A stretch of DNA of 64,000 nucleotides from Craspedostauros australis (Eukaryota; Bacillariophyta; Bacillariophyceae; Mastogloiales; Achnanthaceae), in assembly GCA_026770025.1 (NCBI GenBank), contig JAMXDE010000038.1:310001-374000 (forward strand), read 5' to 3'. The notes under the pieces were generated by a model. That model was not told the DNA's origin. It did not search any database and worked only from the letters and a program-made list of their open reading frames with translations. How positions within the stretch are numbered: position 1 is the first letter of the stretch; each line of letters opens with the position of its first letter. Position numbers and translations under genes: made by a program. Positions 1-64,000 of the stretch are shown here, one piece after another.

Positions 1-654
1 AGCCCATCCTCTTCTGGAAAGGACACACCGAGTCCTCTACCCCGACCTACAAGACCTGAATGTCCGGGACACGCTTTGGGGAGTATTAGCGCACGCTAAA
101 TCTCTAACAATAGCGACACCCGTCGACCAATCAGAAATCTTCACTTTTCTTACCTTTTCCGTTCCGAACGGAAATTTTGGTCGAAAATCCGTTGTGTCAG
201 ATTTGTGTCGCATTTCGCGTCGCAAGAATCGTTTTCCCTCAATCACAGATCCAAAAATGTCGTGGAAATTGATTTCTTGCCAAGATGAGCCAATCTGCCC
301 AATCAGGACAGACTTGGATCTTGGGTGTGACACGTGCGAATCTTGCCCTGACCTTCTCAAGTGAATACGATCAATCGTGTGATCGTACTACTAGCAACAT
401 CGTGAGAAGACGTAATTCACAACACGGGCTATCGCGGTGTTTTGTTCATTGACCTTTTGCACCTCATCTTCACGCAGTAACACGCACATTTGTCGTGTTG
501 TCTCCGTGTTAATTTCGTCTGCAATTGCATGAGATCATGTCATGCCTCTATCATGCTCACAGTTCCAAGAAGACAATCTTGTGAGCTCGACAGCATTCCT
601 ACTACCATACGAATAATACAGTAACCAAACACTCTCCTCACCAACAACAACGAC
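1..654. other. Left flank with no recognisable gene
   Basis: This stretch holds no LTR and no gag capsid sequence, although it lies immediately 5' of a copia polyprotein. The longest reading frame (37-360, minus, 107 codons) matches nothing I recognise. A perfect 8-bp inverted repeat with a one-base spacer (TTCCGTTC/GAACGGAA) lies near 155-171. The missing 5' LTR and gag N-terminus mean that the element to the right was truncated or rearranged at about 700-725. Confidence 0.5.
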
Positions 655-3600
655 TTGATCACTCTACGTTCTCGGTGCGGTATCTTCAAACCCATCTACG
701 ATTACGTTCTAACAGCCACGATCGGCGGGTTCAAGGGCAACTGTCGCAACTGTGGCATCTACGGACACAAGAAGACGGACTGTCGCTCTCCTACAAAGAG
801 CGGCAACGGCAAGCAAGGCGGTGGCGCCAAGAAGAACGGCAACCGCGGCAACGGCAACCGCAACAACGGCAACTTCAGCGCCGGAGGCTTCAACGGCAAG
901 TGCAAGTTTTGTGGCAAGACAGGTCACAAAATCTTGCAATGCTTCAAGTTGAAAGCAGCGATGAAGGACGCAGACTCAGCCAATGTGGCTACTGACGGGA
1001 TGGACGGCATGGACGACGTCGCGCTGGTCACCATCGATGATGTGATGTTGTGTCACGAAATCGCAGAGGATGGAGAAATCGCGCGCAACATCAAAAATGT
1101 GAGCGAAGCCAAAACTCTCACCGACCACGAAATTGTGACAACACGCACCCACGACACGGAGAGCAACATCGAAAACCTCATGGAGGACATGGCTCTCATG
1201 GTCGTCGATGGAGACCTGGCCACAGGGTTCTACAACGGGACCAACAACAACAACGACGATGGATCGATCGAAGTGGTTGGTATTCGCAGCCCGAACGACT
1301 ACGGTTATTACGGACCACAAGTCAACGCGGATCGCATGATGAGCGACAACTTGTTCTCGTCTGATGAGAGCGAAGCTGACGAAACCGAAAGCAACGAGAT
1401 TGCAATGCCCGGCATTGACCTCCGCGCGACAACCTCAGCAAGGCGACCAGAGCCGATCTACAACGTGCGCCCCATCCGCTCCTACTTGGACGGATTGATC
1501 GAGACCGTGTCTCGACGCGACAGAGACAACGCGTGGTGCCCACTGTGCCTGACCAAAGGGCCTTTGTTCTCGTGGTGTGTTGACTGCCCGTTCTGCCCAT
1601 TCTTGATCCTCATCCCAGGAGGACCGAAGGGAGACGTGCCTGTGACACCAGCCGAGAAGCTCCAACGGCGCCAAATCCTTGGAAGCGACAGCCCTCCTTA
1701 TGCGGTGAGATGCTCGCTGTCCAACGTGATGCCTGCGAACGATGTTCGTTCCGACCTCTCGCTCATCTGCTATGACGCGATGGAGGCATACCAAGGCATC
1801 GACGAGAACCGCATGGAAGTGCGGAGTGTGTACTTCATGCTGATGACCATCGGCGTGATCGGAGCATACGATGTGGCGAGCAAGGCAATCGACATCAACG
1901 ATTTGCTTGAGGAGAATCGTCTCCCGCCACTCCCGAAGAACCTGATCTCGCGTATGAGCGCCATGGCCGCGGATCGCCTGCTCTGGATTCACCATCCATC
2001 GGACAACGGCGTGCGCGACGGGCACATGTTCGACGAGCTGCCTATCTACGGGTACAACCATGCGCATGAACTAGCCATGGTGATCGGCGATATGTACGAC
2101 GCCGGCGAACGCAAGAAGATCATCGCGCCAGATCGCCACGAGGCAAACACCTGGCTTGGCGACTCGGGAGCATCGTGCCATCTCACCAACAGCGACGAGG
2201 GCATGACCAACGTGCGCCTCGCGAGCTTCGCAGTAAAGGTGGGAAGCGGGCGCTACCTCAAAGCAACGAAGGTGGGCGACAAACGCATGAAGGTGATGCA
2301 GAAGGATGGCTCGGAGGTCATCATCATCCTCAAGGGAGTGAAGTTCGTCCCCAAGCTTTGGATCAACCTCCTGAGCATCACGAAGGCACTCGAAAGTGGA
2401 TTCGACATCAGCAACATGGGTGTGGTGATGGCTCTCGAGAAGAACGGATTGCGTATCCGTTTCGACCGCATCATGGCGACTCACAGCGGATTCGTTTCCG
2501 GCGTGAACATGGTGGCGGTCCCAGCCGAACATGAGATGGCAAACATTGGTGTGTCCACCGGCAAGGCGGTCGACATCAATCAAATCCATAAAATGTTAGG
2601 CCACGTTGACACTTACACTATCTCGCGCACTGCTGCGCGATACGGATGGAATGTCACAGGACGAATGAATCCATGTGAGGACTGTGCTATCGGCAAATCT
2701 CGACAAAAATGTTTGTCGAAAATGTCACAGGCAAAGGCGAACAGAGTTGGCGAACGGCTGTTCATGGATACCTCCAGTGTCCAGACGTACAGTTTTGGTC
2801 GCGGAAAATTCTGGCTCCTGATCATTGACGACTACAGCGACTACTGCTGGAGCTACTTCATCAAAGAGAAGAGTGAAGTGGGATCGAAGATGATGTCGCT
2901 CTTGAGATGGCTCAAGGCGAATCAGAACGTGACTGTCAAGAATATCAGATGTGACAACGCAGGAGAGAACTACAGCGCAGAGGCGCAGCTACTCAAGGAA
3001 GGATTCGGCCCGACGTTCGAATACACGGCAGCTTCAACTCCACAGCAGAATGGTCGCGTGGAACGAAAGTTCGCTGTGCTATACGGAAAGGTCAGGGCGA
3101 TGCTCAATCAGACCCACCTACCAAAGCATCTACGAGGAAAGCTATGGGCTGAAGCAGCAAGAACAGCAACGCAACTCGAGAACATCATTGGAACGAAGTC
3201 GAGAGAACCGGCTTGCGTACTATTCAATGGGCAGACACCCACATACGTGGACGGACTGCGTTTGTTCGGCGAAATTGGCATGGTGTTCATCGGAGGCCGA
3301 GTGATCAAGGCGAAGCTGGACGATCGGTCCAAACCTGCTATGTTCGTCGGATACGGACAGTCACATGCGAGCGGTGTATACCGAATGATGAACCTCGCAA
3401 CGGCAAGGATCCTAATCACGCGAGACGTGACATGGATGAACCAGTCGTATGGGCAATTCAAGGGTGTTGAGAATGCCAACAGGTCGGTGATATATGACCT
3501 GGATGACGACGACTATGAGACTGGAGATGCAATCCAGAGAAAGAGAGTGACTTGGGGGCGAAGCTCGAATATCGCGAGGAACGCGAAGATCGGCGTAGCA

Positions 3601-5739
3601 GAGAGGAGCGGAAGAGCCGGACACACAAAAGGAAACACAGATGACACCGCTCACGAGCAAGATGACTTGCTACCTACCCAAGGGGAAGAACCATCGTACA
3701 ATGATGAGGGCGATGAATCCGGAAGGGACAATGACCGTGCGGGGCGGATCGATTCGGCTATTGAGCAATCGACTGCTCGCACTCCCATGAGACCATTGGC
3801 GCGCGTACCGAGAATGGTGAGTGGCCTGGCAGGCTACAACAACTCACCGACTCCCCAAGAGGAGAGGGAACGAGAATCAGAATCAGACTCGGAATCGGAG
3901 GCAGGCGAAGCATCAGCATCAGGAGATGAGGATGGCTATGACACTGCGCAGGAGACGATGATAGTCCCCGCGGCTACTGGAGGACCCAACTTCCACACAG
4001 ATGGGTCGATGTTCAACAGGGACGTCGCCAGCATGATGATCGATACTACCCAAGGGAGGATGAGACTTATCGACTTCATCGCTGCGAGTCAAGATGTTGA
4101 GAACGAACGGAATGGTGAATGGTCCGAACAAGCCAACACGGCTGTGATGTTGGATCCAACGACGTTCGAGGAGTGCTGGGATCATGCTGATCCCGAGAAG
4201 AGAGAGAAGTGGCGCGGGGCTATCAACAAGGAGTTCACCGACATGGCCAGAAGAGAAGTATGGCAGAAGATCAAAAAGAGCGAGATGCCAGACGACCGAC
4301 GATGCGTGAAGACCAAGTGGGTGTTCAAGGAGAAGAGGAACGGCGTGTTCCGCGCCCGACTGGTTGCATGTGGGTACTCCCAGATTGCAGGAGTCGACTT
4401 CTCAGCGCATCATGCACCGGTGATCCACGACGCTACCTACCGAGTGATGCTAACCATGAAGATGCTTCTTCGAATGGACTGCATCATCATCGACTTCGAG
4501 ACAGCGTTCTTGCATGGGGATCTCGAAGAGGAGATCTACATGCAATGCCCGAAAGGCATGAGGCATGAGGCCGATGAATGCTTGTTGCTCAAGAAGACGA
4601 TCTATGGGCTCGTGCAGAGTGCCAGGCAATGGAACAAGAAGCTGGTCGACATCCTGATCGAAATGGGATTCAGACAGAGCAAGGTGGATCCATGCCTCCT
4701 GATTCGGAATCAGGAAGGGAGACTGTTACTGATCGGAACCTACGTCGACGACTGCCTGTGCATCGGGGATGAACAGGAGCTGAAGGACCTCGTGGGGGAC
4801 ATCAAGGCAAAGCGATTCGGTATCAAGGTGGAAGAAGATCTCGAAGACTACCTCAGTTGTAAGATCAACTTCAACCACGACGAGACCAATTGCTGGGTGA
4901 ACCAACCGCACATCATCAACAACATCGTCAGCACTTTCAAGGACGACGTGATGAAGCTGCAACGGTACGGTACACCAGGGACGCCGGGACAAGGCATCCA
5001 GAGAGAGAGTGACTCACCAAAGGTCGACAAGCAGCGACACAGCAACTACCGAAGCGGAGTAGGGATGCTGCTGTACCTGGTGAAACACTCAAGACCCGAC
5101 ATCGCCAATGCAGTGCGAGAGCTGACCAAGGTGTTGGACGGACCAACGGCCGCAGCATACAAAGAGATGCTGAGAGTCATGAAGTTCGTGTCGGACACGA
5201 GGGAGTACGGTCTGAAGATGAGACCGAAACCTTTGGAGAACGATGCATGGAAGATTGTGGTGTACACCAACAGCGAGTTCGCTGGTGACAAGGACAATCG
5301 CATCAGTGTGGGAGGACACCTCGTCCTACTACAGGGAGTGCCTATCATCTGGAGATCGAAGGCACAACGCAGCGTGACGCTGAGCTCAACGGAGGCAGAG
5401 TACGTTGCACTATCGGAAGCAGGCAAGGAGATCCGCTTCCTGACGCAATTGATGAGTGACATCGGGTTGGAGATACACAAGCCGACAGACGTGATGGTTG
5501 ACAACGTGGGAGCAATCTTCATCGCTTCCAACCCATCAACATCGGCCAGAACCAGGCACATCGATATCCGACATCACTTCATCCGAGAGCTGATTGCGAA
5601 CAAAGAGGCTAGAGCCCGGTTCGTACGTTCAGAGGACAACATCGCAGACGGCTTCACCAAGAACACGAAGAAAGAGATCTACGACAGACACAAGGGAGAT
5701 ATCATCCAGCCTCGGTCAGCAGTGGACCGAGAAGAGTGA
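655..5739 (+). CDS. Ty1/copia retrotransposon Gag-Pol polyprotein, 5'-truncated
   Basis: The open frame covers 1694 codons without a stop. In order it shows two CCHC zinc knuckles (C30, C33, H38, C43 and C83, C86, H91, C96), an aspartic protease DSGA motif at D503, a GAG-pre-integrase zinc region, an integrase core with D705, D767 and E803, a copia reverse transcriptase with YVDD at 1363-1366, and an RNase H domain ending in the usual TRHIDIRHHFIRE segment. The domain order protease-integrase-RT-RNase H identifies Ty1/copia. The gag capsid part that should precede the knuckles is absent, and codons before about residue 22 look like unrelated flank, so the listed ATG is not the native start. 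In RNase H the residue usually occupied by the first catalytic Asp (Y-S-D-A-D in relatives) is Asn1539, which may inactivate that domain. The 3' LTR follows 71 bp downstream, after a short purine run. Confidence 0.93.
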   Translation: MITLRSRCGIFKPIYDYVLTATIGGFKGNCRNCGIYGHKKTDCRSPTKSGNGKQGGGAKKNGNRGNGNRNNGNFSAGGFNGKCKFCGKTGHKILQCFKLKAAMKDADSANVATDGMDGMDDVALVTIDDVMLCHEIAEDGEIARNIKNVSEAKTLTDHEIVTTRTHDTESNIENLMEDMALMVVDGDLATGFYNGTNNNNDDGSIEVVGIRSPNDYGYYGPQVNADRMMSDNLFSSDESEADETESNEIAMPGIDLRATTSARRPEPIYNVRPIRSYLDGLIETVSRRDRDNAWCPLCLTKGPLFSWCVDCPFCPFLILIPGGPKGDVPVTPAEKLQRRQILGSDSPPYAVRCSLSNVMPANDVRSDLSLICYDAMEAYQGIDENRMEVRSVYFMLMTIGVIGAYDVASKAIDINDLLEENRLPPLPKNLISRMSAMAADRLLWIHHPSDNGVRDGHMFDELPIYGYNHAHELAMVIGDMYDAGERKKIIAPDRHEANTWLGDSGASCHLTNSDEGMTNVRLASFAVKVGSGRYLKATKVGDKRMKVMQKDGSEVIIILKGVKFVPKLWINLLSITKALESGFDISNMGVVMALEKNGLRIRFDRIMATHSGFVSGVNMVAVPAEHEMANIGVSTGKAVDINQIHKMLGHVDTYTISRTAARYGWNVTGRMNPCEDCAIGKSRQKCLSKMSQAKANRVGERLFMDTSSVQTYSFGRGKFWLLIIDDYSDYCWSYFIKEKSEVGSKMMSLLRWLKANQNVTVKNIRCDNAGENYSAEAQLLKEGFGPTFEYTAASTPQQNGRVERKFAVLYGKVRAMLNQTHLPKHLRGKLWAEAARTATQLENIIGTKSREPACVLFNGQTPTYVDGLRLFGEIGMVFIGGRVIKAKLDDRSKPAMFVGYGQSHASGVYRMMNLATARILITRDVTWMNQSYGQFKGVENANRSVIYDLDDDDYETGDAIQRKRVTWGRSSNIARNAKIGVAERSGRAGHTKGNTDDTAHEQDDLLPTQGEEPSYNDEGDESGRDNDRAGRIDSAIEQSTARTPMRPLARVPRMVSGLAGYNNSPTPQEERERESESDSESEAGEASASGDEDGYDTAQETMIVPAATGGPNFHTDGSMFNRDVASMMIDTTQGRMRLIDFIAASQDVENERNGEWSEQANTAVMLDPTTFEECWDHADPEKREKWRGAINKEFTDMARREVWQKIKKSEMPDDRRCVKTKWVFKEKRNGVFRARLVACGYSQIAGVDFSAHHAPVIHDATYRVMLTMKMLLRMDCIIIDFETAFLHGDLEEEIYMQCPKGMRHEADECLLLKKTIYGLVQSARQWNKKLVDILIEMGFRQSKVDPCLLIRNQEGRLLLIGTYVDDCLCIGDEQELKDLVGDIKAKRFGIKVEEDLEDYLSCKINFNHDETNCWVNQPHIINNIVSTFKDDVMKLQRYGTPGTPGQGIQRESDSPKVDKQRHSNYRSGVGMLLYLVKHSRPDIANAVRELTKVLDGPTAAAYKEMLRVMKFVSDTREYGLKMRPKPLENDAWKIVVYTNSEFAGDKDNRISVGGHLVLLQGVPIIWRSKAQRSVTLSSTEAEYVALSEAGKEIRFLTQLMSDIGLEIHKPTDVMVDNVGAIFIASNPSTSARTRHIDIRHHFIRELIANKEARARFVRSEDNIADGFTKNTKKEIYDRHKGDIIQPRSAVDREE

Positions 5740-5810
5740 GAAGGATGGTGGTGCAAGAGAGTGATGGAGTGTGGAGTCTATGGTATGATGTCGATGCGAC
5801 AATGGAAGGG

Positions 5811-6600
5811 TGTCAGGAATCGAGGGTGCGACTATGTCGTATTATCCTAGATTGCCGCACCTCCCATAATACCAAAAATAGACTGACCGATCTAACAAAG
5901 TCGGACACGCTCCCAAGTCTATTGTGGACCTCCTCCTCTGTGTGTCAAGAGTATGACGGACGACGGACAGACTAATCGTGAGACATGGCTTGAGTGGATT
6001 GACGAACTGGTATGGCGAACGATGGATGTAAAAGGGAGACTGGAACACCGAAGTGTTCCAAGCATGAGGGTTGACCGGTTAACCTGAAACATCTATGCGA
6101 ATGCGCTATCACGGTTGAGTCGCTCGGAACCCAGAACTTGATTACGTGACTGACAGAGAACCAACGAAGGAGAACAAAGCGCGGACTGGAACAGCATCGA
6201 AGGACTGCACTGATCGTGCCAGAACTCCATGTTCTGAGCAAGTGTGAATGTTGGTGGACATGTGAGAAGAATGAATGAACAACACGAAAGAGTGCACTGA
6301 ATGAGTGACGGATGTCTGATGAGAAGAGAGTGAATCGAGCATCGGCATGCATGCGCCTCAGGAGTGTAGACTGATCTCCCAACAGTTGAGCATGATGAAA
6401 TGCACTTGTCATGAGCAATGAAATGGACATGACGGAGAGAGATTGCAATGGTGATCATGAGGGGCAACTACAGGAGGCCATCAGCATCATCATGGGCAAA
6501 CGAGTTGACGATTTGAGAAATGAGTGTGTTGTTCTCACAGTTCTAAGACGGTACAGTTTAATAAGCATTAGACTATATCTATAACCCCGGATTTCCAACA
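5811..6600 (+). repeat. LTR-A, 3' LTR of the copia element at 655-5739
   Basis: This 790-bp repeat starts TGTCAGG and ends CCAACA. The purine run GGAAGGG lies directly before it, as expected for a polypurine tract after pol, and that sets the orientation used here. It aligns along its length with 17981-18788, and in inverse orientation with parts of 6963-7894 and 8850-9543. It contains a perfect 8-bp stem with a CGAA loop (6041-6060). No target duplication is visible: the left side is element body and the right side abuts another fragment. Confidence 0.85.
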
Positions 6601-6962
6601 GACCATGGACAGTTCTTCCAATGCGCGTGTTCCGAGCACCTCCTTGCTTCCAGCAATACATGTAGTGTCTGTACTTGCCTCAGCTGCGGTCTCCACTCTG
6701 CTGGTGGACTCGCGGTGGTGCTCGATTCGATCATCATCATCATCTTGATATTGTCGTTCGTGTGGGGGTTACCATGCCGATCTTGGCATCCATTGGCAAG
6801 GAGCATCATGCTCCAGAGCAGCTTGCTCTCCTCTCTCTTCGCACAGGCGACCATTACTCGTGATGGTCTTGAGTGTAGATGGTGGTCATGTTGATGATGG
6901 TGATGTTGGCTAGTGTTGGTGGGGGTGGAAACGTTGGATTTCAATCATAACGTTTCGAAACG
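6601..6962 (-). repeat. LTR-A-adjacent unique segment, copy 1
   Basis: This 362-bp segment lies between two LTR-A copies of opposite orientation. It is a diverged inverted copy of about 18789-19150, which likewise begins right after the CCAACA end of an LTR-A with the palindrome CGTTTCGAAACG. A minus-strand frame of about 116 codons is open in both copies with no length change. It is His-rich near its start and contains ESSTTASPP and SEHAHWKNCPW. The first in-frame ATG comes only about 30 codons in. It may be the start of the internal region of an LTR-A element. Confidence 0.55.
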
Positions 6963-7894
6963 TGTTGGAAATCCGGGGTACCCCAGTCTCTAGTAGTAGT
7001 CTCTGGTTACCTATTCCTGTTATTGCATTGTTGGAACTGTGAGTACAACATGTTCATCACTTTCAATTCCATTTGCCAAAGCATACATATTCCACAGTAG
7101 CACACAGTCTTGCCCTTGCTCATGCAGTGCTGTCCTCCTGCTTCATCATGTCATGCAGCATGTACTCCATGTACATCTCATCTTGCAGTATTGGTTCATC
7201 TCATCATGCATCTCAGATATTCCATCTCCTGCCCTCTACCAATAGTTTCGTTAGCGTAGACATCGCCGAGTCGTAGGCATCACACAGATCGGTTCATTCG
7301 ATCAGATCGCGGTCTCCCATTCGTCACGGGAACACCTTGGTTGGGAGCTCATTCAGCTCCTCGACCATCTCACATCTCCGATCATTTCACATCTCCGATC
7401 GTCTCCTGTCAACTCCGATTGTTTCTGATTGTTTCTTCGCCGATCACTTCACCGGCTTCCTGGATGTTCCTCATCTCAGGTTCGTTCACAGGTTCGTTCC
7501 TAGGTTCGTTCCCAGGTTCGTTCCCAGTACTCTTATCTCATTGGTTGCGACGTGGGGGCCGTAGTCGCTCGTATCGTGATGTTGGTCACGATTCCAACAT
7601 CCCCGCCCCCTGCGACATACACGTGTGATTGGCATTCCTGCATTGAGGTCACGGACACCATAGTCCGGTTCGCATTCGGCACGTGGCGTTCTCCACCACA
7701 AGTTACGTGCAGCTCACATTTTTCTGTGTCACAATGATCAAACGTGGGAGTTGCGGTAATGTATCATTTCATGACATTCGACTCCTGACTCTTGGGTTAT
7801 TGGGAGGTGCGGTAGTGTAGCATTCCACGATGCTCAACTCCGCACTCTTGGGAGGTGCGGCAATTCGGTGTTTCACAACACCCGATTCCTGACA
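6963..7894 (-). repeat. LTR-A copy, inverse orientation
   Basis: Read on the plus strand it starts TGTTGGAAATCCGGGG and ends GATTCCTGACA, the reverse of the copy at 5811-6600. It is longer (932 bp), partly because the last 150 bp hold three tandem modules: a GGGAGGTGCGG-type block followed by a different short hairpin. It also has three tandem copies of a GGTTCGTTCC-like decamer near 7483-7527. The flanking bases (gaaacg and gggctg) do not form a target duplication. Confidence 0.75.
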
Positions 7895-8518
7895 GGGCTG
7901 GACAAGGTGGCTCGCGCGTATGTTCGCCACCATCAGATCGCCTACGCAATTTGTGCTGCGGAAGGACGTGACGAATTTGTGACGGAGCGCAAGGGACTGA
8001 GCATGAACGTGCGGAAACAAACGTTCACTGAAACTGACAAGCACGGCAACAAGATCGGCGTTACTGTGTCTCACACGGACTTCGCGTTGGAGGAGGACGA
8101 GGCAACCAACATGACCACCAAGAAGCCAACCGCAACAGGCAACAAAGGCAAATCAGCTGGCTTCAAGTACGCCAAGCCCAACATCAAAGGTATGTACGAT
8201 GATGCGCTCAAGGTGATGGCTGTCAGTCGACTGCAGTGCCTGAAAACGAACCTGCGAACAACCAGCAGCCTCATTCCGTTGCTGGAGAAGCAAATCGTTG
8301 TGACCACCAAAGCCAATGAGGAGGCTGAACAACAGAAGAAAGGCAAGAAGAAGAAGACGCCCAGCAAGAGCAAAGCCGAGATCATTGAGCCTCACAACAA
8401 CAACAACAGCAAGACCGAGGCAGCACCCACCATGAACACATTCGAAGTGGCCATGTTCGTTGGCAAGACCAAGCATAACAGCAAAGCAGAGCAGGACACC
8501 AACACAGCAGAGATGTAG
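7895..8518 (+). CDS. Hypothetical lysine-rich reading frame between LTRs
   Basis: The frame is open from inside the preceding LTR (7868) to a TAG at 8516-8518, giving about 208 codons after the LTR. It is hydrophilic, with a Lys-rich stretch (QQKKGKKKKTPSKSK) near residue 160-170 and no membrane segment. I do not recognise a family. Codon use looks gene-like (many AAG, AAC, GCC), but there is no clear start of its own. It could be a gag remnant of the flanking element family or a host gene fragment caught between insertions. The two flanking LTRs do not belong to it as a pair, because the right one has its own target duplication. Confidence 0.3.
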   Translation, partial: GLDKVARAYVRHHQIAYAICAAEGRDEFVTERKGLSMNVRKQTFTETDKHGNKIGVTVSHTDFALEEDEATNMTTKKPTATGNKGKSAGFKYAKPNIKGMYDDALKVMAVSRLQCLKTNLRTTSSLIPLLEKQIVVTTKANEEAEQQKKGKKKKTPSKSKAEIIEPHNNNNSKTEAAPTMNTFEVAMFVGKTKHNSKAEQDTNTAEM

Positions 8519-8689
8519 CTGCAAATCGAAGTAGTAGTATTGTATGTCATAGGTGCACCTGTGATTGGAGTGTTTGTGTGCGCATCGTCTGCTTGATGGC
8601 ATGGAGGATTGTGGTGTGATGTGTAGTGTTTGAGTTTTTTTTGTGACGTGGACCGATATTTTTGTGTCGTGGTTGGTGCACGTCGCCAC

Positions 8690-8805
8690 ACGATCGGTGT
8701 GTTGTGTCGCGGAGCCGTCACGTTGTGTTGTGGCACGGTCCGCGTGTGTTGCGGCGCGATTGGTGTGTGCTGCGCAGCCATCACGTTGTGTCGCGAAGCA
8801 AGGGC
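8690..8805. repeat. Degenerate 21-bp tandem repeat, G/T/C-rich
   Basis: The plus strand repeats variants of the pattern cacgttgtgtygyggmrc... with a period near 21 bases. Read as protein on the minus strand it gives a seven-residue pattern (A-P-Q-H-T-x-x). The repeat is imperfect, and about five units can be seen. Confidence 0.45.
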
Positions 8806-8849
8806 CACGTGCTGCGAGACGCACTCACATCTTGTGTCGTGAGTGGTTT

Positions 8850-9543
8850 TGTTGGAAATCCGGGGTTATTGTTAGTACTGTAGTCTAATCCGCTGTTAGA
8901 AACTGTACCGTTTTAGAACTGTGAGCACAATCTCACTTTCTCTTTCGATTTCATCTTCATGGCAGGCATCTGTCGCGGTGGCGACACGGGGCGTCCTGTT
9001 GTCTCTTAGGTGCTTCCCCCTTCATTCATCATGCTCTGTTCTTGCTTCCTTGTCTCTGCATCGTCGTAGCTGTCTACGCTTGCATGGTAGGGATCTGCAG
9101 TCTTGAGCACTTGCCTATCTCATGTTTCCGTCGTTGATCTCATGACACCATTGTCTCATGATCGATGTCACCCTTGGCGATGTTCCAAACCTGCGGATGT
9201 TCTTGTCCGCAGGAGGGGCGCGTGCTATCCTCTGAAGAAGGTGCGTCACTTGCCCATGGACGTCGTCATCTGCATGGTTGCCATGGTTGGTGCGGTATCG
9301 GGACCTCCTGATCCGCCATAGGTGTCGTCCTTGCGTTACTGGAGGACAGGCTATCCTCCTCGCGGTAGTACAGGTGTCAATCACGTCCGTATCCTTAGTC
9401 ATAGTCATAATGACATGGTATACAAAGGTGTGACAAATAGTCTCCGAACATGTGACGAATAATATTCAAAGCTGTGACGAACAATGTTGGGAGGTGCGGC
9501 AATTACGGGTATTCCGACAAAGTCGTACCCTCAATTCCTAACA
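8850..9543 (-). repeat. Solo LTR-A with 6-bp target duplication
   Basis: The 694-bp copy starts TGTTGGAAATCCGGGG and ends ATTCCTAACA on the plus strand. The six bases before it (8844-8849) and after it (9544-9549) are both TGGTTT, as expected for a single insertion reduced to one LTR. Removing it rejoins the flanks as a continuous sequence. Its distal end carries a single GGGAGGTGCGG module with the two-part stem GGGTA..CGAC-AAA-GTCG..TACCC (9507-9530). Confidence 0.75.
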
Positions 9544-9744
9544 TGGTTTCGCATGACGTCGAATCCGTCCTGTGACGTAGAAGACGGATCATGGAGGAAC
9601 AACACGAAATAGCTCTAAATGTACAATCGCCGTTGCTCCCAAAAGCAAGCAAACCAGTGGCAACAAGGGGCCAGAAGGGGCCAAAAACTCTACAACTAGC
9701 GTTATCGTTTGGGGTATTTTACATTCTCCGCAGCTAGTACCCAT

Positions 9745-10589
9745 AATTTCTGCACCTCCCAATAATATCTTCATGACTGAACATAATCAACAAAAGTTGA
9801 TCACACTTGGACTACCTTATTGCATGTCCAGTCCTGCACCAACACCAATGTGCCAAGTGTCACTGCCTGTCCACCCCACACATTACCTGCCATGTTGAGC
9901 ACAGCAGCCTGTTCTGGATAAGCACAGAAATGGAAGCGTGATCAATAAATCCAACCATTGGGGGTAGGACACAAACAAGACAAGGACTAAAGACAAAACA
10001 GAGCCCTCTACAGGAGAATCACATGAAATATATAGGGCGCACACCTGTCACCCTTGATAAACATGGACACCTTGGAGACATCCAAGAGAGAAACAATCAG
10101 AAAGAGAAACACGCATCTTGTCACCCAAAAACACAAAGGAAGTCTTGACGAATGATGGCGAAACCACAGGTGACATGAATGATCAATCACAAGAACAACT
10201 GAGGAATCAACAATGATGCGAGATTGATATGACACCTGTGAGGAGGTACTTGCATGACTGCAAAATGTGCTGTGCGAATGTAGAGATAAACAAAGCTACT
10301 GAAATGCACAATACAGTGCTATGAGAGAGCAGGTGATGGAATATCTGAGAGGAATGATGAGATGCATCAATACTGCAAGATGAGATGTACATGGAGTACA
10401 TGCTGCATGGCATGATGAAGCAAGAGACAGCACTACACAAGCAAGGGCAAGGCTGTGTGCTACTGTGGATTTTGTATGCTATGGCAAATGGAATTGAAAG
10501 AGATGACGATGCTGTACTCACAGTTCCAACAATGCAACAACAGCAATGGGTAAGGGACTACTACTAGAGACTGGGTTACCCCAGATTTC
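9745..10589 (+). repeat. LTR-A copy interrupted at its 3' end by LTR-B
   Basis: From a diverged GCACCTCCCAATAAT block near 9750 to CCCCAGATTTC at 10589 this aligns with LTR-A in plus orientation; the last 350 bp are clearly similar to 18450-18780 and, inverted, to 6963-7250. The terminal bases expected after GATTTC are replaced by the start of an LTR-B copy. The left boundary is uncertain by some tens of bases. Confidence 0.6.
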
Positions 10590-12605
10590 TGTTGGCAAGT
10601 TCCGCTCACAGATGCCTCACGATCGTGGAAGATGGTGGTGGTTGATAGTCAGTTATTACTATTTCATTTCGTTGGCACTCCAATCCTCTCGGTTGTTGGC
10701 AAGTTCCGTGATTGGAAGCCTACGATCGTGGAAGACGGTGTTGGTTGATAGTCGGTCTGTTTGCTATTTCATTCTGTTGGGACTCCGATCCTCTCGGTGT
10801 CTGTTCTCTTGCCCGATGCTCTTGGCGCGTTTATCTGTTTCGTAGATTGGTCTCCGACTATGAGTCGGTATGCGAGATGCTCTCTCGCTCCTCTCTGTAT
10901 TCTCTCTCTTTGTCTCAGCATCGTGTGCTTCGTGCTACGCGATACTCCGTGTTTGATTCGTACTCTGCATTCAACACTCCATTTGTTCAGTACTGGTTCC
11001 TAATCCATGAGTACTTACCATTTGAACTTCATCTCCCGTATCCATGATCTTGATGCCCTTTGGTCATCGAATCTTTACCTTCTGCTTCTGACATGACGGC
11101 AGATGTTGACGTGGTGACATCTTGACATCCTGTTGACATCAGTTGTCGTCCTTCTGCTCTCCAGATGTCACGTTCCATTGGTGATGCAGTGGTCTGTCAG
11201 ATGATATCGTCATCTGAGGTTTAGTTGGGAGGTACCTCGAGCTTCGCTCGATACCATACGTTTCCATTGATGGATGGACGGACAATATTCCGGATTAGAG
11301 GCCTATCGCATTTCACATTCACTCCCCTGTGTTCATGTCACATGTGGCACTCACGTTCGGATTTCACATCGGTACTCGTGACTCGTTCGTGATCAACACA
11401 GACAGACGACCAATATGACTGAATCGGCTTCTCTTCTGTAGAATAGAGTTCGAGTTTAGACTGTTATGATCTGGATGCTTCGTTGCATGTTATCGCATCA
11501 CTTGTTGAGACCAAAGGTTGATAGGATCATTAATGGGTGTGCTCTGAGTTGCACGCAACGCACATCCCTCTTTCTCCTCTTAGGAGCTTCGTGTTGTGAG
11601 AGTTTCGCTGCCATCTCTTCTGTCTCAACTTTGCCACTAACAGAGGTCCGGTAACATATGCGCAAGCACTTTGTCCCTGCTGATTCATAGCTTGTTCAAG
11701 GATCTGTTGCCAATATCAATGGCATAGACCTCTTGATCACCGTATCATGGAGATAGATCAGCAGCTTGTTGTCCAATAGGAGCTCTTCACGCAGTCTACA
11801 CAGAACTATTGCGATTGCATGTTGGGTTGGTTGGAGACCACCAACGACTTCCGAAGTGGCAGTCAGGATCTCCAAAGGATGCAAAATGCGCGTTGGTCGA
11901 AGTTCCTGGTCGTATCTGACTACACTAGTCCTCAGAGCATCAGGAACACGCCGCGAATATTGTATCGGGTGAAATAGGAAATGAGCAAAGATTCCTCAGC
12001 TGGATCATGAAGGGGTCCTTTTACACTTGCGCGAAGATATCATATGTGAAGCTTACAGGCATATTCGACATCGTAATCGCTCTCTATCGCTCCATGCACC
12101 CCTCATTCGGAATGCTAGTTTCATCATCACTAGCATCTCATGAAAACTATCATCAGCACGACAAGGACGACTCAACATTGCTGCAAATGAAGAGAAATGA
12201 TTGGCCATTGGTTTCGTGCCAACACGTGGAAGGTTGGCTTGCCGGGACTGCAATGTGAAACTCAATTGTGTTTTTGGCTCCTAAAACGCAATCGAGTTTC
12301 ACTTTCCGAGGGGGAAGTTCGCATGTTGCCCCTCTAAAAATGTCATTATCAGGTTATTTTGTACCGTGGGACTCCCAATGTGAAATGCGATAGGCCTCTA
12401 TTCTCTCAGAAATCGTTGATTGCAAATTTCCTCCAGAAATTCTGCTCATTTTCGTGTGTTCCATTTCCACAGTGATTTTGACAAATCAAAGTATACTATC
12501 GACACGAATGTAGTTGTACCGTCCGAACACGTACAAGAGAATAACGGGTGAACGATGCACATATACACGTACATCTTGACATATACACGCATGTACATCT
12601 CGACA
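10590..12605 (-). repeat. LTR-B copy split by a TIR transposon
   Basis: On the plus strand the copy starts TGTTGGCAAGTTCCG and ends ATCTCGACA. Without the inserted transposon (11297-12399 plus its duplicated ATT) it is about 910 bp. It aligns with 32370-33116 in the same orientation and with 19839-20629 in inverse orientation. Flanks are GATTTC (10584-10589) and GGTTTC (12606-12611), a possible 6-bp target duplication with one mismatch. It would thus be a solo LTR-B inserted near the end of LTR-A. Confidence 0.65.
11297..12399. mobile_element. Non-autonomous TIR DNA transposon, 1103 bp
   Basis: The ends are perfect 23-bp terminal inverted repeats beginning AGAGGCCTATCGC and ending TTCACATT on the left. 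The flanking trinucleotide is ATT on both sides (11294-11296 and 12400-12402). Comparison with uninterrupted LTR-B sequence (inverse of 20030-20080) shows the ATT once and nothing between, which confirms an insertion with a 3-bp duplication. Inside, only short frames (at most 83 codons) are present and no transposase motif was found, so it would have to be moved in trans. The duplication length fits groups such as PIF/Harbinger or CACTA, but the terminal sequence does not let me choose. Confidence 0.75.
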
Positions 12606-12816
12606 GGTTTCGCCACTCAGCACGCAGAGACCTGAGCTTTGTGCGCAAGCCTGGATAGAGGGATAAGAAGGAGCTGACGTAATGAATTTCTTACTTCATG
12701 CTGAACAACGCAGAACGGCACGGAACGACAATGGACAACATTCCCACACAAGGACTTGTCAGTGTGGCTCAAATGAATTAATCGTGTGTATCCCAGCTTG
12801 AATGAATGTTCATGAG

Positions 12817-15800
12817 TTAGATGTCGATCGATGCAGGGATATTCTCTGGCTTGAGGTACTCGTACTTCGGCTCGCCGGTACGTTCGTCCTCCTTGGTGCG
12901 CAACTCGATCTTGCTCGCGATTCTGTTCATGTTCTTCTTGAACGTGCCGTACGCACTCTTTCCGCGCACAGAGAAGTTGTTGTCGAGGTCCATGATGGTG
13001 TTCTTGGATGGCAGGGTGAGAAGTTGCACGGTCGTGGCTGCCTTCTGTGCGCTTTCCAGGTTCGGCATGGCCTCTTCGAACATCCAGCGTTCGCTTCCCT
13101 TTGCGCTCTTCCACTGTTCGAAGGACTTGCGCATTCCGAGTGGCTTGTTGCCTTGGTACGCATAGTACTGTGCGTGGCGGTGGGATGGAAGATGCCAAAT
13201 GGGAGATGTCGAATGGGACATGTGGAATGGGGAGTCAACAGTGCAAGGGAGATCGGATGTGATGATGTAATGATGTGAGGCGTGGTGTGAGGGGATGCGG
13301 TGTGGTTTCGTGTGGCGTCGCGGGCACAGAGGGGGGCAAGACCTCGTATTCATAAAAATATTCATGTGCGTCAATGCACACAACCAAGTCACAGCACGGT
13401 CCATATGCGAGTTGCACTTACATCGTATTGTGGGAAGTTGACAGCAGCGTGGAATCCGCTGCAGATCCAGAACAGCGTTTGCAGGGTGCGGGCCAGCTGC
13501 GGCTTGGACTCGAATCTCTTTGGAAATCCAGGGATGAAAGCACGGTCCTCAGCAGTGGTTTCGTGAGCCCACAATTGCAGGACGGCGTCGCCTCTGACTT
13601 CCGTGTCGTTTTGGTAGCACTCATCGACATACTGAGTTGCAAAGAAGCCGTATGCCTCCCAAAGCTCCTTGCCATCGTTGCGGTAGCGGTAGTTGTCGAG
13701 CTTCACATCGTCGGTGAATCCGCGCCCTTCCAGCTCTTCGTCGAAGGCGGAAGACTTGAAGAAGTCGTAATCCTTCCAGTACTTGTAAATGAGTAACATG
13801 AACTGGCCAGTTCCGACGGATGTCATGTAATCACCAAGGCTGTTTGGTGCAAAAGCGGCCAAAGTATCACGCGCCGCGAAGTTGAGAAAAAGGGTGTCAC
13901 GGCACATTGGTCTGACGAATGGATAGATCTTGTGGTTGTATCTGCGCAGGGTGTTGTGGATGGCGATGATGTGTGGCTCCATGGTCAAATGGGTCTTTCC
14001 AAGATGGCTCACCCACTGTCAAAGTGCGAAATGTTGGACGCAAGGATAGAAGGAGACCAAGAAAGAGGGCAGGGATATGTTGAGTGGGATATGTTTGGCG
14101 TTGTGAGCGGGATATCGACAAAGTGTGGCCGATGGAAACAGGCATCGGTCTCCGATAGATTGGACATCGACAGCCGAACGAGCAACTCTCTGCAGAATGA
14201 TGTTGCCACAACTGCAAATATTTTTGAACGGATAGCATCACCAGCACGCTGTACAGTACAGCACTGCATAACATTGCGCCCCACTGCACGGTACATCGTG
14301 GAACGACGTATCGCATGCTTACCTCGTGGTATTGAGAATCTGCGGCCGCGACGGTGGTCTTGGCGAACAACCATTCAGCCTCGTTGGAATTCCCGACTGT
14401 GTAAACTTTGGAATCAGCGTCGCGATCAAGCTGGATGGCCATGACCTCGATATTCTTGAGATTCTGGGTTTGGCGGAAGAGGATCATCGGGGCCTTGAAG
14501 TAGCGCGGCTCCTTTCCGACGCGGCTCAAGATTTCTTGGTCCTGAGTGGTGATGGCGTTGTTGTACACCTCCGGATATGCCTGGTGAGGGTTTTTCTCGA
14601 GATCGTCCAAGCCGACGTAGTCCACGTAAAAGAGCTTGTTGGCCTTGGCAAGGGCCTCGAGGTTGACGATTCCTTCCTTTTCGAAGAAGTTGCGAAGTTC
14701 TGGTGTGAGCATCTTACTGTCCTTGACGACTTCGATCATGACTGGGTTGACGCCGTTCAAGAATTGACGTGCAAACTCCTGGTCCTCCTTCCAATGATTG
14801 AATGCGTGTTCTGGGAGCTTGAGGAATGGATTGTCCACTTCCATACCGAGTGGTCCCTTGGCCTTGAAGATTCTCTCGTAGTTCTCCTTCGTGGCGATGT
14901 CATTGATAGTGAGCGGGTTCACGGCGATTCCGGCCTGAGTCTTCAAGGCACAGGCGATCACTCTTGCAAACTTCTTGAAGGAGAACCAGTACTCGACATG
15001 CGGTACGCCTTCGACCTTCTTCATCAACTTCGTTGTGTTGAAATCCGGATACTGCGTTTGTTCCAGAATGGAGAAGGGTGTGGTGGGGCAATGAATGGAA
15101 ATCGACGGGTAGGAATGATATCGAAGATACGAAGAATGAATGGGTCGAAGAGGAGACATGAAACAGAGGAGCAATGAAGGTGTATACAGTTTGTCACATA
15201 TGTGAGTGTGCGGGAGCGCAGAGCCGTCAAATTTCATGTTCATCAAGGTTGGTGCGATCGCTCCCAAGCAGAAACACGATCTATGTCCTCCACCGTGAAT
15301 GCACGTACCTCGTCGTGCCCGCCGTATGTTCCGTAGTCGTATGTGGCATTGCGATACAAGGCGTCTGGCAGCTTCTCCTTCAGGAATTTGATGATGCCGG
15401 AACCGTTTCCGCCGCTCTTGCCTTCGCTGTAAGCGCCGAGGACGACTGGGTAGAATGCAAAATCGAAGATCAACTGCGCCCAGTCCCTGCTGAGCTGGCC
15501 GCTGCGCAAATCCTTGATGGCCAACCGGAGGAGCAACCGAGCAAGAGGAGGCGTGTTGGCTTTCCAGAATTGCACGAGGCATGCGACGGATGCTTGCGAA
15601 GATGCTTCGATCGCGGCGAGCGGGAAGATGAGGATGGCCAAAAGGCCACCTTCGTCCACGACCCTCTGGAGTCTGAGAGGTTCTTTGGGTTTCATCGAAA
15701 CGAATTTCTGCATGATCTCGGCCTTGTCCTCGGCCTTCGTTGTGGCCGCTCCGGACTTGACCGCGCCGAATGCGAATGTTGGCTCCGTTTTGTCGTCGGG

Positions 15801-16190
15801 GGCTTGGAATCCGTCAAGCAGTTCGTAGAGGAGCTCCGCCTGCTCGACGTCCATCTCGGAAGTCTCCGTGAGGACCTCAACGTCTTCGAAACTCGCGAAT
15901 TCTCCCTCGACGGACTCATCTGTTTCGTCAGCGATGGTTGATCTGTCGCCGAGAGGGGTATTTGCTTGGTCAAGGAGGGAACTGTAGAAATCCATATCCT
16001 CGTCGGCAGGCACACCATTGGGTTCCGTGGTGGGCTCTTCGAGCAGCCCCTTGCTATCCATCAACGGAGCGATGTTGACCTTGCGCATAGCTGCGGCACG
16101 CGGGATGACAGGCCTTGCCATCTGAAATGCGGAGCTCGGGCATGCCCAGAGCAATCCGGCCGCGGCGGCAGAAATGATGTGTATTCTCAT
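12817..16190 (-). CDS. Lipoxygenase with predicted plastid targeting, four exons
   Basis: The product would insert dioxygen into polyunsaturated fatty acids, the first step of diatom oxylipin synthesis. My model joins 16190-15309, 15051-14323, 14015-13422 and 13167-12817 (851 residues); all introns have GT..AG ends, donors GTACGT or GTAAG(C/T), and phase 0. The N-terminus is a signal-like stretch ending SSAFQM, resembling the diatom ASAFAP plastid signal. Conserved blocks include NPVMIEVV (as in NPxxI), APMILFR and WLFAKTTVAAAD. The iron ligands are H541 and H546 (SHLGKTH), H726 and N730 (FHAAVNF), and the C-terminal Ile851 (NIPASIDI). The second intron cuts just before WVSHLGKTH. No PLAT domain was recognised in the N-terminal 290 residues, which contain hydrophobic and acidic stretches instead. 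Positional specificity cannot be read with confidence. Confidence 0.93.
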
Positions 16191-17980
16191 GCTGACGGGT
16201 GCTTGTTGATTGTGTTGTTGATGTGTGTGATTGTGAATGTGTGTGGTTGACGGATTGGTTTGGTTCGATCTGGCCGAGACGTGCTGTGACGTGACGGTGA
16301 TCGAGTTTCAGAGTTTGCGCACTGGATGATTGTTGTGATGGCATGTCAACTTTTGCCGTTTGGATTTTCGCACAACGTCCCAAGAGAAACAAATGAAGCG
16401 ACCGCAGCTGCCGAGATCATGGCGATGGTGGGTGCGGCTGCTGCCGTTGCCGTTTTCGTCGTTGGTGTCATTGGCGTTGTTTCTTCTGCCCTTGTGCGTA
16501 ATCGCGCTGATGACGGTGGCAATGGTTGCTGTGGTGTTGTTGTTGTTTTCTGTCGTTCTCGATTGTGTGCCAGTCCCCCTGTGATGGCGCAGGCTCCCTC
16601 GATCTTCTTCTCCTTTTCCTTGTGAATTTGTCAGATGGGTGATACCGCGTGCAAGAGCTCTCAACGAGCGAGTCGATCCAAGATTTGTGGAGCAGTGATG
16701 CCTGTCAAGATCACTTTATGCACATCCAAACCAAGAATATATTAATCATCCTCATATTATTCTCATTAGAAATTGCTACATACAATTTTGAACAAGGTTG
16801 TGCTTTAAGTTTTATGGACGCATCAATGTGCTGCTGTTTGTACCGCTTCTATGCTTCGGAAATAGACGTCGCAACGAACGAACGGGAAGAAAAAACTCTG
16901 ACTCCAGAGCGTGAATGGACACCAGACGATAAATTGGGGGAACACCGCAGAACCTTCCAAGAAATAATGCGGAATACTGTGGTGTTGGACCCGATGGAAA
17001 CAACGCATATTGACACGTCCATAAATTTAGAACACGACCTTATTCAAACATATGTGGCGAGTTTTGATGAAGAGACTGTAAGGATTATGATATGATTGGC
17101 TTGGTTGGGCATAAAGTGACTTCATGAGGCCACATGACAAACCTTTGGGTCGACTCACCCTGGGTGGCTCAGACTTGTGATTCTGAGCTACCCCTTTTCG
17201 CTTGTTGGAGCGACAACAACTTTGCGAATCTGCCGGCCGTTCGCATTTTCCTTCACTTCGTTGCGATCGGTATCCATCAATGGCGACATCGAGTTGTATT
17301 GGTCGTGTGAATCGGAGAACAGCAATCTGTTGTTGAATTGTCTGTTTGTGCTTGCAAGTCTGTCGCCAACTGTCTGTTTGAATCAAACTCGCAGACTATC
17401 ACAGTAGTTCAAACAGACAGCCATATGTGAAATGTCATAAAAAAGGATATTTACCACGATGAATGAACAGAAACTCTTTCAATGCGCAGGAATGTCCCGT
17501 ACGTGTCGGAATATCGGTATGAAACTATCAATGAGGTCACAAATCCATGATCGGATTCGCGTGACAAACTCATATAGACTGGCGCCTCTTCTGCCACGAC
17601 ACTCGTCGTGCGCAAGCCTTCTGGGAACTTTGTGAGTGTATTGTCCAGTGTCAGTTTGGTGGACGACAAAATCCACGTCTCCAGTCCAACGCTGTGATGA
17701 TTGGGACGGCTTCCAACACTGCCGATGCTGTCTGAGGGCACTGGAACTGAATTGTGGCAGGTGCGTCCTCGCACAGGAAGCTTATTTCCGACCAACAATG
17801 GCATTCTCCACAAAATTGTACGATTGTATATAAGCGCGTTGGTCTTGGTTGTTCCACTCTTGGCGGATGCGAACGCCAAAGGGGGAGAGAGAGGACAGGA
17901 CCACATCTCCGGACTAATAGTTCCGGTGGACTGCCCCTACCTCGTGCGGAGAATAGATACGAGCACATGCGCATTGGTTC
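16191..17980. other. Intergenic region without a recognised gene
   Basis: The first 450 bp lie upstream of the lipoxygenase and should contain its promoter; no clear core motif stands out. One 148-codon frame (16649-17095, plus) ends FDEETVRIMI, resembles no family I know and may be chance. AT-rich sequence lies at 16730-16800. A TATATAAG sequence is at about 17827, but no convincing gene follows before the LTR at 17981. Confidence 0.4.
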
Positions 17981-18788
17981 TGTCAGGAATCGAGGGTACA
18001 ACTATGTCGTAATATCCTCGATTACCGCACCTCCCATAGTACCAAAAATAGACTGGTCGATCTACCAAAGTCGGACACACTCCCAAGGACATTGTGAGCC
18101 ATCCTCCTCTGTGTGTCAAGATTATGACGGACAACGGACAGACGAATGACATGATGTGTTCGTGATGACTGACGGACAAAGATGGCGAACCTTGGATGTA
18201 AAAGGGAGACTGGAACACCGAAGTGTTCCAAGCACGATGGTTGACCAGTTGAACCCAACATCTATGCGAAAACGCTATCATGGTTGTGTCACTCAGAACT
18301 CAGAACATGATTACGTGATTGAGAGAGAACCGCCGAAGGAGAACAAAGCGCGGACTGGAACATCATCGAAGGATTGAGTCGATCGTGCCAGAACATCATG
18401 TTCTGACCCAAGTGTGATCATCGGTGAACATGTGAGAAAAGTGAGTGAACAATGCGAAAGAGTGCACTGAATGGGTGATTGATGTTGGATCGGAAGAGAG
18501 TGAAACTTGACATCAGCATGCATGTACTGCAGGAGTGTAGAAGGGAATCACCATGGATGAACATGATGAAATACACCTGGAATGCATGATGAGATGTGCA
18601 TGATGAACAAGCTTTGCAATGATGAATACAAGAGCAACTACAGGGTGCTACTGCTAGTATCATGGGCAATGGATTTGACGATGCAAGAAATGAAGATCTT
18701 GTTCTCACAGTTCCAACAATGCAACAACAGCAATAGGTAATCAGATATTCCTACTAACCAGAGACTGGGTTACCCCGGATTTCCAACA
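17981..18788 (+). repeat. LTR-A copy
   Basis: This 808-bp copy starts TGTCAGG and ends CCAACA and aligns throughout with 5811-6600. It keeps the same perfect hairpin with a CGAA loop (18211-18230). Directly after it comes the palindrome CGTTTCGAAACG and the segment shared with 6601-6962. The preceding six bases (tggttc) do not match the following six (cgtttc), so it is not a simple solo LTR. Confidence 0.82.
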
Positions 18789-19301
18789 CGTTTCGAAACG
18801 TTATGATTGAAATCCAACGTTTCCACCACCACCAACACTAGCCAACATCACCATCATCGACATGACCATCAACTACACCCAGGACCATCGCGAATAATGG
18901 TCCCCTGTGTCAAGAGAGAGGAGAACAACAGGTTCTGGAGCTCGGCGCTCCTTGCCAATGGACGCCAAGATCGGCATGGCAACCTACGCATGAACGACGA
19001 TGTCAAGACGATGATGATGATCGAGTCGAGCACCACCGCGAGTCCACCAGCAGGGTGGAGACTGCAGCTGAAGCAATTTCAACCACTACAAGCATTGCTG
19101 GAAGCAAGGAGGCGCTCGGAACACGCGCATTGGAAGAACTGTCCATGGTCATGGGACCATGAAGTCGAGGAAGGCATACGGAGACCTTCGAGGCTATGTT
19201 GGAGCACGAGAGCGAACTGCACGCAAGAAGAGATTCGGATGCAGCAAGTCACGCTCTCGGATGCATCGGATTCAGCAGACTGCGCCATGAGGGCGAGATA
19301 G
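18789..19301 (+). repeat. LTR-A-adjacent unique segment, copy 2, with open frame
   Basis: The first 360 bp are the diverged counterpart of 6601-6962 (inverted). A frame is open from 18807 to a stop at 19299-19301 (164 codons), but its first in-frame ATG (MVPCVK) comes about 30 codons in. Conserved features of both copies are a His cluster, DRHGN, ESSTTASPP and SEHAHWKNCPW. Beyond residue 116 only this copy is available. I do not recognise the protein; it may be an uncharacterised product of the LTR-A element or only a fortuitous frame. Confidence 0.4.
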
Positions 19302-19838
19302 CTGATGGAGCTCAATGAGATGCAATTGAGGAAGCAATGAAAGCTTCCAACCTATCCCTGCAAGAATGGAGCTGCCTTGGCAGCACTCGGTAGATAAGGA
19401 AGCTGAGATGGGCGAGGAGCAACACAGATCGCTGATGCTGAATGTCTGTGTGCATGGCACGTGCCATGCAATCGAGCACCAGCATGCAGGAAGGGAGCAT
19501 ATGATGAAGAACGATCAAGATCTACGCAGAGATGGGGCATGGCCCATAGTCGTCATCACATCCATTGTGACGCGAGGAGTAGCAACGGAAGGCATCGAGA
19601 TGATCACATGGTGCTGATTGGCATTGTGTGATACAGGTTCGAGCGCTGGCTGTGATTCCTACTGTGATATGATCGAGCAGGTAAGGGTGCAACCTACCAG
19701 CCATGAATTGGCAACAACAACGAAAATAGCAACACAGGAAGTGTGTGCTTCGGTGAGAAGGGAAAGCACTGCAACAAGCTGGACAGGAGGTCCCACCGCG
19801 CTTCGATCCCAGGCTCAAGACGAAAGACGAGGAACAGG
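19302..19838. other. Element interior or flank, no gene recognised
   Basis: The sequence lies between the LTR-A-adjacent segment and an LTR-B copy of the same orientation. Only short frames on both strands are present. It may be the remaining interior of a non-autonomous retroelement. Confidence 0.35.
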
Positions 19839-20629
19839 CGTCGAGATGTACATGTGAGTATATGTCGAGATGTACGTGTATATGTGCATAGTTCACCCGC
19901 TATTCTCTCATACGCACTTGGACGGTATAACTATACTCGTGTCGATAGTATACTGTGATTCGTCAGAATTACAGGGGAAATGGAACACACGAAAAGGGGC
20001 AAGATTTCTGGAGGAAATTTGCAAATAACAATTTCTGAGAGAATCAGAAGATCGTCCGTCCATGCATCAATGGTACCAAGAGAATCTCGAGGTACTTCCC
20101 AACTAAACCTCAGATGACGATATCATCTGACAGACTGCTGCATCACCAATGGAACGTGACATCTGGAGAGCAGAAGGACACCTACTGACGTCAACAGGAT
20201 GTCATCATGTCACCACGTCGACAGCTGTCTCCAAGTCAGAGCAGGAGGCGAAGATACGATGACCCATGAAGATCATGGATACTGAAGGTGAACTTCAAAT
20301 GGTAAGTACTCATAGAGTAGGAACCAGTAGGAACGAACAAAGTGTCGAATGCGGAGTACGCATCGAACACGGAGTATCGTGTAGCACGAGCACACGATAT
20401 TGAGAGAGAGAGAAAGAATACGAAGAGTGGCGAGAGAGCATCTTGCGTACCGACTCATAGTCGGACGATCGAATCTACGAAACAGATTGAAGCACCGAGA
20501 GCATCGGGCAAGAGAACGAACGGACACCGAGAGGATCGGAGTGCCAACGTAATGAAATAGCAAACGAACGACTATCAACCAATACCATCTTCCACGATCG
20601 TAGGCTTCCAATCACGGAACTTGCCAACA
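19839..20629 (+). repeat. LTR-B copy
   Basis: This 791-bp copy starts at a TCGAGATGTACATG block (the expected TG terminus reads CG here) and ends CTTGCCAACA. It is the inverse of 10590-12605 and lacks the TIR transposon seen there, so it supplies the empty-site sequence. The flanks show no target duplication. Confidence 0.7.
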
Positions 20630-21177
20630 CATGTTGTGAATGTTGCACCCAGTATTTTGGCTGTTACTCTCTCTGTGTTCATGTTCACGTTCAGTAGAGC
20701 ACTTGTGTGTCTCCATGGGCGAACAATGCGATTGGACATGATACGCCCGGACAAGCCAACAGACAGACAGAAACTTGTGCGCGTGTCTGCGACGAAGCCC
20801 CCACAGAGATCACTCGGAGAGACACTCTCGATTCAGAATCAGAATGGAAAAATTCTGAAGTTCTGAAGTTCTGACTCGGTTCTGAATCCGTTCTGAAAGT
20901 CTGAATGCGTTCTGAATCGGAGCCAGATTCTGAATCAACCTGAAACACGCCAGCCGTGCTCAATGACAGAGAAACAGACCGACATGCGTAACGCTAATAT
21001 AACGTCTATACAGATTCAAACTATTGCTTCAGCACGAAGTTGGGTTACGCGGGACTCGATTGGAAACGTCATTGGGTTCTATGGGCGGTCTGTCCGTCGC
21101 ACTTATCCACGACTAACAAAAGTACAAGACGGTGCAATGGGACTCACATTTCGGTGTCTCACAAAGGGACAGATTGA
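20630..21177. other. Intergenic, low-complexity patch
   Basis: No gene is recognised. At about 20855-20940 there is a run of short direct repeats of the type gttctgaa/attctgaa in both phases. The rest is unremarkable. Confidence 0.35.
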
Positions 21178-21284
21178 GAGGTGCGGTAATTTCTGGTTTT
21201 ATGACTCTCGATCTCAAGCACTATTGGGAGGTGCGGCAACCCAGTATTTCAAAACACCCGATTCCTGGCAAGTACCACACGTGG
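21178..21284 (-). repeat. LTR-A terminal fragment, two modules
   Basis: Two GAGGTGCGG blocks (about 21179 and 21229) precede short imperfect palindromes, and the fragment ends CCCGATTCCTGGCA. This matches the distal end of LTR-A at 7800-7894 in the same orientation. The rest of the LTR is absent. Confidence 0.6.
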
Positions 21285-21659
21285 GTCGTGCATCTAACCT
21301 GTTGAGTCGATCGGGTCAAACGCTCTGATGGAAAAGCCTCCTTGATTGATGATTCGTGATGGATCTTGTCAGTTGTGACGGACTTTTTAGGAGGATTGTG
21401 CGTGTCTGGTTGCGGAAGCGTAATGCGCTTCACGTGAGAGTGGAGAAAGAAATAAGTCCCAACGAGATTCAAAACCTCCAATTGCCCGTCATTGTCTTGT
21501 GCAACGACTTCAGACAACGCTGCGCAGACTCGTGACGAGATCGAGGATAGTCGTACGTCCACAACATCGCGAAGAGGCAGACACAAAGACCACCAACTGA
21601 AACCGGAACTGGCACCGCAAAGTGGACCTCAGCAAGCCTAATCTGCAATTTCAATACTC

Positions 21660-24600
21660 ATGATGTCAACCCCAACGATGACAACAGTGCCCCCGATGGA
21701 CACACCCCGGTCCAACATGCTGCACAAGAACAGGACGAGCAGCACGAAGAGTCTCGACGATCCATCGACCAACATGTCAGACACAGACTCCCTCACCGAC
21801 AGCGGACTCTCCGATGCCCATCAACATGGTTATGCCTTCAACTTCGACCGCGCTGGAATCGTTGGGCGGGACAAGGAGAAGCGGGTGCTGTCCAATGCCA
21901 TCAATCAGATGCTCAACAGAAAGCGAGCCACCCAACGCACGCGAAGTCTGGATAGCACCAGCATCACCACCAGTAGCAGCAGTCAAAGCTTCACCTCCAA
22001 ACACAACAGTGAAGATGAGATGCATCACAAACAGCAACGTCGCGGGCAGCGCCATCGCACAAGTCTCAAGACAGTATGCTTCATCTCGGGACCATCAGGA
22101 AGCGGCAAGTCCGCACTCGCCATGCACTACAAGCAGCACTGCCTCGACAACTTCGCCTTCTTCATTTCTGGCAAGTTCGATCTTCAGCAGATGGAGGAAC
22201 CGTACGCGGGCATCAAGAACGCGATGGGCCAGCTGGTGGAGCAGATCATGGCATTGCCTCAGGAGGATACTCGTATGGCTGATGCGGCAGTGGATGATCC
22301 GCGAAGATTCTCGACATTGCACCAATCGTTGATTCGGCGTCTGTCGTCGAGGGAGCTCAAGACTCTGTACAAGATCATTCCAGGTCTACTTGAGATGATG
22401 GTCGGCGAGAGCACCAGCAATACAATTGCAGATCGACAGAACAAGGACCACGACCTCCAAGAAATTAGCGATGATGATGTCAGCACAAGTGCCGATGGAG
22501 ATGCGAGCACATCATTGAATGGCATTCGTGAGCAATCTCTGACCAAACAGTCATCGTTCACGAGTGCTTCCACCTCAGGATCGGCTGCTCATGGACTCGA
22601 TCCGTCCACTCAACTATCAACAGCCACAATCACAGAAGGATACAGAGCGAAGTCCGATCGAATCAAGCACACACTCAAGCGATTCCTTCGGATCGTCTGC
22701 AATCACAGCCCGCTGGTGATCATGATGGACGACATCCAATGGGCTGACAAGGCGTCGATTGACATCATGCAGACATGGGCGATGGATGGTGACATTTCAT
22801 CCCTGATGATCATCGGATGCTTCAGATCCAATGAGCTCGAGCAAAGCCAAGACCTTCAAGACATGATCACGGCTCTTCAAGAATGCAAACGAGAGAGATC
22901 CATCCGTGTCCTTGACATCCCGATCCAAGATCTACCGTTGCAGAGCGTCCGCCACCTTCTCATCGAGATCCTCCTGCCCAACAACGACAGCGACGTGAAC
23001 GGTCTTGCTGACATTGTGCACCGCAAGACTGGAGGCAACATCTTCTTCATGAAGCAGTTCTTTGAGTCGTTGGTGTACAAGAAGCTGCTGTCCGTGGACG
23101 AGGACGGCGGGATGAAGTGGATCTGGGACGAGCAGAAGATCGTGGCTGGGTCATCCGCCATGGCCAATATGGTTGATCTGATGAAGCGGAAGCTGGATCG
23201 TCTGGACGCTGCTCGTCACGTGCTGCCGATCGCGGCATGCCTTGGATCTACATTCTCGAACCGCAGGCTGATCCTTGCGATCCGGACACTGTCCATCCAC
23301 TCCGACCACAGAGTGTTCTTCAAGGATCTGTTGACGTCAGATGAGAATGCTGCGCTGATGCCATCTTCGCAGTCATCGGATGCATCTCAGAGATCGGATG
23401 GATCACAACGGCCGCATGGTGCTTCATCCCTCCGTCAATCGGAGCGGTCACAAGAGCTGCAACGGCAACAAGCGCACCTCATCTCGTACGAAGGTATTCA
23501 ACGAAGTCTGGATGTCTGTGAGAGAGAAGGCCTCATCGAGCAACATCTACATCGCAGCTCTCAACGCCGAAAGTCTGGAACAAAGGATACGGGCATCGGT
23601 ACTCAGCAACAGCCCACGAACAACGCCAACGGAAAGCAAGGGTATCGATACACCTTCATCCACGATCAAGTCCAGGAAGCTGCGCTGTCGCTCGTTCCTC
23701 AAGACAAGCTCTCCGAGCTGCGACACAGAGTTGGTGATGTCCTGCTCACCTCATACTCAAAAGGTGAGATGCGAGAGGACAAGGTCCACATGATCGCTGG
23801 CCTCATCAATGCCAGACTCGATCTCGTACCCGCCACTGCTCAGCACTCCGATCGTCGCATGAGGATCGCCATGCTCAACTCCAAGGCAGGTCAGCTTGCT
23901 GTCGAATGCGCTGCATTCCAAGCTGCGGCGGAGTATTTCCGGACGGCAATAGAACTGTTGCCAGCTGATCATTGGAAGACCCATCTTCATCAGAGCATCG
24001 ACATCTTTTCATCGGCCGCCGAATGCGCGTACATCAATGCAAACATTGACGAGATGAAGCGGTACTGTTCGAGCGTGCTGTCATTGGATTGCTCCATCCT
24101 TGACAAGATCCGGGCGTACCGTATCTTCATCGATGGCTTGTTCGTCGAATCCAACGAAACCAGAACAAAGAAGACGATCCCAACAATCCTGTCTGTGTTA
24201 GGCCAACTTGGATGCAGGTTCCCCACAAGCAAACTCGGCAGGAACTTCAAGTTGATACGTGGTCTTCTCAAGATGAAACGAGTGGCATCGAGATGGACTG
24301 TGGAGTCCTTCCGAAGCAAGCCATTGTGTGCGGATCCAACACAAGTGGCTGTGATGGAGCTGCTGGACCAACTGGCTACCGTTGCATACTTCGTTCTTCC
24401 GGAATTGTTTCCTTTGGTCATCTTTGAGTGTGTGGAGAGGACTTTGAAACACGGCATCCTCCCACATTCCTCTACCGCCTTCGCTGGTCTCTCTGTGGTC
24501 ATGGGGCCTATCATGGGAGATTTCAAAACCGCGGAAACGATTGGCAAGATCGCCATGCAGATGACAGAACACGAATCAAACCGAAATTGCGAGAGTAAGG

Positions 24601-25550
24601 TCATTTACGCTTTAAACACTGCCGTGATACATTGGATAACGCCGATGGACGTTGCGTTGCAGGAACTGTGGAGAGGGCACGAGCTCGGCATGGCATGTGG
24701 TGATGTCAACACAGCCTTTCGAAATGTTTCCAGTCACCTACTAAACAGGTTCTTCGCGGGTGAACCGCTGGCCCAACTTGACGAAGACATGCTGAGGTGT
24801 TTACATTCTATTAATGATGTGCCGCACATCGAGCAACAAGACTTCCTCAACATGAGTTGGCAGTCCATTCACAATCTTCGAGGTCTTTCCAACAGCGAAA
24901 CGAAGCTGAAGGGAGACATGTATGATGAAGATGCCTTCTTCGGACAGCCAACTGAACAGATAGACGAGGTCATCGCAATCGTTGCGATGTCGTACCAGCT
25001 GATCCTTGCCATATTCTTTGGCGACTTCGAGCTCGGCGCGACCATTTCGATAGAATCCTTCCACAAGCAGGTGAAGAAGATCCCAGGAGTTGCCTTCCTT
25101 CCAATCGGAGCAACGTACGGCAGCATCTGCTGTTATGCCGCTGGCTACACAGTCTCGAGCAAATCGAAAGCAGCCACATACCGCAAGCAAGGAGACCGCT
25201 GCCGCAAGCAGCTCCGCAAGTGGGCCGAGATGGGCAACCCAAACTGCCAACATAGCTACGCGTTGGTGCAAGCAGAACACAAGATGCTGCGATCCAAGTT
25301 CGGCTCCGCCGTCGTGAATTTCAAGGATGCGATCGATCTCGCCACGAGCTGCGGCTTCACGAACGATCAAGCGCTGGCGAATGAGCGCCTTTCGGAGTGC
25401 TTGACAAGGATGGGGATGGACGATGCGGCCGACCAGGCAATGGAAGAAGCCATTCGGCTGTATGGAGAATGGGGTGCAATGAGGAAGGTGGAGAAACTGA
25501 GATCGATGCACGAGAAGACGAAGAGAGAACAGGCGAGCGACATGAATTGA
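21660..25550 (+). CDS. Large AAA_16-type predicted ATPase with helical repeat tail
   Basis: This single-exon frame encodes 1296 residues. A Ser/Thr-rich N-terminus leads to an ATPase module: IVGRDKE, then Walker A GPSGSGKS at 144-151, then FFISGKFDLQQ and PYAGI, then Walker B LVIMMDDIQWAD with D357/D358. This is the signature of the ATPase half of bacterial trifunctional Ser/Thr kinase-ATPase-histidine kinase proteins (HstK-like), in which FISGKFDQ and DDLQWAD recur. After about residue 560 the chain is mostly helical and resembles the TPR-like region that follows in those proteins. Neither a protein kinase domain before it nor GAF or histidine kinase domains after it is present. Low-complexity Ser/Gln/Arg inserts occur at about 250-310 and 560-660. 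The function is presumably signalling, but no substrate can be inferred. Two ATGs stand in tandem at the start. Confidence 0.82.
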   Translation: MMSTPTMTTVPPMDTPRSNMLHKNRTSSTKSLDDPSTNMSDTDSLTDSGLSDAHQHGYAFNFDRAGIVGRDKEKRVLSNAINQMLNRKRATQRTRSLDSTSITTSSSSQSFTSKHNSEDEMHHKQQRRGQRHRTSLKTVCFISGPSGSGKSALAMHYKQHCLDNFAFFISGKFDLQQMEEPYAGIKNAMGQLVEQIMALPQEDTRMADAAVDDPRRFSTLHQSLIRRLSSRELKTLYKIIPGLLEMMVGESTSNTIADRQNKDHDLQEISDDDVSTSADGDASTSLNGIREQSLTKQSSFTSASTSGSAAHGLDPSTQLSTATITEGYRAKSDRIKHTLKRFLRIVCNHSPLVIMMDDIQWADKASIDIMQTWAMDGDISSLMIIGCFRSNELEQSQDLQDMITALQECKRERSIRVLDIPIQDLPLQSVRHLLIEILLPNNDSDVNGLADIVHRKTGGNIFFMKQFFESLVYKKLLSVDEDGGMKWIWDEQKIVAGSSAMANMVDLMKRKLDRLDAARHVLPIAACLGSTFSNRRLILAIRTLSIHSDHRVFFKDLLTSDENAALMPSSQSSDASQRSDGSQRPHGASSLRQSERSQELQRQQAHLISYEGIQRSLDVCEREGLIEQHLHRSSQRRKSGTKDTGIGTQQQPTNNANGKQGYRYTFIHDQVQEAALSLVPQDKLSELRHRVGDVLLTSYSKGEMREDKVHMIAGLINARLDLVPATAQHSDRRMRIAMLNSKAGQLAVECAAFQAAAEYFRTAIELLPADHWKTHLHQSIDIFSSAAECAYINANIDEMKRYCSSVLSLDCSILDKIRAYRIFIDGLFVESNETRTKKTIPTILSVLGQLGCRFPTSKLGRNFKLIRGLLKMKRVASRWTVESFRSKPLCADPTQVAVMELLDQLATVAYFVLPELFPLVIFECVERTLKHGILPHSSTAFAGLSVVMGPIMGDFKTAETIGKIAMQMTEHESNRNCESKVIYALNTAVIHWITPMDVALQELWRGHELGMACGDVNTAFRNVSSHLLNRFFAGEPLAQLDEDMLRCLHSINDVPHIEQQDFLNMSWQSIHNLRGLSNSETKLKGDMYDEDAFFGQPTEQIDEVIAIVAMSYQLILAIFFGDFELGATISIESFHKQVKKIPGVAFLPIGATYGSICCYAAGYTVSSKSKAATYRKQGDRCRKQLRKWAEMGNPNCQHSYALVQAEHKMLRSKFGSAVVNFKDAIDLATSCGFTNDQALANERLSECLTRMGMDDAADQAMEEAIRLYGEWGAMRKVEKLRSMHEKTKREQASDMN

Positions 25551-26750
25551 TGCCTTGGGGATGGGCAAACAGCGCTGAGAACGAATAGATGAGCCATTAC
25601 CCGTAGTCTGAAATCTACTCTCCTCCATTTTTCGCTCCGCACTTGAAAAGGGGTTTGGTAGTAGAATATTCCTCCGTTGTGAAATGATTTCCACTTATCT
25701 GTTTTATCATCGGTTCGACACCGTGTCGTGGTGGCCGACTTTGGGAGCTGCGGGAGACCAATTTCCCAGTCGCCTCCCACCCTGGTCTGACGCATCCTTG
25801 TTGACCTTCGGTACCCATCGCAGTATCATCAATAGTTGATGTACCAATGTATATAGATACCAATTAAACCGTACCATAACACAGAGGACAGCATCTCCAC
25901 ATTTAGACTGCTTGTCTGGCGCCATGCCTCCACGTTTCTGTCACTGAAACACTGTGCAAGAGTTGGTTCGTGTGCTTTCACTTGTTCGAGTGTCTGGAAG
26001 GTTAATTATTGGTGTGACGTCACTCTCTCTTCGGTAATTCCAAACCGTCCTCCAGTTCCACAGACGAATTAGAACACTGTGCAACATGCAAAGAACGACG
26101 CAATGACAAAATCACGAAACATCGATTTTCTATATGACATTTTATTTGTGTTCACAAGCACGCAATCGATATTTGTTTGAAAGGAAACGTGAGAACTCCC
26201 ATCGTGTTGTGGACATCGGTATCTTCGTGACCTGTCGCAGACATCATTGCGTTCCCACCAAATAAGAGTTTTGACATAACGCCACGAACCAACCAGCCAA
26301 TCATGATGGTCGGTTCATGCAATGCCATTGTTGTTGTTAACTGATGACGCCTTTGGGCTTCCGAAGGGTTTGTCCGACACGTCACGTTGGTCGTGTTGTG
26401 AATTTTCCTTTTCCGTTTTTACGTTTCGAAGCACATTTTTTTGGTGTTGTCGTTTTGGTTGCGTCGTGAAAACGTGATTTCTGACTGATTGCAGCACTCA
26501 TCCATTTCCCGAATCGTGTAATTATCGTGCTATATTCATATTTTTATGGTTTCTACCGACAAAATGCATGGTGTTGTCCAATTGTTGTCTGAATTTGTCA
26601 GTATCGCGAGTGTGTGGTGTGTATGATTTCGTGCTGATGGTGGATTCATGACTACGGAGCTGTGATGATGTTTGTTGCGTCAGCTGTTGCTGCTGTCGAT
26701 GACGTCTGCATTGTACATGTGTACAGATGCCAACACCCCCATGCTTGTGG
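25551..26750. other. Intergenic region downstream of the ATPase gene
   Basis: No gene is recognised in this 1.2-kb stretch. It contains a 36-nt sequence (25665-25700) that recurs in inverse orientation at 34298-34333. A TGACGTCA palindrome is at 26015-26022. Confidence 0.4.
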
Positions 26751-26869
26751 TAGCTAGCGGAAACAATTCAGTATGTCGTACAAAGAAGACTGGGATCACC
26801 GCACTCCACTGGCGGCATTCACCGGCAAACGTAGAATGATGGAATGCATCCCATGAGTAGGTCCGTATG

Positions 26870-27133
26870 TCAAAAGAACAGAATCACAGGCATCTGCTTG
26901 TTGCACAGATCCAAAGCATTGGGGTTGGATGACACATCAGTGATGAGGATGAGATATCTGCCCACCCAATCGCAGACCGCAAATGCGTGTATATCAATAT
27001 GCCTGGAGTTCCTCGGCAGTTGGTTGGTGTTTGCCATCATTCTAGCGCCTTGGTTGTCCTTGTAGATAAGTATGGCATGCTGTTGGCACATGCTGATCTT
27101 GTCCAGGATGGACCAAAACCAGAGCACCATCTT
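26870..27133 (-). pseudogene. Copia RNase H fragment
   Basis: The minus-strand frame reads ILIYKDNQGARMMAN and then SRHIDIHAFAVCDWV, the C-terminal copia RNase H pattern (CDNQSA.. and RTKHIDIRYHFIRE..). It begins abruptly at the end of an LTR-B fragment, with no RT or upstream RNase H sequence attached. It may be the displaced 3' part of the copia element at 27530-32270, which has the same orientation and lacks exactly this part, or a fragment of another element. Confidence 0.65.
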
Positions 27134-27280
27134 TGTCGAGATGTACATGTGAGTATATGTCAAGATGTACGCGTATATGTGCATCGTTCACCCGTTATTC
27201 TCTCATACGCACTTGGACGGTATAACTACACTCGTGTCGATAGTATGCTGTGATTCGTCATGATCACCATCATCACTCGA
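27134..27280 (+). repeat. LTR-B 5' fragment
   Basis: It starts TGTCGAGATGTACATG and aligns with the first 120-145 bp of the LTR-B at 19839, then stops. It points opposite to the surrounding minus-strand copia sequence, so it is a separate insertion or rearrangement product and not the 3' LTR of that element. Confidence 0.6.
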
Positions 27281-27427
27281 TAGGTCACGTCATGAATCAC
27301 TGGTGAGTAGTGTTCCTGGAAGTCTACGTCTGCGACTTATCAGCACAAATACGTATAGTGCAAATTACGTTACTCCCATAGCCCCCACTATCTATAAATT
27401 TCACTTGTGTTCGGATCAGCAATCGCA

Positions 27428-27497
27428 ACGCCTGTAGCTCAATGGTAGAGCACCAGTAATTCTCACTGAGGTTCCAGGTTCGAATCTTGGCATGGTA
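27428..27497 (+). pseudogene. tRNA-like sequence, degenerate
   Basis: It contains a good A box with D-arm (TAGCTCAATGGTAGAGCA), an anticodon-stem-like CAGT/ACTG around a seven-base loop, and a good T-arm (CCAGG TTCGAAT CTTGG) with B box. The acceptor stem does not pair (ACGCCTG against CATGGTA), and loop position 33 is A instead of U. This argues against a working tRNA; a tRNA pseudogene or tRNA-derived SINE head is more likely. It lies at the point where the copia RT sequence breaks off. Confidence 0.45.
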
Positions 27498-27529
27498 CTT
27501 TGCTTTTGCTCTCCCCTTGTGATTTTCGA

Positions 27530-28497
27530 TAGTGCTCTTTCATGACTTGTGCATATCCACATGCAACGAGCCGCGCTCGATGTGTGCCATCGCGTTTCAA
27601 CTTGAAGACCCATTTGCATTTGCAGCATCTGCGGCCTCGTGGGGTGGCGTCTCATTTGATCTTGCTGTACACCTTGCGTGTATCCATGGAGCTGAAATCT
27701 TTCTTGATGGCTGCTCGGTATCCCTTTCGATGGATGGGATCCGGATGGTTGAATGCCCCATCGAACGTAGTTGGTTCGATGTGCTTCTCGGATTCTTCGT
27801 TCTGGTCCTGAAGCGACAGTCCGATGTCAATCGCTGGTATCTCGGCGACGATTGCATTCATCCCGTGTAGTCTGTTGGTGCTGTGATGGATAACCTCTGT
27901 CTCTTCTATTTCGTCTATGATTTCCTCATTGTCTGTGTTCTCGTTGTCATCACTCAGTTCGTCAGCTAACTCATCGCTGAGTTTGTTGCTCTCCTTGTTT
28001 GATGATGATTCGTTCTCATCACCTCGTTCCTTTTGACCTGGTCTGTTGTTGCCTGCGAGCGCGCACAGTGCTTTGGGAATCTTCTTCCCTGCAGTTGCCT
28101 TGGGATTGTTCTGTCCCTTCCTGCCTCTTGCTTTGTGACACATGAGTCTCTCCTTTCTGTCTATGTCACGCTTGCTTGGTTTGGTTGGTGGAGGTCTTGA
28201 TGGTGTACCACGCGCAGGCCTCGCTGGTGTGTTCAGAGGAGTGATGCCCTTGTCATCGTCGGCTTCGTCGCCGGATGGTAGGATCTCGTCATCCTCAGGG
28301 TCGGACTCGCTCCGATCTTCCTCGTTCTCGAGCAGTTGGGTCACTGCTTCCTCGTCCTCATCATTGCTGTCCGATAGGATGTGATACTTGTTTGTGTTGG
28401 CAAAGGATACTCTCCTTGGTTCTGTCATTTGATGCATTGCCGTCCTTGGCGTTGCTCCCTTCCGTCCAATGGTTGTGAAGCTATCTGCGTTCGTCAT
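27530..28497 (-). pseudogene. Copia spacer and start of reverse transcriptase, truncated
   Basis: The frame 28497-27652 is an acidic linker leading to HRKGYRAAIKKDFSSMDTRKVY, the beginning of the copia RT domain (W..A..KE...L....W). A frameshift follows, and the next frame reads KCKWVFK/RARLVAC-like sequence until about 27530, where similarity ends. The palm with the YVDD motif is absent. Confidence 0.65.
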
Positions 28498-28563
28498 TTC
28501 TGAATTGTTGAGTGTGTTTGGTGCTTGTGCCCAGCCACAGAACTATCCGTATGATTGGTTGAG

Positions 28564-30861
28564 CTATTTGATGTCGCAGGAACAGACCAGTGACTTGGTC
28601 GATGGTCTGTACATGTTGTACACTCCTGATGCATGTTGGTGTGCATATCCGATGAACACCATCTCTTCTCCTCTATTCTTGAGCTTGGCAGAGATCCCGC
28701 CATAGGTGGTCTTCACAACAACCACCTCTCCGAATGTTCGAAGTGAATCGGTGTATGGTGGATTGCTGTCAAAGAATTGGCAATGGCAGTGGCAGTGCTT
28801 GCAGCTGCTGCCCACAGGCCATGCCTCTATTTGTTGTTGAGTTGTGCTCCGTTGAGCATGGAGCGGACCTTGGTGTAGAGATACGCAAACTTGTGTTCTA
28901 CTCTACCATTCCGCTGTGGCGTGTTGGACGCCATGAACTCGAATTTCGCATTCAGTCCTGCATCGATGAGAGTATCCTGCGTGGATTTGTTCTCTCCGCT
29001 GTTATCGCCTTGGAAAATGATTTGTTGATCACCTGTGTGTGACTTGATCGTCTGCACGAATCGTTTGATGTACCCTGGTTGGTCACTCTTGTTCTTCAGA
29101 AAGAAGCTCCAGCAGTAGTCCGTGAAGCTGTCCACGATCAAGGTCCAGTAGCATTTATCTCCGAAGCCTATGTGTTTAGTGTAACTGATATTGATGAAGA
29201 GGCGTTCGCCACGGCGAGTCGCTCTTGGGATTCTAGTCTTTGAGATGTTCTTCACTCTCGCATTCGCGACAGCACAGTCGCGACACACCAGCATCTCGCC
29301 GATGATCTTCCATCCGTATTGAGCGGCTGTCTGCTTCATGGTCTCGAGCGGTGCGTGACGGAGCATTCGATGCAAGTTCACCGCGCTCACCTCCTTGGAT
29401 GGGCTCTTGATGATGGCTGTGGAAGCCTTGTCATCCTCAGTTGGCATGATGGGATGCATCTGCACTCCTGTGATGAATCCGTTGGATGTTGGGAAGATGC
29501 GATCGAAGATGATCTTCTTCCCAGCTCTGTTGACGATGTCCATCAGAATGCCATTGTTTCCAATCTGGTAACTGTTGTATAGTGCCTTGTTTGTAGAGAA
29601 AAGGTTCACCACCATCTTGGGTGCGTACTTCACATTATTGAGCTGGATAATGTGGCAAGTGTTGTCATGTTGCTTGACCTTCAAGCGGATGGATCCGATC
29701 TTGGGAGAGTCCAGCTTCGTGCTGTCTCCCACTTGGACGAAGGACTTGATGTGCCGCACGTTGAAGAGGCCGGCGTCTGAGTTCACGATGTGACACAAGG
29801 CTCCGCTGTCGGCAAGCCAGGTATTCTCGTTGACCTTGTCCTTGTATTTGGTGCTCAGCTCGTGAAGCTGTTCCATGGCAGCTGCTGCCATGTCGTCGTT
29901 GTGATCTTCTTCGTTCCTGTCGTCCATCCTGTGGTAGTCCATGCCGTCGTAGTACGGTTCTCTGACTGCTGGAGTCATGTCTTCTTGGTGAGTTCCTGTC
30001 ACCGAATCGTATGGCGTGACTTGTGGTCGCTCGCGCAGGAGTACCTGCATACATCCCCCAAGGACGTAGTGCAATTCCGTCTCTGGAATGAGCTCGTCTT
30101 TCCTCCAACAGCCGGTTGAGCATCACTGTGTTGGCGAGAATCTCTTCGATTGATCGGAAATTGTCGGACAGTATGGTGCCAATCACGCGCACCCATACGT
30201 GTTGCAGTCCCCCGTTGGTCATCCCTGGGAAGCGACGCATGCCTGCTACCATCACGGCGTCGTGGATGAGCTGTCGTTGCATTGTCTCTACTGTCAATGT
30301 AGGATATGGGATCGTATCATGCCTGTGTATGGTGTCGAAGCCTCTGGCGTTCTGGACTGGTGGGAACGAGATGTCTGTTGGATAGATGACTCTCTTGTTT
30401 GGATTGAATCTGTCCACTTCTTGTTCTGATTCATTGCTGCTGTCTTTGTGGAAGATACCCATTCTGTTGTTCCTTGCCACTGGAGGAGGCAGCGCCTCAC
30501 CGCCGTTTGTCTTGTCGCCAGAGACGTCTTCGTTGTCTTGATCCGCGCTGTTCTCGTTGGTGTCGGCATCGTCTGCGTTCGCAGCCGCTTCCAACTCGAT
30601 GGCGATGGTCTCTGCTCCCATCTCAGCTGCGTCGCCGGACAGATCAATGATGTCGTTCACATTGAAGCAGTACTTGTAGCTGACTTCGCGACGTCGGTCG
30701 ACTTCATGGATGATTGGCTCGTCGCTGAGCCACGCTGGCACGACCTCGTTGTCGTGTACTTCGTCATCGTTTTCGAAGTGTTGGAAGTGATCAAAGAATG
30801 AATCCTTGATGTCGTCGGATACCTCCAAGCAGAGCATCATGTCCAGTATAGAGAGCATCAT
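28564..30861 (-). pseudogene. Copia protease-integrase region with frameshifts
   Basis: Three overlapping frames (30861-29665, 30074-28827, 28815-28564) together encode an acidic spacer, the protease motif LADSGALCH, a GAG-pre-integrase zinc segment (LRHAPLETMKQTAAQYGW, then CRDC) and an integrase core with FQGDNSGEN and ASNTPQRNGRVEHKF. The final frame holds the integrase C-terminal piece GYAHQHASGVYNMY. Frames overlap out of register, so at least two frameshifts have occurred. Confidence 0.75.
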
Positions 30862-31098
30862 CTCATGGCCGCTCTTCTCATGTCTTTCCTTCGCTGTGTT
30901 GGCCTGCTTGTTGGCCTTCTTCTTTTTGTTGAACTTCTTCTTTCGGCACTCTACCTCGCGATGTCCGATGATGCTGCAGTAGTGGCACTTTCCATTGAAT
31001 CTGCTTCCCTTGCCTTTATTGTTTCGGTTTCCGTTCTTTCTGTTATTGTTGGCATTTTTCTTGTTGTTTGCCTTCTTCTGTTTGGGACAATTCGCAGA

Positions 31099-31950
31099 TC
31101 AATGACCATACACACCACAGTTGTGGCAGATTCCCTTGAAGTTGCTGGTGCTCGCAAAGCCAGCGTCGTTAGTCTTCATGCTGCTGTCTTGAAATTCGTC
31201 GACGTAGGCCTTCCCTCCTTGGTTGGTTGTGTATGCTGTGCGAAGTAGTGCTCTGATTGTGTTGATTGTGACGACAGTTGGGTTGAATGTGAGTTGATGT
31301 TCGAAGTTGATGACTTGTGCTTTGTACTCGGCACTCACTGTGCTGAGGATCTGCATGATCATTTCCTTGTTGCTGATCTTGTACCCAACGTCTTGAAGGC
31401 GGGAGTGCAGTAGCTTGAGCCATGCAATGTAGACATCTGGATCAGTGTCCTTCCTCATCTTCTTGTTGTTGAACTGCCTCTTGAGCTTGATCTTGGTGGC
31501 GACATCGGACGGCTTGTACTTCTCCGTGAGAAGTTTCCACACCTCATGTGGGTTCCCCTCAGGGAATATGTTGGAGATGCATTGGTTGTTGTATTGGATG
31601 GCTTGCTTGCCTGTACCCTTCTCTGCATCCATCATGAGGATCAGATTGCTGAAGCAGTTGGCTGCCAGCTCGTAGGGCTCCTCCAATACTTCCTTGTCTG
31701 CTTCTGTGGCAGCTCCGATTTCGCTCTTGGTTGGGATCTTTGTCGTCCCCAACATCACATCTCTTGTTCTCTGCGCACGCGTGTACGCCTTCGCTTGGGA
31801 CTCCCAGGCATTGTAGTCCTCCTGACTACCACTGAATAGCGGCGCCTTGATGGGTTGCTTGTCCACGTTGGCTGATGTCGCCATGCTACTCCGTTGCTTC
31901 GTTGATGTTACGCGCACGCTTGCGATCTCCGTTTGTTTCTGTGTGATCAC
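31099..31950 (-). pseudogene. Copia Gag (UBN2-type capsid) with premature stop
   Basis: From MATSANVDKQPIKAPLFSG the frame shows the copia Gag pattern: F-S-G..Y..W near the start, and helical capsid sequence with CISNIFPEGNPHEVWKLLTEKY in the middle. It ends at CHNCGVYGH followed by TGA, inside the first zinc knuckle. In the same frame beyond the stop, a second knuckle (CHYCSIIGHREVEC) can still be read at about 30990-30950, so a single nonsense change separates the parts. The upstream frame 32270-31947 overlaps the start by four bases. Confidence 0.75.
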
Positions 31951-32369
31951 TTTTCAATTTTCGCTCGTGTTTCCGCGGAGATGTCTTTCGTCACAAATTC
32001 TCCTCCTCGTGTTGTCTCACTTTCTCTGCTCTGTTTGGCCGTGCGAATGCTCTTCGCCACACCTGTCTCTTCTTGCTTCATATTTGTGAGAATGCTTTTC
32101 TGCACAAGTTGTAGTCTCGCAAACCGTTCCTCATTGGTCTCGTTGATCGCGCTTCCTTCTGTGCTAGAGAGGACAGTGGGTGCACCTGCTTCCTTCTGTG
32201 GTTGAAGTGGAGTCTCACTTGCACCTTCTTCTTGTTTGATAGTTGGGTTGGACAGAGGGATGGCTTTCAATTCCTCTTCCTCACTAATTCAGCGTGCTGC
32301 TCTTGAATGATGTGGTCTTCTTCGCACGATCTGATCCGCGGGCTTGCCCTGATCTATTGTTTATAAACG

Positions 32370-33116
32370 TGTTGGAAAGTTCCGTAGACGGATACCTTGC
32401 AATCGTGGAAGACAGTGATGGCTGTTATGATGACAATTGCTATTTCATGACATTGCTCCTCTGATGCTCTTGGTGTCTCTCTCTCTGACTATGAGTTGGC
32501 GCACAAGATACTCTCTCGCCATTACTCGTATTCTCTCTCTCTCTTGATATTTCGCATCCACAACAAGCAATATTTCGTACTTGATATGTGATCTGTATTT
32601 GACACATGCTCAGCCGTCTTGTCCTCTACTGGCCCACTACTCTGCGAGTATTCGCCAATGTTTTGTCTAAACTCCTCCTTGTATATCTACGATCTTGATA
32701 TTTCTTGGCCATTGAATCTTTGCCTTCTTGATCTGATGTGGAGACAGCTGCCAACGTGGTGACATGATGACATCCTGTCAATGTCAGCTGTTGTCTTCCA
32801 TGGTCCTTCAGATTCCAGATTCCATTGATGATGCAGTGGTCTGGCGAGGGTGTTGTCATTTGAGGTTTAGTTGGGAAATATATCAAGCCTGACTCGATAT
32901 CACATGTTTTGTTGATGGATGGATGGACGATGTTCCTTATGCTCTCATAAATGGTTGTTCACAAATTTCCCCAAAATGTTGGTGGTTTTTGTGTGTCCGA
33001 ATTCGTGATGTGATTTCGATCAATCACAGTTCACTATCAACATGAATGTAGTTGCGCTGTCTGTGCATATAGTATAAGAGAACAATGAGTGAGCGATGCA
33101 CATACACATATGCACA
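32370..33116 (-). repeat. LTR-B, 5' LTR of the decayed copia element
   Basis: On the plus strand it starts TGTTGGAAAGTTCCG and ends near TATGCACA. It aligns with 10590-12605 (transposon removed) in the same orientation, including the GATGGATGGACGATGTTC and TATAAGAGAACAATGAGTG blocks. The outer boundary is uncertain by a few bases. Confidence 0.7.
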
Positions 33117-33117
33117 T

Positions 33118-33560
33118 TCCAACATTGGTAGCCTCATTCGCAGGGACATCATTGTTGGCAGGAGCCTTAGAAATCCTGGCATCACTGTCTGCAGTGGTGT
33201 CAACTGCATCAAGTGTGGGATCTGGTGGTGGCGCAATGCATGTTGGCAGAGTGATGCCATTGGCACTTGGAACAGTGGTGAAGTGGTGCAGATACATGCA
33301 GAACTTGCAGGCCTGGAAGTTGGCGACCCAATCGTCGTCGCCATCATCTCCACAAGCATGAAACCATGATCAAAGCTTCCACCTGCCATGGACATGGACG
33401 AGATTGCCACATCAATGCACCAATTGGGCATGGAACAAGTCATCATCACTGTTGAGCAAATTGTAGAATTCACCATCGGTGGTAGTCTTGAGGTCATCCC
33501 ACATGAGGGGAACCACGTCCAACTGAGCCACGCAGAGATGAGGGAGGCATCAACAAGAGC
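33118..33560 (-). pseudogene. Broken reading frame cut by LTR-B, unknown family
   Basis: One minus-strand frame can be followed from about 33560 to the LTR-B boundary with only two stops. It includes DVVPLMWDDLKTTTDGEF, FYNLLNSDDDLFHAQLVH, DDDWVANFQACKFCMYLHHF and ANGITLPTCIAPPPDP. The composition is protein-like but I do not recognise it. It may be a host or element gene that the LTR-B element interrupted. The claim rests on composition alone. Confidence 0.3.
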
Positions 33561-34336
33561 ATGGCGCTACCATTGTTGAAGCCATGATGGAAGGAAGAAG
33601 GAAGCAAGAATGGAGAGCATGGGCAAAGACGTTGAGGGAAGATACTGTGAATGCAACGGAATGTGATGTCCCTGAGCACTTGCGAAGAGAGGAAGTAATG
33701 AAAGATTCACGTGACACGTGAAAAAGCCATCACTTGTCACTATTGTGCGAGTGTGGCGTGTTTGAGATGGTACTAATGGTGGATTTAGAGTATTGGAGAT
33801 GTGATGATCTAGGTCTGTGGCAGCCGAGGTGCCTCCATCAGCATCTGTCATCATACGGAAGTACGTATACCAACAAGCGAGTTTGCAAAAGCTGAACACA
33901 ACAAAGCCAACTAAAAATACGCAAAAATACTAACTTCGACCAATTCGCGCTGTCATTATTTGTATTTTGGCACATTTCTGACAGCTGCATCATCCAAAAC
34001 ATAAGAAAATTAACAATTATGAACGCTTCCGAACACCTGATGTGACGTCACGATACAGAATTGCGGGAAGACATCCACGAACAGAGGGGAGGGACAGAAC
34101 GCACCGTGGATAAAAACCTGTCGGATCGACACACAGAATGGTATCGCATTCTGCTGTCGTGGTACCTGGCACTGTCAGAGATCAGTGACGAGCGCGCGAG
34201 TTTCGAAGGAAGGAAGAATCACTAAAAACAGGCAGTTTGGTTACCGCAACCCCCACTTTTGATGACGTCGTTGGTGTCTCAACACATGTCGCAAAAAAGA
34301 TAAGTGGAAATCATTTCACAACGGAGGAATATTATA
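33561..34336. other. Intergenic region, no gene recognised
   Basis: Only short frames are present. A TGACGTCA palindrome lies at 34043-34050. The 36-nt sequence shared with 25665-25700 lies at 34298-34333 (inverse orientation). Confidence 0.4.
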
Positions 34337-34498
34337 TTATAGTATACCACACGAGCTTGGTGCCAATAGTTCATTCTCGAGCGTCCAGGCCTCGACCGTC
34401 ACAGGAACGTGCGTTCCGGGGGTCTTCTGGATGTTGTTGCGCATTGTCGAAATTACTTTTGCGAGGTAAATCGCAGCCACCGATCCAGCCGCTGCCAT
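34337..34498 (-). CDS. Candidate small protein of 53 residues
   Basis: The frame runs from ATG at 34498 (MAAAGSVAAIYLAKVISTMR) to TAA at 34337-34339. It has a short hydrophobic segment at its start and ends SSCGIL. A good donor-like sequence (ATGTCTAAG|GTAAGTATGG) lies just upstream, but joining it to the available AG gives a frame with a stop, so any intron would lie in the leader. I do not recognise a family. The 36-nt shared sequence begins three bases beyond the stop codon. Confidence 0.3.
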   Translation of the reverse strand: MAAAGSVAAIYLAKVISTMRNNIQKTPGTHVPVTVEAWTLENELLAPSSCGIL

Positions 34499-35217
34499 CG
34501 TGTGCGAGTGACGCGATAACAACACCCATACTTACCTTAGACATGCTTGTTCTTGATCAACAAGGAGAATAGCAGAACGGAGGAGCTGGTCAATACACGG
34601 ATGAAACACTCCAGACTGTACGTGATCCCGTTCCACTTGGTGCACTAGTACCAAGTCTGTCTATAATTTTTGACTAGGTGTTTTTGCGCTTGTCGCAGAA
34701 TGCCGCCCTCCCCACACACACACCAACACAACACCCCCCAATCATCCACCACATCCTTGTGGCAAGGTATGGTAGGTCGTATGGTATAGTACGACCATGT
34801 ACTCATAGTATTACCACACTTCCACAACCCTTCTATCCCATTCCAATACAACACACGTTGGTGAATACGTTTGCGCCTCATCAGGTTGGGCGCGATTCAT
34901 GTCGGAGTCCGTGCCGTGTGCCGAATCGGTGGTGGTGATGGGACCGATCGTAATGATCGAGGATGTGATGGACGCAAACGGCATGCCCACTGCATGTACT
35001 CTCATACTCATCCACTGCTATACAATCATTAATATAATATAATATAATGTTCAACATTTGCAGTCTTGATACTAATACAGTATGATATAGAATATATATG
35101 ATCGAATGTTTGCAGAGTGCAAGCTTCCATGGGATGGATTGGAGGTGGTTGGCACCTCACTCACTCACTCATCCACTCCTGCATGTCCATCCGCCAATAG
35201 CATGGCAGAAGAACACT
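34499..35217. other. Intergenic, partly AT-rich
   Basis: No gene is seen. An AT-rich patch with repeated aatat units (about 35028-35100) lies downstream of the DUF1800-DUF1501 gene, on the side of its 3' end. Confidence 0.4.
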
Positions 35218-38200
35218 TCATTTGGATGGGCTGCCATCACCTCGCAGCTTGCGACGGGACGTCTTGAACGTTTGCCCCATGTCGTACAACGGAGCACCGG
35301 CACGTTCCCGGTTCGGCATGCAGTAGTCGAGGTCCTCCTTGCCCTCCACGCCCATCCATTCAGCGACACCGTTCATCATGGACTCGTAGCTCAGGTGAGG
35401 AATCAACCGACCTCGGCCGATGTTGTACGGGCCACCGAGGGTCATGTCCTCGGGGTACTTGCCAAGAATCTGCCCTCCCTTCACATCTCCGCCCATGGTG
35501 AAGTAGTTACCGCCCCACGCATGGTCGGATCCTTCCCCAGAGTTGGCGGTGAGGGTGCGAGCGAACTCAGACGTGAGCACCACGGTAACCTGATCCCACA
35601 TCCCCTGCGCCTTCATCTCCTTCTGGAACGTATCCAGGGCGGCGTTCAGGCTTTGGAACTCGTTCGCCTGCTGTGTTTTCAGCTGAGAATGATGATCCCA
35701 CGATCCCAGCTTCATGAAGAAGAGATCGCGGTCCGCCCCGCGACCTTCATGAGTCAAGATGAAGTTCGACACCGTCTCGAACTTGGTGCGGTAGTCGAAG
35801 TTTTGGATCGTGCTGAAGTCCTGAGTCAGCGGGACGTTACTGACGGTGTTCTTCAGGGTTTCGATATCACTGATGGCCTTGTGCAAGCCACCTGACCACA
35901 GCTCCCCGAACACGCTGCTGTGGACACCGGTCTGCTGGTTCATTCGAGCCACATGATCTTTCGCATCGAACACTTCGCCCTTCGGGCGCGGATTGAACTC
36001 TTGCATCCCCTCCGCGGATACGATCAGCGCTTCGACGGCCTGTCCAGGAACGCCGACGGTCGCCACGCTCGCATCCTGGATGGTGATTGGTTGCGGTTTG
36101 TAGCCCTTGGTGGCAAGCACGTCGCTCACTCGTCCCAGAATGCCAGTGGTCGGGGTCTTGTCCCAGGGATCGACGCGCTGAGTCTCTAGCTGCATCGTGT
36201 TGTGCGCAAATAGGTCGGTGTTGGAGAGTCGGTCGTAGTTCTCGGTCGTGACGGGCGTGTCCAACACCCCCATGTTGGCGAAGAAGGCCAAGTCGCCGCT
36301 CTTGTACAAGGATTCTACGACCGGGAGCTCTGGATGGATGGCGAATTCGGAGCATGGCTGCCCGCTGGCTTGGATGATGCGAGTGCGCTCTCCTTCTGTC
36401 AATGCGATCGTTGTTCGCTCCGAGTTGTACTGATCCAGCACCGTCAACCCGTTCCTGTTGCGCTGGGTGCACGTGTGCGGAGCGAGCATGTTGTACGAGT
36501 CCATGCCACCATCCAGCAGCACGTGCACGACTGCCTTGTAGCCCCTTGGCGATGGGGAAACCGGTGGCTGTGGCGGTCGGTCCGTGCCGGTGGTGCGCAC
36601 CAAGTTGGTGGCATGGAACTCCGGTGCTGTCACGATGAGCTGCAGGCCCTTCTCCATGGCCTTGGTTGGATTGGACTCGGCTGCCATGATCTGCTTCACG
36701 TAGTCTCTCTTGCTCATCGTAAGTCGGCCAGACGTCAGCAGCGTGGCAAGCTCGTCGATGGTCGCGTCGAGGTTGGACGTGCTGCCCGGCTCGTAGGTGA
36801 GGAAGCCGAAGCTGCTGTCAGAAACGTCACCCCAATTCACATTCTCTGGACACCAGTCAACGCGGGGACCGTACCCGCCGTAGCATTGGGTCAGGCCGTA
36901 TCGGATGAGGGAGTACATTCCGTTCATGCCGGTCACCTGGCGAGGGGGCGTCACGAGCTGGGCTTCAGGAGCGACGAGGTTGCCCCGCATGATCCGCCCA
37001 GATGGTTGGAACTCTGGCAGGAAGAACGAGAAGACGCTGCGGATCTCGTGCGCCATCTGACCAAGGCGGCTGCCGAAGAATTCATTCAGCTTCAGCAGGC
37101 CCTTGTCCACCCTTTGCTCGTAGTCCAGCGAGCGCAGGATTCCAGTCACCTTCAGCAGTGGCTCCTTCAATGCTCCATATGCTGGGTCAGCATCCAGAAT
37201 CACATCGCGGCTTTCTGGTGACAACAGGACCGCAGCAACAGCAGCGCCAAGATCACCGTAGCTTCCACTTCCGAAGGTTTTGGTGCCTCCAGCGCCGTTG
37301 TATGCGAACTGGCCGCTCTTGAAGGCGGTGGCGATGCTCTTGATGTAGTATGGCGATGGGTTGGAATTGCCGAACCGTTGCGCGAATCGCACTGCGAGGA
37401 ACGGCGCCGTGTTGGGGTGGTACATGTAATGATCAAGGACCGCGTCTGTTTCGTGATGTGCGTCACGGGGCTCCTCGTCCGACAGGCTGATGAAATGCGG
37501 CGGGTTGCGGAATGAAAGGTCCGCCCCGACCAACGAGACGGTCGATACCACGTTCTTGCGCAGCTGAGTCATGCCGTATTCGTCCACGATCTCGAAGACC
37601 GTGTCAGCGGAGAGTGGTTGGCCAGCTGGTGATGCCTCGAATCCGCCAATGTGCAGTGCCTGCAGGATGGCCTGATCAGAAGGCGAATCGTTGCCAGTGA
37701 ACACGGCTTCGTTGGAAACGGTCACCTCGCACACGCACATGTTATCCTCACTGACGATGCAGCCAGTTGTCGATGCGCAGTTGTTCACGACCGATTTGAA
37801 ATCATCCGACCAGTCCACGCGGAAGAGCGTTTTCGTGCTGGGTGACACGATGAGCTCAACCTGATCATCGCCATAGGATGGCGCGTGAACGATGCCGACC
37901 TTGCCATCTCCGCTGATCTTCGCCTTGAGAGTGCACGATTCGGATGTCCAGAAGTGATTTGGATCCCAGCACTTCGTGTATGTTGCTGAAGTATCCTGAC
38001 CTTCGCAATCGGGACGTGGCCATTCACTGCACAGTTGCTCGTCGCAGGCATCCAATGCTGTGGAGAACTTGGTGCGCTCGCCCCAGTACGCGTCGCCGTA
38101 GAAGTTGTTGGTTGGGTTCGTCTTGCAGCACGCGATGATCGCAGACTCGGTCCTGGGATCGGCGCACATGTATTCACCCCATTCCCAGTGTCGGATGATG

Positions 38201-39325
38201 GTCTTCGCGTTCTCGTAAAACGATTGGTGCACGCAAGGCTTGCGGATGTACTCGTAGTACATGCCGGCTGATACCTCCACGGTTCGCACGGTGTCGATGC
38301 GGCATTCCTCGCCAGAGCATTGAATTGGTTGATCCAGCACGATCTTGGTTTTGTAGTCACAGGATCCGTCTCCTCGAGGATTGCACAGCTTTGTGTAGAG
38401 TCCGCTGTTGCTTGCGTCGAGCTTGAACCGTTGCGCCGATGGATCTGTCTTCCATGCGTCGATGTCCGAGTGCAACTCTGGGTGTGGGTTGGGTCCAAGG
38501 AATCGGTAGACCGCACCTGGCTGGAGGAAGTGATCATCCGGGAGGTCGGCACACAGAGGGTATCCGTCACCGACGTACTTGCGGTTGAGTCCCATCTTGG
38601 GGAAGCGATCACGCCATTCCTCTCGGATGTACATGGGGTCGATGTAGTTTCTCCAGAGGTTTTCTGCATTTCCGCGGACTTGCTGTTGCTCGAATCCAGT
38701 CCACGCCCTTGCATATTCCTCTGCGTGTTGTTGGGTAAGAAAGGAAGGGAGGATGGGTGGATAGAAGGGAGAGGGAAGCAATCATAGTACGTACAGTAAC
38801 CAATTCATCATCATGGGGTTGCGTCGTGGCGCAGTGGTCATTGGTTGAGAGTAAATGGAGTACCATACAGGCAAAGTGAGTCGATGGGTTGGCAAGAGCA
38901 GATCAGGACGTCCATGAGCAGAGCAGCGCAGAGCACACCATCGCTACCGGTGCCAGTATCCACATCATGGCGTTTCCAGGTGAAGTCATCTCCATCGGTA
39001 TCGTAGCCTCGTCTCACTCACCGATGTCCTCATTCGTGTACACGCGCTTGGGGTTGCCAGCTTCGTCCAGGATCTTTGTGCCGTCCATGTTGAGTTGGAA
39101 CAAGCCGGTCGTGAAGAGCTGCATCACCTCACGGGCGAAGTTTTCATCGGCGTATTCCACCACTCCGTCGCGCTGATACACGAATGCAGTTGATTGACTG
39201 TTGTAGTATGTGAGCATGTTGGCCATCAAGGGGTTGTACGAGACTTCCTTGAGCACGTCACGGTAGTTCCCAAATGCATGACGGACCTGTTGCGTGTTGG
39301 TGTGAAAGTGGAGAGAGATAGCACC

Positions 39326-39368
<43 letters not shown>

Positions 39369-42300
39369 GTTGAAATGAGAACAGGGTTAGATACATGGGT
39401 GGGTTGAATGAAGGATTGATTCATCACCGTGACCAATGATAGCATCGACGAGAGCATCAGTAGAGGAATCAAAGTCGAGACAGATGTGCTGCGTGATCGT
39501 GAATAGATTCACGCAGATAACATGGAACCCCACCATGGAATGTATTGTACTTACGAAGGTATCGTAGTAAACCAGGAATGGTTCGGTGGAGAGGTCTGCA
39601 TCAGCACCGTCGGGAGTGATGACGAGGATCTGCGACAATGCCCACGCCATGCGTTGGCGGAGCTGATCCACTTCATTCTCGACTGTGGCCTTGAGCCATA
39701 CATATTTGTTCTGGTGCTCGAACAGCTCGTAAGATGTGGCGAAGCGACGAGTGTAGGCATCGAATGAACCTCGGTTGATCCAGCCTCCGTTTGTGACACT
39801 GCCTCCGTTGGTTGGATCGTTGGCCACTTCGTATGGGCTTCCGCACACGACCGTTCCGACACCTGACAGCGAACCGTATCCCTGTGTGAGTTCCGGATCG
39901 CCTGGTTCCAGCAAGGTGACGCCGAAGATCTTCGCCATTTCTTCATTGCGCATCTCGCGTGGCAACTGGTAGAAGTTGACCTCATCACCCAATCGCCACG
40001 GACCGCCAAAGCCGCCCTTCTTGTTGTTCCAGCGAGACATTTCATGCCACCCGGGAAAGTTGAGACGAGCGCTGCCCTGTTTGGCAAATGCGGCAATGGG
40101 TGTTGGGCCGCCGTTATGCCCGCCGTTGACCCATTCGGTGAAGTCGTACACGTTCAGGTGATCTTGGTGCACATTCTTCCAGCAGTCACCGTCGTCGTCT
40201 TGGACCATGAAATCGATGGCAGTATCACGCTGTCCGTCTGGGCATTGTCGATCATCGTCCCACAGCCAAACATCCATCATGTAAGGATTCATGTCGTTCT
40301 GCTCGCTCAACCACGCTTTGGTGTTGGATATCAGGGCGGAGAACATGGTTGCGACACCAGCGTTGACAGCTCCCAATTCAGCGCTGTTGCACGTGACTGG
40401 GATCCAGCGGGAACGAGAGTACTGGTCGCATGGCTTTGGGTCGGTCAGCTTCTGTCGTGCTTGGTCGAGTCCCTGGACAGCATACCAGTATCGCGTGGTT
40501 GCGGAACTATCATCCTCGGTGCCTCCGGTCTCCTTGTACAGTTTGCGGATGAGATCTTCGGTCAGTGTGAAGTAGCCGGTCTCAACATCGGGTGCGCGGT
40601 TCACCCAGCCCATCAGCGGTGAGCAAGCGGAGGGTGATGTCGAGACGTAGCAGTTGTCTTCGTTCAGGAAGGTTCGTGGGGTGTTGGCGCAGTGCGCTGT
40701 CTCGTACGGATCGAGGAGGTCGGCATGATCTGCGAAGACCTGGCCACCGCCATCTGGGAGGACATTCTCGAGCGTGTTGTCCAACAACTTGAAGCGTGGA
40801 TCATGGATCAGCATGTCGTCGCCTGTTTGATGCGATGTTGTTGTTGTTGGTGGTGGTGTTGTTGGTGGTGGTAGTAGTAGTTGTGTGATGATTTGGTTGC
40901 GAAGGTTCATGTTTCAGCACAATCAAGCAGCGGCAAGTGCGTAAAGAGGAGAAACAGAAGCAGCAGGGACATTGGAATGGTGAGATAGGGTGATGGTGGG
41001 GGACATGTCTGTAGGCTTGGGGCACCTCTGTTGACGTACCGTGTTGGACAAAGACAGGCACATTCGGTTCAAAGGTTGCTGTGTTGCATTGCGAGTCTGC
41101 CATGCTGTTCGCGAGGATGTAGTGTCGCAACGGGAGGTATTCGTCATAGTCCAAATAGTATTGCTGGTCGATGGGCTTCAGAATCTGCGATGAGGTGGGA
41201 ACGTTCAGCACGATGCTGTCGCTTGATGCGAGGATGGCGTCCTTGGCCGCGCTGGTGACGAACGGATTCACCAAGAACGCTTCCTCCCATTGGAAGGCCG
41301 GGAGTGCCGGGTCCTTGAAGATCATTCTGTGACACTCCGTCCTGTCCGCGTTTTCAACGTAGATGGATCCGTCGACCCAGCAGATAGTGTACAAACCATC
41401 CTGATCCCACCGTGTGGTGGGAACATATGCTTCGCTGTCGGAGTCGTGCGCATAGTCGTAGTCGTACATGGTGAAGTCAACGATGGTGTAAAGTCTTGCA
41501 ACACCATTGCGGACCTTGGAAATGGCGCGCAGACGTTGCCCGTTTGATCCCGTGACGGTCTTGAGTTCGATGAAGGTCCCGATGTCCTTGTCGATGAAGA
41601 CCTCGTGGCGGTATCTGGTGCCAACTTCGCATGGTTGGGTGGTGCGACCGATGATGGTTGGGATCTCGAATTGCGCATTCAAAAACTGGCGGAACAAGGC
41701 GCGATGGGATTGGATTGGCGTTTTGGTTGTATCCTGCTGGTCTTCGATCCACTTGGCGAAGACATCGTTCAAGTCCGAGAATGACGATGCATCGTATTCC
41801 GCCTCCATCTGATCGAGGGCTGCGCTCGTCACACCGAATGTTGTTTGCTCCAAGAAGCGAGAGATGATGTCCCGGTCTGAGTACGCCGGCGCATCGAAGG
41901 TCTTGAGCTCGTAGGTGTGGCCCTCCTCTGGAGCTGGCAGTTGGGCCGTGCAAGCGCTTTCTCCGCATTGGTCGACTTGGACCGAGTTGGGAGATGATTC
42001 CATTGCTTCCGTGGAGCCGACCACTTTCCAAGGTTTGTTGTTGTAGGGTCGTGCAATTGGCTGGAAGGACGTCATGGATGAGGAGACACGGATGAGGGTG
42101 CACAAAGGAGTAGAATGCGTAATTCGGATGCTCCCAGGGCTGACTGCCACTGCGGGTTGCGATTCATCGCTGGGGCACGAATAGGTCTGTACCGCTGCCG
42201 CGTCACCAGAGTCGGTGGTGTTACTAGTATCTTCGCTCACGTCTGGTACTGGAGTTTCGGTTGCGGGAGAGATGGGGTCGTCCTCGTCCGATACCCCGTC

Positions 42301-42684
42301 GCGAAAGTCGACGCCGGAGGATGGTGAGTCGGTAGGCAGTGAATCGGTGCTATCGTCGTAGTAGATTGGGGTTTCTGGTTTGCCATCAGCATTGTTTCTT
42401 GGACTGACACCGCCATTGGTACTACTACCACCACTGCTGCTGCTATTGCTACTACTACGGCCACTTGTACGTCGGGTTGCCAAAATGGTTCCAGAGATGA
42501 CGACCGCGAGGACCAGTAGTGACACGGCCAGCCACACCCGCAGGCGGCGGGAGTTGCCCGGGCGATGGCTGCTGTTTCCTGAAGTATCGGCGGGATCGGT
42601 GCCTGGCGGTAGACGACCCACGACGGCGGAGACGCCATCGCCGTTTGGTGCCAGTTGATTCAAGCCAGGTGATGATGTGTGCAT
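35218..42684 (-). CDS. Membrane-anchored DUF1800-DUF1501 fusion protein, four exons
   Basis: I join 42684-41040, 40822-39555, 39286-39022 and 38720-35218 (2226 residues). All introns are GT..AG with consistent phases (1, 0, 1), and the last junction restores YTNEDIEEYARAWTGF, the DUF1800 pattern. A cytosolic N-terminus is followed by one membrane segment (about 49-70) and a Ser/Thr-rich linker. DUF1800 begins near residue 266 (DRDIISRFLEQTTFG) and includes FAREVMQLFTTGLF; its C-terminal part has NTAPFLAVRFAQRF. DUF1501 occupies about 1784-2215: VVHVLLDGGMDSYNM, then MKLGSWDHHSQ, then VTVVLTSEFART and DHAWGGNYFTMGGDVKGG. In bacteria the two families are often neighbouring genes for exported proteins; DUF1501 relates to the alkaline phosphatase/sulfatase fold. 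The activity is unknown. An in-frame ATG 25 codons upstream (42759) is an alternative start. Confidence 0.88.
39329..39367. repeat. (AG)n microsatellite in intron 2 of the DUF1800-DUF1501 gene
   Basis: About 19 uninterrupted AG units lie within the intron between 39555 and 39286, some 45 bases upstream of the acceptor as read on the minus strand (as CT, a long pyrimidine/purine alternation). Confidence 0.95.
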
Positions 42685-43247
42685 GGCGGCTTGGCTGGTT
42701 GGACTTGTTCTTTGCTCAAAGACAGCTTCGTTGGTATGTTTGTGGGATGTGCAAAGCAATGATCATCGATTGATCACTCTCTCCTTGTTTCTTGAGTCTT
42801 GCTGAAACACCTGTTGATGAAGTAAGGAGCAGAGGTACATGTTGGATGACACACGGTGCGTCAAGAGTGCAATGCTGGGCGATGGGTGCACAAAATACCC
42901 CTCTCTGCGGTGCGTGCCCTCTTGCCAACCTTGCTTTGGTGATGCCGGACCGATGCAAAGATCGAGAGACGCCAAGGCTCTCTCTCTCTCTCTTGGTGTG
43001 CCTGGATTCCTTGCACGGCTGCCGATAAAGCCCAGGTCGTTCACGCAGAGAGTTTTGTGGTTGCGTTTTTGTTGTTCCAGAGAGAAGCGAAGTGATGTGC
43101 ACGAATCAAAGAAGGTCGCCACGGAAAGCACCTTTCGGGTCACGAATCAATCACGTTGTGTGGGGCAACAGAAGGTCGCTATCGCAACGTTGCCCACTCT
43201 GATCCCTCTTTCTTGATACTCACACTTGTACTCGCGAATAATACCTT
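42685..43247. other. Intergenic region between two minus-strand genes
   Basis: It should hold the promoter of the DUF1800-DUF1501 gene and the 3' end of the sulfotransferase transcript. A ctctctctct run lies at 42980-42993. No further gene is recognised. Confidence 0.4.
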
Positions 43248-44777
43248 TTACCAGCCCTCCCGTTGGAGATGCGTGTCAAAACAGGCGTGGCCACAGCCCA
43301 AATCTCTCTCGTAACAGCTCTGTGCTGACTTGTCTGCCTGCAGAACGCCGTCGGAACTGCATGGAAAGTGGATCTCGGTCTCGCACAGCTCGTGGATGCG
43401 TTGCTTCAGTTCGCGATATTCCAGCAATCGCATTTCAAACTTGTGCCTCCCGATCGCATCGATTGTGCGGTCCAAGCTCGCATCGGCCACCGCATGCAGC
43501 AGGTAGTCACCGTAGTTCATGGCGCGCCACGTGTCGCCGGCAAGGAATGCCTGCACGGTCGTTGGCAATTCCTTCAACGGTGGTGGCGATTCCAACCGGA
43601 TGCAATGCTTCGGCTCTGCACCGACGGGCATGTACGAAGTGCCAGCGACCTTGGAGGAAGCCACAAGGATGTCTGCCAACGTGACTCCCATGCGCATCGA
43701 GAGCGCCACCAACGACTCGTCCATTCGTTCCACCACCAGGAGGAAATCGTAGTGTTGCATGATGCTCTCCACATTCTGTGTGACTGACAGGGACGAAAAG
43801 CGGTCTGCAACCTTGCCGTGGCTGTTTCTCTTGTCGCCATTGCCGTCGTCGTCGTTGATGAGCCGCAGTACTTGGGTTGGCGTTGTGCTGGAGTATGCCG
43901 AGTACTGCGGGATGCGCTGCAGTGTCAAATAGCTCAATTGAAAGCCACCGCGTCCGCTGGATCTTGCGTTTGCGCCATCTTGGATGCGCTCGTCCATGCC
44001 TTCCAGCTGTTGCAGGATGATCGTCGCGTTGTGCTTGTCTTCGTGCTGCTGCAATCGCGAGAAATGATACCACAGGAAGCTCAGTGCGCGCTGCCGCGGA
44101 TGGCGGATCGACGAAAAGAGGTACGATTCGGTCCCGTGGCGGTACTTGTATCTGCGCTCGGTGGGGAGCCCGTGTTCGTACAGCACCGGGATATCGCCGT
44201 ATCGTTTCGAGATGCGCAGTGCGACAGCCGCAGATGTGGTGGATGCTGTCTTCGGCACCTTGACGAGGATGATGCCACGCTTGTACGCATCCTGCACGGG
44301 GTTGCTGTAATGCGTGGCCCACGTCCCGTTGGAACGGTCCGACCATATCCTGACGAGCTCCTGCGCCTTGTTCTGAATGCATTCCTCCGATAGACAGATC
44401 GTGGAGTCGATAACGGCCTTCGTGGTCAGTATCGACGACGTTCGCGATGATGGCCGCGCTGGACGAGCGACAATCTCTCTTCCGTCTTGCACAGCCTGCG
44501 CTCTTGTATTGGTGTGCTTCGAATTGCCCCCATCCCTCTCATTGCCTATGCGTTGATCTTGGCTGGCCGTTGTGCGGACCTGCTGCTCAAGTTGCGATTG
44601 CTGCAGGGACGCTGTGTTGCTGAGCAGGAAGTAGATCGACAAGCACGCCGCGCAAAGAATGATAATCACACGCCGGTTGCTGATCCCATGCCACTGCCGA
44701 TCATCCAGCCGTTCGTGCATATGTTTATGTTCAGCCTGAGGTTGCTTCTGTTTCTGGTGCCGACGCTGCGCCGACAT
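43248..44777 (-). CDS. Type II membrane sulfotransferase-family protein
   Basis: This single-exon gene encodes 509 residues. A basic cytosolic tail precedes one membrane segment (about 37-54), then a stem region, then the catalytic domain, the layout of Golgi sulfotransferases. The 5'-phosphosulfate loop reads ILVKVPKTASTTSAA (about 168-180), and the 3'-phosphate binding segment reads SSIRHPRQRALSFLWYHF (about 215-232). Both match the PAPS-binding pattern (K-x-x-K-x-x-S/T and R-x-P-x-x-R-x-x-S-x-Y/F). The protein would transfer sulfate from PAPS to a carbohydrate, as in the galactose or heparan/chondroitin sulfotransferase group; the acceptor is not predictable. It is likely relevant to sulfated cell-surface polysaccharides, an inference from the family only. 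Confidence 0.82.
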   Translation of the reverse strand: MSAQRRHQKQKQPQAEHKHMHERLDDRQWHGISNRRVIIILCAACLSIYFLLSNTASLQQSQLEQQVRTTASQDQRIGNERDGGNSKHTNTRAQAVQDGREIVARPARPSSRTSSILTTKAVIDSTICLSEECIQNKAQELVRIWSDRSNGTWATHYSNPVQDAYKRGIILVKVPKTASTTSAAVALRISKRYGDIPVLYEHGLPTERRYKYRHGTESYLFSSIRHPRQRALSFLWYHFSRLQQHEDKHNATIILQQLEGMDERIQDGANARSSGRGGFQLSYLTLQRIPQYSAYSSTTPTQVLRLINDDDGNGDKRNSHGKVADRFSSLSVTQNVESIMQHYDFLLVVERMDESLVALSMRMGVTLADILVASSKVAGTSYMPVGAEPKHCIRLESPPPLKELPTTVQAFLAGDTWRAMNYGDYLLHAVADASLDRTIDAIGRHKFEMRLLEYRELKQRIHELCETEIHFPCSSDGVLQADKSAQSCYERDLGCGHACFDTHLQREGW

Positions 44778-45108
44778 GGCGAATAGCTAACGACGAAAGC
44801 AACAACGGATGACGAGCGATTGTGTATCCATGGCGGCCACGAATTGGTGTTCTGACGAACATGGGACGTCGAACGTGGAACGTGGAGCAACACGATCTTT
44901 GGTGGCCATGGTTCTGTACAACTGCTGGATTTTTGGCGCGAAGCGATTTTAGTCGAGTTAGTCGAAGATATGAATCGTTGGTTCTGAATTGCATCCATTT
45001 GAAGATCAACCATGTTGCCCACAACTCGTATTATTATGCAACCATGATAGAGCAATACACAACTCGATGAGGAGGAGATGAGCATGTTAGAAATCACCGT
45101 CTCTCCTT
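44778..45108. other. Intergenic region upstream of the sulfotransferase
   Basis: A short spacer between the sulfotransferase start and the 3' end of ureG. Nothing else is recognised. Confidence 0.4.
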
Positions 45109-46364
45109 CTAGGGGCTGTAGTTCTCGGTCGCCTCGTTGTACTTCTTGAGAACGAAGGACTCGATTTCGTCGAGGGCAATGCCTTTACGAACAGAAGCGA
45201 ACACTGTGGGTCCTTCCTCGTCTCCCATCGTCACATCGTCGACACCATGCTCATGGTTGTGGCTATGGTCGTGGCCGTGGTCGTGGTTGTGGTCATGATG
45301 GCTCCCGTCGACTCTTGCCGTCGCGCTGCTCCTCATCACCTTTGCGTCGCGGCGCATGACGTCCAAATCAGAACCCACAGCCTCCGCCAAGTCAATCTTA
45401 TTGACGACCAGCAGATCCGACTGCGTGATGCCGGGCCCACCTTTGCGTGGGACCTTGTCCCCGCCCGCAACATCAATGACGTAGATCGTCAGGTCCGCAA
45501 GCTCGCGCGAGAAGTTAGCAGCCAGATTGTCGCCACCGGACTCGCAGAGAATGAGTGGCGCCGCTCCTTTGCCGCCGTTGCTGTCATTTTGCTTGTCCAA
45601 CAGCACCTTCGTCAAGTCTTCGCAAGCGGTGAGATTGGAGGATACGTCTTCTCGGATTGCCTGGTTGCATTGAAAATAGAGAATGTAGAAAAGAGTAGAG
45701 CAGAGTACCGTGGACGATAGGATAAGATTTGCGAACATATGACACCGCGTCAGTGATGATCTCTATTGTTGCGGCGCACTGGCATGTCCATCCCTGCGCT
45801 CTTACGTAGCTGGTCCTTGTGAGCATCGTTCCACTCCACTCCACTCCACAACACAGCAACCATTCTTCGTAAGAGTTGTTGCAGCACAACACTCTTGGAA
45901 TTCGCACGCTGACCACCCATTCATCCAAACCACAATGCCATACTCACCGCGTGCGGGCACCCACCCGTCTCGACTGCACGAATCAGTTCGTGTGGCAAGG
46001 CGTCATGCCGGATGAGGAATTCAGCATCCTCTTGCGTGAAGATGTCGTTTGTCACGACTCCCAACGGGACCTGGGACCGCAAGGCCTTGGTCAATGCCAG
46101 CACCAGCGCCGTCTTGCCCGATCCCACCGGACCGCCAATGCCGACCGTGAATCCTCTGTGATGCCAGTCGTCACGCAGATTGGAGGGTGCGGGCACGAAC
46201 GTGCCTCGGCTTGCGTAGGTGTAATGATTCCGAACTTGCGGGGATGGCAGTTGCGCAGAGATGGCAGAGGAAGCCAAAGCCGGGGCAATCTGCTGGGGTC
46301 GATTCCGTGGCAGGAAGAAAAGTCGTCGTGTGACCGCGGATCGTTGAACGTGCCTGGCAAACAT
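45109..46364 (-). CDS. UREG: Urease accessory GTPase UreG, two exons
   Basis: I join 46364-45948 and 45660-45109 (322 residues) across a 287-bp GT..AG intron of phase 0. The join restores [16 protein letters not shown], the family's nickel-binding CPH segment. The P-loop is GPVGSGKT (78-85), followed by [14 protein letters not shown], and later [18 protein letters not shown] and the GTPase specificity motif VVNKID. UreG hydrolyses GTP and, with UreD/F, loads nickel into urease. About 70 extra residues at the N-terminus are basic and hydroxylated and could be a targeting peptide. A loop at residues 260-278 holds ten His alternating with Asp/Asn; in plant UreG the His-rich part is N-terminal, so the position is unusual. 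No other urease gene lies in the window. Confidence 0.93.
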
Positions 46365-46955
46365 GATGGCGTCGGCTGTGTCAGAAACGAGCGTTGTGGA
46401 TTCAGTTGCGAACGTATAGTAGTTGTGGATGTGCTTACGATGCTGCAGGCACTTAATGAGTGTGTCGCGAGTGTGTGCTCTGCGATTGTGGAGGGTGTTG
46501 GAAGAGAGAGGTGAAGAAGAACGATCTTTTTGTTGTGTTTGTGTTCTGTTTGCGTTCTGTTTGCGGAGTTCGTATCTTTCGGTTTCCAGTCCACTCGCAC
46601 AGTTGAAACAACAAGCATCTATCTTCGTTGAATAGCGTGCGATCTTGTGACGCTCGGGCGAATGTGGATGCTTCTCATGAACATAGACGGTGGGCCAATG
46701 GTCGACGATGGCAATGCTACAGAAGAAGTTGCGGTTGTATTGGTAACATGCGCGGTGAATCCTCTACTGTATGTTATCGCTGATTCACTGCACGCAACAA
46801 CAACTGCGTCCGTCGCCGCGAGACAGATGCACATTTGAATCTAGCAGTGCTCTGTCTGCGTTCGATGTCATGGTACAGATCATCGTAGGCATCTGACATA
46901 TCGCAAATTCGGAAGCATCGTCTACCTGCGCTGATCTGATCTGATCCAGCCAACT
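46365..46955. other. Intergenic region between ureG and the phosphatase gene
   Basis: It contains the ureG upstream region and the 3' side of the MDP-1 gene. No additional gene is recognised. Confidence 0.4.
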
Positions 46956-47750
46956 CTACCCGACGATGTCTCCCGACGGGAACGTTTCGAGACCCGATTC
47001 GAACTGGCGCGACGTGACTCCTCCCGGACAATGCACCACCGTCACGCCCAAGGCAGAAATCTCCTCGCAGTTACCGTACTCGTTGTCCAGAAATAGCATG
47101 TCCTCAAACTTGACGCCCGTGCGCTGAGACAGACGTTCGAAGTGCTTGGCCTTGGACTCGTACGAAATCTCAATGAGCGGTTCCGCGTCTGCGCCCGTGG
47201 ACTTCTTCTCCAGCACATCCTGCAGGGTGAAGGTGCGCTTTCCGAACGTCTGCCCATCGGGGTACCGGATGGTGAACTTGCGCAGCAATTCCAGGGCCCA
47301 CAACGGCGCGTCGGTGCGCGAGGAGACGCCGACCATGGTCTTGGACCATTTGGGATCGGCGTAGAGCTCCTGCATGACTTCGCGGATGTTGCCGAGCAGG
47401 CGGACTGGCTGGTTGCCGTTGGTGAGCATGGTCTTGCCGTCGCCGGAGAGCTTGAAGGGAGAGCCACCACCCGTGGACCATTTGAGTTCGTACATCTCCG
47501 GCTTCCACAGGCAACCGTCCAGATCGAAGACGATGAGCTTCGGCAGCTTCGTGGACGACGAAGACGACGAGGAGGAAGACGAGAACGATGATGCTGCCTC
47601 CTTGAAGTAATCTTCATTGCTGTCAGCTCGCAGCATGGTGCGATCGGCACGGCCCGTCATGGACACGGATCGTGACTGCTGGATCCATGCCTCAGCGCCG
47701 CAAATCATCCCGAAGAATGCGACGAACATGGTGGGCAGGGTCTTGAACAT
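46956..47750 (-). CDS. Magnesium-dependent phosphatase-1 (HAD superfamily)
   Basis: The single-exon gene encodes 264 residues. The HAD motif I reads VFDLDGC with the nucleophile D76 and D78, followed by LWKPEMYEL, which matches the MDP-1 family (DLDYTLWP..). Motif II is VGVSSRTD, and the C-terminal part has DMLFLDNEYGNCEEISALGVTVVHC, with the acidic motif IV. MDP-1 enzymes remove phosphate from protein tyrosine or from glycated-sugar phosphates. The N-terminus is signal-like, with a possible cleavage at EA|WIQQ, and may direct it to the plastid. A run of twelve Ser (about 57-68, with one interruption upstream) links the leader to the enzyme. It is divergently transcribed from IMP4 595 bp away. 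Confidence 0.88.
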   Translation of the reverse strand: MFKTLPTMFVAFFGMICGAEAWIQQSRSVSMTGRADRTMLRADSNEDYFKEAASSFSSSSSSSSSSTKLPKLIVFDLDGCLWKPEMYELKWSTGGGSPFKLSGDGKTMLTNGNQPVRLLGNIREVMQELYADPKWSKTMVGVSSRTDAPLWALELLRKFTIRYPDGQTFGKRTFTLQDVLEKKSTGADAEPLIEISYESKAKHFERLSQRTGVKFEDMLFLDNEYGNCEEISALGVTVVHCPGGVTSRQFESGLETFPSGDIVG

Positions 47751-48345
47751 GATGGCGGTTGTATCTCTTCAGGTTGAAGGAGCGCGAGGCAACGCAAGGA
47801 AATGCGGTGGATTATTGAGGTGAGATGTGTTGAATGGAGCTGGGTCCGAATGAATGTTGTGATGAATGACACGAGGTGCCGATGCTGATTTTGATGTTGA
47901 TACTGATGCGTTCGGTGATCGTGTGCCCAGTGATGGCAGGGACACGTGTGCATGGTTGTGCCAATCCGCAAAATCTTGATGGGTGATTTACATTCGAACT
48001 AATCAAAAGATCGTGTCGATGACACCGTCTGTCATTGGCTCGTCATCTATTCAGCAATTGGTCACAACCAACGAACGCAAAACATAGAAACCAATCCGCA
48101 AACAAGAACAAATGTGAGTCAAGATTCATTGGGACCGACACCGAAATGGAGATGATGCCGTTGGACGTGATGTCTGTGGACGATGACGCAAGTGCCAATA
48201 ATGGAGATGGTATCCAAGCACTCCTGGACTTCCCGAAGAGTACGCGTCCGCATGCCCGCCGACACCGACACCGACACCGACACTGACACATACACAGATT
48301 AGACAGATAGAATAGAATAGAGGATCCCAAGGAGTACCTGCAACC
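47751..48345. promoter_or_regulatory. Divergent intergenic region between MDP-1 and IMP4
   Basis: The two genes point away from each other, so both promoters should lie in these 595 bp. A (CCGACA)n-like tract (about 48258-48289) lies near the IMP4 start. No defined core element can be named. Confidence 0.45.
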
Positions 48346-49236
48346 ATGGCACCCATCGACTCAGCCTCAAGACGCCGCCAAACGCGATTGCGCCGCGAGT
48401 ACATGTACCGCAAGTCGCTGGAAGGACGTGAGAAGGCGACGTACGAACAGAAACGCGTTATCCGCGAGGCCCTGGCATCGGGCAAGCCGCTGCCCACCGA
48501 GGTCCGGGCCTCGTACGACACGTTGCGACAACAGATCGATGCCGAGGACATCACGACGGCCACGCCAAAATCGCACATCGACGATGAGTACGGCGACGCC
48601 GGGTTGATCGAACCGCGCGTGTGCGTCACAACCGCCCGCGAACCCAGCTCGCGCCTCAAGCAGTTCGTCAAGGAGGTCAAGCTGCTTGTTCCCAATTCCG
48701 TGCGCACGAATCGTGGCAACAGCCGCGTCGACGAACTCATGGAGTCCTGCAAGCAGTCCGAATTCACCGACGTCATCATCGTGCAGGAAACGCGCGGTGA
48801 GCCGGATGGATTGGTGGTGTGCCATCTGCCAATGGGACCGACTGCCTTCTTCTCGTTGAGCAACACCGTCATGCGGCACGATCTGGATCCACCGGCAGCG
48901 CCCATGTCGGAGGCTTATCCGCACTTGATCCTGAACAACTTCGAATCGCAGCTGGGCAAACGGGTCGGCAACATCCTCAAGTGTCTGTTCCCCGTGCCGC
49001 GCCATGATTCCAAACGCGTGATCACATTCTCCAATGACAACGACTTCATCTCCTTCCGGCATCACATGTACAGCAAAGCGGCGGCGAATGATTCCGTCAC
49101 GTTGCACGAGGTGGGGCCAAGGTTCGAGATGCGGTTGTATCAAATCCGGCTGGGCACGTTGGATCAGAAGGAGGCAGAGAATGAATACGTGTTGCGGCCG
49201 TACCAAAATACGGCGAATAAACGACAGATGCTGTAG
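48346..49236 (+). CDS. IMP4: U3 snoRNP protein IMP4, Brix domain
   Basis: The single exon encodes 296 residues, close to the usual IMP4 length. The N-terminus (RRREYMYRKSLEGREKATYEQKRVIREAL) follows the family pattern RRxYLYRKSLE. The Brix domain begins near residue 85 (PRVCVTTAREPSSRLKQFVKE) and includes LVPNSVRTNRGN, then ETRGEPDGLVVCHLPMGPTAFF, and ends with VGPRFEMRLYQIRLGTLD. IMP4 is part of the small-subunit processome and supports U3 pairing with pre-rRNA in the nucleolus. The ATG context (CAACCATGGC) is good. Its 3' end faces the mucin-like gene at a distance of 228 bp. Confidence 0.95.
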   Translation: MAPIDSASRRRQTRLRREYMYRKSLEGREKATYEQKRVIREALASGKPLPTEVRASYDTLRQQIDAEDITTATPKSHIDDEYGDAGLIEPRVCVTTAREPSSRLKQFVKEVKLLVPNSVRTNRGNSRVDELMESCKQSEFTDVIIVQETRGEPDGLVVCHLPMGPTAFFSLSNTVMRHDLDPPAAPMSEAYPHLILNNFESQLGKRVGNILKCLFPVPRHDSKRVITFSNDNDFISFRHHMYSKAAANDSVTLHEVGPRFEMRLYQIRLGTLDQKEAENEYVLRPYQNTANKRQML

Positions 49237-49464
49237 TTTGGCATGTCCGTGCATCAGCTTACGCACATAGCACTTCTCTTTCTGTTTCCGTGCATCATTC
49301 ATGTCATACCAGCAGAGTGATACATATTGATACAATTGATGTGTGTTACAATCTCTAGAATAGCATAAAATAGTATGGCAGATCCGCGTTGTGGCTTGCT
49401 TTGCTGCGCTGTGCTCTGAGTGGCTCTCAATACACAAAGTCAACTTGGTATCGAGTAGTCACGC

Positions 49465-52400
49465 TTACGCTGAGAATATGTTCACCCCATCTTGCTCCAA
49501 AAAGGTCTCCTCAGCCTCAGTTGGTGGTTCGGAACCTGCGCTTGGTTGTTCGCTGGGTTCGGACGTGGCTACCCCAACCGTTGGAATTGTCGATGGGGAG
49601 TCCGTTGGTGCAATGGTCGGAGCGATGGTTGGCACCTTCGTGTTCGCGGGAGTTGGAGCGACGGATGACTCCTCAGGCTCCGTCTCTGTTTCATTTGCAT
49701 TGCTTGGGGCAGGTGTTGGTGCCACCATTGTGGCGTTTCGTGCCGTTGGCATGCCGGTTGGCGATGTGGTTGAATTTGCCCCCATCCATGTAGGAGTCGG
49801 CGATTCGCTGGGCATGGCAGTCGATGCTGCTTTGCTAGCCTTGGATGGCCTGCCGGTTGGCGCCGCAGTTCGATTAACTTCCGCAAAAACAGGTGCTTCG
49901 CTTGGAGGATTCGATGACGTCCCATTCAGAAACTCTGATGGCATGCCAGTTGGCGTCGTCGTCGTGCCCATATCTGCAGGAGTAGGTACTGCACTCGATT
50001 CTGTCTCATTCGACGGTGCAAATGGGGCACCAGTGGGTGGGGCGCTCTGCATCGATGGAGATATTGTCGGCGATGCTGTTGTCGTATTCTCCATTGATAG
50101 AATTGGTGTTGGCGCCGATGTTGTAGTCGCATTGGTGGAAATCGGAGCATCGCTTGGTGTCGTGCTTGGTGCTTGGGACAGGGCGCCTTCAGATGGTGTT
50201 GGCATTGACGTCGGGACCTGACTTGGCGTTTCTGTGTCGGCTGTTTCGTTTGCATTACTTGGGGCAGGTGTTGGTGCCACCGTTGTGGCGTTTCGTGCCG
50301 TTGGGATGCCGGTTGGCGATGTGGTTGAATTTGCCCCCATCCTTGTAGGAGTCGGCGATTCGCTGGGCATGGCAGTCGATGCTGCTTTGCTAGCCTTGGA
50401 TGGCATGCCGGTTGGCGCCGCAGTTCGATTAACTTCCGCAAAAACAGGTGCTTCGCTTGGGGGATTCGATGACGTCCCATTCAGAAACTCTGATGGCATG
50501 CCAGTTGGCGTCGTCGTCGTGCCCATATCTGCAGGAGTAGGTACTGCACTCGGTGGACTCGATTCTGTCTCATTCGACGGCGCAAATGGGGCACCAGTGG
50601 GTGGGGCGCTCTGCATCGATGGAGATATTGTCGGCGATGCTGTTGTCGTATTCTCCATTGATAGAATTGGTGTTGGCGCCGATGTTGCAGTCGCATTGGT
50701 GGAAATCGGAGCATCGCTTGGTGTCGTGCTTGGTGCTGGAGACGGGGTGCCTTCAGATGGTGTTGGCATTGACGTCGGGACCTGGCTAGGCATTTCTGTG
50801 TCGGCTGTTGCGTTGACCTCGGTGGGAGTAGGCGCGGATGTCCCTCCAGCTGTCATGTTCGCTGAAGTCGGTCGCATGGTTGGTGCGAATGTGGTTGTGG
50901 AGTTCACGTTGGATGCGACAGTTGGGGCGACAGTTGGAGCTTCTGTCGAAACACCCGCAGTTGTTGGCATTTGTGTTGTGTTGTCGTCTACCATAGTTGG
51001 TGCCGGCGTTTCGGCATTCAATTCTGTTGGTTCCATCGTTGGTGAACCAGTACCATTGTTCCCTTGCAACTGAGTGGGCGCATCGGTTGAGATGTTCATT
51101 GCTGTCGGCAACACCGTCGGCAACATCGATGGCTGCAGTGTTGGACTAGCAGTGGTTATTGATGTGTTGACCGTGGTTGGTGGGCTGGTCATATCTGTTG
51201 AATTGCCGTCTCCGTTACTTGTCGATGGTGCAACCGTCGGTGATTCTGTCCGATCATGGACTGTTGGCTGCACTGAAGGCATGGTAGTTGCTGTGCTGTT
51301 GTCGTCGATCAAGGGTGTTGGACTTGCTGTTGTGTTCATGCTGGTTGGAGCAGAGGTATTTTCGTTGAACATCGATGGAACGGAAGTTGGCATTTCTGTT
51401 GTGTTAGTCATGAATATTGGTGGTGATGTCGGTTCAGCACTGATGGTAGTGGTGCCATTATTCACAACAGTAGTGGGCATACCTGTGCTTTCTCCTGCAT
51501 TGACTGACGTTGTTGGCATTGCCGTCTCTGCAAAAGTTGCATTGGTTGGTGTTGGCGCTGGTGTTGGCGATGATGTTGGAGGTATGCTGGTTGTAGGACC
51601 GCTTGATGGCGTCGAACTTTCGGTTTCGTTGGAATCAACCGTCCCGTTGCCAGCCTGCACTGTTGGCATCATTGTTGGAACCGATGTTGCATTTGCTTCG
51701 ACTGGTGCCTTGGTTGGTGCTTCCGTGCTGTTCGTCTCCAGCGGTGTCACAGTGGGCGTGGCAGTCGCACCCAGACCCGTCTTGTTGCTTTCTGTCGGGA
51801 TCATGGTTGGGCCCGAAGTTGCATTTGAATCAATTGGCATCATCGTTGGAGCCTTGGTGCTGTTCATTTCAGTTGGCATCATGGTTGGACCCGAAGTTGA
51901 ATTTGCATTCACCGGCGTCAAGGTTGGTGCCTTTGTTCTGTTGCTTTCAGTTGGCATTATGGTTGGACCTGAAGTCGCATTCGCATTCACCGGCATCATA
52001 GTTGGCGCCTTTGTACTGTTCATTTCGGTCGGCATCATAGTTGGGCCCGAAGTCGTGTTGGTGTCGACCGGCGTCATCGTTGGTGCCCTTCTGCTGTTCA
52101 TTTCAGTTGGCATCATGGTTGGGCCCGAAGTTGCATTTGAATCAATTGGCATCATCGTTGGAGCCTTGGTGCTGTTCATTTCAGTTGGCACCATGGTTGG
52201 ACCCGAAGTTGAATTTGCATTCACCGGCGTCAAGGTTGGTGTCAGAGTACTGTTGCTTTCAGTTGGCATCATGGTTGGACCTGAGGTCGCATTCGCATTC
52301 ACCGGCATCATAGTTGGCGTCTTTGTACTGTTGCTTTCGGTTGGCATCATGGTTGGACCCGAAGTCGTGTTGGTGTCAACCGGCATCATCGTTGGTGTCT

Positions 52401-55400
52401 TGGTGCTGTTGCCTTCGGTCGGCATCATGGTTGGGCCCGAACTCGCGTTGGTGTCAACCGGCATCATGGTGGGTGCCTTGGTGCTGTTGCTTTCGGTCGG
52501 CATCATGGTTGGACCCGAAGTTGCGTTTGCGTCGACGGGCATCATGGTGGGTGCCTTTGTGCTATTCATATCGGTTGGCATCATGGTTGGACCTGACGTC
52601 GCATTCACGTTCACCGGTGTCATGGTTGGCGCCTTGGTGCTATTCATTTCAGTTGGCATCGTGGTTGGACCTGAGGTTGCATTCACGTTCACCGGCATCA
52701 TGGTTGGATCTGAAGTTGCATTTGCATCAACTGGCATCATGGTTGGAGCCTTGGTGCTATTCATTTCGGTCGGCATCATGGTTGGACCAGACGTTGCATT
52801 CACGTTCACCGGCGTCATGGTTGGGGCCTTTGTACTGTTCATTTCAGTTGGCATCATGGTTGGATCTGAAGTTGCATTTGCATCAACTGGCATCATGGTT
52901 GGTGCCTTTGTGCTGTTACTTTCGGTTGGCATCATCGTTGGACCTGAAGTTGCATTCGCGTCGGCGGGCATCATAGTCGGCGCCTTTGTACTGTTGCTTC
53001 CAGTTGGCATCATGGTTGGACCGGACGTTGCATTCACGTTCACCGGCATCATAGTTGGTGTCTTGGTGCTGTTGCTTTCGGTTGGCATCATAGTTGGACC
53101 CGAAGTTGCATTCACGTTCACCGGCATCATAGTTGGCGACTTTGTACTGTTGCTTTCGGTTGGCATCATGGTTGGACCTGAAGTCGCATTCGCATTCACT
53201 GGCATCATCGTGGGCGCCTTTGTGCTGTTCATTTCAGTTGGCATCATGGTTGGACCCGAAGTTGCATTCGCATTCACCGGCGTCATCGTTGGTGTCTTGG
53301 TGCTATTCATTTCAGTTGGCATCATGGTTGGACCTGAAGTCGCATTCGCATTCACTGGCATCATCGTGGGCGCCTTTGTGCTGTTCATTTCAGTTGGCAT
53401 CATGGTTGGACCCGAAGTTGCATTTGAATCAATTGGCATCATCGTTGGTGTCTTGGTGCTATTCATTTCAGTTGGCATCATGGTTGGACCTGAAGTTGTA
53501 TTCGCATTCACTGGCATCATGGTTGGTGCCTTTGTACTATTCCTTTCGGTTGGCATCATCGTTGGACCTGAAGTTGAATTTGCATCAACTGGCATCATGG
53601 TTGGCGCCATTGTACTGTTGCTTTCAGTTGGCATCATGGTTGGACCGGACGTTGCATTCGCATTCACCGGCATCATCGTGGGCGCCTCGGTATTATTCAT
53701 TTCGGTCGGCATCATGGTCGGCGTCGCGGTCGTGACATTCATCACCGACGGCGCGCCGGTATGATTGAAGATGTTATCATTGTTGGGCGTCGGAAACTGC
53801 GTGAGATTGAGTTCGAAGTTGGTCGCTACCGGAGTCGGCGCCATGGATGCCGTGGGTTGCAGCGTCGTGGCAGATGGCGGGCTGTTATCTACCAAGGGTA
53901 GAACCGCGATGGGTGCCGTGGATTGCACATCCTCCGTCAAGATCTCTTGGAAGCGGCCGACGCGGATGGATTGTTGCATGGCGCTGCCGAAGGCGTCCGC
54001 GTTGATGTTGGCTGTCTCTTCCGTCGTGCGGATCTCGATGGCAGCCGTGACCGTGTGACAGACGTCGTTGGGATTGAAAATGGATCCGGGGCAGACTGTT
54101 GTGGAAAGCGACGTGCATTGGTATGTGCAGAGTTGAAGGGAAGAAGTGAGAAGAGGATGGTGTGAGAGTTGTGCCGCGCCGGTCGACCGATCAATGATGT
54201 TGACAATGCAGACGCAACAAGTCGAACAAAACAACACACAAACCATGCTGCGTACCTGTCGGCTCCATGGAGTCGATGGTCGTCGGCTGCACGAGCCGGG
54301 TCTCCAGCCTGCGCCGTTGCTGCTGCCGCTCGCGGTCTTGCAACGCGTTGCGATGGCTGTTGCGCAGATTTGGAAAGAGCGCCCGCCTTCTGCGTTGCCG
54401 CTGCGGCGAACTGACGAAGGAACCCTGCTGCCACACTTCCTGCGACATGATATCCATGGCGGAGACGAGATCCTGCGTGTAGTCGCTCTCGTTCGTGGTC
54501 TGCGGCAGCATGATGATGTACGCGACCGCAACTTCGATGGTGTTGTTGAAGAAGAAGGGCGCGGCGCTGGGCGATGTTGTGGGTGCCTGCGATGACAGCG
54601 GCGTCGGCTGTTGGGTCTCCATAAAGATGGTCGGGACCGAGACGGGCGACTGCACCGACGGTTGTCTGATGGGCGCCGGCGAGATGGTGGGCGCATCACT
54701 CGGATATGCCGACGGTTGCACGGTGGGTGCGCTGGAATTGGTGATGGTGGGCGCGGGCGTGGCCATCTGCGTGGGCGATGGTGTCGACACGGCGCTCCTG
54801 GATTGATTGACGCCGCTGTCGCTGCTATCGAACAGCCCCAGCAAAAAGACGGCCAGGACGGCGCCGATGACGAGGAAGGCGCAGATGATGGCAATGAGGA
54901 GGTATTGCCGCCGTTTCTGGGTGCGCATGCGCTGCTCCCTGCTCCTCTCGGCCTCCTTGGAGCGGAAGTCCTTGCTCTCCTGATTCTCGACATCCGGAGC
55001 GAACAAGGGAGCGGCGTTGCCCGTTCTGGTCGACATTCCCGCCGCGAAGGTATCGTATCCGTCGGTCTGCTGCGATGCGTTGTCGTTGAATGCACCTTCT
55101 TCGTACTCGTCTTCGTATTCCGACTCTACGCCCTCTCCATCTTCATCTTCATCCTCGTCTTCGTCTTCATCCTCGTACTCAGACTCTTCCTCTCCATCTT
55201 CTTCATCCTCATCGTCCCACTCGCTGCCCTCTTCTCCTTCTTCGTCCTCCCACTCGCTGCCTTCCTCGTCTTCGTCACCCTCCTCATCTTCCCATTCGCT
55301 GCCCTCCTCTTCATCCTCATCGTCCCACTCGCTGCCTTCCTCTTCGTCATCCTCATCCTCGTCATCCTCATCGTCTTCGCCCCACTCGCTGCCTCCCTCG

Positions 55401-55723
55401 CTGCCCTCCTCTTCACTATCATATTCATCATCATACTCATCATCATCCTCGTCATCCTCATCATCTTCGCTCTCCTTGTCATCCTCCACGTAAATGTTGT
55501 CCGACGACTCAGACTCTTCGTCGCCGTTGCTGCTGAGATGGTGGCTGCTGTCGGAGATGCCCAGGATGTGCTGCGAGAAGGGCTGGATGTCCTCCTCCTC
55601 CTCCGACTGCGTGGAATGGATGCTGCCCAACTCATCCACGCTGCCCGTGTTGGTGTCCCAGTCGTTCGTCTGGTTGTTGTTCAGCTTCGTCGTCAGCCGT
55701 TTGATGGCGGAGAGGCGTCGCAT
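49465..55723 (-). CDS. Giant mucin-like single-pass membrane protein, two exons
   Basis: I join 55723-54256 and 54095-49465 (2032 residues) across a 160-bp GT..AG intron of phase 1. The N-terminal 240 residues are highly acidic (long Asp/Glu runs with SEW[ED]DE repeats). A membrane segment (about 272-295, LLIAIICAFLVIGAVLAVFLLG) follows, then an extracellular folded part with CPGSIFNPNDVC. The rest is Thr/Pro/Ser/Met-rich. From about 53742 to 51781 it is a tandem array of a 26-residue unit made of two 13-residue halves, APTMMPVNANATS and GPTMMPTEMNSTK; each half carries one N-glycosylation sequon. A 185-188-residue block near the C-terminus is duplicated in tandem. It is probably a heavily glycosylated cell-surface or frustule-associated protein; that role is inference from composition. 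Confidence 0.85.
49680..50780 (-). repeat. Tandem duplication of about 555 bp in the mucin-like gene
   Basis: Corresponding points are exactly 555 bp apart (for example 49708/50263 and 49940/50495) with very few differences. A 9-bp insertion in the upstream-coordinate copy makes it 564 bp. The frame is kept in both. Confidence 0.9.
51781..53742 (-). repeat. 78-bp minisatellite coding for 26-residue units
   Basis: About 25 units of 78 bp (two related 39-bp halves) are in register with the reading frame. At least one unit has lost a half (around 52690), showing expansion or contraction by 39 bp. Variation between units is mostly conservative (MNST/SNST, VNAN/VDAN/IDSN). Confidence 0.9.
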
Positions 55724-56878
55724 TGTCGTTGTTGCTTGTTGTCGTTACTGATTGTTGTTGATTGTTGATTGTTGTCGTTACTGATTGATGCTAGTGTTGG
55801 CGGACTGGCGGACTTGATTGATGGAAGTTCCTCTGTCACCCTCTCTGTGCTACAAGTTCGATCTGCAGATACTGTGGATGCTCTCGATTGGGCTGCCTCT
55901 GTTGTTCGTCGCAATTCAATGATCGCCTTTGTTGCGGCCGTTGATGGTTGCCGTTTTTTCTATCAAGGATGATCAACTTCGCCTCACTCTACAGATGCTA
56001 TACAACACGACAGTGCAGTATCATCAATGGTCGTTGCCGACGCCGTTCAATACAACAACCAATGGATGCAAGAGAGCGCAGACAGCGAAGAGACGATGCA
56101 CCTCCAACCAACAACGCCACAAACACCAACCACACAACATCGCCACAACCACCAACAACGTGGGCGCCAAACACCCTTGACGAAAATTCCTCCCACCGCC
56201 ACAAACTGCTTCCACGCTTCGCGATGGGATCGTGGAAAAACTGGTCTTGTGTCACGCGTTAGTCGTGTTGCGATTGCCATAAATGTGTCGAGAGACATGT
56301 CTCGTGGGCGCAATCTCATTTAACGCACGGTCATGACGGGAATGAGATTACCGCAAGAAGTCTACGAACGAGACAAGACAGCAACTCCGAGACGCTGCAC
56401 CAACTTTTGCAACTCCACAGATCGATGCGCAACGCTCTTTCCTCTTGACGAGCCTTCATCTCATCTCAGGCAAGATGGTTGTCACAAGGACGATCGGCGC
56501 GGCGATGCCCCAAGGGCCATCTCGCTGTTTGGTCCATTCCACGCATCGCCTTGTTGCGATGATGGCGACTCCGACTGAGGATAGGTCGCACAACAAGTGA
56601 TAGTCATTGTGACACAAAGGTCGACTTGTTCCCGAAAATGCGTTCCGTTTCGGCGCTTTCCTTTCGAGTCGGAGTTGTTGGTTTGGTTGCATGACTGGAA
56701 ATCGTTCTGGGAGCTCGGTATTGGTGCAAAGATGGACAAGGAGGTATAGCAGACGACTCTCCTCCACGTAGAATACTTCCACATGATTTCGATTCAATTT
56801 TCTTCTCATACTACACACGATATTATAATAGTTAGCACTCCAGAAATACCACACATACTCACACGAGTATTGCTCCAG
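55724..56878. other. Intergenic region, no gene recognised
   Basis: It lies upstream of the mucin-like gene and downstream of the first LRR gene. Only short frames are seen (the longest, 132 codons at 56456-56854 minus, has no recognisable features). The first 60 bp after the mucin start contain repeated tgttgttgattgttg units. Confidence 0.4.
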
Positions 56879-59221
56879 CTATGACCCGTCCACCAACTCT
56901 CGTTCGCATTCCAACCCCGGCCGGATGCAGCCGAAGCAGCAGGAGCATGCCAGCGGTGGTTCCGCTCGACAATTCGCCGCCAACACGAACAGCGGACGCT
57001 GCACCTCGCACAAGACCTCGACGTCGGTGATCCTCGTGCGATCCAAAGTCACTTCTTTCAACTCCAGCAGCTGATTCAGCTGCGTCGGCACGGAACCCTC
57101 CAGGAATGGATTGCATCTCAGCTTTAGGATTTGCAACGACGTCAGGTTCCCGATTTCGGTCGGAATATTCTCGTTCAGGTAATTGTATGCGACGTTCAAT
57201 GTCTTCAACCCATGCAACAGCCCCAGCTCGGATGGTAGCGTGCCTCCTAACTGGTTGCGTTCCAACCGCAGCACTTCCAACATCTCCATTGCTGCCATTT
57301 CAGATGGAATGGCACCTGCCAGATCGTTGTGGATGATCGACATCGACTTCACTCGATCCGCACTCGTGCAGGTAAGCACCGGTTGGCCGTCGACGGGATC
57401 CACCGCCGTGCCGCCCCATTCGCAAATGTGGGTGTCGGGATTCAGGAACTGGTACTGCTGCTCCCAGAATGGCCCGCCCATTCCCATGTAGAACACCAGC
57501 ATGCTGTAGCGCTCGGCCACCAGGATGGGATCCGTGTCCAGCGTGATCCATCGATCGTTGTTGATCAGCCAAAGGCGTGCGTCGTGTTGGGGGAACAGAT
57601 CGAGTGGACCAGCAGTCACGTTCGTGGCGACCCCTGTGATGTACTGATCGATCAATTGTTGTTCCATCGATGTTGGTTCCACCGATGTCTGTTGCGTTGG
57701 CGCGGCGGTCGGAGCGAGAGTCGGTGATGTGCTGGGAGAGGCGGATTCATCTATGGTAGGCAAGTCCGTCGGCTCCGTCGTGGGCTGGGTGGAGGGAATC
57801 ATTGAGGGCGACGATGACGTATCTGATAGCAGCGTGCTCGTACCTCCTGTTGTCGCTGATGACGATGACGACGATTTGGATGCGAGCACGGCCCCAATCG
57901 TGGCAGCGGCTACAATCACGATGCACAGCGCCGCAACCAAAACCATCATTCGCATTCGCTTCGGATTGTCAGGACCGTCCGAGGCATCTGCAACCACTGC
58001 CTCCTTGAGCATTTGTTGCTTGGCGTCTTCCGCCGCCTCGACTCGAGCTTGCAATATCTCCTCTTCGTCGACTGCGACGTGGTCATTATCAACTGCATTG
58101 ACCGAGACAGCCGTGATCGTATTCGTTGTGTGCCTTGTCAGCGAGAGACTTGGAGGTGCGTTGATGTCACTGGCAATGCTAACCTGAGAATCAAGGCTGT
58201 TTCCAATCACCGTTCCGTCATCGGGAACCACCTGATCCGCGCGTTCGGCGTAGGCTCCACCGGCCATCTGATGGACACGGATGGCGCCTGGGCGTATCAC
58301 GTGGTTGTTGCGGTCTTGTGTGCGCGATAACTGCGTCGGCAGCGTAGCGTAGAAGCTGGACGTTGTCCTGCCCCCTTCCGACATTTGCGGAGCGCCGATC
58401 GGCTCTGGTTTGTGGCCAGCGAGTGCATTCGTAAACCCAGAGGCGTCAGTGGTTTGTCGACCAGCCAACGTAGTGGCTGTAGTCTGCATTTTCTTCTTAG
58501 ACCCTTCGGCTTGGGGTTCTGTTGCCATGCGGTTTCCGACCTTCTCTCCAGCCGACGCTCTCTCTGCAGCCGGGAGTTTCGCATGCATCGGAAGGTGAGA
58601 GCTCGCGTTTTCTTCGGCGGATTGATGATCGCCACGACGCGCAAATGTTTCCTTCTCCGTCTCGTACCCCGACCTCACGTTGCGACCCTGCTGTGGGTTG
58701 GTTACGATCTGCCCAGATGACATGAGCTCTTTCTCTCTGATCATCTCGGTCCTGCCATCCGCAAGAGCGACCGCGACTGCATCTGCCTGCCATCTCATCT
58801 TCTGTTCGCTGTCAACAGCGACCGTCTGCAAACCCGCGGTGCCACGCTGTTGCTCGCTTGTCAGTGCAGGAAAGGACCGGTACGCAGGCAATTCTCTTTC
58901 GTTCATCCCGTACGCAGGTGGCTTCTCATAAGCATCGCCTTCCAAACCAACCATCATGTCGTCGTCGGCGTTGCTTTGGCTGCCATCAATTCCGCTGTCG
59001 TTCAACAAGCTCATGATGAAGGCAGCCCTCCGCGCTTCTTCCGCCTTGGCCTGTTGGTCGCGGTCCAGCTGCTCTTCGTCATCGTCATCGTCATTCCCCT
59101 CATCATCGTGATTGTTGCGCTGATGCTGTCGCCGTTGGTTCCGGTTGTTGTCGTGATCAGACATCGTGGATGCGGGCGCAGCTGTCCAAATGTGTCTTTC
59201 TTCTTCGCGTCTTCTGTCCAC
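56879..59221 (-). CDS. Leucine-rich-repeat transmembrane protein, paralogue 1
   Basis: The single-exon gene encodes 780 residues (an alternative ATG at 59163 would give 761). A long, polar cytosolic part precedes a membrane segment at about 426-450 (MMVLVAALCIVIVAAATIGAVLA) and a Ser/Thr/Pro linker. The extracellular domain starts with an LRR-cap-like segment (RYSMLVFYMGMGGPFW, then HICEWGG) and has about five plant-type LRRs (LEVLRLERNQLGGTLPSELG, then IPTEIGNLTSL). It ends with a Cys-rich tail. This matches the abundant diatom LRR-membrane family, in which the short N-terminal region is cytosolic and no kinase is present. Ligand and function are unknown. The gene next to it is a paralogue. 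Confidence 0.85.
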   Translation of the reverse strand: MDRRREEERHIWTAAPASTMSDHDNNRNQRRQHQRNNHDDEGNDDDDDEEQLDRDQQAKAEEARRAAFIMSLLNDSGIDGSQSNADDDMMVGLEGDAYEKPPAYGMNERELPAYRSFPALTSEQQRGTAGLQTVAVDSEQKMRWQADAVAVALADGRTEMIREKELMSSGQIVTNPQQGRNVRSGYETEKETFARRGDHQSAEENASSHLPMHAKLPAAERASAGEKVGNRMATEPQAEGSKKKMQTTATTLAGRQTTDASGFTNALAGHKPEPIGAPQMSEGGRTTSSFYATLPTQLSRTQDRNNHVIRPGAIRVHQMAGGAYAERADQVVPDDGTVIGNSLDSQVSIASDINAPPSLSLTRHTTNTITAVSVNAVDNDHVAVDEEEILQARVEAAEDAKQQMLKEAVVADASDGPDNPKRMRMMVLVAALCIVIVAAATIGAVLASKSSSSSSATTGGTSTLLSDTSSSPSMIPSTQPTTEPTDLPTIDESASPSTSPTLAPTAAPTQQTSVEPTSMEQQLIDQYITGVATNVTAGPLDLFPQHDARLWLINNDRWITLDTDPILVAERYSMLVFYMGMGGPFWEQQYQFLNPDTHICEWGGTAVDPVDGQPVLTCTSADRVKSMSIIHNDLAGAIPSEMAAMEMLEVLRLERNQLGGTLPSELGLLHGLKTLNVAYNYLNENIPTEIGNLTSLQILKLRCNPFLEGSVPTQLNQLLELKEVTLDRTRITDVEVLCEVQRPLFVLAANCRAEPPLACSCCFGCIRPGLECERELVDGS

Positions 59222-59850
59222 TGTTGTCGCTGCTGTCGCTCGTGTCGTTGTTGCAGGTATGGTCTCGGCCGAATGAGGTCCTGGATTATAATACGAGTGG
59301 TACCTCGCGGCGGCTTTGAACCGGTTAGCAGAAACAATCAGCCATCTAGCAGATCAACCAGTTGGGTTGGATGATGGATGGATGTTGTGGTTGTTTGTGT
59401 GCCTGCAAGGTTGGATGACTGTTCGGTGGTCATCACGGGGTCGCTGGGCAAAATCGAGGAGAAGGGTCTGCGAACACTCGCAAAAACGCACAAGAAACGT
59501 TGTGACAAAATAGACACTTTCCCCGAAGCTCTCGAGAAAATGTATCCACCGTCTGCTGGCAGACACCTTTTATTCCGCATTCTTGTGGCGCTCTTCGCTT
59601 CATCGTAAATGGTTGACCGCATGCCTATCGACACGCTGCGAACATAAAATAATATAATATTCTAGAATATTCTAGAATATAATAGTTAGCTTCGAAATAG
59701 CGGTAATGATGTATTATATGATACTGCCGGCGATGCTACGGCGTCTCTTCGTTTGTACGCAACACATTCGTATCCGTCTGTGGATGGATGGCCGAACCTT
59801 TGTGAGATTGCGAATTTACGCAAAGAGGGGCCCGGACGACATTCCGTGAG
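59222..59850. other. Intergenic region between the LRR paralogues
   Basis: It holds the upstream region of paralogue 1 and the 3' side of paralogue 2. A short AT-rich near-palindrome (attctagaatattctagaat) lies at about 59660-59680, possibly part of a 3' processing or promoter region. Confidence 0.4.
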
Positions 59851-62503
59851 CTACTCACACACCATCTCGTTGGTGAAGCTGTTCAATCTGCAACACACTG
59901 AACAACAATCGCAGTCGATTCCCTCCTCCAGACAGTCGGACACGAAAAAGTCAATGTTCAGCCCAGCATCGCACATGTTCTGCACGTAGTCGATCCCAGT
60001 GATGTGAACCATCAATTCGGATAGATTGGGCAGCGAGGCCAGACTGGAAGGCAGGGTCCCCGTGAGCTGTTTGTTGTGATTGAGGTATATCCACTGAAGA
60101 TTAATCAATCGACCCAGTTCTGATGGAACCTTGCCGGAAAGTAAATTGGGACCTGGGATACAAACAATGGCAGATAGAGTGCAGAATGTGCGCGTGGTAA
60201 GTGTGAGGTGAAGCCAATAAACGCGCGGATGCCATGGATAATGAGGAATCGAATCGAATTGAAATGAACCGATGGTTTGTTGCCAACATGAGATCAAAGT
60301 ATTGGTAGCATGCATTCGTGAGAGTTGTTCCGTGCCGAGGCCTGCTTTGTGCCGCAAAGACTGGCCTGCCATCAACGCCCTGCACAGCCATCTCAAGGAG
60401 CACACATCAGGCAGAACACCTCGAATACCTCCGGGACTTACTCAGGCTGAAGCGCGTTAACAACGAGAGGTTGCCGAACTCTGTCGGTATCGTCCCGCGA
60501 ATGGCACCGGTGCCGATGCGCATGCTCGTCAAACGTCCCAATCCTCCCAGTTCAGAAGGAAGGTTGCCTGTCGGCCCACCATCTCTTGCGAAGATATCAG
60601 TGATACGGCTGTCCTCGTCGCATTCCAATATAGTCAGTTGCGAGAAGATGTCGACGTGGGACCCCCATTGGCAAGTCGTCTCGTCTTCGGCCTTGAAGGT
60701 GTTGGCCAAGGTCCACCCCGAGCCGCCCAGCATGTCGTACATCAGAACCATGATGTACCGTTCGGCAATGATGGCATCCGGCGTTTCGAATGTGATCGTT
60801 CGATCTTCGTGCTGTAGCCATTGCACGGCATTCCGTCTCGTGCCATCCGTCACTATCAACGCCTCTCCAGATACTTCTGCAGCCGCCTTTGCTATTTTGA
60901 CTCGAAGGAGATACGCTTCCTTTTCTGCCGGGGTCGCAAAGAAGATGGTTGGCTGTGATGATGGCGCAAGGGACATGGTTGGCATGAGTGTGGTCAGCGT
61001 CGATGGTGCCCCACTGTTCGCGCCATCCGAAGAGGGGGGTGCAATCGCCGGGGTGTCTGAATTTGATGATTGCAATGCAAGGATAACCCCCACGATACCA
61101 CCAATAGCGACCACGAGTAGGATGATTCCGACAATGATGAGTCTCGGGCTGCACAAACTCTTTGCCTCGACCGCCGTCACCTTCACTGCAACACCTGCTG
61201 AACCTAGTTGGCGGCGTGCCGCTTCCTCGCCTTCGCGTCTTGCTTTACTCCTCATTTCGTCCAGGTCATCATCATTATCGGTGACGAGTACTGCAGACAC
61301 GGTATGCATGCGGGGCGGCGCTGGAGCGATCGGCGCAGGTATTCCAATTTCTGATGTTCCAACGCCGCTATCACTGTAAAGGGACGAACCTTGTTCGACC
61401 GCATCGATAAGTTCATCATCGTGCTCAGGCATTCCAGTCTGTGGACGCCCAAAGTCAGCTTCGGCCAAGATACCTTCGTTGAGATCAGCAGCTTGCTCGA
61501 CGGCGTGCTCGTCATGATTCACCAATGCGACTGGTCCGGATTGGTTGTGACCCCGTGCGCTCGATGATGACGCTTGGCCACCTCCGCGCTCCTCAGAATT
61601 TACCATCGGCTGCGTTGTGATCGTGAGAAACCTCGCCGTCTGCGTCGACGGTCGCCGTTTCGCGCCTGCGATGTTGGCTTGCGTCATCATTCTTGCCTGA
61701 CTCATCTCTTTCTCCGTCTCGTGCATCTGAGCCAGCTGGCGTTCCTCAACCGCGTTGCGGCCACGTTGTTGCTTTGATTGCTCCCAATCTGTCGGCGGTC
61801 GTAGGTGGCTCTGGGAAGAGTGTCGATCTCCCATCAAGCCAGCGATGGGTCTCTCCTTTGACATCGCATTGCCATTTCTACTTGGCAGATCCTCCAGTTG
61901 CAATTCCTTTGTGGGCGGAGTCATCCTCATATTGTTGCTCATTGTAGTTGACTCGGTGAACTCCAGCGATATCTCATTGGCACCTGAATCTGGTACAGAC
62001 TGATTTTTATCTTTGTATTGACCTTGGCCTGGTTGATTGCGCTGTTCCTTTTGTATTCTTGAAGAAAAGGTGTCAGGAAGCTCTTTCTCGTTGGTGCCGA
62101 TAGCACTCTCATGGCTGTCGACAATAGTCTCGTCGCCCACCAGGGCAAGAATTTGGGAGGCCTGCAGCTTCACGCCTTCATTTTGCCCTGGCATGTCGAG
62201 ACGATCCGCTCCAGGATTGACCCCAGCGCCGTGCCCACTTGTGGCCATGATGGTCTGCATCGTGGTTGGGTCATCATGGTTTCGGTCAGAGAGACGGTCC
62301 GCGTTGTTTCGTGTACCACCATCGCCAGTCGCAGAAGGAGCAGCCATTCCACCGTTTACTTCGTATCGATCTCGAACAATCGAAAGCATCAGGTCCGCAG
62401 ATGTTTCCATCGCGAGCATCGTCTCTGCTGGCGGATTATCCTGCGTTGCTTCGCTGTTCTCATCTCTCGCAGAATGCCTCTCTCTGTTGTCATCCTCTCT
62501 CAT
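59851..62503 (-). CDS. Leucine-rich-repeat transmembrane protein, paralogue 2, two exons
   Basis: I join 62503-60442 and 60152-59851 (787 residues) across a 289-bp GT..AG intron of phase 1. The junction restores a perfect LRR, RFSLSPNLLSGKVPSELG. The layout equals that of the neighbouring gene: polar cytosolic part, membrane segment at about 455-478, linker (GAPSTLTTLMPTMSLAPSS), LRR cap (ERYIMVLMYDMLGGSGW, then CQWGSH) and LRRs. It ends with a Cys-rich tail (CDCCSVCC). The intron lies between two repeats. The pair presumably arose by tandem duplication, followed by strong divergence of the cytosolic part and gain or loss of the intron. Confidence 0.87.
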
Positions 62504-63106
62504 CGTTACGTGTGTATGCGTGTGTGTGGAAGTGTTGTCGATTGTATTCTACACAGCGATGAAGAATTCTGGTTTCCGCTGTATTGGTATGCGTGCGAAG
62601 ATGGGTGTGTCAACTGGAGAGGACATGGTGTGTGTCTTCGAGGTTGTCACAGGTGCTGTCCAATGTCTTGGCCACAGCATGTCGGAAAGTGGCGATGCCC
62701 GAATTGTTGGTGTTGTTGACGTCCGAAGTGGTAACCGGTTCACGAGAATGTCCGTGTTTTCCGCGAAACACGAACAGATGGGCGAAAAACAAGCGTTTCT
62801 CCTTTGTTGCATTTTAAAAGCAAAACCAGAACCACCAGCTCTCTATCTCCAATACGACTACAGACAATACCATGTACTCGTACGTTTGAGCACCATTGCT
62901 CTCGGCGGTGGAGCAGCACGTAGTAATAAACAATAGAGTGTGCATCTGATAGTCAGAGAGTGACGAAACGTTGGACAACGCAGTCTACTCATACAGTACA
63001 ACACTCGGATGGTTGTCATTCTCGTACTCGCGCTTGTCGAATGGCGTTACATGATGAGATATAGCCTTAATATTGGTAGGGGGAGATATCGCTGTGAATG
63101 CTCTTT
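62504..63106. other. Intergenic region, no gene recognised
   Basis: It contains the upstream region of LRR paralogue 2 and the 3' side of the mTERF-like gene. Nothing else stands out. Confidence 0.4.
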
Positions 63107-64000
63107 CTACTCGTCGAGTTGAAGATCTGACGGATCTGGGAGTTCAAGGTCTGGTCCATGCTCCTTCTTGAACTCCAAATACTGTTCCAAATCAAGACCT
63201 GCACACTTACAAAAGCGACCGTCTGTGTCTGTGCAAATGGAACTCAGTGATGGGCGATACGAAGGGTTCTGCGATCGAACGAAGTACCATCGTGGCAATA
63301 ATCGACTTTTCAGCGATGTAGCCACATACGCAAGCGACAGTGCCGTCTCTTGTTGGCATATTTCCCAATCGTCCGACAGGAACACGTAGCCAGTTCGGTT
63401 GTAAAAGTCGAGCGATGGTTTGAGGTTGCTTTCTACATTCATCGACATAAGTGTGGGCCGCTGGCGCAAGTTCCGAACCAATGAAGCTTCACCCCACACT
63501 TTGCTGATGAAATCGATTTTTGGCTGAACATTTGTTGAGAAGTCGAGGGAAAAGACAGTTGGTCCAGTGGCGAGTATGCACACTGCTAGCGATCGCTCTT
63601 CCACTTCTGTTTGTACGTTCGGCGTGTGAGAAGACCAACGTGAGAAGTGGCGTCGTTCGATGTCATCGAAGAACTCAACCCTGGATTGCAAAGTCTCTAT
63701 AGCCAAAGTCAGTAAGAACGGCATCTTCATCACACAGTTCTTCAGTTCCTGCTGATTCAACATGGTTTGCAGGTATTCCAACATTGGTCTGATCTTGTCT
63801 TCCGACGAACAAGCCAATGGCCCTCCACCACCTCGGTTCAAGAACACCGTGAAATCTGTTTCAGTCATGTTCAGTCGTCGCATCAGATACTCAACGCGTG
63901 GCTTCAACACTGCATTGGTGTCCGACAAGAGTGCAGTTGGCCAATGCATGATCAGCTGTTCGGCGATAGTGGATGTCGTCTTCTTTCGTTTCTCCAACCA
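63107..64000 (-). CDS. mTERF-like protein, 3' part only
   Basis: The frame is open to the right window edge, so the beginning is missing and the ATG at 63997 may be internal. The visible 296 residues show about five helical repeats with the mTERF pattern of Pro-Leu/Thr turns: MHWPTALL, MKMPFLL, RQRPTLMSMNVESNLKPSLDFY. The C-terminus (SLSSICTDTDGRFCKCAGLDLEQYLEFKKE) fits the last repeat, in which the path 'F..R...D...Y..F...' is usual. mTERF proteins bind nucleic acid in mitochondria or plastids. The targeting peptide would lie outside the window. Confidence 0.7.
   Translation of the reverse strand, partial: WLEKRKKTTSTIAEQLIMHWPTALLSDTNAVLKPRVEYLMRRLNMTETDFTVFLNRGGGGPLACSSEDKIRPMLEYLQTMLNQQELKNCVMKMPFLLTLAIETLQSRVEFFDDIERRHFSRWSSHTPNVQTEVEERSLAVCILATGPTVFSLDFSTNVQPKIDFISKVWGEASLVRNLRQRPTLMSMNVESNLKPSLDFYNRTGYVFLSDDWEICQQETALSLAYVATSLKSRLLPRWYFVRSQNPSYRPSLSSICTDTDGRFCKCAGLDLEQYLEFKKEHGPDLELPDPSDLQLDE

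Follow-up and report, generated by a model that had tools for sequence, protein, structure and literature searches.

A diatom gene that fuses DUF1800 and DUF1501, domains encoded by adjacent genes in bacteria

The window analysed here, a stretch of 64,000 nucleotides from contig JAMXDE010000038.1 of the diatom Craspedostauros australis, carries a gene in which DUF1800 and DUF1501 are fused. The gene forms one coding span on the minus strand (35218..42684), as do all features given below, and its four exons encode a predicted protein of 2,226 aa. Exon 1 (41040..42684) encodes a putative cytosolic tail, a membrane segment, a Ser/Thr-rich stalk, the N-terminal piece of DUF1800 and the start of a first insert. 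It is followed by intron 1 (40823..41039, 217 nt), exon 2 (39555..40822), intron 2 (39287..39554, 268 nt), exon 3 (39022..39286), intron 3 (38721..39021, 301 nt) and exon 4 (35218..38720), the latter encoding the end of the middle piece of DUF1800, a second insert, the last piece of DUF1800, a linker and DUF1501. All three introns are GT-AG and the splice phases after exons 1, 2 and 3 are 1, 0 and 1. The contig of the window gene also carries two near copies, L023 and L024, which agree with this structure and break at identical residues (549, 972 and 1060), matching each of the introns. An earlier note on this DNA had proposed four exons with consistent splice phases and had named frame-breaking junctions as a point that would speak against them; the junctions keep the frame, and the joined exons form 2,226 codons with a single, terminal stop.

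The exons also behave as coding sequence when compared with the two near copies. Indels total 57 and 75, or 57 and 54, in exon 1 (multiples of three), none are found in exons 2 and 3 and the total is 3 in exon 4, whereas the pooled intron totals of 53 and 29 are not multiples of three. No internal stop is present in the window gene, L023 or L024. Exon 4 (aa 1060-2226) lies inside a stop-to-stop frame of 1,187 aa and holds the end of DUF1800 together with the whole of DUF1501, while another paralogue, L017, encodes window residues 503-2222 in a single frame within a stop-free open frame of 1,871 aa. Because exon 4 is one frame and L017 carries both domains in one frame, the fusion is independent of the splice calls.

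At E ≤ 1 the joined protein matches two Pfam families, DUF1800 (PF08811, 170.8 bits compared to a gathering cut-off of 26.1) and DUF1501 (PF07394, 113.3 bits compared to 27), and thus both domains expected from the letters score above their cut-offs. The DUF1501 domain (aa 1787-2150, 35449..36540) is full, as had been claimed, and lies entirely within the exon 4 frame. DUF1800 had likewise been called full; it is complete but not contiguous, with three pieces covering positions 39-94, 111-308 and 308-566 of a 568-position profile built here. The first piece (aa 268-333, 41686..41883) is weak alone at 8.5 bits and is backed by a diatom N-terminal profile that matches the bacterial locus L052 with an E-value of 4e-11. 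Insert 1 (aa 334-914, about 580 aa, 39726..41685) contains intron 1 and separates it from the second piece (aa 915-1113, 38560..39725), which contains introns 2 and 3. Insert 2 (aa 1114-1477, 364 aa, 37468..38559) precedes the third piece (aa 1478-1763, 36610..37467). Both inserts bear Cys residues. Insert 2, with 18 of them, is common to the diatom paralogues and shares 38-43 % identity with six distant ones, and a search of 2,089 ORFs from bacteria and IMG/VR found no relative of it at E ≤ 1. Three IMG/VR loci (L144, L145 and L147) also carry insertions near the place of insert 2, suggesting that this site tolerates insertions.

Both domains are found at no fewer than nine loci of the diatom genome (the window gene and L017-L024) on six contigs, and a partial copy, L025, has part of DUF1501; locus counts in this 74.8-Mb assembly of 90 contigs are lower bounds. 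L019 changes frame within DUF1501 and may be damaged or have additional introns. L017 has no intron across window residues 503-2222 and five other paralogues break near residue 1091, and this variation among paralogues supports the proposal that the family gained introns.

For comparison with bacteria, we used the best 80 of 553 relatives obtained by scanning genome contigs with the DUF1800 alignment. Within this set of 80, the DUF1800 ORF is followed by a same-strand DUF1501 ORF at 72 loci, within 600 nt at 71 of them and after 2,582 nt at L097. Seven of the eight loci lacking it are uninformative because their sequence ends 0-24 nt past the DUF1800 ORF, so that DUF1501 follows at 72 of the 73 loci long enough to include a neighbour; the exception, L058, has no DUF1501 in the 3,479 nt remaining after DUF1800. 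A fused ORF is found at none of these best 80 loci, and in 16 of their 71 close pairs the two ORFs share a frame. Both domains are also held, never fused, by 23 of 25 partially overlapping IMG/VR loci, and four annotated plasmids have the pair in identical order. The order of 1800 then 1501 found in two adjacent bacterial genes is therefore kept in the single diatom gene. These results substantiate the usual bacterial adjacency that the earlier note had stated, and this adjacency supports a functional coupling of the two domains, which had been suggested from the fusion. In the text available from PMC4452313, DUF1501 is described as uncharacterised and signal peptides are reported in DUF1501 gene clusters.

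A Tat-like leader, a targeting feature outside the Pfam DUF1501 domain, distinguishes the two bacterial proteins. A crude RR-x-hydrophobic pattern, sought in the opening 120 aa of each stop-to-stop frame, is present in 71 of 72 bacterial DUF1501 ORFs from the best 80 of 553 relatives compared to 5 of 81 DUF1800 ORFs, and a 60-aa limit leaves 64 DUF1501 ORFs compared to 3 DUF1800 ORFs. The pattern is absent before DUF1501 in the window gene and its eight covered paralogues, in which the Tyr-Lys/Arg-Ala-Val start of the mature DUF1501 instead comes after DUF1800 and a short linker. In the window protein this linker is Pro-rich, counts 23 residues (aa 1764-1786, 36541..36609) and stands at the place of the bacterial leader. 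The clean swap of a Tat-like leader for a linker reads as a record of a bacterial operon becoming a eukaryotic protein.

The fused protein is probably secreted or membrane-anchored. Its full-length hydropathy profile shows a single membrane-like segment at about aa 45-72, in agreement with the one segment noticed before, and the next-best window, at 1944, reaches only 1.3. This membrane segment (about aa 48-69, 42478..42543) has an Arg-rich N-terminal flank and is retained in L023 and L024 even though residues 1-160 are overall just 43-46 % identical; L017 has a similar one, judged from hydropathy only. We read the segment of the window protein as a type II signal anchor, a topology predicted from sequence alone. 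Four paralogues (L018, L019, L020 and L021) have signal-peptide-like starts and no stretch of L022 exceeds the hydropathy threshold. On hydropathy, the family seems to have both anchored and secreted forms, and the type II anchor proposed earlier fits the window group and L017 but does not extend to the whole family.

Quick trees were made for each domain with 82 rows for DUF1501 and 81 rows for DUF1800, the bacteria being the 72 loci with both ORFs. The diatom copies form one clade with a support of 100 in either tree, and their main split is identical: the window gene, L023, L024 and L017 (98 for DUF1501, 89 for DUF1800) are separated from L018-L022 (99 and 97, respectively). Placement among the bacteria differs between the domains. 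In the DUF1800 tree the diatoms are joined with L052 and L057 (97), both Opitutia or Opitutales MAGs, and L052 is nearest (81). In the free DUF1501 tree L052 and L057 are sisters (98) in a mixed bacterial set apart from the diatoms; constraining that tree to a clade of diatoms, L052 and L057 is equally likely (difference of 0.00, p-AU of 0.51), a result that neither shows nor contradicts such a clade for DUF1501. With both domains joined, the clade of diatoms, L052 and L057 has a support of 99 in an alignment of 57 rows (5 of 9 diatom copies and 52 of 72 bacteria, after removal of 20 rows that were near-duplicates, long or odd) and of 97/99 in a careful tree built from 36 rows chosen by hand, where L052 alone groups with the diatoms at 83/47. 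L052, which of the bacteria sampled (best 80 of 553) lies nearest to the diatoms in the joined trees, also shares with the diatom copies the stretch before DUF1800.

Within this bacterial sampling, a common origin of both domains is supported by the trees. The single source pair that had been proposed gains from the one diatom clade, the shared split and the joined trees, while the free DUF1501 tree, by setting L052 and L057 apart, speaks against it. Since the sampling began from DUF1800 matches (best 80 of 553) and covered bacteria and this diatom genome only, an Opitutales donor is to be taken as a lead.

It is conceivable that acquisition of the domains or their fusion happened repeatedly, or that the fused gene was received ready-made from another eukaryote. 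Emiliania huxleyi has, in the part of PMC7563939 available, a list of 10 DUF1800 genes, two of which belong to the set induced with calcification, and these genes resemble the diatom family in being eukaryotic and multi-copy; the transfer may therefore predate diatoms or be separate from them. Long diatom stem branches and the sampling of this genome as the sole eukaryote leave room for such histories. The grouping of all diatom copies in one clade and the agreement of the two trees on its main split, together with the linker and missing leader common to nine covered copies, argue for a single event and make the more complex histories unlikely.

The predicted model of DUF1501 has the core fold of the alkaline phosphatase superfamily, and we take Pfam to place the family in the alkaline phosphatase clan. 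Structural alignments of the model to that superfamily have 7-13 % identity, and since the Foldseek alignments are poor in rmsd (9-17 Å) with TM scores of about 0.3-0.4, the fold match comes mainly from a second look with VIA. Sequence searches of solved structures gave no convincing match to DUF1501, a profile comparison with three bacterial sulfatases gave no significant relation, and no fold match was found for DUF1800. In the sequence alignment, the candidate metal-site Asp and His and the residues neighbouring them are invariant in the covered diatom copies and in 60 of 60 bacterial rows. DUF1501 thus resembles NPP, PafA and the choline and carrageenan sulfatases in its predicted fold and in invariant Asp and His, but may depart from them at the nucleophile. 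The Ser preceding H1899 is present in 56 of the 60 bacterial rows and is Ala in the other 4, whereas Ala is found in 8 of 10 diatom copies including that of the window. The C/S-x-P-x-R sulfatase signature is present in none of the 10 diatom rows; across a 61-row alignment, C-x-P-x-R occurs somewhere in one row and S-x-P-x-R in two. With Ala in place of Ser before H1899 and no sulfatase signature, the usual nucleophile is not evident. Judged from the model, the DUF1501 half resembles a metal-dependent enzyme acting on phosphate or sulfate esters.

We propose, with a probability of roughly 0.55, that one bacterial pair was fused once and now forms a metallo-esterase of the lumen or cell surface, partnered by DUF1800. 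This proposal starts from the observed fusion, its copies, the bacterial neighbourhood and the absence of the leader, to which it adds, by inference, the metal, chemistry, substrate and location of the fused protein and the role of DUF1800. One bacterial DUF1800-DUF1501 pair would be the ancestor, and a single fusion would have preceded the duplication of the family. The fusion would have dropped the Tat-like leader that preceded DUF1501 and placed both domains behind one ER-targeting start, in the window copy a type II anchor. The product would reside at the cell surface or in the lumen of the secretory pathway. Compared to the bacterial pairs, the diatom version is one gene rather than two, has lost the Tat-like leader and has two DUF1800 inserts, introns and an ER-type start. 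The DUF1501 end would belong to the alkaline phosphatase superfamily and hydrolyse a phosphate or sulfate ester with the help of a metal, and the all-helical DUF1800 would be its standing partner in folding, metal loading or substrate presentation.

Alternatively, the DUF1501 half may be a catalytically silent binding module whose fold holds metal or a charged polysaccharide, in a structural protein of the wall, mucilage or vesicle lumen. Such a role would accommodate the Ala that 8 of 10 diatom copies have next to H1899, the diatom rows devoid of a sulfatase signature and the two Cys-bearing inserts, the second without a relative among the 2,089 ORFs searched. We consider it improbable because the candidate metal residues and their neighbours are invariant in the covered diatom copies and in all 60 bacterial rows, which is unusual for a dead enzyme, and because the same Ser is also Ala in 4 of those rows. 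A more elaborate form of the esterase proposal is quite doubtful: DUF1501 might be a new type of esterase that has an alkaline phosphatase fold, carries an invariant His where the nucleophile is expected and depends on DUF1800 for its function. Diatoms might have taken up the pair, joined it into a single anchored enzyme, inserted two modules with Cys residues and expanded its copy number in order to remodel a charged polymer in the wall or vesicle lumen.

The pair could also work in the export of chitin or another polysaccharide, with the diatom version serving chitin fibres. According to the available portion of PMC5122149, DUF1501 and DUF1800 are tied to bacterial chitin synthases, operons hold all three, the synthases have been transferred together with DUF1800 and DUF1501 genes and DUF1501 bears a twin-arginine motif; the pair and this motif are those of the bacterial loci studied here. 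About nine chitin synthase genes (10 matches) are found in the diatom genome. In those operons the pair lies as separate genes beside a chitin synthase, whereas no relative of a diatom chitin synthase was detected at 86 bacterial loci of differing lengths (L046-L131, tblastn, E 1e-3) and the chitin synthase contigs of the diatom differ from those of the fusion genes; we give this link little credence. Scarcely credible is an artefact (an incorrect gene model, contamination of the assembly or a gene in decay), which the partial L025 and the frame-changing L019 might suggest but which is at odds with the introns, the spread of nine loci over six contigs in an assembly of 74.8 Mb, the three stop-free copies and the indel totals that are multiples of three in exons only.

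No description of a DUF1800-DUF1501 fusion was found in the portions of the open-licence literature searched, and it is possible that Pfam or InterPro already lists such an architecture. Both families are widespread, mostly exported and almost unstudied; of 5.39 million papers searched, 4 name DUF1800 and 10 name DUF1501. A natural fusion makes it probable that the two proteins function together as a unit; it also offers a single polypeptide for expression, opening a neglected bacterial protein pair to test. Gene removal is feasible in laboratory diatom strains.

Compared to L023 and L024, the window gene has a dN/dS of 0.44 and 0.47 over 2,206 codons. The dS relative to these near copies is 0.87-0.97 over the first 160 codons and drops to 0.018 in DUF1501, as 3' gene conversion would give. 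The same genome encodes silicon transporters and light-harvesting proteins. Two of the latter had no close match, and another matches the FCPI-7 and Lhcr11 structure chains gaplessly over 168 residues (E-values of 1.7e-96 and 2.8e-94), chains that presumably come from the diatom Chaetoceros gracilis.

The fused DUF1800-DUF1501 gene has two near copies on its own contig C36 of the Craspedostauros australis assembly, at 174-183 kb (L132/L023) and at 190-198.5 kb (L133/L024), together with a partial copy (L025) at 411 kb. Synonymous divergence between the two near copies and the window gene is about 50-fold lower at DUF1501 than at the N-terminus, a fall along the gene with the pattern expected from gene conversion.

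Directly upstream of the fused gene and on the same strand lies an ORF with an N-terminal hydrophobic stretch (43248-44786, minus strand), whose match to galactose-3-O-sulfotransferase is sub-threshold. Relatives of this ORF were sought in the stretches retrieved around the fused-gene paralogues and none was found there. Other ORFs of the window include a Copia-type retroelement ORF of 1,704 aa with RVT_2 and Pol_BBD domains (625-5739, plus strand), a Pol_BBD ORF on the opposite strand (28827-30122, minus), an AAA_16 ATPase ORF of 1,302 aa (21642-25550, plus), an ORF with a short lipoxygenase match (13897-15813, minus) and an LRR protein ORF (56879-59353, minus).

On the bacterial side, a gene whose representative carries PA14, F5/F8 type C and secretion-tail domains was found near the pair in 17 of 80 loci (the best 80 of 553 DUF1800 relatives), including L054, L061, L063, L071, L076 and L121. 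All 12 listed loci of these 17 are Bacteroidota by title. Two DUF1800-DUF1501 pairs (L147, 6001-7908, and L142) are also present on the 322-kb IMG/VR contig 3300037882_003354, filed as viral. Both proteins of one pair on this contig contain large insertions; the DUF1800 insertion is close to the site of insert 2, a Cys-bearing insertion of the diatom domain, but the two sequences are unrelated.

Elsewhere in the diatom genome, the silicon transporter (SIT) family PF03842 has 88 matches over many contigs (e.g. C2, C9, C24 and C61), 28 of which span at least 480 of 513 positions and are free of internal stops. Because the diatom genomes studied in PMC10328945 have 3-8 SIT genes each, this looks like a large expansion of the family. 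Chitin synthase genes number about nine (PF03142, 10 matches), five of them forming a cluster on C16 (532-583 kb), with further matches on C56, C20, C44 and C17.
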